64,000 nucleotides of DNA from Lachnospiraceae bacterium (GTDB lineage Bacteria > Bacillota > Clostridia > Lachnospirales > Lachnospiraceae), in assembly GCA_017542245.1 (NCBI GenBank), contig JAFXXN010000144.1, forward strand, positions 1 through 64,000, read 5' to 3'. Shown one piece after another: positions 1 through 64,000 of the stretch. Within the stretch, counting starts at the first letter, position 1; every line of letters starts with the position of its first letter. The translations under genes and the position numbers were made by a program. The notes beneath the pieces were generated by a model. The model searched no databases. It was not told the DNA's origin and saw nothing but the letters and a program-made list of their open reading frames with translations.

Positions 1-2
1 AA

Positions 3-1787
3 TTCCATGGTCGTATAGACAACCAGGTCAAGCTCCGCGGTCTTCGTATTGAACTCGGCGAAGTAGAAAATGTGATAGCTACATATCCTTCGGTACGTTC
101 TTCGGTTGTGGTAGTAGTACACGGTGATACGGATTATCTGGTCGCATATTTTACGGCTGAAGAGCAGGTAGACCTTACGGCACTTAAAGAACATATATCA
201 AAATACCTTACAGCTTACATGGTACCTCAGGCCTTCATGCAACTTGAAAAAATGCCTATGACGGCAAACGGGAAGATCGACAAGAAAGCCTTACCCGAGA
301 TAACCGTGGCTGTCGGCAAACGCGAAAAAGTAAAACCTGAGAACGAACTCCAAAAAATACTGTGCGAACTCTTTGAGAAAGCACTCGGAATGGAAATAGG
401 CATAGATGATGATTTCTTCGAGTTTGGAGGAACATCACTTACGGCTGCAAAAATCCTTATGGGTGCAAAGGTTCGGAACATTCCTATAGAATTCCAGGAT
501 ATATTTGATACAAAGACAGTAAGGAAGCTCGAGGCTCTGATAAGCAGCAGGATGAACAGCGTTCACGAACAAACTCACGAAAAGCATGAGATTGTCCGAA
601 AAGAAGATCCGAAGATAGAAAAAGTCCTTGAACACAACTCATTCGATTATGTATCAGGGATAGGCGAAAACGGTATCGGAAATGTCCTGCTTGCAGGTGC
701 AACAGGATTTTTGGGTATACATGTGCTTAAAGAACTTATTGATCACAGTAACAATAAGATAACCTGCCTCGTACATGGCAGGAGAACCGCAAAGGTGGAC
801 ATTTCTCCCGAAAGCCGTTTGCGTCTGCAGCTGTTTTACTATTTTGACAACAGTTATGAGGAACTGTTCGACAAAAGGATATTTGTTAAGGAATGCAGTG
901 TAGATGACAAAGCCGGTATAGACGGTTTAATAGATGTAGATTTTGATACTGTGATAAACTGTGCAGCAAGCGTAAAACATTTTGCAGATTTTGAAGTACT
1001 GAAAAAAGTAAATGTTGACGGGGTTGAAAACCTGATCGGACTCTGCCTTAAGAAAAATGCAAGGCTCATACATCTGTCGACCACTTCCGTAGGCGGAGAT
1101 ACGGTCGATGACAGCGCAGTGGAAAAGGAACTTACCGAAACCCACTTAAATATTGGTCAGGACGTGGCTTCAAATGCCTATGTTCACACGAAATATCTGG
1201 GCGAGGAAAAGGTACTCCGGGCCATAGCGGAGCATGGGCTTGATGCGAAGATCATGAGGCTCGGGAACCTGATGAGCCGTCAGGAAGACGGAGAGTTCCA
1301 GATCAATCTACATACAAATAATTACATGAATACATTAAGAGCCTATGCAGCCCTTGGGTGCTGCCCGTATTCCGAAATGTATGAGCAGACCGATTTCTCC
1401 CCGATTGATGAGACTGCACGCTTCATATTAAAACTATCGGGAACATTATCCATGTTTACCGTATTCCATGTCTATAATTCACATTTGGTTGACATGGGAG
1501 ATGTGCTTGCGGCTATGGAGCATTGCGGTATTCATATTGAGATGGTATCCGATGAGGTATTTGCGGAAAAACTGAGCGAGAGTCTAAAGGATGAAAGCAT
1601 AAACAGCTTACTATCACCTCTTGTAAACTATGACCTTACCGATGACTCATATAGAAGTGAAATCCCGTGCAATAACAGATTCACGGTACAGGCCCTCTAT
1701 ATGCTCGGCGCCCGCTGGTCCATAACAGACATGGATTACCTTGAAAAAACAATAGAAAAACTCAAATCACTCGGATTCTTTGAATGA
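3..1787 (+). CDS. Nonribosomal peptide synthetase, 3' part: adenylation C-terminus, carrier domain, terminal thioester reductase (5' end outside window)
   Basis: The frame is open from base 3, so the gene begins upstream. It first shows the adenylation-domain A8 motif (GRIDNQVKLRG, then IELGEVE) and the A10 motif (TANGKIDK). A phosphopantetheine carrier site follows (FEFGGTSLTAAK, Ser at about nt 435). The last 370 or so residues are a thioester reductase (NAD-binding_4, SDR-like), with the NADPH loop GATGFLG near nt 696-716 and a catalytic YxxxK pair in YVHTKYLGEE. In this family the reductase releases the finished peptidyl or aminoacyl chain as an aldehyde or alcohol instead of by a thioesterase. 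No post-assembly genes follow. The substrate cannot be read because the adenylation core is missing. The protein is cytoplasmic. Domain assignment is firm; the product is unknown. Confidence 0.93.
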   Translation, partial: FHGRIDNQVKLRGLRIELGEVENVIATYPSVRSSVVVVVHGDTDYLVAYFTAEEQVDLTALKEHISKYLTAYMVPQAFMQLEKMPMTANGKIDKKALPEITVAVGKREKVKPENELQKILCELFEKALGMEIGIDDDFFEFGGTSLTAAKILMGAKVRNIPIEFQDIFDTKTVRKLEALISSRMNSVHEQTHEKHEIVRKEDPKIEKVLEHNSFDYVSGIGENGIGNVLLAGATGFLGIHVLKELIDHSNNKITCLVHGRRTAKVDISPESRLRLQLFYYFDNSYEELFDKRIFVKECSVDDKAGIDGLIDVDFDTVINCAASVKHFADFEVLKKVNVDGVENLIGLCLKKNARLIHLSTTSVGGDTVDDSAVEKELTETHLNIGQDVASNAYVHTKYLGEEKVLRAIAEHGLDAKIMRLGNLMSRQEDGEFQINLHTNNYMNTLRAYAALGCCPYSEMYEQTDFSPIDETARFILKLSGTLSMFTVFHVYNSHLVDMGDVLAAMEHCGIHIEMVSDEVFAEKLSESLKDESINSLLSPLVNYDLTDDSYRSEIPCNNRFTVQALYMLGARWSITDMDYLEKTIEKLKSLGFFE

Positions 1788-1793
1788 TGGCGA

Positions 1794-1838
1794 TGGGGTG
1801 ACAACAGGGACGGTTCTTTCTGTCACCCCAAAATATTA
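1794..1838 (+). terminator. REP-like hairpin acting as terminator after the NRPS gene
   Basis: Arms TGGGGTGACA (1794-1803) and TGTCACCCCA (1821-1830) are perfectly complementary and enclose the core GGGACGGTT. An A/T-rich run with a T tract follows. It is a member of the dispersed family with core GGGACGGTTCT. Confidence 0.7.
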
Positions 1839-1900
1839 TTTTTTGTTGAATATTAAAGGTTTTTGTGGGATAATATTATTTATAATTGCGACACGGGCGA

Positions 1901-1946
1901 TTCCCTGTCACCAACACGAAAAAGGTGACAAAGAGAACCGTCACCA
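1901..1946. repeat. Degenerate REP-like repeat upstream of YD-repeat gene
   Basis: It contains CCCTGTCACC and, about 14 bases on, GGTGACAAAGAGAACCGTCACC, the inverted form of the dispersed GGGACGGTTCT hairpin family. It lies directly upstream of the ribosome binding site of the next gene. The paralogous gene at 46173 is also preceded by a member of this family. Confidence 0.6.
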
Positions 1947-1972
1947 TTCTCACCCTTAAAGGAGGAAAAAAG

Positions 1973-3139
1973 ATGAAACAGAAGCTTCGCAAACTTACCC
2001 TAATCGGCATGTTAATGATCGCAGGCCTTGTCGTAACGATACTTATCGGATACGTACCGGCAAAAGCTGCAGGCAAATCAGTCAGAGTATCTACGGAAAA
2101 AGCGCTGAACAAAGCAGTAAAAAACAAAAATGTATCTGAAATCATATTCAAGACCGAGGCATTCATAAACGTTACCATCAAATCCAATAAAGCAGCAGCA
2201 TCCAAATATCTGGAGATAAATGCTCCGAACGCCAACATAACAAACAAATCGACATTCAACGGCATCAACATGCAGGCTGCACGCAGCTACACGGAAGAGG
2301 CAAACGGCAATACATACGAGCTCTACGATGACACAAAAGTTGGCAACTTTACCGTGGCTAAGAAAAAGACTGTAAAATCCATGACACTGCTCAATCCTAG
2401 CTTGGAAATCCACCGGCTCATCACGATCAGAAACGGCGCAAAGATAGAGGAATTCAACTTGATAAGTTCCAACGACGGGAATGTCATCTACAGTGTATTA
2501 CATTCAGATAAAAACATTATAACTTTTAAGTACTATTTAAGTAAATATGATGACTATTTCAGCCTGGAGTACAAAATTGACGATAGCGGCAGAATAACTA
2601 AGTACAAAAACGAAGCACCCGAGTTCGGCTGCGAATACAACTATAAATATGACGCTGATGGCAATATTGTGGAAAATTCATTCGGTGATATGTTAGGAGA
2701 CTATTTAGGGACAGATGGTTTCATTACATATGAGTATGACTCAGATTTCAAACTTATCCGCGAAATACATGATGAATATGATGATCAGTTTCAACATCAG
2801 TATCAGTATGAATTAAAGTACAATTACGACAAAAACGGTAACCTCATCAGCCGTGTAAATACCGACTTAAAAACAGGAGAAAGCAAGACCGATATAAAAA
2901 TAACATACGACAAAAAAGGCAGAATGCTCTCTCGCACCGATCTTATCGGAAACAAATTTGTTGAAAAATACAAGTACAACAAAAAAGGTTTCCTGACAAA
3001 ATATTCCTATACATATGAACAAAGCAAAGATTACACATACAAATTCTCTGAAACCTACAAATACAACTCCGCCGGTGACATGACCCAGAGAACCACCAAC
3101 GACAACGGCAAAAAGACCACACAGAAATACAAAGTTTAA
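1973..3139 (+). CDS. Exported protein with YD (Rhs-like) repeats, paralog 1
   Basis: The start is taken at the ATG 7 nt after a GGAGG site; an upstream extension would read through a repeat. Residues 1-35 form a signal peptide (KLTLIGMLMIAGLVVTILIG, then AKA/A-type cleavage). Residues 40-165 form a domain shared with the protein encoded at 46173 (VRVSTEK near its start, INVTIKS, NGAKIEEFNL). The C-terminal 200 residues are tandem YD repeats of the form YxYDxxGNIxxxx and YNKKGFLTKY, as in Rhs/wall-associated proteins but far shorter. The protein probably sits on the cell surface or is secreted; the function is unknown. No toxin tip or immunity gene follows, so a polymorphic-toxin role is not supported. 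The gene stands alone between repeats. Confidence 0.85.
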   Translation: MKQKLRKLTLIGMLMIAGLVVTILIGYVPAKAAGKSVRVSTEKALNKAVKNKNVSEIIFKTEAFINVTIKSNKAAASKYLEINAPNANITNKSTFNGINMQAARSYTEEANGNTYELYDDTKVGNFTVAKKKTVKSMTLLNPSLEIHRLITIRNGAKIEEFNLISSNDGNVIYSVLHSDKNIITFKYYLSKYDDYFSLEYKIDDSGRITKYKNEAPEFGCEYNYKYDADGNIVENSFGDMLGDYLGTDGFITYEYDSDFKLIREIHDEYDDQFQHQYQYELKYNYDKNGNLISRVNTDLKTGESKTDIKITYDKKGRMLSRTDLIGNKFVEKYKYNKKGFLTKYSYTYEQSKDYTYKFSETYKYNSAGDMTQRTTNDNGKKTTQKYKV

Positions 3140-3182
3140 TGAAAAACTTATAAACTGCGGCTAAATGCAGCGGAGGAAATAT

Positions 3183-3437
3183 ATGGAAATCATATTAGAA
3201 ATAATATTTGAATTCATTGTAGAAGGTTCAATGGGAGCCGTCGGAGATAAAAAAGTGCCTTTAGCAATCAGAATAGTGGCAGCAGCGGTATTGATAATCA
3301 TCTTCGGCGGGCTTGTCGGCGCACTCCTATATATAGGCATAAGCGAAAAGAACTGGGTTGTACTTGCTCTAGGAGTGGTAATTGCAATTTTTGTTGTAAT
3401 AGCAATTATACAAACCGTGAGAAAACATCGTAAATGA
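3183..3437 (+). CDS. Small membrane protein, unknown
   Basis: Eighty-four residues, with start ATG chosen because GGAGG lies 7 nt upstream. Two hydrophobic stretches are visible: about residues 27-52 (IRIVAAAVLIIIFGGLVGAL) and 58-78 (VVLALGVVIAIFVVIAII). It ends with a basic tail (TVRKHRK), which suggests an integral membrane protein with a cytoplasmic positive C-terminus. It lies 44 nt after the YD-repeat gene and 31 nt before the phosphatase gene on the same strand, so co-transcription is possible. I do not recognise the family. Confidence 0.7.
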   Translation: MEIILEIIFEFIVEGSMGAVGDKKVPLAIRIVAAAVLIIIFGGLVGALLYIGISEKNWVVLALGVVIAIFVVIAIIQTVRKHRK

Positions 3438-3468
3438 TAAGATCTGACACAGAAAGGACAACACTCAA

Positions 3469-4296
3469 ATGCAACCATATGAGATAATGCTTCCCGGCGT
3501 AGGCAATGTACGGGAGCTTGGAGGAATCGAAATAAATAATAAGAAAGTACGGAAGGGCGTTCTGCTAAGAAGTGCGTCCCTTTCCGGAGCCCCGGCAGAT
3601 ACCATAAAACTGCTTTCCGAGAAATACCATGTTTATTCTGTGGTGGATTTCAGAATGCGAGGCGAAAGAGAAACATTTCCCGACCCGGAAATACCGGGAG
3701 CACAGAACCGGTACTGTTCCGTGATGGAACTCGAGGACTCCCCCGGATTTGAAAACCTGGAACCTGAACAGATCGGAAAAATGTTAACTCCCGGCGCAGA
3801 TCGTACGAAGCTCTTGCTAAAAATGGCAGAGCTCGGGCTTTTTAGTGACAAATTATACATAGGATTCCTAAGTACGGAAAAAGGCAAGGCAGCCTACAGA
3901 GAATTCTTTAAGGTATTAATTGAACTCCCTAACGACAAAGCAGTCCTTTGGCATTGTACCGACGGAAAAGACCGCACCGGAGTGGCCGCCATGCTGATCC
4001 TGAAAGCATTGGGAGCTTCAAACGAAACCGTAATCGAAGAATACCTGCGGACAAATGCACAGAATGAAGAAAAACTAAAGGCAATCCGGGCTCAACTGGA
4101 TAAAACTGACTATACCAAGGAACAGAAAGACATAATACTCTTTGGAGCAGGACAGGTAGCATCGGAATATATGCTAAACTTACTTGACTGGCTGGATAAA
4201 ACTTACGGAGACATATACGGATACCTTGAAAAGGAACTATCCGTAGATCAGAAAAAAATCGAGCTTCTTAGAAACAAATTTTTAGAAATTATTTGA
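3469..4296 (+). CDS. Protein-tyrosine phosphatase (Y_phosphatase3 type)
   Basis: The 275-residue protein has the P-loop HCTDGKDRTG, giving the CX5R active site with nucleophile Cys163 and Arg169. The conserved N-terminal motifs are present too: NVRELGG around residues 13-19, VRKGVLLRSASL at 27-38 and VVDFRMRGE at 58-66. These are typical of the tyrosine/lipid phosphatases related to MptpB and Lmo1800. The GKDRTG version of the loop is often seen in family members that act on phosphoinositides as well as phosphoproteins. There is no signal peptide, so it is cytoplasmic. The start ATG follows a GAAAGGA site. A strong terminator follows at 4319. The substrate is unknown; no kinase is adjacent. 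Confidence 0.9.
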   Translation: MQPYEIMLPGVGNVRELGGIEINNKKVRKGVLLRSASLSGAPADTIKLLSEKYHVYSVVDFRMRGERETFPDPEIPGAQNRYCSVMELEDSPGFENLEPEQIGKMLTPGADRTKLLLKMAELGLFSDKLYIGFLSTEKGKAAYREFFKVLIELPNDKAVLWHCTDGKDRTGVAAMLILKALGASNETVIEEYLRTNAQNEEKLKAIRAQLDKTDYTKEQKDIILFGAGQVASEYMLNLLDWLDKTYGDIYGYLEKELSVDQKKIELLRNKFLEII

Positions 4297-4318
4297 CTTT
4301 TGGCTAAAGTGGAAGTTG

Positions 4319-4346
4319 AAGGGCTGTTCGTAAGAACAGCCCTTTG
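4319..4346 (+). terminator. Rho-independent terminator after phosphatase gene
   Basis: AAGGGCTGTTC, loop GTAA, GAACAGCCCTT, then T-rich sequence: an 11-bp perfect stem. It sits between convergent genes. Confidence 0.88.
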
Positions 4347-4367
4347 TCTTGAAGGTATAACAGAGAA

Positions 4368-4396
4368 TGGCGACAGAGAACCGTCCCCTGTCGCCA
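4368..4396. repeat. REP-like hairpin (GGGACGGTTCT family)
   Basis: TGGCGACAG (4368-4376) and CTGTCGCCA (4388-4396) flank AGAACCGTCCC, the core in inverse orientation. It lies 5 nt beyond the stop of the convergent ftsZ gene and may help end its transcript. Confidence 0.8.
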
Positions 4397-4401
4397 CTGA
4401 A

Positions 4402-5532
4402 TTATCTCCTTACTGTCCTAGTATATACAGGCGACCTGAGAAACTCAGGGATTTCAATGGATGATATTACAGGTTCCTTCTTCTGAAATGTCTGACTGCC
4501 GGCATTGGTAAAAAAAACCTGTTTATTAAAACCCGATTCCTTTGGTTTTTCTGATACAGAGGATAAACTTAAAGACTGTACTCCTGTAGCTATCAGGGTT
4601 ATTATACAGTCATCTTCATTAGTAAGATCCGGATTGGAAACGGTTCCCCAGATGATCTGGGTGTCAGGACTGGTCATTTCCTGCACATAATTAACCGCTT
4701 CATTAAGTTCCAGGAGATTAACATGTCCGCCGGTATTAAGAAGAACATTGGTGGCATTCTTAATATTTGTATCAAGCAGAGGAGACTCAATAGCCTGGCG
4801 AACCGCATCTATCAAAGGAGTACCTTCATGAGCTACGCTTATACCGATATGAGCAATACCCTTATCGGTAAATGTGGTTTTAAGATCGTTGAAATCAACA
4901 TTGACAACACCCTTGTGATAGATAATATTTGTAATACCCTCAATAGTATATCTTAAAATATTGTCCGCTGTTGAAAAAGCATTTTCTACGGAAATGTTCT
5001 TTTCATTCAGCTGAAGCAGCTTATCATTAGGAATGATAAGAAGAGTATCAACCTGTTCCTTAAGCTTCTGCAGACCGGCCATGGCAACATCACTTCTCGG
5101 ACGCCCCTCAAACGTGAACGGTAGAGTAACAACAGCTATAGTAAGGATACCGGCATCCTTACAAAGCTTCGCTATAACCGGGATAGCTCCCGTGCCGGTA
5201 CCACCGCCCAGACCGCAGGTAAGAATAACCATCCTTGCTTCTGAAAGAGCTTCCATAATATTGTCTTCGCTTTCTTTAGCGGCAGCTTCGCCGATACATG
5301 GATCGGCGCCGGCTCCGAATCCTCCGGTGATTTTCTTTCCAATCTGTATAGTTTCAGATCTGCAGTCCGCAAGAATATGATAGTCGGTATTGATTGAGAA
5401 ATAGTGGACATTCCGATTATCTTCTTCATAAGGCATCATTCTTTCAATGGCGTTATTTCCTCCCCCGCCAATCCCTACTACATATATAGCAGGAGCGATT
5501 TTCTGGGCATCTTCAATAAATATTTCTGTCAT
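4402..5532 (-). CDS. ftsZ: FtsZ, tubulin-like cell division GTPase
   Basis: The 376-residue protein has the nucleotide-binding GIGGGGNN (residues 20-27) and the tubulin signature GGGTGTG (109-115). It also has the synergy region PNDKLL and, near the end, the partner-binding peptide IPEFLR (361-366) that normally contacts FtsA or SepF. The start is the ATG 8 nt after AAAGGAGG; the longer frame upstream has no ribosome binding site. It is not in a dcw (division and cell-wall) cluster here. Instead it is divergent from an XRE regulator and an ImmA-type protease and shares an operator region with them. Many Lachnospiraceae carry more than one FtsZ, so this may be an additional, regulated copy; that part is inference. 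The linker between GTPase domain and tail is short. Confidence 0.92.
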   Translation of the reverse strand: MTEIFIEDAQKIAPAIYVVGIGGGGNNAIERMMPYEEDNRNVHYFSINTDYHILADCRSETIQIGKKITGGFGAGADPCIGEAAAKESEDNIMEALSEARMVILTCGLGGGTGTGAIPVIAKLCKDAGILTIAVVTLPFTFEGRPRSDVAMAGLQKLKEQVDTLLIIPNDKLLQLNEKNISVENAFSTADNILRYTIEGITNIIYHKGVVNVDFNDLKTTFTDKGIAHIGISVAHEGTPLIDAVRQAIESPLLDTNIKNATNVLLNTGGHVNLLELNEAVNYVQEMTSPDTQIIWGTVSNPDLTNEDDCIITLIATGVQSLSLSSVSEKPKESGFNKQVFFTNAGSQTFQKKEPVISSIEIPEFLRSPVYTRTVRR

Positions 5533-5589
5533 AAGCGGCCTCCTTTGATTAGCATATATGCTAAATTTACATATGATTAAATTACAAAT

Positions 5590-5705
5590 ATTCGCAGAAA
5601 TGCGAATTTCTATTTTTATTATTAGCACAGAACTTTGAAACTGTCAACAAGAAATTTGCAAAAATGCGAAAAATTATTGACAAAAATTTGCAATTGTGCT
5701 ATTTT
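5590..5705. promoter_or_regulatory. Divergent promoters with three operator-like palindromes between ftsZ and the XRE regulator
   Basis: Rightward: TTGACA (5677-5682), 17-nt spacer, TATTTT (5700-5705). Leftward, read on the minus strand: TTGACA (5642-5647), 17-nt spacer, TAATAA (5619-5624). Three related half-palindromic sites lie within: TTCGCAGAAATGCGAA (5591-5606), TTTGCAAAAATGCGAA (5655-5670) and TTTGCAATTGTGC (5687-5699). The third fills the rightward spacer; the first is just downstream of the leftward -10. This is the expected layout for autoregulation by the XRE protein with co-repression of ftsZ. Promoters and sites are seen in the sequence; the binding protein is inferred. Confidence 0.72.
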
Positions 5706-5772
5706 ATATGCAGAGGTTTTGTAAGAAGATATTGTAGATAAAAAAATCGTCAGATTTGCGAGGCATGTTCTT

Positions 5773-6186
5773 ATGAAGATAGGTGAAAAAATCAAAGAAT
5801 TAAGAAAACAGAAAGGTTTATCGGTAGAAGAAGTGGCTGATAAGCTTGGGGTTTCTGTTTCCACACAGTACAGGTATGAAAACGCTTCCATTACCAAGAT
5901 TCCCATTGATGTAATAGATAAACTGTGTAAGATCCTGGATACTACGACCGGTGAGCTTATGGGGACAAATTCTGTAACTACAGGCGATGCACCTGAAATA
6001 CCTATGAAATTTGACAGCGCTTCAGACGCAATGACATCCATACTAAAGATGCCGATGCTTGCAGCTTATGGCGGATATGATCTTGAATCTATGGACGACG
6101 AAACTTTGAAAGATTTTGCCAATGAGATTCTTGGGCAGCTTAGACTGGTAAGTTACAAGTATAAAGACAATAACGAAAAGAAATGA
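5773..6186 (+). CDS. XRE-family HTH transcriptional regulator
   Basis: The first 64 residues of this 137-residue protein form a Cro/C1-type HTH (IGEKIKELRKQKGLSVEEVA, then LGVSVSTQYRYENAS). The rest is a short acidic helical tail. The gene is followed 18 nt later by a gene for an ImmA/IrrE-type metallopeptidase. This repressor-protease pair is known from ICEBs1 (ImmR/ImmA) and from prophages, where cleavage of the repressor relieves repression. Three palindromes in its own promoter region are likely binding sites. Here the divergent target is ftsZ rather than conjugation genes, which is unusual. No integrase lies nearby. Confidence 0.88.
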   Translation: MKIGEKIKELRKQKGLSVEEVADKLGVSVSTQYRYENASITKIPIDVIDKLCKILDTTTGELMGTNSVTTGDAPEIPMKFDSASDAMTSILKMPMLAAYGGYDLESMDDETLKDFANEILGQLRLVSYKYKDNNEKK

Positions 6187-6204
6187 TCGGATGAGGTAGG
6201 ATAT

Positions 6205-6618
6205 ATGAATAGGAACAGGGCAAGAGAAATAATAAAATATGCCAGGTCTGTAAAGAGAAAGTGGGGAAGTAACCCTTTAAAGATAGCTGACAAAGTCGGG
6301 ATAAGAACTGTGGAGTTTGAAACAGGGCGTAGACCTTCGGGCTACATCATAAAATCGGAAAACTATCCTGTAATGATCTATTTGTCAGATTGTCATAATG
6401 ACAGGGAAAGATATGTTCTCTGTGCACATGAGTTAGGACATTTCTTCCTCCATTCAGAAGCAGGACTAAATAACTTTAACGACAAAAATGTTGATACCGA
6501 ATATGAAGCAAATCTTTTCGCAGTTGCATTCTTATGTGAGGATTCACAGCTGAACCAGCCGATAGTTAATCTTCCGGGAAGCGTACTGAAAAGCATATTA
6601 GATTATAACTTAAGATAG
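6205..6618 (+). CDS. ImmA/IrrE-type zinc metallo-endopeptidase
   Basis: A 137-residue protein with the zinc site HELGH (residues 75-79) and the downstream EYEANLFA helix (E99-A106) that supplies the third ligand region in COG2856. The family cleaves XRE-type repressors in response to DNA damage or cell-cell signals. Its substrate is most simply the XRE protein encoded 18 nt upstream. The start ATG follows GAGGTAGG. The protein has no signal peptide and is cytoplasmic. It ends 6 nt before a REP-like repeat. Confidence 0.9.
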   Translation: MNRNRAREIIKYARSVKRKWGSNPLKIADKVGIRTVEFETGRRPSGYIIKSENYPVMIYLSDCHNDRERYVLCAHELGHFFLHSEAGLNNFNDKNVDTEYEANLFAVAFLCEDSQLNQPIVNLPGSVLKSILDYNLR

Positions 6619-6623
6619 CATGG

Positions 6624-6664
6624 TGGCGACAGGGGTGGCGACAAGGGACGGCTCTCTGTCGCCA
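6624..6664. repeat. REP-like hairpin with partial second copy
   Basis: TGGCGACA (6636-6643) pairs with TGTCGCCA (6657-6664) around AGGGACGGCTCTC. An extra TGGCGACAGGGG half-copy precedes it at 6624. Confidence 0.75.
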
Positions 6665-6686
6665 TTATCCTATATGGACACCATTT

Positions 6687-6816
6687 AATTGCCATACTGT
6701 CACTTGCTTGCAATGTGATACGTATGATTGTCGATCTGATAAGATTTAGACAGGATAAAAAGCGAGCCGCCACTACTCCAACTAGTGACGGCTCCGATGC
6801 AGAAAAGCATCATTAA
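6687..6816 (+). pseudogene. 5'-truncated copy of the small hydrophobic toxin gene
   Basis: In frame with the intact copy it encodes IAILSLACNVIRMIVDLIRF and onward to the same C-terminus. It differs by Met for Ala and Pro for Ala, and the start codon, first five residues, SD and leader are gone. It cannot be translated as in the intact copy. Because the 3' hairpin and the reverse promoter are kept, this copy could still make an antisense RNA able to pair with the intact mRNA. That would be a decoy or backup antitoxin (inference). Confidence 0.75.
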
Positions 6817-6924
6817 AAACCTAAGCTAGAAGGCGTAACCACTCTTGTGGTTTTCCTTTCCTAGCTATAATATAGCATATGAATATAGAAAAATCAACTA
6901 CATCTATTGATTTTTTGAAACAAT
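6687..6924 (+). repeat. Direct duplicate (left copy) of the small-toxin locus
   Basis: Bases 6687-6924 match 7165-7402 almost exactly. The match covers the toxin 3' coding part, the 43-nt hairpin (AGCTAG...CTAGCT), the reverse promoter and the final ATCAAC/GTTGAT-type terminator. The left copy lacks the promoter, leader and first codons present in the right copy. Confidence 0.85.
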
Positions 6925-7018
6925 GACAGGATTACAGGAAATCAAAGGAAAACATTTGATGACGACGGGGACTGTTCGAGACCATTGAAGAGTAATAACA
7001 AATATTCGAATAAAAGTA

Positions 7019-7047
7019 TTGATATTATTTAACGAATATGGTATAGT
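7019..7047 (+). promoter_or_regulatory. Promoter of the small-toxin gene
   Basis: TTGATA (7019-7024), 17-nt spacer, TATAGT (7042-7047). It places a transcript start near 7054 and so a leader of about 95 nt. Confidence 0.75.
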
Positions 7048-7103
7048 ACATATTGGAAAATCACAAGACAAAGGCGGTTACACCTTCCAAGCAGGAAAGC
7101 TCT

Positions 7104-7140
7104 GGAGGGCGTTAGCCCTCCTAGTAAACGAAAGGAGGGC
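7104..7140 (+). promoter_or_regulatory. Leader switch that can sequester the toxin Shine-Dalgarno
   Basis: GGAGGGC (7104-7110), GTTA, GCCCTCC (7115-7121) form a 7-bp hairpin. The same GGAGGGC occurs again at 7134-7140 as the SD, 9 nt before the ATG. GCCCTCC can therefore pair either with the upstream copy (SD free) or with the SD (translation blocked). Two mutually exclusive folds are evident from the sequence; regulation is inferred from known type I toxin mRNAs. Confidence 0.65.
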
Positions 7141-7147
7141 GTTGCTT

Positions 7148-7294
7148 ATGAAATTATCCGATATAATTGCCATACTGTCACTTGCTTGCAATGTGATACG
7201 TGCGATTGTCGATCTGATAAGATTTAGACAGGATAAAAAGCGAGCCGCCACTACAGCCACTAGTGACGGCTCCGATGCAGAAAAGCATCATTAA
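7148..7294 (+). CDS. Small hydrophobic toxin-like peptide (type I toxin-antitoxin candidate)
   Basis: A 48-residue peptide: a short amphipathic/hydrophobic helix (MKLSDIIAILSLACNVIRAI), then a basic stretch (RFRQDKKR) and a polar tail ending DAEKHH. The shape (one membrane helix, charged tail, under 60 residues) fits the holin-like type I toxins of Firmicutes such as TxpA, BsrG and Fst, though sequence identity is not evident. The start ATG lies 9 nt after AAAGGAGG. Around it are a strong promoter, an SD-sequestering leader, a long 3' hairpin, a terminator and a reverse promoter reading back over the 3' end. A partial duplicate lies about 480 bp upstream. Function is inferred from this architecture. 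Confidence 0.7.
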   Translation: MKLSDIIAILSLACNVIRAIVDLIRFRQDKKRAATTATSDGSDAEKHH

Positions 7295-7341
7295 AAACCT
7301 AAGCTAGAAGGCGTAACCACTCTTGTGGTTTTCCTTTCCTA
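7233..7341 (-). ncRNA. Predicted antisense RNA over the toxin 3' end
   Basis: A minus-strand promoter (see 7347-7375) predicts a start near 7340. Reading leftward, a terminator-like hairpin GAGCCG(T)CACT / AGTG(G)CGGCTC (7242-7272) is followed by a T run (7235-7239). The RNA would be about 105 nt, pair with the last third of the toxin ORF and its 3' untranslated region, and carry the AACCAC/GTGGTT stem. RatA and SR4 have this geometry. Confidence 0.55.
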
Positions 7342-7344
7342 GCT
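7302..7344. other. Long hairpin in the toxin 3' untranslated region
   Basis: AGCTAG-AAGG...AACCAC, loop TCTT, GTGGTT...CCTT..CTAGCT. The nested stem is conserved in both copies (6824-6866 and here). It may be both an mRNA stabiliser and the contact site for the antisense RNA. Confidence 0.7.
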
Positions 7345-7346
7345 AT

Positions 7347-7375
7347 AATATAGCATATGAATATAGAAAAATCAA
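7347..7375 (-). promoter_or_regulatory. Reverse promoter for the antisense RNA
   Basis: On the minus strand: TTGATT (7370-7375), 17-nt spacer, TATATT (7347-7352). The same sequence is kept in the left duplicate near 6870-6897. Confidence 0.6.
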
Positions 7376-7395
7376 CTACTTCTGTTGATTTTTTT
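7370..7395 (+). terminator. Terminator of the toxin transcript
   Basis: AATCAAC, loop TACTTCT, GTTGATT, then TTTTT. It overlaps the -35 of the reverse promoter. Confidence 0.75.
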
Positions 7396-7446
7396 GAAAC
7401 AATGACGGCGCCTGAAAACCGTCGCCGCTTTTTTTCGAGGTGAACA

Positions 7447-7914
7447 ATGAAGAAAAATATTACAGCTGTCATTTTGGCCTGTGTACTTGCCTTGAGCGGC
7501 TGCACAAAAAGCCCGTTACCGGAACTGCCGGGTGATGCCATTGCATTTGAAATGGGAACATTTATTGACGATAAACATGACGCTGCCTCCTTTGGCACGA
7601 TCGAATACAATGGCAGGACTTATATTGCATATGGGACGACCAACAATAAGTATAAGCAGAGTTATATCGAATCATGCATAGGATACATCATACAGGATGA
7701 GCATAGTTCATCTGCTACCGATCTGAACAATACCGACCGGAGGATATATACTTTATCGGGAGATTCTGAACACAACTTTCTGATGGAATATGATGATACG
7801 GTAAAACTAATGAATCAACCGAGTTTCTTTAGGGCAATCGATACAAACGGAAAAGATATAGATATTCCGGATTATATTGATCCGCTGCGATATGAGTTTT
7901 GGGGCGAACCGTAA
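7447..7914 (+). CDS. Putative lipoprotein, unknown
   Basis: A 155-residue protein with a type II signal peptide: MKKN, a hydrophobic core, and lipobox ALSGC with Cys19 as the lipidated residue. The mature part has no motif I recognise. It contains the short segment YNGRTYIAYGT, seen in secreted Firmicutes proteins of unknown role, and a conserved-looking YEFWGEP end. It is predicted to be anchored on the outer face of the membrane. The SD is CGAGGTGAACA, 5 nt before ATG. It follows the toxin locus, separated by a GACGG/CCGTC hairpin with a T run (7404-7436). Confidence 0.8.
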   Translation: MKKNITAVILACVLALSGCTKSPLPELPGDAIAFEMGTFIDDKHDAASFGTIEYNGRTYIAYGTTNNKYKQSYIESCIGYIIQDEHSSSATDLNNTDRRIYTLSGDSEHNFLMEYDDTVKLMNQPSFFRAIDTNGKDIDIPDYIDPLRYEFWGEP

Positions 7915-7940
7915 AAAATACGTTAAACAGACAAAAGTAA

Positions 7941-8087
7941 GCTTTCAGCTATACTCGGCTGTTACAGAAAACGCTTGACACATTTCTAAAGACCGGAGCC
8001 ATCAGCCAAATGCAGTACGATAAATCTTACGGAGACCTGGTCAAAAAGATGGGGATGGAAAGCATAGCGGAAGAACTGAAACCGTAA
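7941..8087 (+). pseudogene. Remnant of a small Clostridia protein (C-terminal fragment)
   Basis: An open frame without a usable start encodes LLQKTLDTFLKTGAISQMQY, then a segment ending KKMGMESIAEELKP. It resembles the C-terminal helix pair of small Lachnospiraceae proteins with TGAIS.xQYDKS. The upstream part is missing. The only ATG is internal (8010-8012) and would give 25 residues without an SD. It is probably a decayed gene. The rest of 7915-8276 holds a terminator at 8108 and no other recognisable feature. Confidence 0.4.
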
Positions 8088-8107
8088 ACACATATTATTT
8101 TTTAGAG

Positions 8108-8138
8108 AGCTGGTGTCAAGTCGACATCAGCTTATTTT
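8108..8138 (+). terminator. Rho-independent terminator
   Basis: AGCTGGTGTC, loop AAGTC, GACATCAGCT, then TATTTTATT. One G-T pair in the 10-bp stem. Confidence 0.8.
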
Positions 8139-8276
8139 ATTGCAAATTTTATAGCAAATTTTCCTGTCCGTAGGCATTTTTATCGTACATGGTTTTGATT
8201 ACAATAGAGTCATAACAAAATAACAAAAAACAACAAAAGTAAATGTTAACTGCAAACAGCAGAGAAGGAGGCTCTT

Positions 8277-8564
8277 ATGAAGAAGGTTATAGTTAAGGAT
8301 TATGTGCAGCTCATAGGCATCAAGAACTTTAAGGGTGAGGACAAGATGATTGATTACTACATTATCTGCCCCGGCAAGGAAAGAATCTACGCTTTCAGCA
8401 AGAAGTACATTCAGAACGCATACGACTTATGCAAGTCAGGGATAGGGATCAATGACCTGTCAACCAGAAAGACCAGAGACAGGGGAGTCATGATACTTGT
8501 AGATTATCTGAACATTATGCTCCCGTATCTCTGCGATTACTATGAACTGCCGATAGTGGCATGA
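8277..8564 (+). CDS. Conserved-looking hypothetical protein, 95 aa
   Basis: The start ATG follows AAGGAGG at 7-nt spacing, so translation is credible. The protein has mixed alpha/beta character with many Tyr and Lys residues, and no membrane helix or signal peptide. I recognise no motif. It is the first gene after the toxin/lipoprotein section and lies upstream of the Cys-rich mini-protein and WYL regulator on the same strand. It may mark the left boundary of the accessory island. Function unknown. Confidence 0.7.
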   Translation: MKKVIVKDYVQLIGIKNFKGEDKMIDYYIICPGKERIYAFSKKYIQNAYDLCKSGIGINDLSTRKTRDRGVMILVDYLNIMLPYLCDYYELPIVA

Positions 8565-8602
8565 AAAACAAAAAACATATATGAACCGGAGAGAGGAGAA
8601 AA

Positions 8603-8728
8603 ATGATTATGCGCAGGCTCATATTTTGGATAAGAAGGATGGTAGAAGGCAACAACAGGTATTGCACAAGATGCTGCCTAAACTGCCAGTATTTTAAAAG
8701 ATGCAGGCGGGATGGTTTTGAAAAATAA
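8603..8728 (+). CDS. Cysteine-rich mini-protein, 41 aa
   Basis: ATG 8603 follows GAGAGGAGAAAA. The product is basic with an amphipathic N-terminus (MIMRRLIFWIRRMV) and a tight cysteine cluster YCTRCCLNCQYFKRC. The spacing C-x2-CC-x2-C-x5-C could bind zinc. It lies between the 95-aa gene and the inverted repeat preceding the WYL regulator. It could be a DNA- or RNA-binding knuckle, a metallo-peptide, or a spurious frame; the SD and Cys pattern favour a real gene. Confidence 0.5.
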   Translation: MIMRRLIFWIRRMVEGNNRYCTRCCLNCQYFKRCRRDGFEK

Positions 8729-8759
8729 CCACGTACTATAAAGTTCCCACTGGAAAATG

Positions 8760-8806
8760 CCGATATATACTTTATATGGGTGCGATCTAACTAAAGTATA
8801 TATCGG
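8760..8806. promoter_or_regulatory. Perfect 15-bp inverted repeat covering the WYL regulator's leader
   Basis: Left arm CCGATATATACTTTA (8760-8774), 17-nt spacer, right arm TAAAGTATATATCGG (8792-8806). The right arm ends in the first two G of the GGAGG ribosome site (8805-8809). It could be an operator bound by the WYL protein dimer or an RNA hairpin that hides the SD. Confidence 0.8.
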
Positions 8807-8816
8807 AGGTGGGGAT

Positions 8817-9806
8817 ATGCCGAAAGGAAAAAAGCAAAAGCTGAAACTGTACTACCTGAACAAAATCATGACGGAAAAGACTGATGACCAGCACGGTCTA
8901 ACTATAAAAGAAATACAGATGCATCTGGCAAAATATGAATGTACGGCAGACCGTAAAAGCCTGTATGACGATCTGGATGCTCTCAGCGTCATGGGACTTG
9001 ATATCATAGGAGAACCGGAAGGAAATACCTACAGGTATCATGTAGGACAGAAACAGTTTGATATAGCAGAACTTAAACTTCTGGTGGATGCTGTTCAGTC
9101 ATCGAAATTTATAACAGAGAGAAAGTCGAATGATCTCATAAAAAAGCTTACCGGTATGGCCAGCGAATACGAGGCAGCACAGCTGAAAAGGCAGGTAGTG
9201 GTACAGGGGCGAGTAAAGACCATGAACGAAAGCATCTACTATGTTGTGGATGACATACACCGTGCTATAAGCCAGAACCAGCAGATAATGTTCGAATACA
9301 TGCAGTGGAACTTAAAGAAGCAGCTTGAGAAAAAGAGAAAAGATCCATATAAAGTCAGTCCTTGGGCACTCATATGGGCAGAGGAGAACTACTACCTTGT
9401 AGCCTATGATGAAGCTGAGGACTGCTTAAAGCATTTCCGGGTAGACAAGATGAAGAGCATAGCAGTATTAAAGGAGAAACGCAAGGGCAGGGAAAAATAT
9501 GAGAACTTTGACGTGGCACAGTACTCGACCAAGAACTTTGGTATGTATGCCGGGGAAGAGAAGGACGTCAGGATAGCCTTCAAGAATGAAATGGTAGGCG
9601 TTATAATAGACCGTTTTGGCAAAGAGATCATTATCCATGACTCAGATAAGAATGGCTGGTCGGAGACTGTAGTGAAAGTGGCTGTCAGCAGGCATTTCTT
9701 TGGGTGGATATTTGCTTTAGGACCGGAATTTACGATAACAGCACCAAAGGATGTGGTAAAGATGTTTAAAAATGCGGCTGAAGAAAGATTTAAGACTCTC
9801 GAATGA
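8817..9806 (+). CDS. HTH-WYL domain transcriptional regulator
   Basis: A 329-residue protein; the start is fixed by GGAGGTGG 7 nt upstream. Residues about 12-75 form a winged HTH (KLYYLNKIMTEKTDDQHGLT, IQMHLAKY, RKSLYDDLDAL). Residues about 130-215 form a WYL domain (YKVSPWALIWAEENYYLVAY, then LKHFRVDKM). The C-terminal WCX extension is about 90 residues. WYL proteins bind single-stranded nucleic acid or nucleotide ligands, and BrxR/CapW members repress defence operons from inverted repeats next to their own gene. The perfect 15-bp inverted repeat at its leader and the nuclease-rich island downstream fit that role. Target genes are inferred. Confidence 0.92.
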   Translation: MPKGKKQKLKLYYLNKIMTEKTDDQHGLTIKEIQMHLAKYECTADRKSLYDDLDALSVMGLDIIGEPEGNTYRYHVGQKQFDIAELKLLVDAVQSSKFITERKSNDLIKKLTGMASEYEAAQLKRQVVVQGRVKTMNESIYYVVDDIHRAISQNQQIMFEYMQWNLKKQLEKKRKDPYKVSPWALIWAEENYYLVAYDEAEDCLKHFRVDKMKSIAVLKEKRKGREKYENFDVAQYSTKNFGMYAGEEKDVRIAFKNEMVGVIIDRFGKEIIIHDSDKNGWSETVVKVAVSRHFFGWIFALGPEFTITAPKDVVKMFKNAAEERFKTLE

Positions 9807-9821
9807 TGTATTCCAAAAGTA

Positions 9822-9850
9822 TTGATTATAAAGTTTTAAAGGTATATAAT
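9822..9850 (+). promoter_or_regulatory. Promoter upstream of the TM-coiled-coil/HNH gene
   Basis: TTGATT (9822-9827), 17-nt spacer, TATAAT (9845-9850), about 90 bp before the start codon. Confidence 0.7.
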
Positions 9851-9941
9851 TAAATGTGAAGGAAAAACATAAATTCTCCAACGGAATAATTGAAATCTAG
9901 TTTGTAAATAGCTAAAAAAATTATTACAAAGGGTAATCATT

Positions 9942-11297
9942 ATGAAAAATGAAAATATAATTTATGGAATAATATTATTTGTACTGGTTTTAGTAACTAT
10001 ATTGGTGATTAATAAAATTAGATATAAAAAATTAGAGGCAGAAATTCTAGCAAGTTTGGGATTTAGAGATTGGGATACAGCTCCATATATTGATACATAT
10101 GTAAGTGTTAAAAGTAGACAAGCTATAGAAAAGTATGACGATGTTAAGTTTTTTAAAGAGAATAAAGATAAATTTACAGAGGCAGAAAAAAGATTAGTCT
10201 TAAAAAACAATATTGCAAAAATAATAAAAGATTTTTTGGCTGATAATGAATTTGAAAAGCGATACCCTTATAAGAAAGTAAAAAGAAATATCGATGCAGT
10301 GTTAATTAATGTTAGTGCTTATAGAGTACAAGTTGATTATATTTCATCTGCGGGAAATCACTTAGCTCAAAAAGAGTTACATATTAATCAACGCACACTA
10401 GATAAATTTAATAATGATCCTTCAATTCTTATGGGAAAAGCGGAATATAATAAATTCCTAAAAGAAACTGAAAAAAAAGAACTAGATAAAAAGCATCATT
10501 TATTTTATGAAAAAGTTAACAAAATAGTAGACTTTGCTTCAAATAATAAACCTTCCTTGATATTAAAAGAAAAGCAAGATATGTTAGATAGTCTGATTTC
10601 GCAGTTGTTTGACAGGACAGTAAACAGCATTCAGAAGATAAAGACGATAGATAGTGAAGAATGGGGGATAATTGATAAATATATTTCAAATATTGATAAG
10701 GAAATTAACGAAATAGTCAGCGAAAATCAGAAAATACTTGATTACTATGAATCTTCAGGGTTTCAGAAAATAAAAGCAACTTGTGAAGCATTGATGAGTT
10801 CTCAAAAAGAATTTAATGAATATATAAACGAAAAAGTTCATGCGATATCAACTTTATTTGGTACAAAAGTAATAAGAAATGAAACAGTAACAGAAGATGA
10901 ACATAATTATATTCGTCCATACAAAAAGACAATTACGCCTTTTACTGCGGAAGTATCAGCTGCAGTATTTGCTAGTGCAGAAAATAATCCAATAGAATAC
11001 ATTGTAAAAAATTTTTATCCTAATAAATCAATGTACCCTGAACAAATTCAGAAACTTCAGCTATTAATTGAAGAACTTGAAACATTAAGAGAAGCTAAAC
11101 AAATAATAGAAAATTATAAGAAGGATTATAAGCAGTATATTCAAGATGTGCCTGCGTTCATTATGGAAAAAGATGAGACCGGATTTTATTCAAGATTAGG
11201 TTTTGCATATATTGATGAGAGCGTTTTAACGGTTGAATATAAATTTCATATACATCTGGTGGTGGGTTTGCACAAAGATCATTTACTGTCCCAATGA
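9942..11297 (+). CDS. Membrane-anchored coiled-coil protein, N-terminal part of a frameshifted HNH protein
   Basis: A 451-residue frame with an N-terminal membrane helix (residues 6-24, IIYGIILFVLVLVTILVI), then a long Lys/Glu-rich helical region. Near its end it reads GFYSRLGFAYIDESVLTVEYKF. After that the sense passes to another frame, where TSGGGFAQRSFTVPM leads straight into the HNH domain encoded at 11294. A one-base change around 11240 would join the two into a single membrane-tethered HNH protein of about 545 residues, a layout I know from Lachnospiraceae. The frame is AT-rich compared with the flanks. It may be a disrupted gene, or the two parts may still work separately through the ATGA overlap. 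Confidence 0.75.
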   Translation: MKNENIIYGIILFVLVLVTILVINKIRYKKLEAEILASLGFRDWDTAPYIDTYVSVKSRQAIEKYDDVKFFKENKDKFTEAEKRLVLKNNIAKIIKDFLADNEFEKRYPYKKVKRNIDAVLINVSAYRVQVDYISSAGNHLAQKELHINQRTLDKFNNDPSILMGKAEYNKFLKETEKKELDKKHHLFYEKVNKIVDFASNNKPSLILKEKQDMLDSLISQLFDRTVNSIQKIKTIDSEEWGIIDKYISNIDKEINEIVSENQKILDYYESSGFQKIKATCEALMSSQKEFNEYINEKVHAISTLFGTKVIRNETVTEDEHNYIRPYKKTITPFTAEVSAAVFASAENNPIEYIVKNFYPNKSMYPEQIQKLQLLIEELETLREAKQIIENYKKDYKQYIQDVPAFIMEKDETGFYSRLGFAYIDESVLTVEYKFHIHLVVGLHKDHLLSQ

Positions 11298-11584
11298 CGG
11301 AAGAGAATATAGTTGAGCTAGTTAAAATTCTTGAAAGCAAATTAACGGCATCAGCATTTTCGAAAGAACAGAGAATGTTAATGACTAAAAAACTTCGTGA
11401 TTATATAAAGAATAGAGATAATTATACTTGCTGCAATTGTGGAAACTCGATTTATAATGAGCCTAATTTACTACTAGAAATTGATCATATAATTCCTGTT
11501 GCAAAAGGAGGTTTCACTGAAGAAAAGAATTTACAAACACTTTGTTGGAAATGTAATAGATCTAAAGGTGATAAGATACTTTGA
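11294..11584 (+). CDS. HNH endonuclease domain (C-terminal part, separated by frameshift)
   Basis: A 96-residue frame starting at an ATG that overlaps the previous stop (ATGA). The HNH core is clear: YTCCNCGNS (zinc Cys pair), LLEIDHIIPVAKGG (the H-H of the fold), NLQTLCWKCNRSKGDK (second Cys pair and the final N/K). It is a zinc-stabilised beta-beta-alpha metal nuclease that nicks or cuts DNA. With no SD of its own it depends on translational coupling, or it is the severed end of the upstream gene. The 320 bp after it hold only a decayed mini-gene. Confidence 0.85.
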   Translation: MTEENIVELVKILESKLTASAFSKEQRMLMTKKLRDYIKNRDNYTCCNCGNSIYNEPNLLLEIDHIIPVAKGGFTEEKNLQTLCWKCNRSKGDKIL

Positions 11585-11752
11585 TTCTTGAGTGGCACTT
11601 ATGGAAGAACATATTATGTATATATAGAGAGAAATATTGGTGATGTTGAGTTGGCAGGAAAATAGATGTTAATGTAAATGGTATTTAAAGTAAATGAACC
11701 AAGATTATTTCGAGGTGAGGGAAGATGAATAGATGATGATATTGGGGGAGCT

Positions 11753-11860
11753 ATGATGAAACTTTTAATCATGATAGTGGTTGTAACTGTGTGTTTTATA
11801 TGACCACGAAAATGAAAAAAATTCAAGCAAGAATATGACAAAGAAGTAGTTGAGATTTGA
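11753..11860 (+). pseudogene. Decayed small membrane peptide gene
   Basis: ATG ATG after GGGGGAG reads MMKLLIMIVVVTVCFI, then TGA, PRK, TGA, KKFKQEYDKEVVEI, TGA. Replacing the two internal TGA by TGG would give a normal one-helix membrane peptide with a basic anchor. Two nonsense mutations are the simplest reading. Nothing else coding is visible in 11585-11904. Confidence 0.35.
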
Positions 11861-11904
11861 GGTTATTTAACAAAGAAAATAATATAAAGAAGGAGTACAT
11901 AAAA

Positions 11905-12930
11905 ATGAAGAAAAAAATAATTTGTATCACATTATTAATAATATTGGTTATAGGCACAATTCCTATAAGTGCCAAGTCAAAAGTTAAATCAGAAACAATA
12001 GATGACTATCTAGAAACATCATTTGATGTTTATAATATACCAATTGTAGATAGTTATTATGAATTTAGTACTATGAAAGATAATGATGAAATCAAACCGG
12101 CTATCGAAGATACCTCGAAATCAACTAAAAACATTTATACTATCAAGGCAAAGAAAAATGGTTGTCTGACAGTTTATTCCAAGGATTCATTCAAAATATA
12201 TGATTTGTCTACAAAAGATACAACGATGCTTAAAGATTACATGAATGGTGGGTATAATATCCCTATAAGAAAAAATGATATTCTAGCCATATCGGTTCAA
12301 TCATCGTATAATCTAACTGTGTATATTGGTTTTGTACCGGAAGAAAAAATATTTTGTATTGATGAAAGTGTAAAAAACAAGAACAATACTTTGACATTTA
12401 CTTTTGGAAATGTTTATGGTCAAGGTACAACACTGTCAGTATACGCTTCAAAGAAGAAACTTTCAACAGCAACTGTTTTAGCAAAAGATATTTTACAACC
12501 TGATTATAACAAGTCTATTTCGTATGATTGTACTTCTATATTAAATGATGAAGGAGATGCGGTTCTTACTCTACCAGAAAGAGGAGAATATACTATAGTA
12601 ATGATGTCAGAAATAAAGGGTAAAATATTTTCAAGATTAACTTTTATCCTTGATACTGACAAATATATTGAACCTAAGTTAGATGCTCTTGAAGAACCTA
12701 TTTCTGCGGTTAAGGGTACAAATATAATTGTAGGATATGCAGAACCATATAATACAGTTTATGTTGAATATGACGGGAAAAAATATGAAGGTGTGGCTAA
12801 CAGAAAAGGCATATACAAAATAGTGCTTAAAAAAGACATGAAAGAAGGCGTAGCTTTTAAAATATGGCAGTGTAATGATAAAGGGCTTTCTTCAAAGAAA
12901 GCGAAATATAGAGTTACCGATTTATCATAG
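11905..12930 (+). CDS. Secreted protein with C-terminal Ig-like domain
   Basis: A 341-residue protein; start ATG after AAGGAG. Residues 1-24 are a signal peptide (KKKIICITLLIILVIGTIPI, cleaved after SA-K). The middle is beta-rich and unassigned. The last 80 residues (EEPISAVKGTNIIVGYAEPY, then a YVEYDGKKYEG strand) look like the bacterial Ig-like folds used in repeats of cell-surface proteins. No sorting signal is present, so the product is probably released or held non-covalently. It is AT-rich like the neighbouring genes. Function unknown. Confidence 0.75.
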   Translation: MKKKIICITLLIILVIGTIPISAKSKVKSETIDDYLETSFDVYNIPIVDSYYEFSTMKDNDEIKPAIEDTSKSTKNIYTIKAKKNGCLTVYSKDSFKIYDLSTKDTTMLKDYMNGGYNIPIRKNDILAISVQSSYNLTVYIGFVPEEKIFCIDESVKNKNNTLTFTFGNVYGQGTTLSVYASKKKLSTATVLAKDILQPDYNKSISYDCTSILNDEGDAVLTLPERGEYTIVMMSEIKGKIFSRLTFILDTDKYIEPKLDALEEPISAVKGTNIIVGYAEPYNTVYVEYDGKKYEGVANRKGIYKIVLKKDMKEGVAFKIWQCNDKGLSSKKAKYRVTDLS

Positions 12931-13022
12931 TGAGAAAAAAGTATACTAATAGTTTTAGGAAACTTTTTGAATTATTTATATGTTTTATAAAAAGAATAAG
13001 TGTTTTTAAGGAGTGATAAGAC

Positions 13023-14195
13023 ATGACAGATAATATTACTTCAAAAAACAGAATAGAATTTCAGATAGATACATCATATCATAATAGACTAGATATTTCC
13101 GGATTTTCTCAGATGATGAAAAATCCTTCGTTTTGTTATAAGTTTTACTGGTTGGAAGCTATAGTACAGATAGTTTCGAGGGATATAACGGAAACAACCT
13201 TTGACGAAATAATCAATGAGATGATATGTAATGCATGGTATTCCGTACGTGAATTTCATATTCATTTGAGCGGTATACAGGGAAACGAAATAAAGGATGG
13301 ATTGGAGAGAGCTATAATCAAGCTCACGGAATTAAGTAATCTGGCAGCAAATGATTCAAAGGTTGAGATAATAAATGCAATAAAAAAATATGATAAAGAA
13401 TTGAAGGAATATAAAGAACAGCTGACCAACATGGTTCCGTACAGGGCTCTGGCCGGATTCTTTGGTAATGCAGGTACACCTGAATGGGAAAGTATCCGGA
13501 GAATGACAGCGTATATTGAGAAAGTTAACCGTGAGGTGGTTACACTTCCATATATACTGGGAGTTTCTCCTAAGTTAAAAAAGGAAGTGCATATTAATCC
13601 TGAATGGGCTGAAATGATAAAAGACAACACTGTAGCCATACTTGGTTGGATACAATATGAAAAAGTAAAGTGGCTTCAAAATAATAATCCGGAAGTGCCG
13701 GGACTTGTTTATAAGCTAGCACCTATGGATGATAAAATGCGTAAACTTAACAAAGTACGCAAACTATGGGAAGGTATTCTAGAATTATCTGAAGTACACG
13801 ATGTGTTTACCGGCGACAAAGTGATATCAGGAAATTATGATGTTGATCATTTTATACCATGGTCTTTTGTTATGAATGACGAATTATGGAACTTGATGCC
13901 CATGGATTCTTCTTTGAATTCTTCAAAAAGTAACAAACTTCCCAAATGGGATCCCTTTTTTAAGAGTTTCGCACAAAACCAGTATCTTATGTATAACCTA
14001 TTGCATGAGAAGGCTGGAATATATAAATTATTTGAAGGTTGCTACCGCGATAACTTACATTCTATCTGGGCTGGGCAGGAGCTTTATAGAAAAGGTAATA
14101 CTCAAGAAGAGTTTTATAATATTTTGGCTAAAAACATGCAGCCGGTATACGATTCTGCCAAGCGGCAGGGATATGAGATTTGGAATATAAGTTGA
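13023..14195 (+). CDS. HNH endonuclease family protein
   Basis: A 390-residue protein, mostly helical, with an HNH core around residues 265-300: FTGDK, NYDVDHFIPWSF, then LWNLMPMDSSLNSSKSNKLP. The D-H pair and the N...N/K end match the HNH_4-like nucleases. The Cys residues of zinc-bound HNH proteins are absent. SD AAGGAG lies 7 nt upstream. It is followed 56 nt later by two DUF262 genes in the same direction, so it may be the nuclease partner of the first DUF262 protein, which lacks its own HNH. Inferred role: DNA restriction. Confidence 0.88.
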   Translation: MTDNITSKNRIEFQIDTSYHNRLDISGFSQMMKNPSFCYKFYWLEAIVQIVSRDITETTFDEIINEMICNAWYSVREFHIHLSGIQGNEIKDGLERAIIKLTELSNLAANDSKVEIINAIKKYDKELKEYKEQLTNMVPYRALAGFFGNAGTPEWESIRRMTAYIEKVNREVVTLPYILGVSPKLKKEVHINPEWAEMIKDNTVAILGWIQYEKVKWLQNNNPEVPGLVYKLAPMDDKMRKLNKVRKLWEGILELSEVHDVFTGDKVISGNYDVDHFIPWSFVMNDELWNLMPMDSSLNSSKSNKLPKWDPFFKSFAQNQYLMYNLLHEKAGIYKLFEGCYRDNLHSIWAGQELYRKGNTQEEFYNILAKNMQPVYDSAKRQGYEIWNIS

Positions 14196-14251
14196 TAGAG
14201 TCATATAAATAAAACTTTAATGAAAGAAAGAACGTAGCAAAGGATAAACAC

Positions 14252-15739
14252 ATGGATAATAGACTTATACTTGGGATCAGCAAAATAGGTGACCTTCTTT
14301 TACATAACAAAATATCCAGAAATGAAGATGGTGTACCCATCGAAGATGTTCATTTGAGTATTCCGGAATATCAACGACCATATAAATGGTCGGCTAAAAA
14401 TGCCAACCAACTTCTTGATGATATAGAGGAAGCAAAAAACGATAATAAGGAAGTTTATCGTGTCGGTACTCTTATTCTTCATAAGGACGACTCAGGAAGG
14501 TATAATATTGTTGATGGTCAGCAGCGTACGATAACATTTTCGCTTATACTGAAATGTTTATGTGAAGAAAAGATTGATTTTATATCAGAAAAATTATCAA
14601 ACAATACCTTTAATCTTCATAATGTCTTGAATAATTTTCTCTCGTTAAAAAGACGTATTGAACGTTTATCGGATGAAAAAGAGAAAATGGATTTGTGTGA
14701 TTATATTGAAAATCACTGTGAATTGATAGTGGTTATTACTAAAGACTTGTCCGAAGCATTTCAGTTTTTTGATTCACAGAATGCCAGGGGGAAGGCACTA
14801 TACCCTCATGATCTCTTAAAAGCTTATCATTTAAGAGAAATGAGAAGTGTTAGTGTTATGGAAACTGAAGAAATAGTAAAAACATGGGAGGAAATGAATC
14901 AGAAACGACTGGCAGTTCTTTTTAATGATTATCTGTATCGATTAAAGGAATGGGTTAAAGGCAATAGGGCAGATGAGCTCACGGAGCATAATATTGATAT
15001 CTTTAAGGGTGTTACATCCAGAGATAATCATCCTTATGCGCAATATTACAAAGGTGCTTTTGCGTATGCTAATGAGCTGAATCATTCGCATGTTCCGTTT
15101 GTTACAGGTATTCAGGAGATAAGTCCGTTTCAGATTAATGCACCCATTATAGCCGGAGCATCATTTTTTGAATATGCTAAACATTATTTTGATATTCTGG
15201 CAGATATTCAGAATAATGACAAATACGAAGGATATTTTATAAATGATAACGAAATAGTTAAAACCTTGGATCTACGTGAGTATAAAAACGGTGTTGGCAA
15301 TCATATTACCAGATTGATGTTTGATTCCGCTATACTTCTTTATGTTGACAGATTCTGCCCGGCAAAACCTTCGAAAGTTGATACAGAATATCTTGAACAA
15401 TTTGTTATATTCGCATTTATTTGGGCATACTCCATGCGTGCGCAGTATCAAAATGTGGGCTGGCTGGTGGCACAGAATTATATTATGGGAACAACAAATA
15501 AAGAAGAAATTGTAAATGATTTTAATATTTTTAAGATTATAGTAGATTCGGATTCACCACAGCTTTTGCTTAGTAAGCTGACAGACTTTTTGGAACCGCT
15601 TAAATTATCGCAGGTCCATCATAAGATTAAAGAACCGCTTGGGGCGAAAAAAGACAATGTATTTCTAAATTATTTGGACCATTTTAAACAGCATAAATTT
15701 ATGGAGAAAAGTAATGAGCAAGAAAACACTACCACTTAA
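14252..15739 (+). CDS. DUF262 protein (GmrS-like ParB/Srx-fold NTPase domain)
   Basis: A 495-residue protein with the DUF262 motifs: IPEYQRPYKW (37-46), VDGQQRTITF (87-96) and, further on, FDSQNARGKALYPHDLLKAY. In GmrS the DGQQR motif belongs to the nucleotide-hydrolysing ParB-like fold that drives cleavage of glucosylated hydroxymethylcytosine DNA. There is no DUF1524/HNH half at the C-terminus, unlike the next gene. The two overlap by 26 nt, indicating coupled translation. It is probably a type IV restriction-like component whose nuclease function is supplied in trans by a neighbour (inference). Confidence 0.9.
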   Translation: MDNRLILGISKIGDLLLHNKISRNEDGVPIEDVHLSIPEYQRPYKWSAKNANQLLDDIEEAKNDNKEVYRVGTLILHKDDSGRYNIVDGQQRTITFSLILKCLCEEKIDFISEKLSNNTFNLHNVLNNFLSLKRRIERLSDEKEKMDLCDYIENHCELIVVITKDLSEAFQFFDSQNARGKALYPHDLLKAYHLREMRSVSVMETEEIVKTWEEMNQKRLAVLFNDYLYRLKEWVKGNRADELTEHNIDIFKGVTSRDNHPYAQYYKGAFAYANELNHSHVPFVTGIQEISPFQINAPIIAGASFFEYAKHYFDILADIQNNDKYEGYFINDNEIVKTLDLREYKNGVGNHITRLMFDSAILLYVDRFCPAKPSKVDTEYLEQFVIFAFIWAYSMRAQYQNVGWLVAQNYIMGTTNKEEIVNDFNIFKIIVDSDSPQLLLSKLTDFLEPLKLSQVHHKIKEPLGAKKDNVFLNYLDHFKQHKFMEKSNEQENTTT

Positions 15740-17753
15740 AGAAGTATCTATAGCCGGAATTTTTGATGGAAATGATAATTTCATATACGAAATCCCTATC
15801 TATCAAAGAAATTATGCCTGGGAAAAGGATGAAATTACTACACTTGTTCAGGATATTTATGATTCCCTTCGAAAAAATCCGGACAAGGTATATTATATTG
15901 GAACTCTTGTATCCTTTCATAAAGGTGATAATGTATTTGAAATCATTGATGGACAACAGCGCCTTACCACTATCCGACTTTTATTGGGAGCATTAGAGCA
16001 AAATAATTTAAAAAGTAAATTAACATATAGGGCACGGAAAAAATCGGATGAAACGTTAAAAGCAATTCCGGCATTCAATATAGATGAGAAGGATGGGGGA
16101 ATTGAAAATGGGTACAAATACGCAAGAACAGCTATAGATGAAATCGTTCCTAAAGATGAGAGGGCTGTTTTCTGTGAGTATTTTAAAAATAAAGTTCATA
16201 TTATTCATTATCAGGTGCCAAAAGATATTGACCTGAATCATTATTTTGAGATTATGAACTCAAGAGGTGAGCAGCTTGAAAAACAAGAGATAGTCAAAGC
16301 AAAGTTAATGCAAAAGCTTGATTCTGATGAGGAAAGAACTGTCTTTAATGCTATTTGGGAATGCTGTAGTGAAATGAACGTATATGTTCAACAGAATATG
16401 ACTAAGCTTGATAAAGAGGCTGTTTTTGGAAAAACTCTGATAGAATTTATTCCAAATAATTTTGAAGATATACAGATACAGTATAAACGTGGGCATGATA
16501 AAGAAACGGAATCATTATCGATAGAAAATATTATAGATTTGAATGTAGGTAATTGGGTTAAACTGGAAGCTGAAATTGAAAAAAAGGATTCTTTCCAGCA
16601 AATAATTGATTTTCCAAACTTTTTATTGATTGTTTTAAAATTTACTCGAATGACAGAACCGGGATTTGATCCTATAAAATTCCAGTTAGATGATAAAGAA
16701 TTATTGAATGAGTTTGATGAAGCTCGTTTTAATGCAGAGACTGTAAGATTATTTGCATTCAATTTGTTAAAGTGCAGATTCTTTCTTGATAACTACATAG
16801 TACATCATTCTAAGGAAGAGGATAACTTTGACAGTAATCCATGGAAACTTCAGGTATGGCATAGGGATGTGGCTTCGAAGAAAACTATGCTGGCCAATCT
16901 CTGTGAAAATAATGAAGAAAATGGGTTCCTTCAGGATAGACTGGCACATTTGCTTTCTATGTTTGAAGTATCATTTACTGCAAGACAAAGGAAAAACTAT
17001 TTATTCTATTGTCTTTTATATTTGATGGGGAAAAAAGAAATAGACCTTTTTAAGTATGCAGAGTTTGTCGAAAAATTGGCCAATAGGTATTTTGCAATGG
17101 TTTATTTGGATAAAAATATGTTAAATGCAATTAATACACCTATCCCGGGCAGTTTTGATGAAGTTATACTGAAGGAGAATAGGCTGAATTGGGATTATTT
17201 TCCACAACCTACAAAGTTTGCATTTGATAATATTTATGGAACAGGTGAAATTAAATCTAATGGAGTGCCGTTATTTATATTCAACTATTTAGACTATAAA
17301 TTATGGAAGCTTTATAGTGTTAAACTACGTGGTAAAGAATATAAAGAAGACCATTATATTCGAAGGGAGTTCTTTGCTCAACTAGGTTGTTCGGATTTTG
17401 GCCAAAAGATTTTTGATCAATTTTATTTTTCCAGAACTCGAAGAAGCTTGGAGCATTATTATCCGCAGGCAAATGCAACAGGGAAAGACGGAGCCCTGAA
17501 TGAAAACCAAATAAATTGCTTAGGTAATTATGCTATGATAGGAAGTGAAGCCAACAGTGCCGGGTCAAATTGGACGCCGTTAACTAAATTGGATCATTAT
17601 TTGGATCAATCAAAGAAGATATCTCAGATAAGTGTAGCTTCAATTAAGTTTATGATTATGATGCAGATGTGTAAAGACAGTCAGAAATGGGATTTTCAAT
17701 CAATTGTGGAACATCAAAATAAAATGGTAGAGATTATTTTAAATACGAAGTAA
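15714..17753 (+). CDS. DUF262-DUF1524 protein (GmrSD-like restriction enzyme)
   Basis: A 679-residue protein with a complete GmrSD layout: IPIYQRNYAW (27-36) and IIDGQQRLTT (77-86) in the DUF262 half, then NSRGEQLEKQEIVKAKL around 182-198. A long helical middle leads to a C-terminal DUF1524 HNH-like nuclease with SLEHYYPQ near residue 580 and INCLGNYAMIGS after it. The His and Asn residues of the HNH site are present. GmrSD enzymes cut modified phage DNA; Nmad proteins later in the island concern modified bases, so a shared theme is possible. The start overlaps the previous gene by 26 nt. Confidence 0.92.
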   Translation: MSKKTLPLKEVSIAGIFDGNDNFIYEIPIYQRNYAWEKDEITTLVQDIYDSLRKNPDKVYYIGTLVSFHKGDNVFEIIDGQQRLTTIRLLLGALEQNNLKSKLTYRARKKSDETLKAIPAFNIDEKDGGIENGYKYARTAIDEIVPKDERAVFCEYFKNKVHIIHYQVPKDIDLNHYFEIMNSRGEQLEKQEIVKAKLMQKLDSDEERTVFNAIWECCSEMNVYVQQNMTKLDKEAVFGKTLIEFIPNNFEDIQIQYKRGHDKETESLSIENIIDLNVGNWVKLEAEIEKKDSFQQIIDFPNFLLIVLKFTRMTEPGFDPIKFQLDDKELLNEFDEARFNAETVRLFAFNLLKCRFFLDNYIVHHSKEEDNFDSNPWKLQVWHRDVASKKTMLANLCENNEENGFLQDRLAHLLSMFEVSFTARQRKNYLFYCLLYLMGKKEIDLFKYAEFVEKLANRYFAMVYLDKNMLNAINTPIPGSFDEVILKENRLNWDYFPQPTKFAFDNIYGTGEIKSNGVPLFIFNYLDYKLWKLYSVKLRGKEYKEDHYIRREFFAQLGCSDFGQKIFDQFYFSRTRRSLEHYYPQANATGKDGALNENQINCLGNYAMIGSEANSAGSNWTPLTKLDHYLDQSKKISQISVASIKFMIMMQMCKDSQKWDFQSIVEHQNKMVEIILNTK

Positions 17754-17898
17754 TACATAATTGCTTTAAAGCAAGTACAATAATCAGTACGGAATATATT
17801 ATGTATTGAATAAGGCTGCCGAGTATATATGCAGAACGATAAAAATCTATATGATTAAAATCAGAAAGTTTGCTAAATCGATAAGATGAGGGTGAATT

Positions 17899-19353
17899 AT
17901 GGATACAGATTATATATACCCTGTAATTGAATTTCTTAAACATAATGATAACAATACAGCTACATTGAGTGATGATGGAGATAATCTGGTGCAGTTCTTA
18001 AAATTGATGAAAGTTTCTGCAAAGGTAGCTTATGTTGAGGCTTCATCAGTATCTTCTTTGTATGCAATAGAACTGGCACCCGGAGTCAGGGTAAGTAAAG
18101 TAACGAGTCTGAAGCATGAATTATCGGTAGAGTTAAAAGCAATAGATATTCAATTCCTTATTCCTATTCCGGGTACTTCTTATTTGGGCATTAGGGCTAT
18201 TAAACCAGATGCACCAGAGGTGTTACTTGGTGATTACTTAATTAATGACTCTTATTTGAAATCAAGAAATAACTTGGAAGTGGTGTTAGGTAGACTATAT
18301 GATGGAAAGCCGGCATATTTTGATTTTAGAAAACTGAATCATCTTTTGATATCCGGAACTACAGGATCAGGTAAGAGCATCTTTATTGATTCAATTATAG
18401 TAAATTTGCTGTATAAATCAAGTCCGGATGAATTAAAACTAATTTTGATAGATACACACGCCCTAAATCTTTTAAGGTTTAATAATCTTCCTCACTTGAT
18501 ATTACCGGTTATTACAGATTGCAAAAAAGCTTGTGCTGCTTTGGCATGGTTATTATCAGAAATGGATTATAGATATCAGGAATTGTCGTATAAAGGAGTA
18601 AAGAATATTGATGCATATAATGTAATGATGAATGAAGAAGGACAAAAAAGAATGCCTGATATATTGATGATTGTAGATGATCTGGCAGATATAATGGCTG
18701 AAGCTGCATATGCAAATGATTTTCAAGCGGATTTAGACAGGCTTTCCGGTATGGCAAGATTTGTAGGAATTCATTTACTTTTATCAATACAAAGACCGTC
18801 TTCTGAGATTGTTTCAAGTACAGTTAAGATGAATATCCCTAACCGCATAGCTTTTAGAACTGTATCAGGTAATGATTCCAGATTAATAATTCAAGTTGGC
18901 GGAGCAGAGCATTTGAATGGAAACGGAGATATGCTTTTTAAACAATTAGGACAACAAGAACCGTTAAGGATTCAAGGGCCATACGTTTCAGATGAAGAGA
19001 TAGATATTGTAGTTGATTTTGTGAAAAGAAATAGTGGTTTTTATACTTTTAGTAAACCGGAAGTTATTTGCCAAAATGTACAAAAAATAGTGATCCCTTC
19101 AGATATTGATAATAGTTTAGATACAAATGATGAGTTTTTAGAAGAGGCAGCGAGACTGATAATAAAAAAACAAAAAGCTTCGGTTGGAATGCTACAGAGA
19201 GAGTTTAGAATTGGCTTTAATCGTACAGCCAAAATCATGGATAAACTTGTCGAATTGGGTGTGGTAGGTCCTGAAGAGTATACTAAGCCAAGAAGGATTT
19301 TAATGAATATGGAAGAATTTGAAAGTATGCTTTTGGAAAGGCCATTTACTTAA
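17899..19353 (+). CDS. Soluble FtsK/SpoIIIE-like DNA translocase
   Basis: A 484-residue protein with the alpha, beta and gamma parts of FtsK but no membrane domain or linker. The alpha segment includes LAPGVRVSKVTSL (59-71). The RecA motor has Walker A GTTGSGKS (153-160) and Walker B ILMIVDDLAD (255-264). The C-terminal 70 residues are a gamma-type winged helix (GMLQREFRIGFNRTAKIMDK). The usual IDPKMVEL segment of FtsK reads IDTHALNL here. FtsK pumps double-stranded DNA. A cytosolic version in an accessory locus suggests mobile-element transfer or a defence translocase rather than chromosome segregation. It lies 18 nt before the exonuclease gene. Confidence 0.92.
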   Translation: MDTDYIYPVIEFLKHNDNNTATLSDDGDNLVQFLKLMKVSAKVAYVEASSVSSLYAIELAPGVRVSKVTSLKHELSVELKAIDIQFLIPIPGTSYLGIRAIKPDAPEVLLGDYLINDSYLKSRNNLEVVLGRLYDGKPAYFDFRKLNHLLISGTTGSGKSIFIDSIIVNLLYKSSPDELKLILIDTHALNLLRFNNLPHLILPVITDCKKACAALAWLLSEMDYRYQELSYKGVKNIDAYNVMMNEEGQKRMPDILMIVDDLADIMAEAAYANDFQADLDRLSGMARFVGIHLLLSIQRPSSEIVSSTVKMNIPNRIAFRTVSGNDSRLIIQVGGAEHLNGNGDMLFKQLGQQEPLRIQGPYVSDEEIDIVVDFVKRNSGFYTFSKPEVICQNVQKIVIPSDIDNSLDTNDEFLEEAARLIIKKQKASVGMLQREFRIGFNRTAKIMDKLVELGVVGPEEYTKPRRILMNMEEFESMLLERPFT

Positions 19354-19371
19354 TATATGGAGAAAGAGATT

Positions 19372-20076
19372 ATGCTTTCAGCAAATATGGGAAAGAAACT
19401 GAATATATATGTAAAGGACTATGTGGTTTTTGACCTTGAGACTACAGGAACTTCTTGTACCGGTGATGAAGTGGTGGAAATATCTGCTATAAAGGTGCAA
19501 GACGGTCGGGTGGTTGAGGAGTTTTCTACACTTGTAAATCCTCAGATACCGATTCCTTTCTGGGCAACGGATGTAAATGGAATCACTGACAAAATGGTAG
19601 CCAATGCTCCGACTTTTGATAAGGCGTTGGCTGATTTTCTTACCTTTGTCGGTGATATGGTTCTTGTAGGACATAACATCCATACGTTTGATATGAAGTT
19701 TATCTGCAGGGATGCTGTTAAGTATTTCGGTAAGACTATCGGAAATGATTATATTGATACGCTTCCACTGGCTCGGATCTATCTGCCGCAACTGGGACAT
19801 CATACACTTACAGGTCTTGCTCGATATTACGGTATCAGTATTTCTGGGGCTCACAGGGCCTTGAATGACTGCCGTATGAACCAGCAGATTTTTGAGCGAC
19901 TTGCTGAGGAGATGAAGAATCCGTCGGAAGAAGCGAAGAAAGTAAAGAAGTGTCCGAGGTGTGGCAGCCCTTTGAAGCTCCGTAGTGGAAAATTTGGTAA
20001 ATTCTGGGGATGTACTTCTTATCCTAACTGCAGATATACAAAAGATGCCGAGGAAAATTCAATATACGAGGAGTAG
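19372..20076 (+). CDS. DEDDh 3'-5' exonuclease with C-terminal topoisomerase-type zinc ribbon
   Basis: The ATG at 19372 is preferred over the one at 19357: GGAG lies 9 nt before it, and a duplicated fragment at 25670 begins with the same MLSxNMGKKLNIYV. The 234-residue protein has ExoI VVFDLETTG (D21, E23), ExoII HNIHTFDMKF and ExoIII HRALNDC, the DnaQ/PolC-epsilon pattern. The last 50 residues form a four-Cys zinc ribbon (CPRCGSPLKLR...FWGCTSYPNC) as at the tail of topoisomerase I, probably for gripping single-stranded DNA. Single-strand trimming next to a DNA pump is plausible. Confidence 0.93.
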   Translation: MLSANMGKKLNIYVKDYVVFDLETTGTSCTGDEVVEISAIKVQDGRVVEEFSTLVNPQIPIPFWATDVNGITDKMVANAPTFDKALADFLTFVGDMVLVGHNIHTFDMKFICRDAVKYFGKTIGNDYIDTLPLARIYLPQLGHHTLTGLARYYGISISGAHRALNDCRMNQQIFERLAEEMKNPSEEAKKVKKCPRCGSPLKLRSGKFGKFWGCTSYPNCRYTKDAEENSIYEE

Positions 20077-20168
20077 ATGCGATTCATTTTTAGTTTAGCG
20101 TATATGAATCATTATTATGATAATAGTATATATTTATCAGAGTTAATTTTGTGATTTTGAGGTAGGGT

Positions 20169-21149
20169 GTGAAAGATATAAATCGGGACAAAACGATTGT
20201 TAAAGCAAAATCAGAATATGAACTCCTTCAGGAAGAGATTCAGAGGCTTCAAACAGAGATAGCTAATCTCATGGCAGAAAGAGATGATCTTATCTGTCGT
20301 GAGTGCAAGGAGATTGCCGCTGATTATGATGAAAAGATAGGACAGTTGGAGCTTGAAGTTTTGCATGCTCAAATAGAGCTTCATAAGCTGAAAGCTATTA
20401 TTGAGATGCTCCAAGCCAGCATTAACCTGCAGAAAGAATTGGATGAAGCATATGCTAGGCTAGAAGCAGAGAAAAAGGCTGCTCAGTTTGAAGAAGAACT
20501 GAACAGAAAAGCTGAAGAAGCAAAAAGTAACAGGGAATTCAAAAAGAGCGAGGAAGAAAAGGAAGAAGAATGGCAGCGGGAACAAGAGCAAAAAGAGCAG
20601 GAACGTAAGGAAAGAAAAGAGAGCGAAGCCAAAGAGAAAAAAGAAAACGGTACAGAAAAAGAGGAAGAACGTACCGAAGATTCCGAAGCCGAGAGAAAGT
20701 ACAAGTCCAGAACGGATGAGATGAAAGCTCTATACCGAAAGATAGTGAAAGTACTTCATCCGGATGTCAACCCTGATATAACGGAAAAAGAGAATGATAT
20801 GCTGATAGAGGCGACAACAGCCTATAGGGAAGGTGATCTTGAAACACTTCGTAAAATAGCAGCTATGATTGATTCCGGTGCAGTGGGCGACGGCAATGTT
20901 TTTGACGAGGAGTTTGATTTAGAAAGACTTCGTGAGATTGTTGAAGAATTAAAGAGATGTGTTACAGTACTGCAGATGGAAATATACGGGATAAAGACTT
21001 CATTTCCTTATAACATGAAGGATTTCCTGGCAGATGAGCAGGCTGTAGTAGAAAGACAGATAGAACTTAGGAACATATTGAAGGAGACCACAGAGGATAT
21101 AGTTAGGCTTGAGAAGCGTATTGATGAGATGACTAAGGGAAAATATTAG
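20169..21149 (+). CDS. Coiled-coil protein with J-like domain
   Basis: A 326-residue protein with a GTG start after GAGG. Residues 15-110 and 115-180 are strongly coiled-coil, the second stretch being extremely Glu/Lys/Arg-rich. At 183-235 a J-like domain appears: MKALYRKIVKVLHPDVN, with the diagnostic HPD at 197-199 and a following helix. J domains stimulate Hsp70 ATPase, but here no DnaJ zinc or substrate domains exist, so it may be a specialised adaptor. The C-terminus is again helical. It lies 13 nt before the HIRAN gene and is probably co-transcribed with it. HPD is seen directly; chaperone linkage is inference. Confidence 0.8.
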   Translation: MKDINRDKTIVKAKSEYELLQEEIQRLQTEIANLMAERDDLICRECKEIAADYDEKIGQLELEVLHAQIELHKLKAIIEMLQASINLQKELDEAYARLEAEKKAAQFEEELNRKAEEAKSNREFKKSEEEKEEEWQREQEQKEQERKERKESEAKEKKENGTEKEEERTEDSEAERKYKSRTDEMKALYRKIVKVLHPDVNPDITEKENDMLIEATTAYREGDLETLRKIAAMIDSGAVGDGNVFDEEFDLERLREIVEELKRCVTVLQMEIYGIKTSFPYNMKDFLADEQAVVERQIELRNILKETTEDIVRLEKRIDEMTKGKY

Positions 21150-21162
21150 GGAGGTGTTCTTT

Positions 21163-22026
21163 ATGGGAAAGAGGAATGGGACTGAACTGAGTACCATTAC
21201 ATCATCCGAACTGTCGTCCGTCATATATAGTCCGCTTGGGGAGACGATAAAGAATCCGTTTTCGAGAGAGATATTTCTTCTTGGGGTAAGAGTTGCAGGC
21301 TTAAGATATAGGGATAATATCGATGAACTGCTTAAGAACCTAAAAGTAGGGGATAAAGTAATTTTTGTCCGTGAACCGGAGAATGAATATGATGACTTTG
21401 CCATCATGATACTGAATGAGGATAAAGTGAAACTGGGGTATGTTCCCAGAGTTAATAACGAAATTCCTGTTAGGCTGATGGATGCGGGCATGAAACTATC
21501 CGGAAAGGTTTCAAGGATAAAAGAACCTGAAGAGGATATATATCCTTGGGATGCACTTTACGTTGATATATTTCTGGATGAAAACAGTAATGCGTTATTG
21601 CCTGAATTTGGTAAGCAACAAGAAGGTCAGGATAACGGATTTCCATCAAAGATATCCGGATTTCTGCATACTACATTTTCAAGTGAGATGAACAGGCCGT
21701 TTTCACGGGAGATATTTTTAGCTAATTTTCCGGCAATGGAAAGCCATAGGATACAGAACTTGCAAAGAGTTTTGTGCAAGATGAAAGTAGGCGACAGGGT
21801 ATTGCTTCGCAGGGAGCCGGACAATGAAAAAAATGATATGGCAATTATCGTATTGAACAAACGAAAGCGTAGGTTGGGATATATCCCTCGCTCTCATAGT
21901 ACTATTCTTGCAAGGCTCATGGATGCCGGCAAACATATTTATGGCATTGCATACAAGATAGATAATGAAAAGAACGGTGTTTGGTCTCGTAACATGATTG
22001 TTATTGATGTTTATATGGAGGTCTGA
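21163..22026 (+). CDS. Double HIRAN-domain protein
   Basis: The start ATG lies 8 nt after GGGAGG. Two related domains of about 85 residues are visible. One is at 33-118 (FSREIFLLGVRVAG, then LKVGDKVIFVREPENEYDDF and LGYVPR). The other is at about 180-265 (FSREIFLANFPAM, MKVGDRVLLRREPDNEKNDM, LGYIPR). Both match HIRAN, a domain known from HLTF/Rad5 helicases that holds the 3' end of single-stranded DNA, and in bacteria often found alone beside nucleases. There is no helicase or nuclease here; the protein probably recognises DNA ends for the exonuclease or translocase encoded upstream. Confidence 0.9.
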   Translation: MGKRNGTELSTITSSELSSVIYSPLGETIKNPFSREIFLLGVRVAGLRYRDNIDELLKNLKVGDKVIFVREPENEYDDFAIMILNEDKVKLGYVPRVNNEIPVRLMDAGMKLSGKVSRIKEPEEDIYPWDALYVDIFLDENSNALLPEFGKQQEGQDNGFPSKISGFLHTTFSSEMNRPFSREIFLANFPAMESHRIQNLQRVLCKMKVGDRVLLRREPDNEKNDMAIIVLNKRKRRLGYIPRSHSTILARLMDAGKHIYGIAYKIDNEKNGVWSRNMIVIDVYMEV

Positions 22027-22221
22027 TATAAAGGGAATCTGTCAGTCACTAGGGATATAGAATTTGAAATATAAATTGATGCTGTTTTTGAAATAAGAGG
22101 ATAAAAACAAATGCAATGATAAATATTTAATAAATTCTCAGTAATAGTTTTTGAAAAAAGCATATAATATTATATGAAATGAAGTATAGACAAAATAATT
22201 AATGAAGGATGGGTATGTAAT

Positions 22222-22638
22222 ATGTTTGATAATATAGGGACAAAAATAAAAAACTTAGCTAAAACTGTATGTGCAGTGGGTATGTTTTTCTCAATTTTAG
22301 GTGGAGGAGCCTTATGTTTTAGTGCGCTTGATAGAGATAATGTTGCTTTATTTGTATTGGGTATTTTATTAGCCGTTGCGGGGTGTATTCTATCTTGGGT
22401 ATCAGTTTTTTATTTATATGGGTTTGGAGAAATGGTGGATAAGACTTGCTCAATAGAGAGTTTGCTTAGACAAGAATTTGCAAAGAAAGACGATTTCAGC
22501 TCAAATGTCATATATGAGGGTGTAAATGTAAATGCTGATAAAGAGAAAACAATAAATACTATAATATGTCCTAATTGCGGAACAGTAAATGAGAATGAAG
22601 ATTATTATTGCAAAAAATGTAAAACAAAACTTAGATAA
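22222..22638 (+). CDS. Membrane protein with C-terminal zinc ribbon
   Basis: A 138-residue protein with two membrane helices at about residues 14-36 (VCAVGMFFSILGGGALCFSA) and 42-66 (ALFVLGILLAVAGCILSWVS). A short polar linker leads to a four-Cys ribbon (CPNCGTVNENEDYYCKKCKTKLR spacing C-x2-C...C-x2-C). Such proteins are common in Firmicutes and of unknown role. SD GAAGGATGGG upstream. It stands alone after the HIRAN gene, in AT-rich sequence. Confidence 0.8.
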   Translation: MFDNIGTKIKNLAKTVCAVGMFFSILGGGALCFSALDRDNVALFVLGILLAVAGCILSWVSVFYLYGFGEMVDKTCSIESLLRQEFAKKDDFSSNVIYEGVNVNADKEKTINTIICPNCGTVNENEDYYCKKCKTKLR

Positions 22639-22673
22639 TTATATAATAGAAGCATTTTTTTGAGGTGTAATAA

Positions 22674-22863
22674 ATGAGGAATGGGATTCTTTTATTGACC
22701 TGATTGTAAATGCGGCTAAATATTCAAAAATTATGGAAGAAATGTTGCAGAAAGCAGGAAAAAGGATAGAAAGCATTACTATATGCTTGAAAAACAACTT
22801 ATATAAAAGAACTATCATTTTGAAACAATATGGCTTGGTTATGAAAGCGTTGTTGGTATTCAT
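22674..22863 (+). pseudogene. Frameshifted small gene remnant
   Basis: An SD (GAGGTG) and ATG at 22674 start a frame that stops after nine codons. Shifting one base right after the start gives EWDSFIDLIVNAAKYSKIM, then EEMLQKAGK, a credible helical protein. A second shift near 22770 would restore YYMLEKQLI. It is best read as a decayed gene with at least two frameshifts. Confidence 0.4.
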
Positions 22864-22878
22864 TTTGGAGAATTAGCA

Positions 22879-23610
22879 ATGAAAATAATTCCTAATATCA
22901 ATTCAGAAGATATTATCTATACCTATAAAGAACAAGTGTTTACTGGTTTCGCACCTTGCTTTCAAGACGGTATATATTCGTTAGCCTGTTGTAAAGGTGC
23001 TATGAATGGAAAAGGTATGAGACAGAGCATTTGCAAAACTATTGATTCTGGTAAAACTGTCTGGGTTATGGCTATTGCGGGGTGTGATATAAAGCACAGT
23101 AATAACAATACTTCAGGAATATCATATGAACCGGGAGACGCTTTATATTTAGCAAGGATTGATAAAATATGTACATGGTACGAATATTCTACGTTGGACA
23201 ACTATTGCAAAAGAAAAGATTCTTATTATGTTCTTAAGGACGGGATGGTTGATTGGAGAAAAATACAGGACAACCTTCATTCTAATGAAATTAATAAACT
23301 GACTGATTGCGGTATTGGTTTACGCAATTTAAAAGGCAGAACTGAGGCGGATATTTTTAAAAATGACAAGCAAATTTTGTTAGCTAAAGAATACTATGTA
23401 TTTGATAAAGGACAACGATTATCCGGAGTGGATGTATATAAAACGATAGATGTAAACCGTGGGTATAGTTATATTGAAAAAACAAAGCCTAGCAGAACAA
23501 GTATTCTAAAAGAATTTTTGAAAAGGAATCATTCGTTTAAGTTTTGTGGCGGAAAGGATCCGTTTACAGATACGGCGTTAACTAAAGAAGGCGGTTGTAG
23601 ACGAAAGTAA
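22879..23610 (+). CDS. Nmad2-like protein (nucleotide modification associated domain 2)
   Basis: A 243-residue protein whose N-terminal third matches the Nmad2 pattern: TGFAPCFQDGIYSLACCKG at about 22-40, then VWVMAIAG, then a YLARIDKI strand. Nmad domains were predicted by comparative genomics to act with systems that make or read modified DNA bases; biochemistry is scarce. SD TTTGGAGA lies 8 nt before ATG. The C-terminus (GGCRRK) overlaps sequence that reappears before the Nmad3 gene at 25716, suggesting the two genes were once adjacent and overlapping. It is probably cytoplasmic. Confidence 0.75.
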   Translation: MKIIPNINSEDIIYTYKEQVFTGFAPCFQDGIYSLACCKGAMNGKGMRQSICKTIDSGKTVWVMAIAGCDIKHSNNNTSGISYEPGDALYLARIDKICTWYEYSTLDNYCKRKDSYYVLKDGMVDWRKIQDNLHSNEINKLTDCGIGLRNLKGRTEADIFKNDKQILLAKEYYVFDKGQRLSGVDVYKTIDVNRGYSYIEKTKPSRTSILKEFLKRNHSFKFCGGKDPFTDTALTKEGGCRRK

Positions 23611-23651
23611 TACTATAAAGAAAAGGTTTTGATAATTCATTTGGTGGTTCA
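23584..23651 (+). repeat. Direct repeat, left copy: old nmad2/nmad3 junction
   Basis: It matches 25716-25783 over 68 bp with scattered differences. It contains the end of nmad2 and the beginning of an nmad3 frame (ACG AAA GTA ATA CTA), which here hits a TAA where the right copy has TCA. Confidence 0.8.
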
Positions 23652-23694
23652 ATTAGAAATAATTTTGAAAAGAACTGAAGAGGAGTGTGGTATA

Positions 23695-24558
23695 ATGGAA
23701 ATATCATGTAAAGAAGACGTGAATCAGAAGATTATCTTAAAAGATATTATTGGTCTATCAGATGCAGATATTAAGAATACAAAAATAAGACTTATAAATA
23801 ATTATGAGAATGTAAATGTTATTGATTTATTTTTAAATAATCCTGAAGAGATTAACACAAATTGGTTATTTTGGAATTATAGTAGAGCAGAGTTTAAAGA
23901 AGGTCAGGTAATAATTGGTTTATGTAGGATGGACAATGGTGATGATTTTTATCTGCTTACCACTATAAAGAGGATTACTAAAGATCTTAATGTGAGAAAT
24001 GGCATAGCCTATGAAGGTGTTGAATTAGCTGAATACAAAAAATACTATGGCAGAGTGATAGTAAAATATCATAATACTGTCCAAAATATGGTTAGATGGG
24101 CAGATAAGCTTATTAAAGAAATTGAGGTGTCAGAAGTATTATCATCATTTTATGAAGGAAAGAGTTTTCCGGGTTATGATAAAGTATGTTTGAAATATAA
24201 TGAACTGAGAGTAATAATTGAAAATAATAAAACTGATTGGGTGAATGCTCTTTCAAATCAAAAAGCTGTTTATTTGATAACCGACCTTAATACCGGGAAG
24301 TTATATGTAGGGTCAGCTACATCGGATAAAGGGATGTTACTTGATAGATGGAAAAACTATGTTTCTAACGGGCACGGTGGAAATAAGGAGCTTAAAGAAA
24401 TAGTTGAAAAACAAGGCTTTGATTATGTTAAGCTTAATTTTCAATACACTATTATTGAAAATTATAATGCTAAAATTGAAGATAAGGTCATTTTGGAAAG
24501 AGAATCCTATTGGAAGGAAGCCTTAGATTCAAGAATTCACGGAATGAATTGTAATTAG
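23695..24558 (+). CDS. GIY-YIG nuclease family protein
   Basis: A 287-residue protein; ATG follows GAGGAG at about 9 nt. The C-terminal 100 residues are a GIY-YIG nuclease: KAVYLITDLNTGKLYVGSAT supplies the VYL and YVG halves, followed by LLDRWKNYVSNGHGG (Arg helix), NKELKEIV and a Glu in LERESYWKEAL. The N-terminal 170 residues form an alpha/beta domain without a name I can give (WLFWNYSRAEFKEGQVIIGL). GIY-YIG enzymes cut DNA in repair, recombination and restriction. It lies between the two repeat copies, so it looks like inserted cargo. Confidence 0.87.
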   Translation: MEISCKEDVNQKIILKDIIGLSDADIKNTKIRLINNYENVNVIDLFLNNPEEINTNWLFWNYSRAEFKEGQVIIGLCRMDNGDDFYLLTTIKRITKDLNVRNGIAYEGVELAEYKKYYGRVIVKYHNTVQNMVRWADKLIKEIEVSEVLSSFYEGKSFPGYDKVCLKYNELRVIIENNKTDWVNALSNQKAVYLITDLNTGKLYVGSATSDKGMLLDRWKNYVSNGHGGNKELKEIVEKQGFDYVKLNFQYTIIENYNAKIEDKVILERESYWKEALDSRIHGMNCN

Positions 24559-24631
24559 TGAGTATACATCGTATATAAAAATTTGTAATTTTATGGCACA
24601 TAAGGTCATCTATGAATTATATTGGAGAAAT

Positions 24632-25184
24632 ATGGAGACGGAAGATAAAATAAAAACCGCTGTTTCTACAATCTTTGATAGTTCCTTAAAGACAGCTGAC
24701 AAATTGGATTGTTTAAAAGCGGAATATTTATCATCAAATAATGGTATCGAAAAACAGAAGTTAAATAGAGTTTGGCCCCTATTATTGCCGAACATGTAAT
24801 AGATATTTTATTTTGCAGGAAGACTATGACAAGTTGATTGATAAAGGTATACCGCAATGCAGAATTATTGATATTAATTATATACCGGGACCATTTGGAT
24901 ATCCGGAACAATCGGTTCTAAAGATGTGCGGATACTCTGTGGATAAAAAGACGGATTTATCATCTAAAGAAAGAAAAGAAATATTGAATTCTGTCATAAT
25001 AAACGGTATTTATACCAAAGAAAGATTGATAAGCTTCTTGGAATGGCTTATAAGAAAGAACGCTGCTAAACCTTCTATGTCAGATGCAGTTAGTAAGTGG
25101 GAAAATGATATAATGTTTCTTCGTGATTGGAATCGTCCAACAGGCAGCCCTATAGCAATAAAAGGTATATTTATTAGAAAATAA
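24632..25184 (+). pseudogene. Frameshifted hypothetical gene
   Basis: ATG 24632 opens METEDKIKTAVSTIFDSSLK and stops at 24799. Continuing sense is found in other frames: APIIAEHVIDILF (about 24778-24812), then EDYDKLIDKGIPQCRIIDIN and YIPGPFGYPEQSVLKMCGYS down to 25184. Two single-base shifts near 24775 and 24812 would restore one protein of about 180 residues. I do not know the family. The downstream part alone lacks a good start. It is part of the inserted segment between the direct repeats. Confidence 0.6.
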
Positions 25185-25287
25185 AAGGGAAAGCTTTGAT
25201 TGCTACGCAGGCGTCATGGATATGAAATTTGGATTGATAATATAACAAATAGTTTACTATAAATATTTTTTACATGAGGCATAAGCT

Positions 25288-25605
25288 ATGGTTAATATTT
25301 CTAAATCTGATTGGAAACTTTTTCAGGAGAGATTGCCTGATTGGCAGGAAAACTATATGGAAAGACTTTTGAAGGAGTACGCTAAGATAATAAAATCTTC
25401 AGAAAAACCTTCTGAGCGCTTCTGGAAACTAGAGAAAAGGATTAATGAAGACTCTAAAAGTCCGGGCGTAATAATAAGAATAGAAAAGTCTGAGACAATT
25501 TGGAATATCGCTAAATTATTAAGACTTGGCGTTATAACTGAAGACGATCTTGAAGGGTTTAGTCCGGAACTTATAGACGCTGTAAAGCAATATCTGTCAT
25601 TTTGA
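25288..25605 (+). CDS. Small helical hypothetical protein, 105 aa
   Basis: A highly charged all-helical protein (MVNISKSDWKLFQERLPDWQ, then FWKLEKRINEDSKSPGV and LLRLGVITEDDLEGF). I have seen similar short proteins in Firmicutes accessory regions, sometimes loosely annotated as multidrug-transporter related, which the sequence does not support: there is no membrane helix. SD is weak (TGAGG, 9 nt). It sits in the insert between the direct repeats. Function unknown. Confidence 0.7.
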   Translation: MVNISKSDWKLFQERLPDWQENYMERLLKEYAKIIKSSEKPSERFWKLEKRINEDSKSPGVIIRIEKSETIWNIAKLLRLGVITEDDLEGFSPELIDAVKQYLSF

Positions 25606-25669
25606 TATAGAAGAATTTTTAAAGATTGCTAAATGAAATGATATTTACTTGATTTTTGGAGACGATGAT

Positions 25670-25710
25670 ATGCTTTCATCAAATATGGGGAAGAAACTGA
25701 ATATATATGT
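25670..25710 (+). repeat. Copy of the first 41 bases of the exonuclease gene
   Basis: ATGCTTTCATCAAATATGGG and onward matches 19372-19412 with few changes and then stops in frame soon after. It also brings a GGAG element upstream. It is a duplication fragment, not a gene. Confidence 0.75.
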
Positions 25711-25715
25711 CAATT

Positions 25716-25783
25716 AAAGGAGGCTGGTGTAAACGAAAGTAATACTATCAAGAAAAGGTTTTGACAGTTCATTTGGTGGTTGT
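25716..25783 (+). repeat. Direct repeat, right copy: nmad2/nmad3 junction
   Basis: Counterpart of 23584-23651. Together they bracket about 2.06 kb carrying the GIY-YIG gene, a broken gene, the 105-aa gene and the exonuclease fragment. Confidence 0.8.
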
Positions 25784-26950
25784 CCGAGTCCTATTCTTCC
25801 TGATGGGACTTTGGTTTCTATGCCTATCCCCGGGCTTCCATGGGATTACAAGTATTCAGATCTTTCTTTTCCGGGCGGGGGAACATATTTTGATGCTTGG
25901 AATATGCTAAAGCCCAATGGAGAGAAAATACAGAACTGTCATCTTGATCCGGATATTAGACTAGGCTTAAGAGATGTGCCTGATGATTGGAAGCCTGCAT
26001 TTGGGCAGTGCGATCAGGCACAGACTCATCTTATGAATAATAAAGTGAAGAAGGGAGATCTATTCCTGTTCTTTGGCTGGTTCAGGCAGACAGAATATAA
26101 AGATGGAAAGCTCAAGTTTGTTAAAGGAGCACCTGATATTCATGTCATATATGGGTATTTACAAATTGGAGAAATACTGACCGGAAAGGATCTTCAGAAG
26201 TGTTACTGGCATCCTCATGCGCATAATACCGGTAAGAACAATACGATATATGTTGCTTCAGATTCACTGGTGATTGATGGGAAGGACACCGGTCTGCCGG
26301 GCGCAGGCACTTTTACTTTTTCTGAAGAACTAAATCTTACCGCACCGGGACAGTGCCACAGCAGATGGAAACTTATTGAAGTCCTTAGAAATAAGAATAT
26401 CGGGTTGACATATCATGATAAGGACATATGCATTAAAGACGGTTATTTCCAAAGCGTCGCAAGAGGTCAGGAGTTCGTATTTAGCGAAAGCAGGATTGTA
26501 AATGACTGGGCTAAGCATCTCATTATGGTAAATTATTATTTTGATGATACTGATTTTAAGATTGAGAAGCTACTGAACACTGAATGCTGGATAATTGATA
26601 TTCTGCCCAAACGTGTGAGTAAAGAAAGAGCCGGTCAATATGCAGCACTTGAGAGAGAACTACTGCATACGGATGAATTCAGGGTAAAGTTATTCCAAGT
26701 TCTTCTGAAACTTAACTGCTATTATGGCTTTAAGGCAATTCTGCCTGACGGTGAAGAAATCGATGACATTTCCGGTGAAAGACTAAAAGAACTGGTAGGA
26801 TACCGATATATACAGATCCTTATTGGCGATTCACTGATAGTATCAGATCCCGATGATATGTATATGAGTCTATTTAATCCGCCGGATAATATGCTGGAGC
26901 TGGTAACTAAAATTGCGGAATCCGAAGGTATGTTTGTTTGGAAAGCGTGA
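25733..26950 (+). CDS. Nmad3-like protein, apparently starting at ACG
   Basis: A 405-residue protein with Nmad3 hallmarks: VILSRKGFDSSFGG, then PSPILPDGTLVSMPIP in the first 30 residues, and further on FGQCDQAQTHL, GDLFLFFGWFR and WHPHAHN. The conserved first residues require initiation at ACG 25733, which has AAAGGAGG exactly 9 nt upstream. The first in-frame normal starts (TTG 25811, ATG 25823) would delete conserved sequence and have no SD. A T-to-C change in an ancestral ATGA overlap would explain both the ACG and the extended upstream frame. An 11-codon frame (ATG 25707 to TAA 25742) overlaps and could couple translation. Nmad proteins are predicted DNA-modification partners. Confidence 0.82.
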   Translation, partial: TKVILSRKGFDSSFGGCPSPILPDGTLVSMPIPGLPWDYKYSDLSFPGGGTYFDAWNMLKPNGEKIQNCHLDPDIRLGLRDVPDDWKPAFGQCDQAQTHLMNNKVKKGDLFLFFGWFRQTEYKDGKLKFVKGAPDIHVIYGYLQIGEILTGKDLQKCYWHPHAHNTGKNNTIYVASDSLVIDGKDTGLPGAGTFTFSEELNLTAPGQCHSRWKLIEVLRNKNIGLTYHDKDICIKDGYFQSVARGQEFVFSESRIVNDWAKHLIMVNYYFDDTDFKIEKLLNTECWIIDILPKRVSKERAGQYAALERELLHTDEFRVKLFQVLLKLNCYYGFKAILPDGEEIDDISGERLKELVGYRYIQILIGDSLIVSDPDDMYMSLFNPPDNMLELVTKIAESEGMFVWKA

Positions 26951-26993
26951 TTTACAGGCGAAAAGCATTTAATACAGTATAAATAGTTTGCTT

Positions 26994-27017
26994 ATATAAC
27001 AAAATTGAAGATACGGA
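26994..27017 (+). repeat. Truncated copy of the two-hairpin repeat donating an SD
   Basis: TATAACAAAATTGAAGATACGGAG matches the 5' part of the element seen at 31334, 39196, 46057 and 53537. Its CGGAGG end serves as the ribosome site of the next small gene. Confidence 0.5.
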
Positions 27018-27028
27018 GGTTAAAACAG

Positions 27029-27217
27029 ATGATAGATGTTGATTCATTGAGGAAAGATTTAAAAGAAGAAAGCCTTGGAGGGTATTTCGTTGGCGGATTT
27101 GGCGGTGCTCTGATGGAGGCATCAAAAGTTGAACGGGCTCAGCCTGATGAGCTAGTTAAGATGGCTAAACAACAGGGATTTGATTTAAATAAGTATCAAA
27201 AAAATCAGAATGATTAA
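27029..27217 (+). CDS. Small hypothetical protein, 62 aa
   Basis: ATG 27029 follows ACGGAGG at 9 nt. The peptide has a Gly-rich middle (SLGGYFVGGFGGALMEAS) between two helical, charged parts, the last being ELVKMAKQQGFDLNKYQ. Not recognised. Its SD lies in a fragment of a dispersed repeat. It is close to the basic-tail protein downstream (52 nt). Confidence 0.6.
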   Translation: MIDVDSLRKDLKEESLGGYFVGGFGGALMEASKVERAQPDELVKMAKQQGFDLNKYQKNQND

Positions 27218-27269
27218 AATACATTTTATTAAGGATTAATACATAAAATTATAATTTGGGAGGTTTACC

Positions 27270-27782
27270 ATGGCAAAGAAGAAAGAAACTAATGTAGAAG
27301 ATGTGACAAAAGCAACATCAAAGACTACTACAAAGACTACTGCAAAGTCGACTGTAAAGAAGACCACAGCAAAAAAGACAACAGCAAAGGCGAAGTCTGG
27401 GGCTAAAGTAACAAAGATTACTGAAGAAAAAATAGATAAGGAAGCTCCGGCAGCAACGGAAGGAATACAGGATTCTGAAAAGGAGATGGCTTTACGTTGC
27501 CATCAAATGATGTCTTCAATAATGGAATGGACATTGGATTCTTTTTTGTACAGTAACATCGTACTCATTAGTAAGAAAATGAGCATCAGTATGGAGGAGG
27601 CTGCTGCAGTACTGGATGTGGACCCGGCTGATCTGAAAAGGCTCTCCCTTGTTTATGCAGCATACAGTGGAATAGCTGAACCTGAAAAAGCGAACATCCT
27701 TGGGAAGTATGTCGATAGGATAAAGGTGTTGGAGCCTGAAAAAAAGACGAAAAAGGGTAAGAAGACATCAACTGAGAAGTGA
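27270..27782 (+). CDS. Protein with histone-like Lys/Thr/Ala tail
   Basis: A 170-residue protein starting after TGGGAGG. Residues 1-50 are a disordered basic tail made of Lys, Thr and Ala (KTTTKTTAKSTVKKTTAKK), of the kind that coats DNA in H1-like and HU-tail proteins. Residues 65-160 are helical (LRCHQMMSSIMEWTLDSFLY, then MEEAAAVLDVDPADLKRLSL). The end is basic again. A nucleic-acid association is likely; the helical domain could be a small regulator fold. It lies at the right end of the Nmad section. Confidence 0.7.
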   Translation: MAKKKETNVEDVTKATSKTTTKTTAKSTVKKTTAKKTTAKAKSGAKVTKITEEKIDKEAPAATEGIQDSEKEMALRCHQMMSSIMEWTLDSFLYSNIVLISKKMSISMEEAAAVLDVDPADLKRLSLVYAAYSGIAEPEKANILGKYVDRIKVLEPEKKTKKGKKTSTEK

Positions 27783-28043
27783 TAGAAACACTACGTAAAA
27801 ATGAGTGTTAAATGCAACAATAGGCGATGATCTGTTTGAAAAATGAAACACCGGTAGATTGCAAAGAATAAGGATGACGGTGTGATTTTAGACGGTTACG
27901 TTTGTTAACAGCTAAAAGATTAAAGCAGATGATGAAAATATTGATATAACAAAATCTTCTGCGCCTTATTAATAATGAATTAAAGAAGTTATAGATTTGG
28001 AACTACTTGAACATGATATGTTTAATAACGGAAAGGATATTCT

Positions 28044-28823
28044 ATGAAAAAAATAATTATTTTAGTAGTTTGTTGCTTACTTTTTACCGGATGTGGCAGT
28101 CCATTTATAGATGATAGTGAATCGGATAAACCTAAGACATCAACTACAACAATGGGGGATTCTGAATGTGGATATTTTAGTGTGGAATTTTTTGAATCAA
28201 CACAAAAATTTGTTGATAAAGTTATTGTAATATTAGAAGATACATATCCTAAAGCTAATGTATCAGTAGCGGATTCAATATTTCCGTTTATGATTAGGGG
28301 TGGGTTTAAATCAAAAGAATTTGATGATTATTATTTTAAAATGGAATATAAACCATTAGAAGAAGGTACTTATGTAGATTTTATTTGGTATAATATTCCG
28401 GGTTTATATATTGATCAAGAGACTAAAAAAGTTCAGTATGCTACCGGTTTTGATGAAAAGTCACATAGTGAATTGATTAGACAAATTTCTATTAATTCTA
28501 CAAATGAAGATGAAGCTATGGAAGTATTTGATTTATTATTAGATCATTTTAAAGAGATTGATAATGTAGAAGAAGATTTTGACATGGAAAAATCTAATGA
28601 AATAATGTTTGACTTGGATCAAATCTATTATAATGTTAGTAGTAAAGAACCTGGAAAAGAATATGATTTCGGACATATTTATTTATGTAAGGGTAAAAAT
28701 ACATATTCAATTAATATTGAAATATGTACTAGTATTATAGGACGTCCGTCATATATACCGGAACCAAGTCCTACACCTACTATAGTAATAGACCCCAATT
28801 CTGGAAGATTAGGAGAATATTAA
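28044..28823 (+). CDS. Putative lipoprotein, 259 aa
   Basis: Signal peptide with lipobox LFTGC (Cys17). The mature part is acidic and unassigned and ends in a Pro-rich stretch (IPEPSPTPTIVIDP) such as is seen in wall-spanning linkers. SD AAAGGATATT. It is AT-rich. The preceding 260 bp (27783-28043) contain no gene I can support. It is predicted on the outer membrane face of this monoderm cell. Function unknown. Confidence 0.78.
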   Translation: MKKIIILVVCCLLFTGCGSPFIDDSESDKPKTSTTTMGDSECGYFSVEFFESTQKFVDKVIVILEDTYPKANVSVADSIFPFMIRGGFKSKEFDDYYFKMEYKPLEEGTYVDFIWYNIPGLYIDQETKKVQYATGFDEKSHSELIRQISINSTNEDEAMEVFDLLLDHFKEIDNVEEDFDMEKSNEIMFDLDQIYYNVSSKEPGKEYDFGHIYLCKGKNTYSINIEICTSIIGRPSYIPEPSPTPTIVIDPNSGRLGEY

Positions 28824-29034
28824 TTATAAACCCAAAAAACAGGTTGCTGTTATGCTATAAAAATCAAAATCGGCGGATAATAAATCATTTCTAAAATCTG
28901 CCGGGATGACTTAAAAATGGGATAGCTCTTGAGATATGGTGCTTATTCTTCATTCCAATAAGGATATTGTCATATATGCATTTTTCAGCAGGTAATAGTG
29001 ATAGAAATAGTTAAGAAAGCTTTACATATAACGA

Positions 29035-29081
29035 ACAAAGCCAGACCTTGGATCCTCATAGGCCCGGCTTTGTCTCTTTTG
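29035..29081 (+). terminator. Rho-independent terminator
   Basis: ACAAAGCC (29035-29042) pairs with GGCTTTGT (29066-29073), followed by CTCTTTT. It probably ends the lipoprotein transcript. The remaining 28824-29034 shows nothing further. Confidence 0.72.
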
Positions 29082-29145
29082 TTGAAAAATAAGGGGATTT
29101 GTGGTAGAATATAAATATACAAAATATAGCAATCGGAGGAGTAAA

Positions 29146-31344
29146 ATGAGGAAGAGATTTTTGAGTAGAACTTTGCTTGTTTTTGCTCTGGTACTGAGCA
29201 TCCTAGTGTGTGCTATTCCGGCAGATGCGGTTCAGGCAGCAAAGCTTACCAACAAAAAGGTACAGAAGGTACTCAAGAAAAACATAAAAAACGTATTCTG
29301 TAAATATGCTTTTTCGGATATTGATAAAGACGGGCTTGATGAGCTTATCACAATCCAATATGACTGGCCGTTTGGGTTCGAGGAGGATGAAAGGTCGTAT
29401 TATGAGATCGTGGTTTTAATATATAAATATTCAGACGGAGAATCCAAAGTTATTTTTTCATGGGAAGATTTAATGATTGATAATTTTGATATTTCACTTG
29501 ACCTGTATTATAAAGATACCGGCTATCTGAAACTGGCACAGGAATATGGTGAATATGGCAATTATCAGTATTATAAACTTTCCGATGGTAAATTCAAGGA
29601 TTTATGCAGCATGTGTTTTGATAATTATTACGACTATAATTATTATTTTTCGGAAATGAAACCTACCACTGAAGAGAAGTTCAACAAAAAACTGAGAAAA
29701 TTCCCGAAGGATGATTCGAAGCTTGATATTGATCTGAAGCTGTCAAGTAAAAAACTTGCAAATAGTTTTATTAAAGAATATCTTAACATGTATGTGCCCC
29801 ATTTATCCGAAGATAAAGAGCTTGTTACAAGCGAAATAAAAGATTTCGACGGAGACGGTTATGCAGATATGCTGGTAAAGGATGCTTCAGGAGAGAGCGT
29901 TATTTATTCGGCAGATATTGACTCGTGCAGCTTAAGGTTAAAAAGTTTTACTGATAACGTTACTGATGATTCGGAAGAAGTAAAGGAGTATGTCAGGAAG
30001 AATTATCCGGGACTTATGAAGCTTTTTGACGAGGGAGCCATCCGTTTTTCGGCCGAATATGAAAGGGATACCGTACGTTTAGGCAGCTGGGATATGGAGT
30101 ATTGGGAAAAAACCGGAGAAGGAGAAGATGCCAAGGAAGTTTTGGTCACTGACGGCATCAAGGAGGATATTGAATGGGATATACTCGGATATTCCGAAGA
30201 CGGCCAATATGCATACGCTATAAGCAGATACATTTTGTTTGACAAACAGTTTAATGAAAAAAGAAGTAAGGTTTATTATAAAAAGTCAACACTTTGTAAG
30301 TATCTTAACGGTGAGTTTTACGAGAACGCTTTTTCTGAAAGTGAAAAGGAACTGATAGGTGACAGTCTTTCAGGTGATGAGAAGTTCAAAGTGACTGTTC
30401 TGAATACAGCTGAACTGAGACAGTTTTATGATTATGATCTGGAAACTACCGCAAAGGAAAGGATTGGCACTTATATTGACGGCAGAGTAGGAATGTGGTG
30501 GACAGCAACAAGCGGACTGCCGTATGGCGATGAATATGAAGGTTACAGTCTATCGAATGCTTCTCTGAAAAGAAGGGTTTTATATGACGGAAGCATTGAA
30601 TCCACTGATAACGCCCATAACGAAGATAGTCAAGTGGGTGTATCCGTTAAATCAAGCTGTGGCGTCCGTCCGTTTATCACTATCCGTCTTACTCCGGAAT
30701 TTATCGAGGCTAACAACCTTTCCGTAGGGAATGTAAAACCTAATCTTAAGAAAGTTTTTGTTGTGTTTGGAACTCATGATATATCTGAAACAGCAAGCGT
30801 TCCTATGGAATGGGAGATTCTTGATTATGATAAAAAGAGCGGAAAGATACTTCTTGCGAGCAGGTATATTGAGAAAAGCATAGCTTATGATGATGACAAT
30901 GAAAAAGAGAAAACAAGCTGGGAGGAATGTTCGCTCAGAAAATGGCTGAACAGTGAATTTTATGAGGAAGCATTCAATAAAAAAGAGAAGGCTTTGATCA
31001 CTGCAAATACATACTCTAAGGAAAAGGATATAGAGGATTATGTTTTCATTCTGTCTTATTCGGAAGTAGAAAAGTATTATCCTATAACGGATGCAAGATC
31101 TATAGTTGAAAGGACCTGTGCTTTGCGTAACGGAGGTTCAAGAGCGTGGTGGCTTAGAACACCGGATGAAGCAAGCGGGATCACATCATCGAAAGTAGCG
31201 TTAATAGAGATGATGGGTTATTGCAACATCGTAGATGCCGGATACGCATTCTTGGGCGTATGTGAGGACAGCTTGATTATGCATGATTATGATTACAGTA
31301 TTTATGACAATACGGTGCGTCCGGCAATTTATATAACAAAATAG
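29146..31344 (+). CDS. Secreted protein with two DUF6273 domains
   Basis: A 732-residue protein; ATG 29146 follows CGGAGGAG. Residues 1-30 are a signal peptide (LLVFALVLSILVCAIPADA). Residues 35-280 form an acidic region with DIDKDGLDELIT, a Ca-binding-like FG-GAP/EF-hand-type loop also seen at DFDGDGYADML. Then come two DUF6273 modules: about 330-545 (WDILGYSEDGQYAYAISRYI, KYLNGEFYENAF, CGVRPFITI) and about 550-732 (WEILDYDKKSGKILLASRYI, RKWLNSEFYEEAF, TVRPAIYIT). DUF6273 is common in secreted Lachnospiraceae proteins and unassigned. The last codons and stop lie inside a dispersed repeat (31334). Confidence 0.87.
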   Translation: MRKRFLSRTLLVFALVLSILVCAIPADAVQAAKLTNKKVQKVLKKNIKNVFCKYAFSDIDKDGLDELITIQYDWPFGFEEDERSYYEIVVLIYKYSDGESKVIFSWEDLMIDNFDISLDLYYKDTGYLKLAQEYGEYGNYQYYKLSDGKFKDLCSMCFDNYYDYNYYFSEMKPTTEEKFNKKLRKFPKDDSKLDIDLKLSSKKLANSFIKEYLNMYVPHLSEDKELVTSEIKDFDGDGYADMLVKDASGESVIYSADIDSCSLRLKSFTDNVTDDSEEVKEYVRKNYPGLMKLFDEGAIRFSAEYERDTVRLGSWDMEYWEKTGEGEDAKEVLVTDGIKEDIEWDILGYSEDGQYAYAISRYILFDKQFNEKRSKVYYKKSTLCKYLNGEFYENAFSESEKELIGDSLSGDEKFKVTVLNTAELRQFYDYDLETTAKERIGTYIDGRVGMWWTATSGLPYGDEYEGYSLSNASLKRRVLYDGSIESTDNAHNEDSQVGVSVKSSCGVRPFITIRLTPEFIEANNLSVGNVKPNLKKVFVVFGTHDISETASVPMEWEILDYDKKSGKILLASRYIEKSIAYDDDNEKEKTSWEECSLRKWLNSEFYEEAFNKKEKALITANTYSKEKDIEDYVFILSYSEVEKYYPITDARSIVERTCALRNGGSRAWWLRTPDEASGITSSKVALIEMMGYCNIVDAGYAFLGVCEDSLIMHDYDYSIYDNTVRPAIYITK

Positions 31345-31406
31345 AAGATGCGGAGCATCGTTTTGTTACCGAGGAAACGCAGAAGGCGTTTTCGAGGTGA
31401 CATTGA
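31334..31406 (+). repeat. Two-hairpin intergenic repeat, copy 1 (best copy)
   Basis: Hairpin 1: TAACAAAA...GATGC GGA GCATC...TTTTGTTA. Hairpin 2: CCGAGGAAACGC AGAAG GCGTTTTCGAGG. Ends GTGACATTGA. It overlaps the stop of the secreted-protein gene and precedes sbcD. Other copies: 39090 (partial), 39196, 46057, 48815, 53537, and a fragment at 26994. Confidence 0.88.
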
Positions 31407-31474
31407 TAGATGTAGGAAGAAAGGAGTTTTTCACATGAAAAAAAATCGAATCATAGGGAGAAAGGATAAATAAA

Positions 31475-32812
31475 ATGAGATTGCTACATACAGCTGATTG
31501 GCATTTGGGGAATATGATGCATAATGTGGATAGAAGGCAGGAACAGGAGGAATTTCTTTCCTGGCTGACACAGGTTGTGAAGAATGAGAAGATTGATACC
31601 CTGATTGTGGCCGGTGATATATTTGATACTTACGGACCACCCAACTGGGCTCAAAAGAACTATTATCGTTTTCTCGCATCGTTATTGGAAACGGATTGTC
31701 ATAATGTAATTGTTGTTGGCGGAAATCACGATTCCGGCAATCTTCTTGATGCGCCCAGGGATTTATTTGATGTGTTGAATATCCATGTTGTCGGGACCAT
31801 TGCGAATAAGAATATTGAAGACATGGTTTTCGAACTTAAGGATGAGAATGATAATGTGACAGCTATATGTGCGGCTGTTCCTTATGTACCTGAAATCCTT
31901 TTGGAAGACTATTGCGAAGATAGGAAAAGCTGCCCGACCGGTGGATTTTCTGATCTGGTTTATTCTAAGCTGTATAGGGAATATTTAGAGAGAGCTTTGG
32001 AATTGAGGAAGGATAGAAATATTCCTCTGATTGCGACAGGACATCTTTATGCTGCCGGATTGGAAGGCAGATATGAAGGAATGGAAGAAGAAAAGAAGAC
32101 GGATGACGGCCTTCGGCAAATGGATGTAGTGGGAAATCTTGGAAAGGTTCACGTGAGTGCTTTCCCTGAAGAATTTGATTATGTCGCTCTCGGACATATA
32201 CACTATCAGACCAGAATAAATAAGAATGAAAAGATACGTTATTCCGGCTCACCGTTTGTTATGGGATTTGATGAAACCGAAGTTTCACATTGTGTATTAT
32301 GTGTTGACCTGGGCGAAGAAGGTAATCCTCATTCTATCAAAGTAAAAGAATTACCGGTTCCCCGCAGGATATACTTTAAAAGACTGTCCGGAACATTGGA
32401 TGAGATTAAAGATAAGATGAAGACGGTGATCAAGAAGGCTGCAGATACACAGGAATATGAGCAGTATTGCTTAGAATTGCATTATAATGCAGAGGATGTG
32501 CTGCCTCTTAGAACATTTATAGAGGATACTGATTTCCCTGATAATGTAAGTGTTGTCAGTTGGAAGGTGAAGGAATCCGGTATCGACTACCGGGTGGATT
32601 TTGGAGTACATGATATTCAGAGTATGAGCAGTATAAACCCTGAAGATATCGTAAGACAGTTGGTATTGTCATGTGTAAAAATAGATAATGATAACTTGAC
32701 GGAAGAAGAGTACGAAAAGAAACAGCAGGAAGAGGTAGACAAGTATCTCCCTTACTTTATGGAAGCGTTTGAGACTGCGCTGAAGAATGGAGGCCAGGAT
32801 GAAAATACTTAA
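31475..32812 (+). CDS. sbcD: Exonuclease subunit SbcD (Mre11-like)
   Basis: A 445-residue protein with the calcineurin-type phosphoesterase motifs of SbcD: HTADWHLGN (metal ligands D8, H10), VAGDIFDTYGPP, VVGGNHDS, ATGHLYAAG and YVALGHIHYQ. With SbcC it forms an Mn-dependent nuclease that opens hairpins, cuts blocked DNA ends and limits long palindromes and replication intermediates. It is slightly longer than typical because of a C-terminal helical extension that contacts SbcC. It overlaps sbcC by 14 nt, so the two are co-translated. Such nuclease complexes also attack phage DNA. Here it borders the island, but it is a housekeeping family. Confidence 0.97.
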   Translation: MRLLHTADWHLGNMMHNVDRRQEQEEFLSWLTQVVKNEKIDTLIVAGDIFDTYGPPNWAQKNYYRFLASLLETDCHNVIVVGGNHDSGNLLDAPRDLFDVLNIHVVGTIANKNIEDMVFELKDENDNVTAICAAVPYVPEILLEDYCEDRKSCPTGGFSDLVYSKLYREYLERALELRKDRNIPLIATGHLYAAGLEGRYEGMEEEKKTDDGLRQMDVVGNLGKVHVSAFPEEFDYVALGHIHYQTRINKNEKIRYSGSPFVMGFDETEVSHCVLCVDLGEEGNPHSIKVKELPVPRRIYFKRLSGTLDEIKDKMKTVIKKAADTQEYEQYCLELHYNAEDVLPLRTFIEDTDFPDNVSVVSWKVKESGIDYRVDFGVHDIQSMSSINPEDIVRQLVLSCVKIDNDNLTEEEYEKKQQEEVDKYLPYFMEAFETALKNGGQDENT

Positions 32813-35800
32813 GCTGACGTTTGAAAATATAAATTCATATGAAGGAAAAGTGGAAATTGACTTCACGGATCCTGATTTCCATAAAGGAAATAATCAGTTT
32901 GTAATCTGCGGACCGATGGGTTCGGGAAAGTCTACCATACTGGATGCGATTACATTGGCATTGTTTGGAAGTACTGCTCGACTTGGAAGACTTACTACCA
33001 GTTCTGCGGATACTTCAAAGGAACTGATAAATAAGCACTCAGGATATTGCAGATCTGAGGTAGTTTATTCATGTTCAAAAGGCGTCTTTGAGAGTGTGTT
33101 TGAATTACATAAGGCACGTGATAAGGCGGATGGTAATATTCAGAAACCGCAATGCGCAATCTTTGAGATAATTGATGGTGAGAAGACGAAAACTTTGTTG
33201 GACTCTACTACGACGGATTCATTACAGAGAAAAACGGAAGAAATCATCGGGCTGAGTTATGAGCAGTTTATCCGCTGTATATTAATTCCCCAAGGTGAAT
33301 TTGACAAATTCCTGACAAGTGACGATCGTGAAAAGGCCGCCATTCTAGCTAAACTTAGCCATACAGAGCATTTTAAGAAAGCAGCAGAAATTTTAAATAA
33401 TAAAGCATCACAGATTAATCAGGAGTATAGTACTTTGAAAGCTAAACGGGATGCTATCCCGATTATGGCAGAGGAAGAAAGAAAGGCTGATGAAGAAGAA
33501 ACAAAGGTATTAGGGAAAGCTATTTCGGAGCAGGATGATAAGCTTAAAGAACTGGATATTAAGATTAATTGGAAAAAACAGGTTCAGGACGCTGAAAGTG
33601 AATGTACAAAAGCAAAGAATGAACTTGATAAGGTGAATTCCGGACAGCAAGAATACGAAAATAAGACTGCAGAATTAAAGAATGCTAAAAAAGCGGAAGA
33701 TTGTGAAATTGAGTACCTGAATTTTAATAAATGTGCTGAAGATCAAAAGAAGGTACAGAGTGATATAAAGACCGCTGAAAACGAACTTAATAATCAAAAT
33801 GTGGCAAAGGCTGAGGCTGAGAAGATTTCCGGACAAAAATCAGGCGAATTAGAACAGAAAAAGGCAGAGAAGAAAAAGCAGAAGGAACTCTGGAACAAGG
33901 TCCGCGATTTGGACAAGGAAATATTTGCAGCCAAACAATCAAGAGACGATAAGGAGAAGGCTTCAAATAAGGCTAAAAGCAATTTTGAAGATAAACAAAA
34001 GCAATATAATGAGAATGAAAAATCAGTAAAAGACTGTGAAGGAAAGATAACTGAGCTTAAAGACTATCTTGATAAAAACAGTGCAGATGCAAATCTTGAG
34101 GTAACGCTTGCTACATTTGCTGAAAAGAAAAGGTCATGGAAAACAGCAGATACCAAGTATAAGCAGTCATGTGAACAGGAAAAGGAATGTCAGGAAATAA
34201 TCAGGCAGTTAAATGAAGAAAAAGCAGCTTTCGTTAAAGAGAGAGATGAAATCTCTAATAACCTGCATGATCTTGTAAACAGTAAATATCTCCTTGTTGC
34301 AGGTATACTGCGTCGCGATCTGAAACCCGGAGACTGCTGTCCGGTTTGCGGAAAGAGTATCAGCTCAATGGATAATAATGGGCAATATGAAGAACATTCA
34401 CATTTAAAGGCAGATATGGATGAGGAGCAGGAACAGGTTGCAACGGACATCTCAAATATGCATGATAGTCTTGAAAATCTGGAGAATCTGATCAAGGATA
34501 AAGAAAAAGAATTATCTGATGCTGAAAATAATCTAAAGAATAAAAGGGAGTCTGCTGAACAGGCTAAAAAAGATATTGCTGCTATTTGCGTCGAACTTAA
34601 CAGTCTGCTACAGGATTGGAATATACAAGTGTCAGAAAATATATCTGAAAAAGAATTGACTTATCTGAACAGCCTGTTAAGTAATAAAAATAACACTTAT
34701 AAAGAGACAAAGAGCAAGCATGACCTTATGATGCAGAAGATTGAAACACTTACTTCAGAGATGAAAGGTATTGATCTTAATGAATTGAAGGGAACTTGCG
34801 ATGAGGCAGTCACTGCTTTTAGTGAAGCAGATGGTAAGTATATTAATTTGTCAAATGAAAGAAAACAGCTTTTTGGCGAGCAGAATGTCGATACGGTAGA
34901 AAAGGCATTTGATGAAACCCTGAATGAAATGGAAAAAGGAAAGGAGAAAGCTCAAAAAGATTTAGAAGCTAAAATCAGGGAAATTACCGCGACACAGACT
35001 AAGATTGATGGAAATAGAAGAAGAGTTGATGAACTAAAGAAGCAACAGATAGACTTAGAAAAAGAACTTCATGATAAGATGGAGAAAAATCAATTTTCAT
35101 CGCTTGAAGAATTCTTAGCATGTCAAAGGGATAAATCTGTCATAAACGAATTGGAAGAATTCATTAAAGAATATGATACAAAGAAGACTGCAGCAGACAC
35201 CTCGTATCGCAATGCCAAAGAAAAACATGAGAATCTGCTTAAGCAGTCTCTGACGGACGAAACGTCAGAATTATTAAATGCTCGGAAAGAAGAACTGGAA
35301 GGCAGCAAAAAGGAAAATAGCGAGAAAATTGGCGGCCTGAAGAAAAAATTAGAACTGGATGATGAAAATAAAAAAGCTTGGAATGCTGCTGATGCCCAAT
35401 TGCAAAAGATTGGCGAGGAAGCAATAATCTATAAAAAGATTAACGAAATGCTTGGAAAGAAGGATGGTTCTGATTTTGAAGTCTTTGTCCAGGGAATAGC
35501 GATGAGAAGTCTTCTGGAAAAGGCAAATGTTTATCTTTCAAGTATTATACCAAAATATCGTCTCGTTCAGAAGAAAGAAAATTCGATAGGATTTTTAGTG
35601 CTTGAGACTATGGGAGATCTTACCGAAATCAAACGTGAACTCAGCAATTTCAGCGGCGGTGAAAAGTTTATTATCAGTCTTTCACTGGCACTGGCTATGG
35701 CGGAGTTTGCAGGACAGAACGGAGATGTTGAATGTATCTTCCTGGACGAGGGATTTGGAACCTTAAGCGGAGATCCTTTAATAGATGCGATTAACGCATT

Positions 35801-35957
35801 AAAGAAACTTAGCAGTACAGGAAAGATGCTGGGAATAATTACCCATATTGAAGCTGTAATACAATCATTTAATCAGATTGAGGCTGTAAAGGTTGGAGAG
35901 AAGAGTATATTGAAGGGCCCGGGAGTTACTTATACAGATAATGCCAAAAGAAAATGA
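32799..35957 (+). CDS. sbcC: Exonuclease subunit SbcC (Rad50-like)
   Basis: A 1052-residue protein; ATG 32799 is preferred (GGAGG 5 nt upstream, protein then begins MKILKLTFENINSYEG). Walker A GPMGSGKST lies near residue 42. Long coiled-coil arms meet at the zinc hook CCPVCGKS around residue 513. The ABC signature FSGGEKF is near 950 and Walker B IFLDEGFGTL near 980. This is the full-length SMC-type ATPase partner of SbcD. The coiled coil is extremely rich in Lys and Glu. The gene ends before a short AT-rich gap. Confidence 0.97.
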   Translation: MKILKLTFENINSYEGKVEIDFTDPDFHKGNNQFVICGPMGSGKSTILDAITLALFGSTARLGRLTTSSADTSKELINKHSGYCRSEVVYSCSKGVFESVFELHKARDKADGNIQKPQCAIFEIIDGEKTKTLLDSTTTDSLQRKTEEIIGLSYEQFIRCILIPQGEFDKFLTSDDREKAAILAKLSHTEHFKKAAEILNNKASQINQEYSTLKAKRDAIPIMAEEERKADEEETKVLGKAISEQDDKLKELDIKINWKKQVQDAESECTKAKNELDKVNSGQQEYENKTAELKNAKKAEDCEIEYLNFNKCAEDQKKVQSDIKTAENELNNQNVAKAEAEKISGQKSGELEQKKAEKKKQKELWNKVRDLDKEIFAAKQSRDDKEKASNKAKSNFEDKQKQYNENEKSVKDCEGKITELKDYLDKNSADANLEVTLATFAEKKRSWKTADTKYKQSCEQEKECQEIIRQLNEEKAAFVKERDEISNNLHDLVNSKYLLVAGILRRDLKPGDCCPVCGKSISSMDNNGQYEEHSHLKADMDEEQEQVATDISNMHDSLENLENLIKDKEKELSDAENNLKNKRESAEQAKKDIAAICVELNSLLQDWNIQVSENISEKELTYLNSLLSNKNNTYKETKSKHDLMMQKIETLTSEMKGIDLNELKGTCDEAVTAFSEADGKYINLSNERKQLFGEQNVDTVEKAFDETLNEMEKGKEKAQKDLEAKIREITATQTKIDGNRRRVDELKKQQIDLEKELHDKMEKNQFSSLEEFLACQRDKSVINELEEFIKEYDTKKTAADTSYRNAKEKHENLLKQSLTDETSELLNARKEELEGSKKENSEKIGGLKKKLELDDENKKAWNAADAQLQKIGEEAIIYKKINEMLGKKDGSDFEVFVQGIAMRSLLEKANVYLSSIIPKYRLVQKKENSIGFLVLETMGDLTEIKRELSNFSGGEKFIISLSLALAMAEFAGQNGDVECIFLDEGFGTLSGDPLIDAINALKKLSSTGKMLGIITHIEAVIQSFNQIEAVKVGEKSILKGPGVTYTDNAKRK

Positions 35958-36039
35958 GAGGAGTATTTAAGAGATGTAAAAAGACAATAAAAATATAGTA
36001 GACTGTTCTAAAAAAAATTAAGAAACAGGATTTGTAAAA

Positions 36040-36816
36040 ATGGAACAATTGAATTTATTTCCGGAAACACCTGATAAGCGTGCACCGGTATCTGATACAT
36101 GGAACCTATGGCATGGGTGTACACGTGTCAGCACAGGGTGCCGGCACTGCTACATGTACCGACGTGATGAAGCGGTCGGAAGGGATCCGTCGGTGGTGGA
36201 AAAAACAAAGAGTTTTAATCTTCCGGTAAGTAAGCTGAGGACGGGAGAATATAAAGGAAAATTTAAGGTACCCGCAGGCTCTATGATTTATACCTGCTTT
36301 TCGTCTGATTTTTTCCATATTGAAGCAGATAAATGGAGAGATGAAGCCTGGGATATGATAAGGGAAAGAAGTGATTGCAGTTTTCTCATTATTACTAAAA
36401 GACCGGAAAGAATAGAACAGACGCTGCCATATGACTGGAATGATGGCTGGGTGCATGTCACGATAGCTGTTACTGTAGAAAATCAGGAAATGGCTGATAA
36501 AAGACTGCCAATATATCTGGCAGTTCCTATGAAGCATTATTCTGTGATGATAGAACCTATGCTTTCGTCAGTAGATTTAAGGAAATATCTTTCTATCGGA
36601 AAGATAGAGGATGTAAATGTAGGCGGAGAGTCCGGTCCAGAAGCAAGGGTATGTGATTATAACTGGGTGCTTGATGTTCATGATCAGTGTGTGGAGTATG
36701 GTATAGGTTTTTACTATCATCAAACCGGTGCCAGGCTTCTGAAGGACGGCAAGGAATACAGGATAAGCCGGGAGCACCAACATGAACAAGCTAAAAAGGC
36801 AGGGCTTGACAGATGA
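36040..36816 (+). CDS. DUF5131 (phage Gp37/Gp68) family protein
   Basis: A 258-residue protein with the family's three-cysteine motif: WNLWHGCTRVSTGCRHCYMY (C-x6-C-x2-C), similar to a radical SAM/Fe-S signature, followed by TIM-barrel-like strands (FLIITKRPERI, VHVTIAVTVENQ, GGESGPEAR). The family is found in phages and next to the three-Cys-motif partner TcmP, which is absent here. It is presumed to be a nucleic-acid-modifying or repair enzyme; the reaction is unknown. It is monocistronic, with a REP-like terminator 5 nt after the stop. Confidence 0.88.
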   Translation: MEQLNLFPETPDKRAPVSDTWNLWHGCTRVSTGCRHCYMYRRDEAVGRDPSVVEKTKSFNLPVSKLRTGEYKGKFKVPAGSMIYTCFSSDFFHIEADKWRDEAWDMIRERSDCSFLIITKRPERIEQTLPYDWNDGWVHVTIAVTVENQEMADKRLPIYLAVPMKHYSVMIEPMLSSVDLRKYLSIGKIEDVNVGGESGPEARVCDYNWVLDVHDQCVEYGIGFYYHQTGARLLKDGKEYRISREHQHEQAKKAGLDR

Positions 36817-36820
36817 CAAG

Positions 36821-36848
36821 TGGCGACAGTTTCTGTCGCCAAATTTTT
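36821..36848 (+). terminator. REP-like terminator
   Basis: TGGCGACAG, TTT, CTGTCGCCA, then AATTTTTC. It uses the same arms as the GGGACGGTTCT family but the core is deleted. Confidence 0.8.
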
Positions 36849-36965
36849 CTTGACAAAAAGTATATAGAAGTATATATCTGAATAAGAAGTATATGTTTTT
36901 GTACGCAATAATCAGATATAAAAAGGCAAAAATGGGACAGAAGGAGATTGACAAAGAGTAACATT

Positions 36966-37700
36966 ATGGAAACTAAAGACATGATTTATACTCAGAAAAG
37001 AACCATAAGTTCTGCATATGTTGACTGGAGCGTGAAACTGGGTATTGCACAGGCTCAGCTCATGGTACAGGACAGTATGACAGAGTGTTTTGGAAAGATG
37101 AAGTGTGATGATGTTAGTCTTATAAAGTTAGGTTATTTCTGGGTACTGACAAAATCGAAAATTAAAGTATTTAAACGTCCGGGATGGAATGATACGGTTG
37201 AGACTTCTTCATTTCCTGCAAAGAATTCCGGGATAAGAACATATGTGAATACTGTATTTAAGGATATGAAAGGTGAATTGCTTCTTACAGCAAATCAGGA
37301 GTTATGCCTTCTTGATGTTGAGAAGCACAGACCGGCTCCGATTTCAAAGGTTCCGTATCCTACTGAGAATTTTCCTGATGCAGTTATTTCAGATAACTTT
37401 GAAAAAATAATGTTCCCGGATTCTGATTATACTGTAATTTATGAGCAGGTTATAAGGCCATCTAATCTTGATATGCTGCATCACCTTAATAACATCGAGT
37501 ATGTAAAGTTTGCACTTAATGTATTTTCGGAGAAGTTCCTGTTAGAACACGAGATTGATGAGATTGAGGTTCATTACAAGGCTGAGAGCAAAGAGAATCA
37601 GACATTGAAGATCATGAGGAAAGATATTGGGAATACGGTATATATAAGGATTAAAGAGAGCGAACGGTGTGTTTCGGATTTGAAGATATGTTTTGCTTAA
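36966..37700 (+). CDS. Acyl-ACP thioesterase
   Basis: A 244-residue protein of the plant/bacterial FatA/B-type family with two hot-dog folds. The first helix region reads SSAYVDWSVKLGIAQAQLMV. The second hot-dog has the catalytic-region pattern RPSNLDMLHHLNNIEYVKFA (Asn and His of the active site), then a paired Glu in YKAESKE. It hydrolyses acyl-ACP to release free fatty acid. ATG 36966 is chosen; a TTG at 36948 is possible but only 2 nt from AAGGAG. A terminator follows 10 nt after the stop. Confidence 0.88.
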   Translation: METKDMIYTQKRTISSAYVDWSVKLGIAQAQLMVQDSMTECFGKMKCDDVSLIKLGYFWVLTKSKIKVFKRPGWNDTVETSSFPAKNSGIRTYVNTVFKDMKGELLLTANQELCLLDVEKHRPAPISKVPYPTENFPDAVISDNFEKIMFPDSDYTVIYEQVIRPSNLDMLHHLNNIEYVKFALNVFSEKFLLEHEIDEIEVHYKAESKENQTLKIMRKDIGNTVYIRIKESERCVSDLKICFA

Positions 37701-37710
37701 GTTGATTCTA

Positions 37711-37744
37711 GGTGACAGGGATGGTTTTCTGTCACCATTTTTTT
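37711..37744 (+). terminator. REP-like terminator
   Basis: GGTGACAG (37711-37718), core GGATGGTTTT, CTGTCACC (37729-37736), then ATTTTTTT. Arms changed in a paired way from the GGCGACAG form. Confidence 0.85.
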
Positions 37745-37750
37745 ATGCTC

Positions 37751-37780
37751 TGGCAACGGAGAACCATCCCCTGTCGCCAC
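37751..37780. repeat. REP-like repeat, degenerate
   Basis: CTGGCAACGGAGAACCATCC followed by CCTGTCGCCA: inverse orientation of the family; arms have mismatches. Confidence 0.6.
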
Positions 37781-37807
37781 CCCGGTTTCGGTTGTAAACC
37801 GGGGGTA

Positions 37808-37837
37808 TTGACAATTTGGGATTTTGGTCGATATAAT
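37808..37837 (+). promoter_or_regulatory. Strong promoter for the AsnC-HTH/alpha-CTD operon
   Basis: TTGACA (37808-37813), 18-nt spacer, TATAAT (37832-37837). Upstream sits a CCCCGGTTT/AAACCGGGG hairpin (37779-37804). Confidence 0.85.
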
Positions 37838-37872
37838 ATATGCATCAGAGTCGACACTGATTTTTGTTACTT

Positions 37873-37892
37873 CATCTGATTTTAGTCAGATG
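37873..37892 (+). other. Hairpin in the operon leader
   Basis: CATCTGA, TTTTAG, TCAGATG: a perfect 7-bp stem ending 4 nt before the GGGGG run in front of the start codon. It may modulate translation. Confidence 0.6.
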
Positions 37893-37906
37893 GGAACGGG
37901 GGTATC

Positions 37907-38407
37907 TTGGACGGAACGGATGAAAAAATTCTGGAACTGATGAAGGGCAATGCAAGGATAAGCTATCAGAAGCTTGGAGAAGAGCTTGGGATGTCAAGAG
38001 TGGCTGCAAGAAAAAGGGTGCAGAAGCTAAAAGCAGAAGGTGTTATCAGAGGATACAATACCTGCATTTATAACGGTGAAATTACATTTGAGTATGATAT
38101 TTATACTTTGCCGGATAAGCTTAATGAAGTACTTGCATATCTTACTAAAAGAACTGCTTATATCAGACAGATTTTTACAACCAACAGGGCTAACCATATC
38201 CATATGGTAGCCGTATCCGATTCCTACGATAACCTCAATTACCTGTCAAAGATGATTTTGAAGAGCTGCGGTAAGATGATTGAAGATATTCAGGTATTTG
38301 CCGTACGTAAGGTCATCAAAGATGTTTACGGAGGTGTCGGTAATGAACAAAGAGCAGAGTCAGACAATAATGGATGTAATGGACAGCTTGGTGGGAGTGG
38401 AACTTAA
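37907..38407 (+). CDS. Lrp/AsnC-type HTH transcriptional regulator
   Basis: A 166-residue protein with a TTG start after GGGGGT. Residues 3-50 form the AsnC winged HTH (DEKILELMKGNARISYQKLG, MSRVAARKRVQKLKAEGVIR). Residues 55-140 are a RAM-like alpha/beta domain with a shifted sequence (ANHIHMVAVSDSYDNLNYL). The last 25 residues are low-complexity because the next gene begins inside this one (64-nt overlap in another frame). The pair with an alpha-CTD-like protein is unusual. It has a strong promoter and a structured leader. Confidence 0.83.
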   Translation: MDGTDEKILELMKGNARISYQKLGEELGMSRVAARKRVQKLKAEGVIRGYNTCIYNGEITFEYDIYTLPDKLNEVLAYLTKRTAYIRQIFTTNRANHIHMVAVSDSYDNLNYLSKMILKSCGKMIEDIQVFAVRKVIKDVYGGVGNEQRAESDNNGCNGQLGGSGT

Positions 38408-38723
38408 GGAGAAGCGCGGAGGAAATTTCAGGTTCAGAATGTACATGACGAAGGAGATGCTTGATGCACCGATTGATGTGCTTTTTCTTAATGTAAGACC
38501 TTATCACTGCCTTATGAGGGCAGGATATAAAACTGTAGGTCAGGTAGTTAAAGCAGTAGCTTCTGAAGAAGGAATAGGCGGTCTCAGGAACTGCGGGAAA
38601 AAGAGTGTGCTTGAGATAAAAGAGCAGCTGTTTCTTTTCAACTATAACTGCATGAACGCTTCCAAAAGAGAAGCATATCTGCAGGAAGTAGTGCTTTTGA
38701 ACACAATGCCAAGGGGTAGCTAA
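38343..38723 (+). CDS. RNA polymerase alpha C-terminal-domain-like protein
   Basis: A 126-residue protein; ATG after GGAGGTG, overlapping the previous gene. Residues about 40-95 match the helix-hairpin-helix core of RpoA CTD: PIDVLFLNVRPYHCLMRAGY, TVGQVVKAV, then LRNCGKKSVLEIKEQL. There is no alpha N-terminal assembly domain, so it is not a polymerase subunit. A free alpha-CTD could bind UP-element DNA or the AsnC-type protein and act as a co-regulator. The last 30 residues are helical. Domain likeness is seen; function is inferred. Confidence 0.8.
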   Translation: MNKEQSQTIMDVMDSLVGVELKEKRGGNFRFRMYMTKEMLDAPIDVLFLNVRPYHCLMRAGYKTVGQVVKAVASEEGIGGLRNCGKKSVLEIKEQLFLFNYNCMNASKREAYLQEVVLLNTMPRGS

Positions 38724-38864
38724 GAAGTGCTACCCGGTTAGACAAAACCATATAATTTTCGTTGTATTAGACAGAGACAGGAGTTCGACTGAACTGTTAA
38801 AGGAAGAAGGCAAGGGTCTGTATGTTGATGAACGTGTATAATAAAAATGAAAGAAGGTGCTTTA

Positions 38865-39089
38865 ATGAAAAAGTATGTCTCGCTTGATAAGCGAAGCAAG
38901 AAAGCTCAGAAGGAGTATTATTCTGAGAGGCGGGTAACATGGGGCGAGCTTAATCCCGTTACAAGAAGCGTACCGAGCGGAAAGAGCTACAACAGAAAGA
39001 AAGATAAGCAGGAACTGCGAAGAACTGATAGAGATTCCAGAGACGGATTCGAAGTCAGTTCTTTTTTTATGATAAATTTTCTATTATGA
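38865..39089 (+). CDS. Small basic conserved protein, 74 aa
   Basis: ATG 38865 follows GAAGGTG; an ATG 18 nt upstream is less well placed. Very basic N-terminus (KKYVSLDKRSKKAQKEYYSE), then RRVTWGELNPVTRSVPSGKS, a segment I recognise from short Lachnospiraceae proteins of unknown role. The last 20 residues are read from a terminator-like hairpin (GAACTGA...TCAGTTC plus a T run, about 39018-39070), so the gene end may have shifted by mutation. Confidence 0.65.
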   Translation: MKKYVSLDKRSKKAQKEYYSERRVTWGELNPVTRSVPSGKSYNRKKDKQELRRTDRDSRDGFEVSSFFMINFLL

Positions 39090-39130
39090 TATAAATGAAG
39101 ATGCGGAGCATCGTTTTGTTACAGAAGAAA
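39090..39130 (+). repeat. Two-hairpin repeat, partial copy 2 (first hairpin only)
   Basis: TATAAATGAAGATGCGGAGC, then ATCGTTTTGTTA; the CCGAGG hairpin is lost. Confidence 0.75.
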
Positions 39131-39195
39131 TAAAAATTTGGTTTGAAAAATAATTTTGATTTGATATAATAGTTGATATCAGAACTCTAAGAAAT

Positions 39196-39269
39196 ATAAC
39201 GAAATTGAAGATGCGGAGCATCGGTTTGTTACCGCGGAAATGCTGAAGGCGTTTTCAAGGTGATATTGC
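39196..39269 (+). repeat. Two-hairpin repeat, copy 3
   Basis: ATAACGAAATTGAAGATGCGG, then GAGCATCGGTTTGTTACCGCG; second stem GGAAATGC / GCGTTTTC. Upstream of the SCP2-like gene. 39270-39366 shows only AT-rich sequence. Confidence 0.8.
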
Positions 39270-39366
39270 AAGGTAGATTTCTTATATCTTTAGGGTTATT
39301 GTATTAAGGTATTATTTGGAGTTATTTAGCAGAAGGGTTTATGCATAGAAAATAAGGAGGCAAATT

Positions 39367-39927
39367 ATGACTTACGAAAAGATTGTTGAAAAAGTAAAAA
39401 AGGCGTTAGCAAAGGTTGATGCATCAGGTGTTAAGGGACATCTTGCAGTACAGGTTGATGTTTACGGCGAAGGCGAGGGAGCATTTTACATCGAGGTTAA
39501 AGACGGTAAGGTAGATGTTCAGCCTTATGAGTATTTTGACCATGATCTTCGTATCAGATGTACCGGCGATGAGATTATCGCTATAGCTGAGGGAAAGAAA
39601 AAGATTCTTGAAGAAGTGGCTGCTGAAAATATCGAAGCACTCCGCAATGTATCTAGACTTGGCGACTTCGATTTGGTATTCGTAGGAAAGAAGATTAAGA
39701 GCAAAGTTTCAAAGATAACAAAGGTATCAGTACCGGTAGAGAAGGCAGGAAAGAAAGCTACTAAGAAAGTAGCTGAGAAGGAAACAAAGAAAGCCGCTGA
39801 GAAAGTAACCAAGAAAGCCGCTGAGAAAGAAGTCGAGAAAGCCGCTGAGAAAGTAACCAAGAAAGCTGCTGAGAAAGTAACCAAGAAAGCCGCTAAGAAA
39901 GAGATTAAAGAGGATAAAAGTAAATAA
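39367..39927 (+). CDS. SCP2-like protein with KAAEK repeat tail
   Basis: A 186-residue protein after AAGGAGG. Residues 1-105 resemble the sterol-carrier protein 2 fold (VQVDVYGEGEGAFYIEVKDG, then HDLRIRCTGDEIIAIAEGKK), a hydrophobic-tunnel domain that binds lipids in other proteins. Residues 125-186 are a run of AAEKVTKK-type octapeptides encoded by 24-nt tandem DNA repeats. These are highly basic and helical, like histone H1 tails. A lipid or DNA-surface anchoring role is possible. Function unknown. Confidence 0.75.
   Translation: MTYEKIVEKVKKALAKVDASGVKGHLAVQVDVYGEGEGAFYIEVKDGKVDVQPYEYFDHDLRIRCTGDEIIAIAEGKKKILEEVAAENIEALRNVSRLGDFDLVFVGKKIKSKVSKITKVSVPVEKAGKKATKKVAEKETKKAAEKVTKKAAEKEVEKAAEKVTKKAAEKVTKKAAKKEIKEDKSK
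39745..39900 (+). repeat. 24-nt tandem repeats coding AAEKVTKK
   Basis: GCCGCTGAGAAAGTAACCAA-type units repeat about five times with small changes, an expansion-prone minisatellite inside the gene. Confidence 0.8.
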
Positions 39928-39966
39928 AGGATTCTAATTGAACTTTTATCACGTAGAGGTAAAGAT

Positions 39967-40413
39967 TTGGAATTTGTAATTAAGCATTTTAATGAACTCA
40001 GCACAAATGAACTGTACGAGATATTAAAGACAAGATCGGAGATATTTGTAGTCGAGCAAGATTGTGTATATCAGGATCTTGATGATAACGACCAGGATGC
40101 TATACATGTATTCTGTTGGAATACCAAAGGAAGAGTTGCTGCTTGCCTGAGAGTCTTTTGGAGAGATGAAGCGGCCGGCATAGCGCAGATCGGAAGAGTT
40201 GTTACACTAAAACATGGCACAGGACTTGGAGGCCGGATGCTTCATGAAGGCGTGGAACTTGCAATTAATAGGTTCCACGCTAAAAAGATATATCTGGAAG
40301 CACAGGAATATGCTATAGGCTACTACGCAAAAGAAGAATTTAAAGTTGTATCGGAGCCATTTCTTGAAGACGGGATTCCTCATGTGAAGATGGAGAGAGT
40401 GGTAGGAACATGA
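39967..40413 (+). CDS. GNAT N-acetyltransferase, ElaA type
   Basis: A 148-residue protein; TTG start 8 nt after AGAGG, and conserved residues begin at once. The ElaA pattern is present: LYEILKTRSEIFVVEQDCVY near residue 18, then IGRVVTLKHGTGLGGRML (the acetyl-CoA pyrophosphate loop at about 78-95) and LEAQEYAIGYYAKEEF. Acyl acceptor unknown. Cytoplasmic. It follows the SCP2-like gene by 39 nt. Confidence 0.9.
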   Translation: MEFVIKHFNELSTNELYEILKTRSEIFVVEQDCVYQDLDDNDQDAIHVFCWNTKGRVAACLRVFWRDEAAGIAQIGRVVTLKHGTGLGGRMLHEGVELAINRFHAKKIYLEAQEYAIGYYAKEEFKVVSEPFLEDGIPHVKMERVVGT

Positions 40414-40556
40414 GTCCATGCCTGATAAATAGTAGATACTGATGAAGTGATAACTGTTGATATGTGATAGTAAATGTGAAATATTACTGCAATGAAATAT
40501 GTGAAGTTAAGAGTTTGATTTACTGCCGATAACTTATTGGTTTAGAGAGGTGTCAT

Positions 40557-40811
40557 ATGGACAGTGAGATTAAGATGAGTGTATCATCCATGACAAGGGC
40601 AGGAGATAAAAAGGCTGTATATGTTTTGTTCCAGGATGGTAACAAGTCTGCGGAGTATTCCCTGCCGGGATGCAGCCTTATGCGAAATAAGGGTTTCAGT
40701 GAGACAGAGTTAAAGTCACTGAAGGAGTACGTGGACAATGAGCAGGATTCCATCTATGCCATGGCAAAAAGTGTGAATCCGATTAGGGCATTGATGGGGA
40801 ATAAGAGATAA
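40557..40811 (+). CDS. Hypothetical protein, 84 aa
   Basis: SD GAGAGGTG, 5 nt before ATG. Acidic and basic residues are mixed, with the pattern KKAVYVLFQDGNKSAEYSLP, then SETELKSLKEYVDNEQDSIY. No membrane helix. It looks like a small conserved protein of Lachnospiraceae but I cannot name it. It may be co-transcribed with the next two genes (31-nt gap, then overlap). Confidence 0.7.
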   Translation: MDSEIKMSVSSMTRAGDKKAVYVLFQDGNKSAEYSLPGCSLMRNKGFSETELKSLKEYVDNEQDSIYAMAKSVNPIRALMGNKR

Positions 40812-40842
40812 AAGAATATACAAATAGACCGGAGATATGAAG

Positions 40843-41154
40843 ATGAAAAACAAAAAAGAAGGAAATTATTGGACAGCTTACTATGATCCTGATACAAACA
40901 GATATTTTGCGGAAATCATTTATACCAGCAGGGAAGGCCGAGAACAGTATGACTATGAGATAACAAAGGAGATATATGACAAGCTTGGAACATTCAGCGA
41001 TGATTACAAGAATGAAGAGCTGATAAGAACCGGGGAAATGAACTATTCGTTTGAAAATACCATGTATGGAACTCTTGGACCGGAAAGAATGGTTTGGGAC
41101 GAAGAAGCCAATGAGGCAATGAAAGAATGTGTTCAGAAGGAGGAGAACAAATGA
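40843..41154 (+). CDS. Hypothetical protein, 103 aa
   Basis: ATG 40843 is preferred (GGAG 8 nt upstream; the ATG at 40837 is too close). The protein is Tyr- and Glu-rich (NYWTAYYDPDTNRYFAEIIY), with no recognised motif. Its stop overlaps the flavoredoxin start (ATGA), so translation is coupled. Possibly an accessory of that enzyme; unknown. Confidence 0.7.
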   Translation: MKNKKEGNYWTAYYDPDTNRYFAEIIYTSREGREQYDYEITKEIYDKLGTFSDDYKNEELIRTGEMNYSFENTMYGTLGPERMVWDEEANEAMKECVQKEENK

Positions 41155-41738
41155 GCAGAGTTAATTTTGGAGCAAAACCTAATCTGTTTCCGATGCCGGT
41201 ACTGATTATCGGAACTTATGATGAGAACGGTGTTCCGAATGCCATGAATGCAGCGTGGGGCATGATCAGTGATTTTAAGGAAATCAGTATCAGTCTGTCA
41301 GAACATAAGACAACTGAGAATTTAAGAGCAAGGCAGGCTTTTACGGTAAGCATGGCTACAGAGGATTATGTAGAGGCGTGTGACTATGTAGGAATAGTAT
41401 CAGCCAATAAAGTACCTAACAAGTTTGAAAAGGCTGGTTTTCATGCCACAAAGAGCGATTTCGTAGACGCACCTCTGATAGATGAGCTTCCCATGGCATT
41501 GGAATGTAAGGTAAAGAGTTTTGAGGATGGCATTCTTGTCGGAGAGATTGTAAATGTTTGTGCAGATGAGAAAGTTCTGACGGATGGAAAAATAGATCCT
41601 GCTAAGCTTAAACCCATCACATTTGATCCTGTAAATAATGTATACACAGGCATTGGAAAGGTAGTAGGAAGTGCCTTTGGATCAGGAAAACAGCTTAAAA
41701 TAGGGCAGGGTAACGATCTTTTTATGGAAGAACCTTGA
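41151..41738 (+). CDS. Flavoredoxin / flavin reductase-like FMN protein
   Basis: A 195-residue protein; ATG follows AGGAGGAG. It has the flavin-reductase split-barrel pattern: PMPVLIIGTYDENGVPNAMN, AAWGMISD, ISISLSEHKTTENLRA, TVSMATEDYVEACDYVGIVS. It binds FMN and shuttles electrons. A REP-like terminator follows. Confidence 0.9.
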   Translation: MSRVNFGAKPNLFPMPVLIIGTYDENGVPNAMNAAWGMISDFKEISISLSEHKTTENLRARQAFTVSMATEDYVEACDYVGIVSANKVPNKFEKAGFHATKSDFVDAPLIDELPMALECKVKSFEDGILVGEIVNVCADEKVLTDGKIDPAKLKPITFDPVNNVYTGIGKVVGSAFGSGKQLKIGQGNDLFMEEP

Positions 41739-41752
41739 TTTTTAGGTAGAAA

Positions 41753-41792
41753 GTGGCGACAGAGAATCATCCCTCTGTCGCCACCTTTTTTT
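41753..41792 (+). terminator. REP-like terminator
   Basis: GTGGCGACAGAG (41753-41764), AATCATCC, CTCTGTCGCCAC (41773-41784), then CTTTTTTT. A 12-bp perfect stem. Confidence 0.88.
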
Positions 41793-41799
41793 AGGCTTT

Positions 41800-41826
41800 G
41801 ACGACAGAGAACCGTCCCCTGTCGTC
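41800..41826. repeat. REP-like hairpin overlapping the exporter's stop codon
   Basis: GACGACAG / CTGTCGTC arms around AGAACCGTCCC. The minus-strand stop (41825-41827) lies in its right arm. Confidence 0.8.
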
Positions 41827-44524
41827 ATTTTCTGTTTTTACCTGCGGTGAGGCGGTCTAGGCAGGCCAGGATGCCGGGCAGGATAAAGATTATGAGAAGA
41901 ATGGTGCATGCGGCACCGATGGATACTGTTCGGCAGATTTGTTCAACGGTGGGCTCGCCGAAGCAATAGCCAAGGATTCCTGTTACAGTCATAATGACAA
42001 GACCTGAAGTGAGTATGGTGTGCATTGAACCGGAGTAAGAGTTCTTTAATGCGTCTGCTCTGTTCATGGTTCTGCGTGAGTCACGGTAATAGTTACTGAA
42101 CAATATGCCGTAGTCGATGGTTGAACCCATGAGGATACACTGTACTATCAGCAATGCAAGGAAATAAATGCTGTATCCCTGGAAGCCGATGATACTTACG
42201 GTGATATATACGCCGCACTGTACCAAAAGCACGAGAATGATAGGTACCGCAACCGAACGGAAGGTTATGAGTACTACGAGGAATATTGCTATTGCCGTGA
42301 GCAGGGTGATCAAAAGCTGTTCGTCACCGAATGACAGGCTCATTTCGTAGTTCATTGCTGAGGAACCGATAAGGTAGTACTTGTCGCTTAAATCATTGCA
42401 TAATTCGTTTATATGCTCATAGAACTCGTTAGTTTCAGGACCTTCTTCCGGAATGGTAACAGAAAGGATAAGTCTGGAATAATGTTCACTAACAAGCTGT
42501 TTTTTTCCGTCCTTAAGGCTTTCTGCATTTTGTTTGATATCAGCAATGGCATCCTCACCAAGCAGGGGAGCAAAGGTTTCGTCGTTAATGATCGTATCGT
42601 TCAGATAGTTCATTAGCTGCTCGATTGACATTGTAAGCGATGAGCCGGATGAACTGTTGGCATCATGATAAAGATACATCAGCTCTAAGGTATTTTCATT
42701 AAGAGCGTCAGTCATTCCACTGAAAAGTCCGGCTATTTCTTTTGACGAATAAGCTGTTTCGGAAACTACAGCATTTATGATCTTTGAAATACTTGTAAGC
42801 TGCCCCCTGTTTTCTTCCGGGATAGCCGAAGACATGGCAGGGTTGGCAAGGATCACGTCTGTAAGGAAATTAATTAATTCGACAGCTGAGATGGTGTTCG
42901 TCCCGGTACCCGGATTTAACATGGAATAGAACATAAACAGCTGACTGCATTGCGCCTCGTCAATTCCGAACAATCCGGCGATTTCCTGCGAAGTCATCGG
43001 AGTTGTTAGCGTTTTCTTGTCAGAGAGCTTTTCTATTATATCCTTATACCCGGTCATGTCATCGCTGATATATGATTTAAAGGTTTCATTTGACAGTACT
43101 TCAGTTGATATGAATTTCATGAATTCACCGGCAGTGAGTGCTCCCGGCTTCTTGTCATGATATTTGTAATAGAGCATGTTGAAGACTGTTTCATTGGGTG
43201 TAAAGCCACCTGTCATTCCGCTTCCCATGCTTTTGGAAAGGCTCTCTATCGCATCGACCATTTCCGATGCGGTATGCTGTTTACCGATAGTGTTCGAGTA
43301 GTTTACAGCACTCCTTACGCCGGTATGTTTTTCAAGCTCTGCTGCGATTGCAGTTATCTTTTCATCATCATTATTATCATATAGGAGAACTACAGTTCCG
43401 GTAGTGGGGAATACGTCTGCAATCGGGTCTTCTGTTCCCATTGAATAGGCGATGTCAGTTTGTTTCTGAATAAAATATGCTCCTACGAAAAGTGCGATAC
43501 AGAATAGGGTAATGGGAATTCTTAATTTGTTGCAGAATTTTGCCAATCCGCCTGTAGGAATTTTAGGTGAAGGTTTTGCGGTTTTTTCTATTCCGTTTGC
43601 AAATATCAGAATAAGACCCGGAAGGATGAACAGAACACATACAACGCTTAAGAAAACGCCTTTTGCCAGTACGATGCCCATATCAGGCCCGATTTTAAAA
43701 CGCATAAATACCATGGCAAGCAGACCGACAACAGTTGTGAACGAGCTGCTGGAGATTGAAGAGAATGCACCCAGTATAGCCTGCTTCATAGCCTGCTTTC
43801 TGTCACTCGTTGATTTAAGCTCCTGACGGTAACGGCTTATCAGGATGATGGAATAATCCATTGAAAGTCCGAGCTGCAATACTGCTGCTACGGAGAAGGT
43901 TTTATCGGAAATGGTACCGAGAAAGATATTGGTACCTAAGTTAATGACGACTGCGATACCTATCGTGAAAAGAAAGAGGAAGGGTTCGAGCCAGGAGTCA
44001 CTCATGATGATGAGTATTACGGTTAACATTGAAACTGCCAGAATCGCTATCCCTAACGGGAGATCCGGAGTTGTGATTTTATCGTTTTTGAATGTCATAT
44101 CGTTATAAGAAAAATCGGTCTCCAGAGTTTGCTCTATTGCAATTTCCTCAGCACTGTCATATTCATACTTAGTGTGAATGATATATCTTGTATAATCATC
44201 TTTATTGTATTCTATGTTATCCGGTTCGTAGTCAACGGAATTAACATTTGGAATGTTTTCAAGTTTTTTCTTAAGTTCGGTTTTTTCAGAATCGCTCAAT
44301 CCTTTGAACATGACTCTTATGGTGTAGTCGTTGGCTGCATCGGCAAATTCCTCCTCCATAAGATCCATTCCGATTTTCATGGATGAATCATCGGGAAGAT
44401 ATTTTGTCATGTCCCTGTTTATTCCGACCTTTGGGATAAGAAAGCCGCAAAATCCTGCGATTATGATAAATGCTATTAAAAGTAAAAATTTCTTTTCAAC
44501 TATAAAGTCTGCAAATTTTCTCAT
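41825..44524 (-). CDS. MMPL/RND-family membrane exporter
   Basis: An 899-residue protein, start ATG 44524 after AAGGAG. Twelve membrane helices in two MMPL halves: N-terminal helix (FLLLIAFIIIAGFCGFLIP), then a cluster at about 165-330 with GLSMDYSIILISRYR, and a C-terminal cluster at about 720-890 with MGSTIDYGILFSNYYRDSRR. Two large extracellular loops follow helix 1 and helix 7; the second is extended and helical. The Asp-Tyr pairs in helices 4 and 10 are the proton-relay positions of MMPL proteins. It exports lipids or drugs; the substrate is unknown. The divergent TetR gene is the likely regulator. Confidence 0.93.
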   Translation of the reverse strand: MRKFADFIVEKKFLLLIAFIIIAGFCGFLIPKVGINRDMTKYLPDDSSMKIGMDLMEEEFADAANDYTIRVMFKGLSDSEKTELKKKLENIPNVNSVDYEPDNIEYNKDDYTRYIIHTKYEYDSAEEIAIEQTLETDFSYNDMTFKNDKITTPDLPLGIAILAVSMLTVILIIMSDSWLEPFLFLFTIGIAVVINLGTNIFLGTISDKTFSVAAVLQLGLSMDYSIILISRYRQELKSTSDRKQAMKQAILGAFSSISSSSFTTVVGLLAMVFMRFKIGPDMGIVLAKGVFLSVVCVLFILPGLILIFANGIEKTAKPSPKIPTGGLAKFCNKLRIPITLFCIALFVGAYFIQKQTDIAYSMGTEDPIADVFPTTGTVVLLYDNNDDEKITAIAAELEKHTGVRSAVNYSNTIGKQHTASEMVDAIESLSKSMGSGMTGGFTPNETVFNMLYYKYHDKKPGALTAGEFMKFISTEVLSNETFKSYISDDMTGYKDIIEKLSDKKTLTTPMTSQEIAGLFGIDEAQCSQLFMFYSMLNPGTGTNTISAVELINFLTDVILANPAMSSAIPEENRGQLTSISKIINAVVSETAYSSKEIAGLFSGMTDALNENTLELMYLYHDANSSSGSSLTMSIEQLMNYLNDTIINDETFAPLLGEDAIADIKQNAESLKDGKKQLVSEHYSRLILSVTIPEEGPETNEFYEHINELCNDLSDKYYLIGSSAMNYEMSLSFGDEQLLITLLTAIAIFLVVLITFRSVAVPIILVLLVQCGVYITVSIIGFQGYSIYFLALLIVQCILMGSTIDYGILFSNYYRDSRRTMNRADALKNSYSGSMHTILTSGLVIMTVTGILGYCFGEPTVEQICRTVSIGAACTILLIIFILPGILACLDRLTAGKNRK

Positions 44525-44650
44525 TTTCTTTCTCCTTGACACACCTTTTGCACAATGCTAGAATATTAACATCGATGTGTAGTAAAGTCAACCAACTGTT
44601 TATTTTGAATTGTTGTGTGGCTTACAAATCAATCGGTTTTTGTTTTTTAG

Positions 44651-44675
44651 TCAACACATTTTGAAAATTTGTTGA
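44651..44675. promoter_or_regulatory. Candidate TetR operator between exporter and regulator
   Basis: TCAACA (44651-44656), 13 nt, TGTTGA (44670-44675). Related words AACATCGATGTGT and GTCAACC occur at 44568-44591. The shared inter-gene region suits joint autoregulation. Confidence 0.5.
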
Positions 44676-44705
44676 TGTTCATAGAATGAATATTGGAGGA
44701 ACGAT

Positions 44706-45227
44706 ATGGAGAATCAGCGTATCAGACTGACGAAAAGAATGTTAAAGGAAGCCCTGATAAGGCTCTTAGAACAAAAGCCCATAGAAAAGGTAACCGTTCA
44801 TGAACTGTGTGCCGAAGCTGAGATTAACCGTACCACTTTTTACAAGTATTACGGAAGTCAGTTTGACCTTATGGATGACATGCAGGAGGATTTTGTTAAT
44901 GAGTTGGAGACAAGTATGCGGGAAAAGGAGCCTCCCATAAGCCTTCTTAATATTCTTACATATATAAATAACCACCGTGCATTCTGTACCACACTTCTGA
45001 AATCAGCGGATAACGGACTGCTTAAAAAGATATTTTCCGTGTCTCTTGTTAAGCAGCAGCTTGAGGCTCAGACCGCTTCAAGATATGATGGGTATAAAAG
45101 TGAATATGTTAAGGAATTTGTCATATACGGATGTTATTCAATAGTACGGAGATGGCTTACGACTGAGAATCCTGAAACCCCTGAGGAAATTACGAATATC
45201 ATGATTGAGCTTATAGAAAGAATATAG
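44706..45227 (+). CDS. TetR-family regulator of the MMPL exporter
   Basis: A 173-residue protein. The HTH is at residues 8-55: LTKRMLKEALIRLLEQKPIE, then VTVHELCAEAEINRTTFYKY. The ligand-binding half is short and helical. It is divergently placed with the exporter, 181 bp apart, and a palindrome lies between. It is likely derepressed by the exporter's substrate. Confidence 0.9.
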   Translation: MENQRIRLTKRMLKEALIRLLEQKPIEKVTVHELCAEAEINRTTFYKYYGSQFDLMDDMQEDFVNELETSMREKEPPISLLNILTYINNHRAFCTTLLKSADNGLLKKIFSVSLVKQQLEAQTASRYDGYKSEYVKEFVIYGCYSIVRRWLTTENPETPEEITNIMIELIERI

Positions 45228-45263
45228 GTAGCTTGTATTTTAATAAGGGAGTAGGAGGTTAGT

Positions 45264-45971
45264 ATGAAAAAACCAATCGTGGGCGTGATGCCTTTATGGG
45301 ATGATGAAAAAGAAAGCTTATGGATGCTTCCGGGATATTTTGATGGGATTACAGTTAACGGAGGAATTCCTGTTATGTTACCGCTTACTAAAGACAAGGG
45401 TGATCTGGAGCAGGTAACAGAACTATGTAATGGTTTTTTGTTTACCGGAGGACATGATGTTTCACCGGATATATATGGTGAGAAGCCTTTAGAAGGTAAG
45501 GTGAGTTCCAATAGAAAACGTGATGAAATGGAATTTTTTGTGCTGAAAAAGGCTATAGAGACTGATAAACCTGTACTTGGTATCTGTAGGGGTATACAGT
45601 TTATAAATGCTGCACTCGGAGGAACACTATACCAGGATATCCCTCTGCAGCATCCTTCCAAAGTAGAACACCATCAAAATCCTCCATATAATATCCCTGT
45701 TCATGTTGTATCAATCAATGTGGGTTCACCATTAAATGAATGTTTAAATACAGATACATTACATGTTAACAGTTATCATCATCAGGCTGTGAAGCAGATA
45801 GCTCCGGAATTAAAAGTGATGGCAACATCGGAGGATGGACTGACGGAAGCTCTCTATATGCCCGGCCATCGTTTCCTTTGGGGTGTACAGTGGCATCCTG
45901 AGTTTTCGTATACTACAGACGATAATTGCAATAAAATATTCAAGGCTTTTGTAATGGCTATGATGAAATAA
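45264..45971 (+). CDS. Class I glutamine amidotransferase-like hydrolase (peptidase C26, PuuD type)
   Basis: A 235-residue protein with nucleophile elbow LGICRGIQ (Cys108) and the GVQWHPEF motif with His211 and Glu213. This is the gamma-glutamyl hydrolase family acting on gamma-glutamyl-GABA or similar isopeptides. FTGGHDVSPDIYGE at 60-73 is a family hallmark. It lies 36 nt after the TetR gene and could share its transcript. SD AGGAGG. Substrate unproven. Confidence 0.92.
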   Translation: MKKPIVGVMPLWDDEKESLWMLPGYFDGITVNGGIPVMLPLTKDKGDLEQVTELCNGFLFTGGHDVSPDIYGEKPLEGKVSSNRKRDEMEFFVLKKAIETDKPVLGICRGIQFINAALGGTLYQDIPLQHPSKVEHHQNPPYNIPVHVVSINVGSPLNECLNTDTLHVNSYHHQAVKQIAPELKVMATSEDGLTEALYMPGHRFLWGVQWHPEFSYTTDDNCNKIFKAFVMAMMK

Positions 45972-45976
45972 TGGAG

Positions 45977-46004
45977 TGGCGACAGGGGACGGTTCTCTGT
46001 CGCC
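45977..46004. repeat. REP-like hairpin (canonical copy)
   Basis: TGGCGACAG, core GGGACGGTTCT, CTGTCGCCA. Just after the amidotransferase stop. Confidence 0.88.
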
Positions 46005-46056
46005 AAACTATTAGTAGGGTTATTATTTACATTTTCCAAATAAAATGTTAATATTA

Positions 46057-46129
46057 TAACAAAATAGAAGATGCGGAGCATCGTTTTGTTGCCGAGGAAA
46101 CGCGAAGGCGTTTTCGAGGTTACATTGAC
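46057..46129 (+). repeat. Two-hairpin repeat, copy 4
   Basis: TAACAAAATAGAAGATGCGG...GCATCGTTTTGTTG; second stem CCGAGGAAACGC / GCGTTTTCGAGG; ends TTACATTGA. Near identical to the copy at 31334. Confidence 0.88.
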
Positions 46130-46131
46130 AA

Positions 46132-46152
46132 TGGTGACAGAACCTTGTCGCC
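46132..46152. repeat. Short REP-like remnant
   Basis: GGTGACAGAACCTTGTCGCC, abutting the previous repeat and upstream of the second YD-repeat gene. Confidence 0.5.
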
Positions 46153-46172
46153 AAAGAAAGGGGATAGAAGAT

Positions 46173-47348
46173 ATGAAGGGAAAAATAATTGCTGCGTTGT
46201 CAATAGTTTTATTCTTGGTAGCTATTGCTACAGGTGTTAAGGTTTATGCAGGGGTAGGCGAAACCGTACGCGTATCTACAGAAAAGCAGCTAAAGGCTGC
46301 TATGAAAAATGCAGATGTAGGTACGATCATATTCAGAACAAATGCATATATTAATGTGACCATTAAGTCAGCTAAAGGATCGGATGAGAAATTTCTCATT
46401 ATCGATGCACCCTATGCTTCTTTTACTAATAAGGCAGTGTTCGCTGAGATAAATATTATGAATGCCAAAAGTTATATTGAGAGTGTCTCAGGAAACGATA
46501 TTATTATTACAGGCGAGTTAAAGGGCTACCAAGATTATGTTTCAGGTCTGATGTACAGTAAGATTGACGGGTTTACTGTCTCCAAGAAAAAACAGGTTGA
46601 AAGTTTGACAATATATGATGATGAATTTATTACCCCGAAATTTACATTGCGGAAGGGCGCGAAGATCAAGAACCTTGCGCTTGTATACGACGATGGTAAT
46701 CCGCCGGTTGCGAGCACTTACGATTCATCAAAAAAACAATTGGCTCTGAATTATACGAATATTTACGGGGCAGAGGAGTCTCTTCAGGTCAAGCTTGATA
46801 AAAGCGGTCGGATAAAAAAGATTAAGTGTAAGTCCAGCAATGATTACTTTGATTATGAATATACTTTTACATATGATTCGAACGGAAATGTAATTAAGAT
46901 GACAGGCGAGAATGTTGATAATGGGGAGTTTAAATATGATTACACATATTCACCTGAAGGTCTAGCGGTAAAGTCAGAGTGCAGCGGCGCCTACACGGAA
47001 GTGTGGTCGTATTATTATGATGACAAGGGACAGCTTACGGAATGCTTTAACGGAAACGGCAGCTCTTCTGAAGCAACCACCGTTTATAGTTATGAATATG
47101 ATGAAAAAGGAAGGTTGACTTGCGATAAATATTCCAATTCTGTATCTGAGTCTTCTTTTGAACATATATACACATATAATTCGAAAGGCTTCCAGATTAA
47201 AGAGGAGTTTACGACTTCATACAGTATTTCATACGTAATTATTCACAAATATAATAAGGCCGGCGATCTTATACAGTTTACTATAACATCTGACGGCGAA
47301 TCTACTACCGAAAAGTTCAAGTATGATGAGCTTGGAAATCTTATATAA
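46173..47348 (+). CDS. Exported protein with YD (Rhs-like) repeats, paralog 2
   Basis: A 391-residue protein after AAGGGGAT. The signal peptide covers residues 1-27 (GKIIAALSIVLFLVAIATGV). The N-terminal domain is homologous to the protein encoded at 1973 (VRVSTEKQLKAAMKNAD, AYINVTIKSAK, FTVSKKKQVESL, LRKGAKIKNLAL). The C-terminal YD repeats include FTYDSNGNVIKMTGE, YYYDDKGQLTECFNG and YNSKGFQIKEE. Like the first paralog it has a REP-like element directly upstream. Surface-exposed or secreted, unknown function. The longer frame upstream would read through repeats and is rejected. Confidence 0.85.
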   Translation: MKGKIIAALSIVLFLVAIATGVKVYAGVGETVRVSTEKQLKAAMKNADVGTIIFRTNAYINVTIKSAKGSDEKFLIIDAPYASFTNKAVFAEINIMNAKSYIESVSGNDIIITGELKGYQDYVSGLMYSKIDGFTVSKKKQVESLTIYDDEFITPKFTLRKGAKIKNLALVYDDGNPPVASTYDSSKKQLALNYTNIYGAEESLQVKLDKSGRIKKIKCKSSNDYFDYEYTFTYDSNGNVIKMTGENVDNGEFKYDYTYSPEGLAVKSECSGAYTEVWSYYYDDKGQLTECFNGNGSSSEATTVYSYEYDEKGRLTCDKYSNSVSESSFEHIYTYNSKGFQIKEEFTTSYSISYVIIHKYNKAGDLIQFTITSDGESTTEKFKYDELGNLI

Positions 47349-47399
47349 CAAGCAGTATTTCGCTACAATATTCTTTAGGCAGTTAGAAGGAGAAATATT

Positions 47400-47822
47400 A
47401 TGGAACCTACAATGGAAGAAAAACTAAATGCGGTTATTGAATTATGCGAGGCCGGTGATCCTGAAATGTGTGCATTCCTGGGAAAAGAGTTTTATTATGG
47501 CTGGAATGTTCCGCAGGATCTTGACCGTGCCTTACGCTATCTGACAGTTGCTTCGGAGAACGGAGATGCTATTTCACAGTTTACTTTGGGTTTTATGTAC
47601 TATTCCGGTAGGGGAACTGAGCAGGATCTGGATAAAGCATATAAATGGTTTTTGCTTGCAGCTGAGCAGGATGTCCCGGAGGCAATGTACAATGTCGCAA
47701 AAATCCTTCTTACAAAGGATTTTGAAAATAATAAAGCTGAGGCTGTAAAATGGCTGACGCGTTCTGCAAATGCCGGATATGACACAGCTTATGATATGCT
47801 CTCGGATCTTAAAGATGAATAA
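47400..47822 (+). CDS. Sel1-repeat (TPR-like) protein
   Basis: A 140-residue protein with about three Sel1 repeats: SQFTLGFMYYSGRGTEQDLD, AYKWFLLAAEQDVPEAMYNV, and AVKWLTRSANAGYDTAYDML. Sel1 repeats form a solenoid for protein contacts. No signal peptide. SD AAGGAG. Possible adaptor protein; partner unknown. Confidence 0.88.
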   Translation: MEPTMEEKLNAVIELCEAGDPEMCAFLGKEFYYGWNVPQDLDRALRYLTVASENGDAISQFTLGFMYYSGRGTEQDLDKAYKWFLLAAEQDVPEAMYNVAKILLTKDFENNKAEAVKWLTRSANAGYDTAYDMLSDLKDE

Positions 47823-47953
47823 AAATATATCAAGCAGTGCTTTATAAAGTTTTTTATAAGTTCAAGTATTGTACTCTTTACTGCTAAGATGTAATTATTT
47901 ATAATATATGTTGCCAAACAATGTGAGCGGCAATATCAATGGGGGTGAGAGGC

Positions 47954-48814
47954 ATGGATACTTTAGGTAAAAGACTTATGCAGGCACGTGGAAACAGTGG
48001 ACTTACACAGGCAGCAGTGGCGGAGAAACTGAATGTTTCGTCACAGGCAGTAAGTCTGTGGGAGAGAGGCGAGACAACGCCGGATATCGTTAAATTACCG
48101 GAGATTGCAACATTGTACGGTGTGACTACTGACTGGCTGTTAAAAGGTAAGGAACCGGATGAGGATCTGGTGAATGTTACTAAGATGCTTTCGGACAGGC
48201 TTTTTGACGAGAAGAGGATGTACACACATGTGAAATCTTACGCACAGGCTTTAAATATGCTCCAAACCTTAAGGATACTGCCGTACATAAGGGAGAAGCA
48301 TGAGGGACAGTTCAGAAAGGGCAAAGACAAAGTGCCTTATATTTACCATCCGCTGCTTCTTGCCTGCCATGCGTTATCGCTTGGAATGAAGGATGATAAT
48401 CTGGTATCGGCAGCGCTGCTTCATGATGTTTGCGAGGATTGCGGGGTATTGGTCGAAGATCTTCCGGTGAATGATGAGACACGTGAGGCGGTAAGATTAC
48501 TTACAAAGAATAAGACAGTAACCGAATCTTCAGAAGCGGGACTGGCAGCATATTACGAGGAGATAAGTAAGAACAGGATAGCATCCATAGTAAAGCTTCT
48601 TGACCGCTGCAACAATATTTCCGGAATGGCCGCCGCCTTTACAGAGAAGAGGATGGCCCAGTACATACAGGAGACCGAGAAATACATCTACCCGATAATG
48701 GAGACTACATCCAATCGGTTTCCAGAGTATGCAAACCAGATTTTCCTAATTAAGTACCACATGATAAGTGTGATCGAAGCCATAAGGCATGATCTGGCAA
48801 GAAACCTGAAATGA
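47954..48814 (+). CDS. XRE HTH fused to RelA/SpoT-like HD phosphohydrolase
   Basis: A 286-residue protein; ATG follows GGGGGTGAGAGG. Residues 4-62 are a Cro/C1 HTH (RLMQARGNSGLTQAAVAEKL, SSQAVSLWERGE). Residues 112-260 are an HD domain of the SpoT/MESH1 kind: YIYHPLLLACHA (H132), ALLHDVCEDC (H157-D158) and VKLLDRCNN (D217). It lacks the synthetase domain, so it may hydrolyse (p)ppGpp or a related nucleotide and use the result to switch DNA binding. Small alarmone hydrolases also act as antitoxins to toxSAS synthetases; none is nearby. The stop overlaps the two-hairpin repeat. Confidence 0.85.
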   Translation: MDTLGKRLMQARGNSGLTQAAVAEKLNVSSQAVSLWERGETTPDIVKLPEIATLYGVTTDWLLKGKEPDEDLVNVTKMLSDRLFDEKRMYTHVKSYAQALNMLQTLRILPYIREKHEGQFRKGKDKVPYIYHPLLLACHALSLGMKDDNLVSAALLHDVCEDCGVLVEDLPVNDETREAVRLLTKNKTVTESSEAGLAAYYEEISKNRIASIVKLLDRCNNISGMAAAFTEKRMAQYIQETEKYIYPIMETTSNRFPEYANQIFLIKYHMISVIEAIRHDLARNLK

Positions 48815-48873
48815 AATTCGGAGCATCATTTTGTAACCGAGGAAACGCTGAAGGCGTTTTCAAGGTGACATTA
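48815..48873 (+). repeat. Two-hairpin repeat, copy 5 (first stem eroded)
   Basis: TTCGGAGCATCATTTTGTAA, then CCGAGGAAACGC / GCGTTTTCAAGG and GTGACATTAA. Confidence 0.78.
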
Positions 48874-48899
48874 ACGTATATATTTTAAAGAGGCGAAAA

Positions 48900-50333
48900 A
48901 TGTTTAAATGCAATTACAGGACACTGAGTTTGGAATTTGATGCATTTCATGATGTTAAGGCGGGTGATATGCCGAGATATGGTGATTACGTCCTTCTTGA
49001 ATTAAAGGATGGCCGTCATACAGCAGGGGAGTGGCATCCGAATGATGATGAGGGGAAGACTGTATCCGGAAATTTCATCCGGAGCAGTTTTGACTCTGTT
49101 GATGTGAGTGAAGTAGCTAAATGGCATCACCTTGAACGTTACGACCTCTCTGAATGCCTGGAGGATGAGCATATCGGCTCAATTAATTTTGCCCCTTCAA
49201 CAGAAGATACTTATACTGTTAAGATTGGGGATTTCAAGTCCTTTAAGGATGGAGACTTTCCTAAAAAGGAACAATACTGTCTTTTGATATTTAATGATGG
49301 TACCTTAGGAGCCGGAAGATGGGATGAATTAGGTGAGAATGACGGGATGTTTATATACCAATCGGCACTGGCTGCACATAATATGCAGAAGGTATGGGCA
49401 TGGACTCCCTTAAGCTCCGACGAAATATTTGAGAGGGAAGAAGAAAAGGAAAGAGAGAGACTGGCCGAAGAGGAGATGAACAGAAACCCTTCAGCCAATC
49501 CCGAGAAATTTAGATACGGGACGGATATAGAGGCATACTATGAAAAGGCACTGGAAAAGCTTAGGGAAGAATATCCTTGGGCTACTCTTGCGCAGATGAA
49601 AAAGAAAACGCCGTTGTATGTGATCGTGCCTCGTCACGGACAGTATATTTTCGGACAGGACCGCGGGTCGTTTATGGGCCGGCCTGTAGTTTGGGAATGG
49701 AAAGACGGCAATACCGCTGATGATTTTATTAATTTCCTTTGTGAGTACACTCGGGAAAATGTGAAAAATTCTGATCCTAATGTGAAATTTGCATATGGCA
49801 CGGACATTGAGACGTATATCAGGATGACTTATGAAAAAGTCAAAAAGGATTACAACTGGTTTAGCAGGGAAATGGCTGATAAATATTGCCAATACGCGAT
49901 AATTGAGGTAGACGGGGAATTGGAATTTGTAAGGAAATTCAGGGATGATAAGGAATTTCACGTTTACGATTGCGGCACTGCTGAAAATCTGTTGAAAAAT
50001 ATGGAGCATGAATATCAGGAGGCGGCGCTCAAAGAAAATTCCGTTGTGGCAGAGTATGCAGTACCTTTTGGAAGAGTTGATGCAAACGGATGGGGTTTGG
50101 AAAAATATATCGTATATAAACTTAAGTCAGGTGACTATAAGGTATATGTACAGGCCGGAGACCGGACGACGGGCGGCAGCAGGGAATTCTTTATTACCCC
50201 TGACTGCTTTGAAGCAAAAACGTATGGGGAGTTTTTGGACAGATATCTGGAAATAGTTCCCGGCAGTTCATTTGGACTCAAGAAAAAAGATCTTGCACCC
50301 AATAAGGAACTGAAAAAATTCTTTGGTTATTAA
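48900..50333 (+). CDS. Hypothetical protein with two internally duplicated domain types
   Basis: A 477-residue protein. The first half holds two copies of a beta-rich module (DYVLLELKDGRHTAGEWHP with GNFIRSS, and QYCLLIFNDGTLGAGRWDE with GMFIYQS). A Glu/Arg coiled-coil linker follows (EREEEKERERLAEEEM). The second half has two copies beginning FRYGTDIEAYYEKALEKL and FAYGTDIETYIRMTYEKV. It is cytoplasmic. I know no named family. It is probably co-transcribed with the next gene (15-nt gap). Confidence 0.75.
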   Translation: MFKCNYRTLSLEFDAFHDVKAGDMPRYGDYVLLELKDGRHTAGEWHPNDDEGKTVSGNFIRSSFDSVDVSEVAKWHHLERYDLSECLEDEHIGSINFAPSTEDTYTVKIGDFKSFKDGDFPKKEQYCLLIFNDGTLGAGRWDELGENDGMFIYQSALAAHNMQKVWAWTPLSSDEIFEREEEKERERLAEEEMNRNPSANPEKFRYGTDIEAYYEKALEKLREEYPWATLAQMKKKTPLYVIVPRHGQYIFGQDRGSFMGRPVVWEWKDGNTADDFINFLCEYTRENVKNSDPNVKFAYGTDIETYIRMTYEKVKKDYNWFSREMADKYCQYAIIEVDGELEFVRKFRDDKEFHVYDCGTAENLLKNMEHEYQEAALKENSVVAEYAVPFGRVDANGWGLEKYIVYKLKSGDYKVYVQAGDRTTGGSREFFITPDCFEAKTYGEFLDRYLEIVPGSSFGLKKKDLAPNKELKKFFGY

Positions 50334-50348
50334 CGAAAGGTAAATAAG

Positions 50349-50894
50349 ATGGCATACGCGATTAAAGAAAACATAAAGTGTCAGGCATGGGAACTGGGAA
50401 TTGGTTCAGAAATGGAAAAGCAGATGGTCCAATGCGGAAAAATCCGTATACTTTCTAACGGAGAATACGAACTTTTTTCTCTTGAGGCTACGGAAGGAAA
50501 GGGACAGATTGCAAAAGCCGGAGACTTTTTTAAAGTGGAATACAGGGGATGGCCTCAGCCATGTGAAAGAAACTGGTTTTTGAAGAATCATAAGCACATT
50601 GAAGATGACTGGTATGAGCAGGTCGCAAAACCATTAAAAATATGGCGTAAGGATGATCCAAAGTCAGAGGAGATCCGATACCTTTTAGATAACGGCATGT
50701 TGCATATAAGTCCGGAGGATCCGGACAAATACTTTTCGGCTTCTTTATGGGGCACGGAGGAGACGGCAGCTTCGGATGCCACGGTTGTTTTCTATTCTGT
50801 TAAGAAAGATGAAAACGAAAATATAACTGCAGTGGAATTTAATTTTGTAGACGCAGAGTATTTTTCTAAGTATTATAGAATTATTAAAGAGTAA
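50349..50894 (+). CDS. Hypothetical protein, 181 aa
   Basis: A short protein with motifs such as KCQAWELGIGSEMEKQMVQC, KAGDFFKVEYRGWPQPCERN and YLLDNGMLHISPEDPDKYF. I cannot assign it. It lies 15 nt after the duplicated-domain gene, so it is likely a partner. No membrane helix or signal. Confidence 0.7.
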   Translation: MAYAIKENIKCQAWELGIGSEMEKQMVQCGKIRILSNGEYELFSLEATEGKGQIAKAGDFFKVEYRGWPQPCERNWFLKNHKHIEDDWYEQVAKPLKIWRKDDPKSEEIRYLLDNGMLHISPEDPDKYFSASLWGTEETAASDATVVFYSVKKDENENITAVEFNFVDAEYFSKYYRIIKE

Positions 50895-50946
50895 TTTTTA
50901 AATTGCACAGGATATTTAGAAATGCTCTTTATGATAATGGGAGATT

Positions 50947-51501
50947 TTATTGGAGAGAACGTGCTCTTTTAAGATACTGATCTATCATAGACATTATATC
51001 TTCCGGCTTGTCATTCATTCCGCGATGTATCCACATAGATATTACATTCCAAAACGCCCCTATATTAAACGCCATAAGATAGTTGGAATCGAGTCCTTCA
51101 AACAGTATATTAAAAGGATTGGATTCAGAGACAAATTCGCTTCTTAATAAGGGACCGTATTCGTTCATACACTGAAGCACAATATGCAGCATATTGTTTT
51201 TATCAAGTAATAAAAGAATTTCTTTGTTTTTTTCAGCAAAGGAGAATACAGTTGAAAGCACATCGCCGTATCCTGTATCGACAATATTGTAATAACTATG
51301 AAGGGTTTCCTTTATCATTGATATAAGAACATCATCTTTTGATTCATAGTTTCGGTAGAAGGTTTTCCTGGCTAATTTAGCTTCAAGGATTATCTGCTTA
51401 ACGGATATCTCGCTGTAAGGGTACATCTGCATAAGTGTAAGGAGAGCCTGGGTTATTTCTTTTTTTGATCTTATAGCTGACGGATTATCTGAATTATTCA
51501 T
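50947..51501 (-). CDS. TetR-family transcriptional regulator
   Basis: A 184-residue protein; ATG 51501 follows CGAGGAAAAC. HTH at residues 10-58: IRSKKEITQALLTLMQMYPY, ISVKQIILEAKLARKTFYRN. The C-terminal TetR_C_7-like half follows (FNILFEGLDSNYLMAFNIGA, then MWIHRGM). It is divergent from the nitroreductase gene with a 253-bp spacer, so it may control it. Confidence 0.9.
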   Translation of the reverse strand: MNNSDNPSAIRSKKEITQALLTLMQMYPYSEISVKQIILEAKLARKTFYRNYESKDDVLISMIKETLHSYYNIVDTGYGDVLSTVFSFAEKNKEILLLLDKNNMLHIVLQCMNEYGPLLRSEFVSESNPFNILFEGLDSNYLMAFNIGAFWNVISMWIHRGMNDKPEDIMSMIDQYLKRARSLQ

Positions 51502-51688
51502 CTTTGTTTTCCTCGTTGAAAATGACACATTTCTGCAAGTTTGTGTATCTTTCGCAAACGGTATTTACAATTCCTTTTTTGTATTGTATCATAATCACAT
51601 AAAAGATACAAGTGTGTCATTTTATGTTATTTGACTGTGAATAGTGATACCACTGGAATGATACATCCTTATTTTTTTGCAGAAGATA

Positions 51689-51717
51689 TAGACAATGTAA
51701 GTAAAAAAGTGTATACT
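51689..51717 (+). promoter_or_regulatory. Promoter of the nitroreductase gene
   Basis: TAGACA (51689-51694), 17-nt spacer, TATACT (51712-51717), about 38 bp before the start codon. Confidence 0.65.
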
Positions 51718-51754
51718 GATTCTATGAAATTTCATAATAGGAGGAGAAGAATTT

Positions 51755-52285
51755 ATGGATTTTAATGAATTGATATTAAAGAGACGTTCAGTAAGGACTT
51801 ATGCTCCTGATAAGGAAATATCGAAGGAACTTATAGAAGAGATTATCACAGCTTCGTATCAGGCTCCTTCATGGAAAAATTCACAGACTGCAAGATATTA
51901 TGTGGCATGCACTCCTGAGGCAATAGAAAAGGTGAGGAAAGCTTTGCCGGAGTTCAATAACAGAAGCTCGGAAAATGCAGCACTTGTCATCACAACATTT
52001 GTAAAGGATATATCAGGCTTTAACGGCGGTGTTGCCGAAGATGAGCTTAGCAATAAGTGGGGAGCATATGATCTGGGTCTTAATAACGCTTATTTTATAC
52101 TTGCTGCAAAAGAAAGAGGCCTTGATACTTTGATCATGGGATTAAGGGATGCCAGATTGCTCCGTGAAGAATTCAATATACCTAAAACAGAGCAGATTAC
52201 CGCAGTCATCGCTCTTGGGTACGGCGCTAAACAGTCATCACCGAGACGCGACAGGGAGATAGACGGATCGGCTAAATTTTTCTAG
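51755..52285 (+). CDS. Nitroreductase family protein
   Basis: A 176-residue FMN-dependent oxidoreductase: LILKRRSVRTYAPDKEISKE with the FMN-binding RRSVR, QAPSWKNSQTARYYV at 46-60, YDLGLNNAYFILAAKERGLD, and LGYGAKQSSPRRDRE near the end. The SD is AGGAGGAGAA. It probably reduces quinones or nitro compounds. The divergent TetR suggests inducibility. Confidence 0.93.
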   Translation: MDFNELILKRRSVRTYAPDKEISKELIEEIITASYQAPSWKNSQTARYYVACTPEAIEKVRKALPEFNNRSSENAALVITTFVKDISGFNGGVAEDELSNKWGAYDLGLNNAYFILAAKERGLDTLIMGLRDARLLREEFNIPKTEQITAVIALGYGAKQSSPRRDREIDGSAKFF

Positions 52286-52316
52286 AAGAAAAAAAATCAG
52301 GATGCGAAGCATCTTA

Positions 52317-52394
52317 TTTTAGTTGGGACTTGAACCCCGGATGAAACGAAGATTTTCCACCTATCTTCGCTACGCTAAGAGGTGGGGATATTTT
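52317..52394. repeat. 78-bp repeat after nitroreductase gene (family 3, copy 1)
   Basis: TTTTAGTTGGGACTTGAACC...CCACCT...CTACGCTAAGAGGTGGGG. It aligns with 57869-57943. Contains a long CCACCT/AGGTGG hairpin that could terminate transcription. Just before it, GATGCGAAGCATC (52301-52313) forms a separate hairpin. Confidence 0.75.
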
Positions 52395-52460
52395 CTACTA
52401 TGTTATATTATATGCAGATGATAGTTGTGGAAATTTGATAAATATAAAAGGAGGCAGCAG

Positions 52461-53501
52461 ATGAAATATATGAAAAAGGTCACAGTTTTTCTGATGGTCT
52501 TATTGATAACAGTTCTTATGGCAGGAGCGACTTCAGCTTTCGCATATGATTTCCCTAAACCGAAGCTGCCGGAAGATTCCGTTACTACGAGTAAAACCGA
52601 AAAAAAGAAAAACAAAACCGTTACGGTAAACATAACCACAGATAAAGATGGAAATTTTATTCAGAAAGAAACAATAACTGAAAAGATTTCAAAAAAAGGA
52701 ACCAAGACTGTAAATACATTTATAGAAATGACCGAAGGAATGACTTATGAAATCAAAGAGTCAGAATATCCTTCCGGGAAGACGATCAGTGAAGCTTTTT
52801 TAAAACAGGACGGTGTATTAATTCAACACTTATATGAACTGGCTAACCCTGACAATACCGGTAAGCTTACTTCATATAGTTTTGTAGAAGGGACAGAATG
52901 GTATTCTGAAGCTTCTCGCAAAAAAGACGGTACAGAGTATTCCATGGGTAAAGCCGATGACGGAAAAGGCCATACCAAGCTAGTTGAAACAACTACAAAG
53001 CCCGACGGTACGGAAATCTATATCAGCAAGATTACTAATGCAGACACAGAATACGACAAATATGAGAAGAAAATTACATATCCTGACAAAAGCAGCGTAG
53101 AAATTATCCGTAAGATGGACGAAGGTTCTTTATGGTCAGTAAAGGATGTCAGAGACGCTGACGGTACATACCATATATCCAGCGTGGATTACAGTGCTGA
53201 CGGTACGGAAGTTGTCATTGATGATTATCTGTATGGCAACCGCCCGATAAATGTTATAGAAAAGAAGGCGTTCAAGAATAATAAAACACTCAAGACTATA
53301 ATAATCAAGTCTGATAAGATAACTGAAGTCGGAAAGCAGGCATTTAAAGGGATTAATACTGATGTGGTCATAAAGATCAAGGCAGATGAGAGCAATTTCA
53401 ATAGAATTGTTAAGCTCATCAAGAAGTCAGGTATAAACAAAAAGGTAACGTTCGAAAGAATAACAGACGAAGAGGACGAAGATATTTTCCCCGGCTTATA
53501 A
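52461..53501 (+). CDS. Secreted protein with BspA-like leucine-rich ending
   Basis: A 346-residue protein; ATG after AAAGGAGG. The signal peptide covers residues 1-29 (VTVFLMVLLITVLMAGATSA). The central 200 residues are Thr/Lys/Asp-rich with repeated DGTE(Y/I/V) turns. The last 90 residues carry an LRR of the BspA kind (INVIEKKAFKNNKTLKTIII, then ITEVGKQAFKGI). It lacks a wall anchor. Likely a surface adhesion-type protein. A strong terminator overlaps its end. Confidence 0.82.
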   Translation: MKYMKKVTVFLMVLLITVLMAGATSAFAYDFPKPKLPEDSVTTSKTEKKKNKTVTVNITTDKDGNFIQKETITEKISKKGTKTVNTFIEMTEGMTYEIKESEYPSGKTISEAFLKQDGVLIQHLYELANPDNTGKLTSYSFVEGTEWYSEASRKKDGTEYSMGKADDGKGHTKLVETTTKPDGTEIYISKITNADTEYDKYEKKITYPDKSSVEIIRKMDEGSLWSVKDVRDADGTYHISSVDYSADGTEVVIDDYLYGNRPINVIEKKAFKNNKTLKTIIIKSDKITEVGKQAFKGINTDVVIKIKADESNFNRIVKLIKKSGINKKVTFERITDEEDEDIFPGL

Positions 53502-53515
53502 GCCGGGAGATTTTT
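53490..53515 (+). terminator. Rho-independent terminator
   Basis: CCCGGC TTATAA GCCGGG then AGATTTTT, overlapping the last codons of the secreted-protein gene. Confidence 0.85.
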
Positions 53516-53536
53516 ATGATTATACAAAGAGCAGTA

Positions 53537-53610
53537 TAACATAATTGAAGATGCGGAGCACCGTTTTGTTACCTCGAAAACGCTGAAGGTTTTTCCGAGG
53601 TGACATTGAC
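53537..53610 (+). repeat. Two-hairpin repeat, copy 6
   Basis: TAACATAATTGAAGATGCGG...GCACCGTTTTGTTA; second stem CCTCGAAAACGC / GGTTTTTCCGAGG with changes on both sides; ends GTGACATTGA. Confidence 0.82.
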
Positions 53611-53647
53611 CATAAACAATCAATTGAAAAAACGAGGACAGACAGTA

Positions 53648-54355
53648 ATGCAAAAAGAGATTAAAGCAGTATTCTTTGATTTGGATGGGACACTTCTTCC
53701 GATGGATCAGGAGATATTTGTCAAAGCATATTTTAAAGAGCTCTGCATAAAGATGGCACCATATGGCTATGATTACGATAAATTGGTGAAAGGAGTCTGG
53801 GCAGGCACACACGCGATGGTGAAGAACCAGGCAAATGGAACTAATGAAGATGTGTTCTGGAAAACTTTTGCCGGCATATTCGGGGAAGAAGCCTTAAGTG
53901 ACAGAGAAATATTTGATGAGTTTTACAGGAACGAATTCGATAATGTAAAAAAGGTCTGTGGCAACAATCCTGCTTCAGACAGAATAGTAAAACAACTGAA
54001 ATCGGAAGGTTTAAAGATAGTACTTGCTTCTAATCCTGTATTTCCCGAAACCGCACAGAAAAAAAGGATGCAGTGGGCAGGACTTAATCCGGATGATTTC
54101 GACTATATTACATCCTACGAGAACTCACATTTCTGCAAGCCTAATACAAAGTACTACAGTGAAATTCTGGAAATATTGGGCTTGAAGGCAGAAGAATGTG
54201 TTATGGTAGGAAATGATGTAAATGAGGATATGTGCGCATCAGAGCTCGGAATAAAGACATTTTTACTGACCGACTGCCTGATAAATTCTGAAAACCGTGA
54301 TATCTTTATTTACGATAAGGGCGGTTTTGATGAGTTGCTAAGGTGGTTTGAATAA
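53648..54355 (+). CDS. HAD-superfamily hydrolase
   Basis: A 235-residue protein; ATG 53648 follows GAGGA. HAD motif I is FFDLDGTLLP (D10, D12), motif II LASNP, motif III a Lys in FCKPNTKYY, motif IV MVGNDVNEDM. It is a class I HAD phosphatase, acting on a small phosphorylated metabolite not predictable from sequence. A longer upstream frame reads into the repeat and is not used. Confidence 0.92.
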   Translation: MQKEIKAVFFDLDGTLLPMDQEIFVKAYFKELCIKMAPYGYDYDKLVKGVWAGTHAMVKNQANGTNEDVFWKTFAGIFGEEALSDREIFDEFYRNEFDNVKKVCGNNPASDRIVKQLKSEGLKIVLASNPVFPETAQKKRMQWAGLNPDDFDYITSYENSHFCKPNTKYYSEILEILGLKAEECVMVGNDVNEDMCASELGIKTFLLTDCLINSENRDIFIYDKGGFDELLRWFE

Positions 54356-54463
54356 TATGTTCCTTTGATGAAGCACTTATATTTGCGAGGACCGGAAAGA
54401 AGATGGGAAAGCTGGCTGAATAAGTATAGTTGTGATCGATAGCAAAAAAAGGAGATATACAAT

Positions 54464-55000
54464 ATGAACAAATTTGAACTTATAAATGCATCGTGTGCAG
54501 ATCAGGAAGCAGATGTTGTTGTAAATGCTGCAAATTCCAGGCTGTGGGAAGGCGGCGGTATCTGCGGTGTCATTTTCTCCAGAGCCGGGAGAAGAGAACT
54601 TACAGAAGCATGTGATAAGTATAAGACTCCGCTGCATGACGGTGAAGCTGTTATTAGTCCGGCTTTCAACATGAAGAACGCTAAGGCCATAATCCATGCT
54701 GTCGGTCCCAACTTTGGAGTAACTCCTACTGCATTTGATGAACTTTTTAATGCGTATTACAACTCACTTTCAGTAATGAAGGATAATGGGTATCACAGCA
54801 TATCATTTCCTCTGATCAGTTCAAGTATTTTTGGCGGAGACCTTCCTAATCCCGTAGCAGAATCAACCAAGCAGTGTATAAGAGCATATAAGAAGTTTAC
54901 AGAAGATAATCCTGACTACGATATAGATGTAAAACTATGTGCTTTTACAGATATTGAAATGAAGAAAGCTAAACAGGAATACGATAAGAGTGAGGTTTGA
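54464..55000 (+). CDS. Macro-domain (ADP-ribose-binding) protein
   Basis: A 178-residue stand-alone macro domain: VVVNAANSRLWEGGGICGVI with the ADP-ribose loop, HDGEAVISPAFNMKNAKAII, HAVGPNFG, and ISFPLISSSIFGGDLPNPVA. It probably binds or hydrolyses O-acetyl-ADP-ribose or ADP-ribosyl adducts. SD AAAGGAG. Partner unknown. Confidence 0.93.
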   Translation: MNKFELINASCADQEADVVVNAANSRLWEGGGICGVIFSRAGRRELTEACDKYKTPLHDGEAVISPAFNMKNAKAIIHAVGPNFGVTPTAFDELFNAYYNSLSVMKDNGYHSISFPLISSSIFGGDLPNPVAESTKQCIRAYKKFTEDNPDYDIDVKLCAFTDIEMKKAKQEYDKSEV

Positions 55001-55160
55001 TTTTTGAAACTGATTTGCAGTTTTAAGGTTGAAAAAAGATGAAGAAGAAAATTGCGAAAAACTGATAATAAAATTACTCTTTATATTGCATAATTTCCAA
55101 AATTATAGTATTATTACAGAAGGTAGTTTGGACACCAAATAAAATTTTTAGGAGGAAAAT

Positions 55161-56009
55161 ATGAAGAGATTACTTAAAATTACTTTAGGCTGTGCAATAT
55201 TGGCATTATTTATAGCACTCACTTCAAATGATCAGGTTTTTGCTAAATTTTCCAAAAAAGAATTAGCGCCTGACAAAACCTACAAATATGACCTTGATGG
55301 GGATGGGACAAAAGAAAAAATCAGTTATTCCTTAACTTTTGACGGGTATGATTTAAAATGGGCTGGTATTGATATAAATGGTAAGTCCGCATATTCCCAT
55401 AAACTTGGAAAGAAAGAAACATTTTACTCTGCTACCGTAATGATTTATGATATCAATCCTAAGGATGAGTACAAGGAAGTCATAATTGATTATGATTTTG
55501 AATTTGAACATAATATTAAAGCTTACAGATATCAGGATAAAAAGCTGACACTTCTGTTTGATACAGGTATGTTACTTGGCGGAGAAAAACTTGTAGATGT
55601 TCAGAAAAAAGGAAATAAAGTACTGATGTATGAATCAGCTACTTGCGCCTGCGGAAACTGCTTCTATATAACAACCAATAATAAGATCAAGAATAAGAAA
55701 CTTAAGGAAGTTAAACCTAAGGATCAGATTTATACAATTCCTCAGGAAATCTGGGGCGATTATCTTATTACATTTAACCTGGCTAAAGACGTAGAAGTAT
55801 ATAAGGATGCTGATGGTACCGAAGTTATCGGTACTTTGAAGAAAGGAACCGAAATTCACCTTACTAAGTTAAAATACAATAATGGCACTGTTGTTTATGC
55901 ACTTGTAGATGTGATTGGCGGTGAAGAGAGTGTAGGCTGGATAGATGTTGAATTTAAATCCGGCATGGATGGTGATTCACTTGTTACAAATCCCGCATGG
56001 GCAGGATGA
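55161..56009 (+). CDS. Exported protein, FG-GAP/SH3-like
   Basis: A 282-residue protein after AGGAGG. The signal peptide covers residues 1-28 (ITLGCAILALFIALTSNDQV). DLDGDGTKEKISYSL is a calcium-binding-like loop, as in VCBS/FG-GAP proteins. The C-terminal 80 residues resemble a bacterial SH3 module (DVEVYKDADGTEVIGTLKKG, VDVIGGEESVGWIDVE). The region 55001-55160 before it holds no gene. It is probably secreted or wall-associated. Function unknown. Confidence 0.78.
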   Translation: MKRLLKITLGCAILALFIALTSNDQVFAKFSKKELAPDKTYKYDLDGDGTKEKISYSLTFDGYDLKWAGIDINGKSAYSHKLGKKETFYSATVMIYDINPKDEYKEVIIDYDFEFEHNIKAYRYQDKKLTLLFDTGMLLGGEKLVDVQKKGNKVLMYESATCACGNCFYITTNNKIKNKKLKEVKPKDQIYTIPQEIWGDYLITFNLAKDVEVYKDADGTEVIGTLKKGTEIHLTKLKYNNGTVVYALVDVIGGEESVGWIDVEFKSGMDGDSLVTNPAWAG

Positions 56010-56136
56010 TTTATAAGAATCATTAAAAGCCTTAAAGAAGATGATTAAGACTTAAGTTGATTCTTCTTTTGAAAAGGATGAAAATAACTTAAGTTTTGAG
56101 GAATATAAACATAATACGTATAAAGTATGACAGATA

Positions 56137-56176
56137 AAATGCAATCCATGACAAAAGGGTTGCATTTTCTTTTTTT
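56137..56176 (+). terminator. Rho-independent terminator
   Basis: AAATGCAATCC, loop, GGTTGCATTT, then TCTTTTTTT. The stretch 56177-56313 holds AT-rich sequence with a GGCTAAAGCC-like inverted repeat and no gene. Confidence 0.82.
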
Positions 56177-56313
56177 GTTATTATAATCAAATTATCAACG
56201 TTGAAAGTTCTAAGGAAAAAACATGATACGCTGAATTTCTTAGGACGAAGCTCTGTTATTAAAGAACAGAGTTATCAGGCTAAAGCCCAAATTTATACAG
56301 GAGGATGAGTAAT

Positions 56314-56763
56314 TTGAAGGTCAGGCTTTCAGTAAGTGAGAAAAGATATGATGAAATAAAAAACGAACTTTGCGATCATGGAATAGATATAGATGAAGAT
56401 GCAGATCTTGAACTTATAGAAAGGTTTGGACAGACTGAGTTTTTAAATGTAAAAAATGATGTCGGAGACCGTATGAGGATACCTGTTACGGACATTGTTT
56501 TTATCGAAAGTTACGGCAGGAATATGGATGTTCATACTGAACAAGAGGTGTTCAGGGCATCCGAAAGGATGTATGTTTTGGAACAGGAACTTGCCGGAAG
56601 GGATTTCTTAAGGGTAAGCAACTCGTGTATCATATCCAAAAAGAAGATAAAAAGGATAAGACCAACACTTTCTATGAAATTTGTACTTGAAATGACGGAT
56701 AAGTCCCTGGTAGATGTTACGAGAGGTTATTATCATTCATTTAGGGAACATATGAAGATTTAA
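56314..56763 (+). CDS. LytTR DNA-binding domain protein
   Basis: The TTG at 56314 is chosen: GGAGG (56300-56304) is 9 nt upstream, whereas the ATG at 56305 touches it. The 149-residue protein has a short N-terminal segment and a LytTR domain at 50-145 (IPVTDIVFIESYGRNMDVHT, FLRVSNSCIISKKKIKRIRP). Such regulators bind tandem 9-bp half sites and often act with a membrane partner. The next gene encodes a membrane protein 50 nt away. A sensor kinase is absent. Confidence 0.88.
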   Translation: MKVRLSVSEKRYDEIKNELCDHGIDIDEDADLELIERFGQTEFLNVKNDVGDRMRIPVTDIVFIESYGRNMDVHTEQEVFRASERMYVLEQELAGRDFLRVSNSCIISKKKIKRIRPTLSMKFVLEMTDKSLVDVTRGYYHSFREHMKI

Positions 56764-56813
56764 GTATAACAAATAGGGTTTAATAATGTTTAATTTATGA
56801 AAGGAATAATAAA

Positions 56814-57851
56814 ATGGGAGTTTCAGGAATAAGAATCGCAGGAATAGCAGCATTGGTATGTGTAGCTATTATTATAGGAGTAGTTATTTATAAAATATAT
56901 AGATCAAAGGTCAATAAGGCACTTGCAGGAGAAATGAGCGGAGCACATATAGGAGTCCCGGCACCGGCGGACACTTTTAATGTGATAATGAAAGTGGTGA
57001 TGCTTATACTGCTGGTTTGGATAGTTATAAGCCTTGGCAGTATTTCCGACATAAAGCAGGAAATCTCCAATATGCAGTCAAATGTTTCATCACAGATATC
57101 TTCACTGTCATCTGAGGTGTCAAAACTTAAGACTGATATGACAGAAGTAAACAGCAGGATACAGTCATATAACAGATATATTAGTGACGTAAATGCAGAA
57201 GACAATACATGTATCATCAAACATAATATACGTTTAAAAACATACAGCGATACAACTGCAGTAAAACTCACATTGCCTGATGGTACACAGGTAGATATGA
57301 ATAAAAAGGCAGAAGGAATTTTTGAAGCGGAAACTAAGATTAATCTGTTTGCATACTCGGAAAGCAGTACAACATTTTCTATAAAAGAGGGGGACTTGAG
57401 TTATGTTGAAGCGCCGTTCCCTGAGAATGATGACGCTGATGAATATTGGCAGCTGGTAATTCCGTCGCTTTACAATGCGGGTGTTGATATTTTTCATAAT
57501 TCTGACAATGTTTCAATAGGTACTGTCAATATGTTCTCATATCACAAGGTACAGTATCATATCGCATCTGCTAAGCTTGTTATCGAAAAGAACGGAGAAG
57601 TACTGGAAAATATCGATGCTATGCCTTATATGGCGGAAAGTTTAGGGGATTGCAGCATACCGGTTGATAAGAACTATGATATAAAAAATGATGACAATCT
57701 GACGGTTAAATTAGTTTTAACTACTGAAGAAGGATATTCCTTAAACCAGGATATATTTGAAAAGATTAAAGGAAGCGGTACCGGAGTATACAATAATAGA
57801 TTTTCCATAACCGATAAAAACGGTAAGGAAGTATATAAAAACTTCAGATAA
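56814..57851 (+). CDS. Membrane protein with coiled coil, partner of LytTR regulator
   Basis: A 345-residue protein. Two membrane helices: residues 6-26 (IRIAGIAALVCVAIIIGVVI) and 58-78 (VIMKVVMLILLVWIVISLGS). A coiled coil follows at 80-120 (IKQEISNMQSNVSSQISSLS), then a beta-rich extracytoplasmic domain of about 220 residues, unassigned. SD AAAGGAA. It could be a surface sensor whose signal passes to the LytTR protein. Confidence 0.78.
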   Translation: MGVSGIRIAGIAALVCVAIIIGVVIYKIYRSKVNKALAGEMSGAHIGVPAPADTFNVIMKVVMLILLVWIVISLGSISDIKQEISNMQSNVSSQISSLSSEVSKLKTDMTEVNSRIQSYNRYISDVNAEDNTCIIKHNIRLKTYSDTTAVKLTLPDGTQVDMNKKAEGIFEAETKINLFAYSESSTTFSIKEGDLSYVEAPFPENDDADEYWQLVIPSLYNAGVDIFHNSDNVSIGTVNMFSYHKVQYHIASAKLVIEKNGEVLENIDAMPYMAESLGDCSIPVDKNYDIKNDDNLTVKLVLTTEEGYSLNQDIFEKIKGSGTGVYNNRFSITDKNGKEVYKNFR

Positions 57852-57868
57852 AGACGATATGCATATAG

Positions 57869-57943
57869 TTTTAGTCGGGGCTTGAACCTCGCATGAAAAT
57901 ATCTCTCCACCTCTTAGGCTACGCTAGGAGATGGGGAGATTTT
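57869..57943. repeat. 75-bp repeat between convergent genes (family 3, copy 2)
   Basis: TTTTAGTCGGGGCTTGAACC...CCACCTCTTAG GCTACG CTAGGAGATGG, then GGAGATTTT. Stem and flanks fold into one long hairpin, and it could terminate both the preceding gene and the minus-strand gene at 57952. Confidence 0.78.
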
Positions 57944-57951
57944 AAATTTCG

Positions 57952-58404
57952 TTATAATTTATACTGCATGAAATTGTTGTTTTTTACAAATCCGAAATCT
58001 GTATATAGAAGCACGCCCATATCCGATGCGGTGATCTGCACCGTACCGCACCCATAACTTCGGGCTTCTTCAACTACTTTTGAAAGTAACTCTTTGGCTA
58101 TACCCATACGACGATAATTTGGATCGGTGTACATGCTTGAAAGAAGTCCTATTTTGCCGGTCGGACAGCCATAATAGGGGGGCTTTTCAACAAAAGACAT
58201 ACCGCTGGTTCCGATGATCTTTTTACCATCAACTGCTAACCATGAAACAAAAGTTCCATCGGACATATGGCGCTGATAGTAGTCTTTAAGAAAAGGCACG
58301 AGGTCTATATCTTCGGTTGCGCCTTCCTCTCTGAGCTGGGAGATACGCATCATAATAAAGGTGTCCAGATCATTTGGTTCAAGTTTACGATATTGTATTT
58401 CCAT
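57952..58404 (-). CDS. GNAT N-acetyltransferase
   Basis: A 150-residue protein with the GNAT core: KIGLLSSMYTDPNYRRMGIA (acetyl-CoA loop RRMGIA), then LLSKVVEEARSYGCGTVQIT and VLLYTDFGFVKNN. SD AGGAG. Monocistronic on the minus strand. Acceptor unknown. Confidence 0.9.
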   Translation of the reverse strand: MEIQYRKLEPNDLDTFIMMRISQLREEGATEDIDLVPFLKDYYQRHMSDGTFVSWLAVDGKKIIGTSGMSFVEKPPYYGCPTGKIGLLSSMYTDPNYRRMGIAKELLSKVVEEARSYGCGTVQITASDMGVLLYTDFGFVKNNNFMQYKL

Positions 58405-58544
58405 ATTTGGATATCTCCTATTTTTCTATTAAGCCTTCCCCTTTTAGGGGATTATCTCTACCATGAAGTGGTTGAAATGCCTCACTGGTAAAGTGGTTTC
58501 AAAACAGACAGATGAGGTGTAAAAATATAAAAATAAATATAGAA

Positions 58545-59231
58545 TTACGGTTCGCAGAAAAAGCCTGCATAATCAAATTTGTACATTTTTACTTTATTTC
58601 CAAACAGATCCATATCTTTTCCTTCTACTTTACCGGCAAGGATTTGCTCAGCGCCTTCTATAAGCTTTGGTATCAGGTCCGGGTATACCGGACATTTATC
58701 ATGGCAGGGATAGATGGTGTCAAATCTTCCTTCATATGCCTTTAAGTTTTTAAGACTCTGTATATAGATTTCCATATTCCTATATTGTCCGAACATGAAA
58801 ATAATTCCTGACTGAACGGAGTCACCTGAATAAAGAACTTTATTATTTATATCAAGAATTCCTATACTTCCGGGTGTATGTCCGGGCATATCGATAATCT
58901 CTAAAGGACGGCCGCCAGGATTAAGGATATCGCCTCCCTTTATCGGAATGATGGTACCTTGACCTCCGTTTTTCCTATAGTTTTCTTCTTCAGCGGGATG
59001 CATATATATTTTATCAAAAGCAATATTTCCTGCTATATGATCCCTGTCAGCGTGAGTGTTAATCAGCTCTATAGGCTTGTCGGTAACCTTCTTGGCAGCA
59101 TCGATAGCGTTAGTATTATTCATGCTGCTGTCTACCATAAAAGCCTTTTCGGTTCCTTCGATGATAAAGTAGCGCACTCTGTCATCCTCGACCATGTAGG
59201 TGTTCTCGTTAAGCTGGATAATGTCCATCAT
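58545..59231 (-). CDS. MBL-fold metallo-hydrolase
   Basis: A 228-residue protein; ATG 59231 after GGAGG at 8 nt. Metal motif THADRDHIAGN (the second His of HxHxDH is Asp62 here), then the conserved MPGHTPGSIGI, LYSGDSVQ and YPCHDKCP. This type often acts as a glyoxalase II or phosphodiesterase-like hydrolase; the Asp substitution makes the exact metal set uncertain. It lies 140 bp upstream of the GNAT gene on the same strand. No further gene is seen in 58405-58544, only a CCCC/GGGG hairpin at 58438. Confidence 0.88.
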   Translation of the reverse strand: MMDIIQLNENTYMVEDDRVRYFIIEGTEKAFMVDSSMNNTNAIDAAKKVTDKPIELINTHADRDHIAGNIAFDKIYMHPAEEENYRKNGGQGTIIPIKGGDILNPGGRPLEIIDMPGHTPGSIGILDINNKVLYSGDSVQSGIIFMFGQYRNMEIYIQSLKNLKAYEGRFDTIYPCHDKCPVYPDLIPKLIEGAEQILAGKVEGKDMDLFGNKVKMYKFDYAGFFCEP

Positions 59232-59315
59232 GACTTTGTCCTCCGTTTTTACAATTTTTACCATTATACATCATTTTTACGGATAAATCAATTGTGGGCA
59301 GATTGGAAATTTTTA

Positions 59316-59344
59316 TTGCAATAAATATATTTTCAAAGTATAAT
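59316..59344 (+). promoter_or_regulatory. Promoter of the alpha-galactosidase gene
   Basis: TTGCAA (59316-59321), 17-nt spacer, TATAAT (59339-59344). Followed at 59351-59368 by the palindromic words TTAATCAGATTAA, which could be an operator. Confidence 0.68.
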
Positions 59345-59402
59345 TAAAGGGATGTTAATCAGATTAACACAAAAAAATCAAACATAGAAGAAAGGTTTAT
59401 AT

Positions 59403-60656
59403 ATGGAGAAATGGTTAAAAAAGCCGCCGATGGGGTGGAACAGCTACGATTACTATAATACATCGGTTACGGAAGCTGATGTTAAAGCGAATGCTGACTT
59501 TATGGCAAAGCATCTTAAGGAATTTGGATGGGAATATATAGTTGTGGATATAGCCTGGTATTATAATGAAGAAGGTGAGCGCAGGGATATGTTCCAGTAT
59601 ATTCCTTTTGCTAAGGTAGAGATGGATGAATATTCCAGATTACATCCGGATCCTAAGAAATTTCCATCTTCCAAGGGCGGAAAAGGCTTTGGACCTCTTG
59701 CAGAATATGTTCATAACCTGGGACTTAAGTTTGGAATACATATTATGAGAGGTATTCCGAGACGTTCGGCTTATATGAGGACAAAGATCAAGGGAACAGA
59801 TGTAACTGCAAATATGATTGCAAATCCGAATTCAATATGTTTCTGGAATCCTGATATGTATGGTGTAAATCCTAAGGCAGAGGGAGCTCAGGAATATTAT
59901 GATTCTTTATTGGAGCTTTATGCATCATGGGGAGTGGATTTTATCAAATGTGATGATATCTGCCGTATGGATGCAGCCTCAAGCAAGGATGAGATCAGGC
60001 TTCTGCATAATGCTATAGAGAAATGCGGCAGGAAGATTGTACTCAGTCTTTCACCGGGACCAGCTATTTTAGACGAGCAGGAGTTTTACCATGAGAACGC
60101 CAATATGTGGCGCATCACCGATGACTTCTGGGATAAATGGAGCCTTCTTCTGGATATGTTCGACAGATGCAAAAAGTGGCAGCCGTTTGTAAAAGAGGGA
60201 GGTTATCCTGATTGTGATATGTTGCCCATGGGCAAGCTCGGAAAGGGATTCGGTGCCGAGAGGGATACTAATTTTACATTTGATGAGCAGAAGACCATGC
60301 TCACTCTCTGGTGCATTTTCCGTGCTCCTCTAATGATCGGTGCAGAGCTCACAAAGCTTGATGCTAAAACTATGGAACTTCTTACAAAAGAGCCTCTTTA
60401 CAGGATGAAGAATGAGATAACGGCCTCATCTGAAACCTATAGGGATGATGATTTCATTATCTGGGAGGCGGAATCCGACAGCAAAAAGTATGCTGCAATT
60501 TTCAATATCTCGGATGAAGAAAAGAAGGCTCCGTTTGACAGGATAGCTAAAACATTTGATGGGGCATTGGAAATCTGGTCATGGAAGACCGTTAGCAAGG
60601 AAGAAGGCTTTGAGATTCCTTCTCATGGCGCTATCCTGCTTAGCAAGGATCTTTAA
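59403..60656 (+). CDS. GH27 alpha-galactosidase-like glycoside hydrolase
   Basis: A 417-residue protein opening with PPMGWNSYDYY, the GH27 start. The nucleophile lies in VDFIKCDD (Asp184) and the acid/base in WRITDDFWD (Asp240). The C-terminal beta sandwich ends EIPSHGAILLSKDL. No signal peptide, so imported sugars are its likely substrate. Probable alpha-galactosidase or alpha-N-acetylgalactosaminidase. Monocistronic with its own promoter. Confidence 0.93.
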   Translation: MEKWLKKPPMGWNSYDYYNTSVTEADVKANADFMAKHLKEFGWEYIVVDIAWYYNEEGERRDMFQYIPFAKVEMDEYSRLHPDPKKFPSSKGGKGFGPLAEYVHNLGLKFGIHIMRGIPRRSAYMRTKIKGTDVTANMIANPNSICFWNPDMYGVNPKAEGAQEYYDSLLELYASWGVDFIKCDDICRMDAASSKDEIRLLHNAIEKCGRKIVLSLSPGPAILDEQEFYHENANMWRITDDFWDKWSLLLDMFDRCKKWQPFVKEGGYPDCDMLPMGKLGKGFGAERDTNFTFDEQKTMLTLWCIFRAPLMIGAELTKLDAKTMELLTKEPLYRMKNEITASSETYRDDDFIIWEAESDSKKYAAIFNISDEEKKAPFDRIAKTFDGALEIWSWKTVSKEEGFEIPSHGAILLSKDL

Positions 60657-60739
60657 TCTTTAAGTAAAGCCAATATTACAAAATTGACAAAAGGTTAATG
60701 AATCGGCTTTATGAGAATTTAACGGACGAGATATGATAT

Positions 60740-62353
60740 ATGAAGAAGAACGATGAATTCGAGATAGACATTACCGATATTGGAAATGACGGCGAAGGGA
60801 TAGGAAAGTACGATGGGATGACCTTCTTTATAAAGGGCGGACTCCCGGGTGACAGGATCTTGGCCGGAGCTACAAAATTAAAGAAAACATATGGCTATGC
60901 GAGACTGGTGAAGGTGATTACGCCTTCGCCTTTTCGTGTTAATCCACCCTGTCCGATAGCGGGAAAATGCGGAGGCTGCCAGCTGCAAAACATTTCCTAC
61001 GAAAAGCAGCTTGAAATTAAAGAATCCAAGGTATTTAACGACATAATAAGACTCGGAAAGGTTGATCCCGGAAGAATCAATCAGAGGGACGGTTCTCTGA
61101 TTGAAAACAGTGTCATTTTTCACAGGATTATCGGGATGGAGAATACCTTACATTATCGTAACAAAGGGCAGTTTCCTGTAGGTTCAGATAAGGAAGGAAA
61201 TATAATTACAGGTTTTTATGCCGGACATACTCATTCCATTATTTCTACGGAAAAATGTATGATCCAGCATGAACTGACAGATTATATCATGAAAACTGTC
61301 AGGGATTTTATGGTGAAATTTTCAATTCCTGCATATGAGGAACCAAAAAGTAAAGAGAATCTATCGAGGACATTAAAAAGAAAAAATCCCGGAAAAAACA
61401 ATGGGATTATTGAAAAAAATGGACATGGCTTAGTTCGTCACATCCTGACACGTGTAGGTTTCCGTACACATGAGGTTATGGTTTGTATTGTTATAAACGG
61501 AAAGGAGCTTCCTCATTGGGAAGAACTGAAAAATCTACTTGTGGCATGTATTGAGAATTATAATAGGGATTTATCTGAAAATGCTATGCCTTACTATAAT
61601 TTAACATCGTTTTCTTTAAATATAAATACTGAAAATACAAATGTTATTCTAGGTGCTCAGGTCAAAACACTTTATGGAAAGCCATACTTTACTGATTATA
61701 TCGGAGACCTGGAATACAGGATATCACCTTTATCATTTTATCAAGTAAATCCTGTGCAAACATTGAAGTTGTATTCTACTGCCCTTGAATATGCACAAAA
61801 GAAAGATCATTTCAAAAATTTAACAGCAGACTGTGATGTAAAAATTCAAGATAAAGTGGCACTATCCGATGAACTGTACGGAAAAACAATCTGGGATCTT
61901 TATTGCGGTATTGGGACAATATCCCTTTTTATGGCGCAGAAAGCAAAGAAGGTATTTGGAGTAGAGATAGTACCGCAGGCTATAGAGGATGCAAAAAAGA
62001 ATGCCGAGATAAATGGAATTAAAAATGTGGAATTTATATGCGGTGCAGCAGAAGAGGTGATGCCTCAAAAACTTAGGGAAAACCCTGATTTAAAGGCTGA
62101 TGTGATAGTGGTTGATCCGCCCAGAAAGGGATGTGATGAAACACTTCTTAAAGCCATAGTAAAGATGGAGCCGGAGAGAATTGTATATGTTTCCTGTGAT
62201 CCGGCTACATTATCAAGAGATATAGCATATCTTGAAGAACAGGGATTCATCTTAAAAGAAGTGCAGCCTGTGGACCAGTTCCCCTACAGTTCACATGTTG
62301 AGACATGTTGCCTTCTCACGAAGTGTAGGTCGGATGAATATTGTTCACCTTAA
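60740..62353 (+). CDS. rlmD: 23S rRNA (uracil-5-)-methyltransferase, RlmD/RumA type, with an in-frame repeat insertion
   Basis: A 537-residue protein. It has a TRAM domain at 1-60, Fe-S cysteines in CPIAGKCGGCQL with a later Cys, a SAM-binding WDLYCGIGTISLFMAQ, PPRKGCDETLL, and the catalytic Cys in YVSCDPATLSRDI. It methylates C5 of a 23S rRNA uridine. Unusually, residues 113-122 (NQRDGSLIEN) are encoded by a dispersed hairpin repeat inserted in frame (61078-61103) between two conserved segments. A second insertion-like stretch (PKSKENLSRTLKRKNPGKN) follows the EEP near residue 205. The enzyme core is intact, so it is likely still active. Confidence 0.93.
   Translation: MKKNDEFEIDITDIGNDGEGIGKYDGMTFFIKGGLPGDRILAGATKLKKTYGYARLVKVITPSPFRVNPPCPIAGKCGGCQLQNISYEKQLEIKESKVFNDIIRLGKVDPGRINQRDGSLIENSVIFHRIIGMENTLHYRNKGQFPVGSDKEGNIITGFYAGHTHSIISTEKCMIQHELTDYIMKTVRDFMVKFSIPAYEEPKSKENLSRTLKRKNPGKNNGIIEKNGHGLVRHILTRVGFRTHEVMVCIVINGKELPHWEELKNLLVACIENYNRDLSENAMPYYNLTSFSLNINTENTNVILGAQVKTLYGKPYFTDYIGDLEYRISPLSFYQVNPVQTLKLYSTALEYAQKKDHFKNLTADCDVKIQDKVALSDELYGKTIWDLYCGIGTISLFMAQKAKKVFGVEIVPQAIEDAKKNAEINGIKNVEFICGAAEEVMPQKLRENPDLKADVIVVDPPRKGCDETLLKAIVKMEPERIVYVSCDPATLSRDIAYLEEQGFILKEVQPVDQFPYSSHVETCCLLTKCRSDEYCSP
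61078..61103. repeat. REP-like hairpin inserted inside rlmD
   Basis: CAATCAGAG (61078-61086), GGACGGTT, CTCTGATTG (61095-61103): 9-bp perfect arms unlike those of the GGCGACAG form, same core. Encodes NQRDGSLIE in frame. Confidence 0.85.
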
Positions 62354-62397
62354 GGTTGATATGGAAAATTATTATCGGATCAAGGATAAAAGCATAA

Positions 62398-62628
62398 CTA
62401 GTCGTTGGCTTTAAGCCGATGATAATAGTTGAGTAATCGTTGTAAGGTTGCATCATCTGCGTTTTGTACAAAAGATATGGCGGCGGCAAAATCAGATAAT
62501 TCCAGAGTAGCTGATGTTATACGTAATTGATTACGAAATATATCAAAATTTACATCAGGAATATGGCAAATACATCCATTCTGTGAAGGTAATACAAGAT
62601 CTACAGCAGTATTTATTATTAAATACAT
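62398..62628 (-). pseudogene. Possible gene remnant
   Basis: Reading from an ATG at 62628, about 76 residues without an SD end with LSDFAAAISFVQNADDATLQ, then RLLNYYHRLKAND. The tail looks protein-like but nothing upstream supports expression. It may be the decayed end of a larger gene. Confidence 0.3.
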
Positions 62629-62656
62629 GTTGATTATAAGGAATTGAACAATAATG

Positions 62657-62711
62657 ATTTTCAAAGTGCCAAAGTGCCAGATTCAAAGAGCCAAATTGGC
62701 ACTTTGAAAAT
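62657..62711. repeat. 15-bp perfect inverted repeat
   Basis: ATTTTCAAAGTGCCA and TGGCACTTTGAAAAT separated by 25 nt. Different in sequence from the other repeat families. Confidence 0.75.
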
Positions 62712-62795
62712 AACGCTTGAGGAAATGGCGATAATCAAAGTGATCTGGGATGAGCCTTCAGCAACACAAAAGAGACAGCTCCAATGTCATTATGT

Positions 62796-62821
62796 CAATC
62801 AGAGGGACGGTTCTCTGATTG
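62796..62821. repeat. REP-like hairpin, same form as in rlmD
   Basis: CAATCAGAG GGACGGTT CTCTGATTG, identical over 26 bp to the copy at 61078. Confidence 0.88.
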
Positions 62822-62876
62822 AAAAACGAATCGCAAAAAAACAAGGAAAATTAAGGGCTTTGGATGAATGAAAAAT

Positions 62877-62902
62877 CAATCACAGAACCGTCCCGGTGAT
62901 TG
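62877..62902. repeat. REP-like hairpin, inverse orientation
   Basis: CAATCAC (62877-62883), AGAACCGTCCCG, GTGATTG (62896-62902). A third arm version of the same family, directly upstream of the fumarate reductase genes. Confidence 0.75.
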
Positions 62903-62920
62903 AGGAAGAAGGTAGATGTT

Positions 62921-63481
62921 TTGAAACTCAAGAAGATAAATGCGGTATTATCACTGTTAACAATATTTTTTATTTTGATACATATTGGGTATAATGTGTA
63001 TTGTTATTTAGCATTTTATTATAATCCTACACTAAAAACCATTACCGCCATGCCGATAATGGTACTTGCATGTTTACACGGTATATGTGGGATGATATCG
63101 GTTTTTCTTATGGGGGATGGTACCAGACTGGATTTATATCCAAAACAGAACAAGAGGACTATTATTCAGCGTGTATCGGCAGCATTGATATTTCCTTTGC
63201 TTATTTTACACCTTAATACATTTAATCTTCTGAAAAGCAGTGCTGAAGAAAACAAAATGATTCTTTTTTATACAGTGATTTTTTGCCAGATTCTATTTTA
63301 TGCCATTATTATAATTCATACTGTGACATCGGCATCTAAGGCATTTATCACTTTGGGGCTTCTTTCTTCACCGCAAAAACAGAAAAAGCTGGATAAAATC
63401 ATATATATTGCCGGAGCGTTGATTTTTGTATTTGCAGTTTTTGCAGTTGTTAAGACGCAGTTCTCTATGTTTTTTAAATGA
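62921..63481 (+). CDS. Fumarate reductase/succinate dehydrogenase-type membrane subunit
   Basis: A 186-residue integral membrane protein, TTG start 8 nt after AGAAGG. Membrane helices lie at about 7-30, 40-65, 80-100, 115-135 and 155-178. His residues in LIHIGYNVYCYLAF, LACLHGICGMIS, LILHLNTFNLL and IIIIHTVTSASKAF fit heme ligands of a cytochrome b subunit. It precedes the flavoprotein gene by 59 nt, which supports the assignment. It would pass quinol electrons to fumarate. Confidence 0.78.
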   Translation: MKLKKINAVLSLLTIFFILIHIGYNVYCYLAFYYNPTLKTITAMPIMVLACLHGICGMISVFLMGDGTRLDLYPKQNKRTIIQRVSAALIFPLLILHLNTFNLLKSSAEENKMILFYTVIFCQILFYAIIIIHTVTSASKAFITLGLLSSPQKQKKLDKIIYIAGALIFVFAVFAVVKTQFSMFFK

Positions 63482-63540
63482 TGTGAAAGCGGATACAAAG
63501 CAGGAAGGTTTTGTTTTTGCATCATAAGAGGAGGCAGCGA

Positions 63541-64000
63541 ATGAAAGAAATTTTGATCATCGGCAGCGGTATATCGGGTATGACTTGTGCCATCCGCTGT
63601 GCTGAGAAAGGCATGCATGTTAAAATTTTATCTCCGTTTCCGTCGGAACGGTCTCAGTCCGTGATGGCAGCGGGAGGTATTAACGCAGTAAGAGCTGAAC
63701 ACGAATCGGGAGATTCGGTAGAGAGCCATATAGAAGATACACTTAAAGGTGGATGTTATATAAATGGGGAAAATGCTGTCACAGGACTGTGTCAGGATGC
63801 AGATAGTATCATCAGTTATCTTGAAAGTATAGGAACAGTATTTTCTGTAGATGAAAAAGAGCAGTCGATGAGGAGAGCTTTTGGCGGTCAGTCACATAAA
63901 AGAACATATTATTGCGGTTCATCTACAGGGAAACAGATAGTGTCGGCTTTGATTATGGAACTGCGCAGATATGAGGCTTGCGGACTTGTTACGCGTATGC
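63541..64000 (+). CDS. Fumarate reductase flavoprotein subunit, 5' part (runs off window)
   Basis: The frame from ATG 63541 (GAGGAGG upstream) stays open to the window end. It begins MKEILIIGSGISGMTCAIRC, the FAD dinucleotide loop GxGxxG, followed by SQSVMAAGGINAV (covalent-FAD/isoalloxazine region) and RRAFGGQSHKRTYY with the family's His. About 153 residues are visible. With the membrane subunit upstream it would reduce fumarate as a fermentative electron sink. FrdB is expected downstream, beyond the window. Confidence 0.9.
   Translation, partial: MKEILIIGSGISGMTCAIRCAEKGMHVKILSPFPSERSQSVMAAGGINAVRAEHESGDSVESHIEDTLKGGCYINGENAVTGLCQDADSIISYLESIGTVFSVDEKEQSMRRAFGGQSHKRTYYCGSSTGKQIVSALIMELRRYEACGLVTRM

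Follow-up and report, generated by a model that had tools for sequence, protein, structure and literature searches.

Does a run of seven genes that combines an HNH nuclease, two DUF262 proteins, a soluble FtsK, an exonuclease (Exo), a J protein and a HIRAN protein represent one undescribed defence system, as a sequence-only reading of this Lachnospiraceae locus had proposed? Our analysis of the window, i.e., the whole stretch of 64,000 nucleotides that contains these genes, points to a different answer. The seven-gene stretch is probably part of a variable chromosomal defence hotspot anchored by a WYL-domain regulator rather than one system, and it holds a TgvAB-like pair and a mobile J-HIRAN pair. 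Two testable units thereby replace the seven-gene story.

Gene layout and annotation

All seven open reading frames were confirmed on one strand at the positions listed in Table 1. The domain calls were borne out by Pfam and motif searches, with the DnaJ match alone falling below the Pfam cut-off. Several of the genes had been described as overlapping or nearly so; the gaps are indeed small (in order, 56, 145, 3, 92 and 4 nt), but there is a single overlap, that of 26 nt within the DUF262 pair. A WYL gene does lie upstream, but three genes separate it from the HNH gene; relatives conserve the ATG of residue 21 (8817) as the WYL start. Of the Nmad proteins reported to follow the stretch, the one at 25811 is well supported as Nmad3 (E 4e-49), whereas the match to Nmad2 at 22879 does not reach the cut-off (E 0.04). 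An integrative-element backbone, which the sequence-only reading had itself considered, or a phage backbone was rejected: the window gave no tRNA or Rfam match, and no integrase or relaxase was present among the 30 proteins scanned with Pfam, out of about 62 window ORFs of at least 90 aa. A promoter and terminator scan was uninformative (38 promoter-like sites vs. 40 expected).

Table 1. Features of the locus and of the edges of the proposed hotspot
Feature	Position	Strand	Remarks
WYL-domain regulator	8757..9806	+	Left edge of the proposed hotspot; paralogues are found at the head of further loci in the genus
HNH_4 nuclease	13023..14195	+	Pfam E 1e-10; separate module
TgvA-like protein	14252..15739	+	DUF262 (GmrSD_N) and DUF7834; 495 aa
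TgvB-like protein	15714..17753	+	DUF262 (GmrSD_N) and DUF1524 (GmrSD_C) His-Me nuclease; overlaps preceding gene by 26 nt
Short soluble FtsK	17899..19353	+	Alpha, motor and gamma domains; 484 aa
DEDDh exonuclease	19357..20076	+	RNase_T and Zn_ribbon_Top1 (topoisomerase-type zinc ribbon)
Coiled-coil J-domain protein	20169..21149	+	HPD motif (residues 197-199); pairs with HIRAN
Double HIRAN protein	21154..22026	+	Two HIRAN stretches; Pfam E 3e-33
Acyl-ACP thioesterase	36948..37700	+	Right edge of the proposed hotspot
AsnC/Lrp-type regulator	37907		Follows thioesterase; right edge of the proposed hotspot

The seven genes do not recur as a set

The consecutive arrangement on one strand could suggest one undescribed defence machine that senses, translocates, recognises DNA ends and cuts. 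In addition, the window pair has two nearest relatives, and in one of them, locus L226, an HNH homologue (34%) lies directly 3' of HIRAN, which hints at a link between HNH and J-HIRAN. However, neighbourhoods, co-occurrence counts and synteny with a related genome (G266, see below) speak against such a unit, which is highly improbable and was rejected. No DUF262 pair was seen in any of the 20 HNH neighbourhoods, which were searched, like those of Exo, with the window proteins at E 1e-4, a setting that divergent DUF262 pairs could escape; one weak DUF262 match was obtained in L124, and the contigs of L125, L127 and L153 are short. FtsK, J and HIRAN are absent from all 19 Exo neighbourhoods, and no FtsK was found in the DNA examined around the best 80 of 408 HIRAN relatives. 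Indeed, HNH, Exo and FtsK homologues each occur without the other members of the set.

At the genome level, HIRAN is found together with HNH in 6 genomes (4.3 expected) and with Exo in 2 (2.0 expected), and HNH is found with the first DUF262 protein in 1 (1.1 expected). The first DUF262 protein shares 2 of its 5 genomes with HIRAN, compared to 0.4 expected (P 0.05), with the genes on different contigs. Co-occurrence beyond chance was not found for the set. An alternative division into an HNH-DUF262 and an FtsK-Exo-J-HIRAN module, also offered by the sequence-only reading, was wrongly drawn: the former was rejected on the neighbourhood and co-occurrence counts given above, and the recurring units are DUF262-DUF262 and J-HIRAN. 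Elsewhere, HNH homologues often follow an ORF of ~200 aa, which encodes a SAM methyltransferase where tested, or are the last gene of a Dnd operon.

A probable variable hotspot between WYL and thioesterase genes

G266, a genome of the same genus, has a matching locus with WYL, HNH (91%), Exo (86%) and thioesterase genes, but it lacks five of the seven genes, namely the DUF262 pair, FtsK, J and HIRAN. The HNH copy directly follows WYL, and the Exo gene is located ~12 kb from HNH without an FtsK gene. In genome G256, a Sel1-J-HIRAN-Sel1 arrangement adjoins the same thioesterase. The reading as a variable hotspot is based on this conserved WYL-to-thioesterase frame with different content; in this reading, HNH, FtsK and Exo are neighbours that do not depend on one another.

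Copies of the WYL regulator that are 77-83% identical to that of the window head other loci of the genus. In three of five WYL-headed loci, a tested protein encoded within the first three downstream genes gave a PADLOC defence or candidate-defence match. In locus L219, the match falls on gene four, which immediately follows another, more distant WYL gene, and the sole protein tested in L220 gave no PADLOC match. The earlier suggestion of a defence-type context is therefore supported, as four of these five WYL-headed loci have PADLOC matches downstream, and a WYL regulator whose close copies head differing defence loci is put on record.

A TgvAB-like pair of DUF262 proteins

The region 14252-17753 is a TgvAB-like pair of the GmrSD type with a predicted type IV restriction activity. 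Both adjacent proteins carry an N-terminal DUF262 domain (Pfam E 7e-30 and 2e-33), and the motifs QR, DGQQR and FxxxN, as given in the available text of PMC11411939, were found in both. DUF1524 (PF07510) was detected in the second protein with 32.0 bits (cut-off 23), together with LEHYYPQ at 579 and GN at 604, and the first protein gave no match. The two proteins would act as NTPase/sensor proteins, and the His-Me nuclease of the second would cut modified phage DNA.

The second protein was found in 3 of 249 other genomes, and in all 3 the first protein is encoded directly before it, with overlapping genes. On three plasmid records, an adjoining next gene is present on the same strand and is annotated as DUF262 in two of them; on one plasmid record, the DUF262 gene sits within a type I RM locus. 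The first protein occurs in five genomes, two of which show no second protein; its copy in G092 is cut by the contig end, and the one in G009 has an internal stop. These data record a TgvAB-like pair in the family Lachnospiraceae.

J-HIRAN is a mobile two-gene unit

The two genes at 20169-22026 encode a J-domain protein and a HIRAN protein and together form a mobile unit. The J protein matches Pfam DnaJ with E 2e-4, and the profile of its family matches a DnaJ structure with E 3e-5; the match is limited to helices II-III, and the HPD motif between these helices is invariant in 18 of 18 aligned J proteins. The HIRAN profile matches HLTF structures (E 4e-6) and also 3k2y. Most HIRAN relatives are single-domain proteins of about 130 aa; the window protein has two HIRAN domains in tandem. 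At the positions that we take to be those of the HLTF 3'-end pocket residues, the first window domain has GLRY and the second ESHR, while 13 of 15 relatives have G-T-T/S-H; LRY is present in the first window domain only. Binding of DNA ends by HIRAN is not assured, since the pocket residues differ from those of HLTF in most relatives. The HIRAN region matches PDC-M03B, a candidate defence protein of PADLOC (E 1e-27), and the J protein gave no PADLOC match at E 0.01.

J adjoins HIRAN in 79 of 80 loci of named genomes (the best 80 of 408 HIRAN relatives), and the J-HIRAN loci fall under 11 phylum labels among the best relatives; the tree cited for the HIRAN relatives is a quick tree. J was present in 98 of 99 surveyed loci, in the order J-HIRAN in 95 and reversed in 3, with a median gap of 7 nt; this survey includes 18 loci picked because the pair is present, and at least three contigs were counted twice. 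Within the family, a HIRAN match was obtained in 20 of 249 other genomes. In the family survey, J is located beside HIRAN in 16 of 18 genomes, once split into two frames; J is absent in the other 2 and in L277. A scan of genome contigs with the window HIRAN protein alone as query gave no match.

J-HIRAN is exchanged between families, partly as a separate cassette: the J-HIRAN region of a Caproiciproducens and a Lacrimispora isolate is 96.3% identical over 9.8 kb, and in 7 of 12 further comparisons only the J-HIRAN pair of ~1.3 kb is in common. A search of 72,556 plasmid records for J (E 1e-5) gave no match, and HIRAN matched 2 plasmid records. Viral contigs yielded 2 HIRAN loci, one with J, and a search for HIRAN only identified a distant HIRAN in 7 phage records. 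Among 103 J-HIRAN neighbours, a random part of 267, 174 PADLOC families were matched, compared to 81 among 100 control proteins neighbouring Exo; PADLOC families are redundant, and nearly all of the first 25 listed have one member. A defence role of J-HIRAN is not established, because this excess near the pair is weak.

With such weak enrichment, a mainly chromosomal location and few plasmid, viral and phage matches, J-HIRAN might be a general module for DNA repair or replication stress and not for defence, and in HLTF the HIRAN domain is part of a helicase that remodels forks (PMC8262856). This is possible, if not likely; however, the occurrence in the family is patchy, the pair is mobile between families, and in L260 and in L261, a locus of Lacrimispora amygdalina PI-S10-A1B, it is located after HsdR-AAA-McrC genes.

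FtsK and Exo

The absence of a membrane part from FtsK, noted before, was confirmed: no transmembrane-like stretch is present (maximum 19-residue hydropathy 1.37), and Walker A and B motifs were read directly. Exo contains the motifs DLETTG and HxxxxD. The short FtsK is 45% identical to the long FtsK of the same genome, and no second short FtsK was found; all other matches, obtained in 200 genomes of the family (E 1e-105) and 24 of the genus (E 1e-60), are in frames of at least 538 aa. A degraded second copy of the junction between the FtsK end and the Exo start lies at 25605-25713 (79% over 110 nt), which is why the FtsK-Exo adjacency probably predates a duplication in the island.

FtsK-Exo is lineage-specific, and it may form a lineage-specific operon with J-HIRAN. 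A four-gene operon that arose when an older J-HIRAN pair recruited a DNA pump and a 3'-5' exonuclease to process DNA ends would agree with the gaps of 3, 92 and 4 nt and with the junction copy nearby. It is unlikely, however, given that FtsK was found neither beside J-HIRAN in the 80 named loci (the best of 408 HIRAN relatives) nor in the 18 family loci, that matches in the 24 genus genomes include no second short FtsK, and that Exo stands without FtsK in G266.

Possible function of J-HIRAN

From the domains, our best guess is that J-HIRAN acts in conflict or repair as an Hsp70 co-chaperone targeted to DNA. HIRAN would tether the complex to DNA ends or to single strands, where the J domain would recruit and fire DnaK, thereby remodelling or clearing bound proteins. 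Some relatives would act together with an ADP-ribosylglycohydrolase, which is fused or nearby in 8 of 99 J-HIRAN loci: it is fused to J in L224, L251 and L303, adjoins the pair in L304 and in the near-identical loci L234 and L241, is a partial match in L287 and lies 2.8 kb from the pair in L215.

It was considered whether J-HIRAN is one of the conflict systems that are predicted to combine an ADP-ribosylglycohydrolase with a chaperone and to undo ADP-ribosylation by phage enzymes; those predicted in print include chaperones and WYL regulators (PMC9503650). Despite the eight loci, this assignment is improbable: the other 91 have no such enzyme in the DNA searched, a profile built from the three fusion proteins gave no match in the window at E 1e-4, and the terms "DnaJ" and "J domain" are absent from the main text of PMC9503650.

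More broadly, and rather doubtfully, the co-chaperone could be an undescribed, widely mobile conflict system, in which HIRAN steers J, and hence DnaK, to the ends or replication intermediates of invading DNA and phage nucleoprotein is stripped or remodelled, in some lineages with removal of ADP-ribose. The window would then hold a more elaborate form, in which HIRAN is doubled and a pump and an exonuclease have been recruited. In J-HIRAN, an Hsp70 co-chaperone domain is combined with one that binds DNA, under many phylum labels, and no description of the pair was found in the open literature. If the idea of a DNA-targeted chaperone is true, this would be a new bacterial route to act on nucleoprotein at DNA ends.

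Comparison with known systems

TgvAB of Vibrio cholerae consists of two adjacent genes, whose products both have an N-terminal DUF262 domain and QR, DGQQR and FxxxN motifs, the second with a C-terminal DUF1524 His-Me nuclease (PMC11411939). Likened by this published description, the window pair agrees in gene adjacency, DUF262 in both proteins, motifs and a nuclease on the second protein only; however, it lies outside any type I RM locus, and its first protein has 495 aa with a DUF7834 part. The window FtsK shares alpha, motor and gamma domains with chromosomal FtsK/SpoIIIE translocases, but it comprises 484 aa without a membrane part. The PDC-M03B match spans the HIRAN part only.

ARG-centred chaperone systems with WYL regulators are predicted to counteract viral ADP-ribosylation (PMC9503650). 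They resemble the loci described here in a chaperone gene, WYL regulators and, in the eight J-HIRAN loci, the ADP-ribosylglycohydrolase. However, the J domain is not among the chaperones named there, HIRAN appears there only beside ARPP, and the window has no ADP-ribosylglycohydrolase. Prokaryotic HIRAN domains are called uncharacterized in the available text of PMC11090510. HLTF/Rad5 and the bacterial HipL/HipN carry a HIRAN domain (PMC8262856), which the window protein shares, including the match to HLTF structures; in the window, however, HIRAN is a tandem double, and its partner is a J protein rather than a helicase or kinase.

Seven adjacent genes, not one system

The ORF reading of the window yields seven genes between 13023 and 22026, all on the plus strand, whose products include an FtsK protein with no membrane-like stretch in a sequence scan. 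Pfam agrees with the domains listed in the sequence-only reading, which had proposed the seven genes as a candidate undescribed DNA-processing/defence cassette, or else as two adjacent modules. That they form one system was not borne out: HNH, Exo and FtsK are separate. The host assembly comprises 203 contigs with 8.6% contamination; despite this, synteny with two genomes of the same genus argues for a sound contig at this locus.

Features of the window, with Pfam content for the seven genes
Feature	Position	Strand	Content	Gap to next of the seven (nt)
Tubulin/FtsZ-family gene	4402-5628	minus		
39-aa reading frame	8609–8728		cysteine-rich	
WYL regulator	8757..9806	plus		
No-Pfam protein	9942-11297		one N-terminal membrane-like stretch	
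HNH-like ORF	11294-11584		96 aa	
HNH	13023..14195	plus	HNH_4 nuclease	56
First DUF262	14252..15739	plus	DUF262 + DUF7834	-26
Second DUF262	15714..17753	plus	DUF262–DUF1524	145
FtsK	17899..19353	plus	alpha + motor + gamma domains	3
Exo	19357..20076	plus	DEDDh exonuclease + topoisomerase zinc ribbon	92
J	20169..21149	plus	coiled-coil protein, J-domain match weak	4
HIRAN	21154..22026	plus	two HIRAN domains	
Junction copy	25605–25713		FtsK end/Exo start, degraded	
Fused remnant	25605-25781		junction copy and repeat	
Phosphoesterase and ATPase	31475-35957		calcineurin-like; SbcC/Rad50-like	
Acyl-ACP thioesterase	36948..37700	plus		

A search at E 1e-8 gave HNH homologues, some of them fragments, in 53 of the other 249 genomes of the family. 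The 20 neighbourhoods examined (19 from other genomes, one around a further copy in the own genome) contain no DUF262 pair, and one weak DUF262 match, in a 937-aa protein, was seen at locus L124. In 8 of the 20, HNH is overlapped or directly preceded by an ORF of 197–210 aa, and all three such ORFs tested are SAM methyltransferases; in two of the 20, HNH is the last gene of a Dnd operon. Window-HNH homologues (39-45%) close Dnd phosphorothioation operons at L142, where the genes scanned were PAPS reductase, AAA, DndE and aminotransferase, and at L140, where DndB was scanned. None of the 19 Exo neighbourhoods fetched, a set apart from the twentieth region, L162, which was chosen for a partial J match, has FtsK, J or HIRAN near the Exo homologue; in genome G041, an Exo homologue is located ~8 kb from J–HIRAN. 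Across the 249 genomes, HIRAN (20 genomes) and HNH (53) are common to six (expected 4.3, P 0.23), HNH and Exo to seven (expected 5.3, P 0.26), HIRAN and Exo to two (expected 2.0), and HNH and the first DUF262 gene (five genomes) to one (expected 1.1); Exo was counted in 25 genomes with a limit of E 1e-64, including three where the frame exceeds 900 aa. Two genomes carry both HIRAN and the first DUF262 gene (expected 0.4, P 0.05), with the two genes on separate contigs.

Besides the window's own, all FtsK matches lie in frames of at least 538 aa, in searches that were limited to E 1e-105 for 200 genomes of the family and to E 1e-60 for 24 of the genus, limits that a divergent short FtsK could escape. 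The gap between FtsK and Exo is 3 nt, and a degraded second copy of their junction (110 nt, 79% to 19307-19415) continues into a 73-nt repeat (88% to 23577–23649), the fused remnant being positioned 5' of the Nmad3 gene. The short gap and the junction copy joined to the repeat suggest that FtsK and Exo have been adjacent since before a duplication within the island.

A hotspot behind the WYL regulator

The locus is a hotspot, in which 27 kb separate WYL and thioesterase in the window. The matching locus L219 of G266, a genome of the same genus, starts with WYL, HNH (91% identical) and a GIY-YIG protein (32%), continues with a second, more distant WYL protein, a PDC-S25/ThsA-like protein, a 624-aa protein and an ABC transporter, and ends with an opposite-strand ORF, the thioesterase (86%), an Lrp-type regulator (54%) and Exo (86%); the DUF262 pair, FtsK, J and HIRAN have no match there. 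In genome G256, the cluster L214 runs from a DUF5131 gene (85%) through an Nmad3 piece to J and HIRAN, which have Sel1 on either side, and then to the thioesterase (83%). WYL copies 77–83% identical to that of the window are found elsewhere in its own genome and in G259 and G266. Ten proteins from five WYL-headed loci were submitted to PADLOC, and at three loci a match lies among the first three genes downstream of WYL: L045 has a type I methyltransferase, L223 both a ZorD/DpdE-type helicase and an MzaB-like protein, and L222 PDC-M33A and B. The match at L219 (PDC-S25) is the fourth gene; the sole protein given from L220 had none, nor did single further proteins of L219, L222 and L223. On visual inspection of an alignment, the sequence of the 39-aa frame just 5' of WYL is conserved ahead of the WYL gene at six further genus loci, two of these loci being near-identical.

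Directly after WYL, the no-Pfam gene overlaps by 4 nt an ORF that is HNH-like by eye only, and the two may form a module. The tubulin/FtsZ-family gene lies near the left side of the hotspot; further right, the phosphoesterase gene is followed by an overlapping one for a 1056-aa ATPase.

The J–HIRAN pair

Of the other genomes, 20 of 249 in the family and two of 23 in the genus have a HIRAN match, the latter two both with J. J adjoins HIRAN in 16 of 18 family genomes fetched, in one of them (G203) split over two frames; at L043 and L044, which have no J, and in G028 and G110, outside the 18 regions, the HIRAN matches are shorter or weaker. Named species genomes scanned with a HIRAN alignment gave 408 relatives. 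Among the best 80 of 408, 79 have a same-strand J profile match no more than 1.5 kb away (the exception is L277), FtsK is absent from all 80 in the 3–20 kb of DNA per locus, and Exo has one weak match (L296). A homologue of the window HNH (34% over 374 aa) lies directly 3' of J–HIRAN at L226, from 1512, the GIY protein comes after HIRAN at L260, and L303 has a weak DUF262 match. In a set of 99 loci (the 80, 18 from genus and family chosen for holding the pair, and one viral), which counts at least three contigs twice, J is present in 98, in the order J–HIRAN in 95 and reversed in three, with a median gap of 7 nt. The labels of the HIRAN loci name 11 phylum groups, many rows being metagenome-assembled genomes with titles by submitters. 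A Sel1/TPR gene lies 5' of J in one clade of Lachnospiraceae, and at a few loci the pair is followed by the WYL gene.

The pair travels, partly as a unit of its own, as comparisons with L261 (Lacrimispora) show. This locus and L260 (Caproiciproducens), both from isolates, have 9.8 kb in common at 96.3%, comprising HsdR, an AAA ATPase, McrC, two unknown genes and J–HIRAN, and another 4.4 kb beyond a differing insert. Seven of 12 loci compared share with L261 only the ~1.3 kb pair, at 74–89% DNA identity, two of these seven contigs starting at the pair; L260, L244, L281, L252 and L271 share more. In a quick tree, different families are mixed at short distance, and the window pair groups with L224 and L226 (support 99). 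J–HIRAN is rare on mobile records: plasmids gave no J match and two records with a HIRAN match, two loci lie in viral contigs, where HIRAN at one of them (L304) occurs with J and an ADP-ribosylglycohydrolase, and a distant HIRAN is found in seven Pseudomonas phage records.

Possible action of J–HIRAN

The HPD motif is kept in all 18 aligned J proteins, and the J family profile matches DnaJ structures at helices II–III, which makes contact of J with Hsp70 likely. The HIRAN profile matches 3k2y (E 7e-18) as well as structures of HLTF (E 4e-6). At the site that meets the 3' end in HLTF, the first HIRAN domain of the window reads GLRY but 13 of 15 relatives carry G-T-T/S-H, so DNA-end binding may not hold family-wide. 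ADP-ribosylglycohydrolase is encoded at 8 of the 99 loci: three have it as a fusion, three (two of these near-identical) have it adjoining the pair, one has a partial match, and at one it lies 2.8 kb off. In the fusions (L224, L251, L303) it forms the N-terminus of J and HIRAN follows; L224 is a near relative of the window pair. Based on the J/HPD and HIRAN profiles and this association, we favour the view that J–HIRAN would act as a DNA-targeted Hsp70 co-chaperone. Its purpose could be defence, where enrichment among its neighbours is weak, repair or ADP-ribose reversal. No description of the pair as a unit was found in the literature searched; its single components are known, and a bolder reading, in which the pair is a novel system, is retained as a possibility. 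The enzyme at 8 of the 99 loci recalls a published prediction (PMC9503650) of systems that combine ADP-ribosylglycohydrolase, chaperones and WYL regulators; the main text of that paper names neither DnaJ nor a J domain.

The DUF262 pair and TgvAB

A search at E 1e-30 found the second DUF262 protein in three of the other 249 genomes, always directly 3' of the first and overlapping it; two of these genes are short, one of them at a contig end. Two more genomes have the first protein alone, cut by the contig end in G092 and with an internal stop in G009. Homologues of the first protein occur in 990 plasmid records, 907 of them from Klebsiella. In each of the three records opened, the homologue is followed immediately by a same-strand gene; that gene is annotated as DUF262 in Aliarcobacter and Vibrio aerogenes (there with an HNH nuclease annotation, within a type I RM locus), and both genes are annotated as hypothetical in Klebsiella. 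According to PMC11411939, TgvAB restricts T-even phages and requires both genes, the DGQQR motif of either protein and the DUF1524 histidine of TgvB. Compared with this published description, the window pair has the same gene layout and motifs, on which it is filed as putatively TgvAB-like; the DUF262 pair is a new representative of an already known type.
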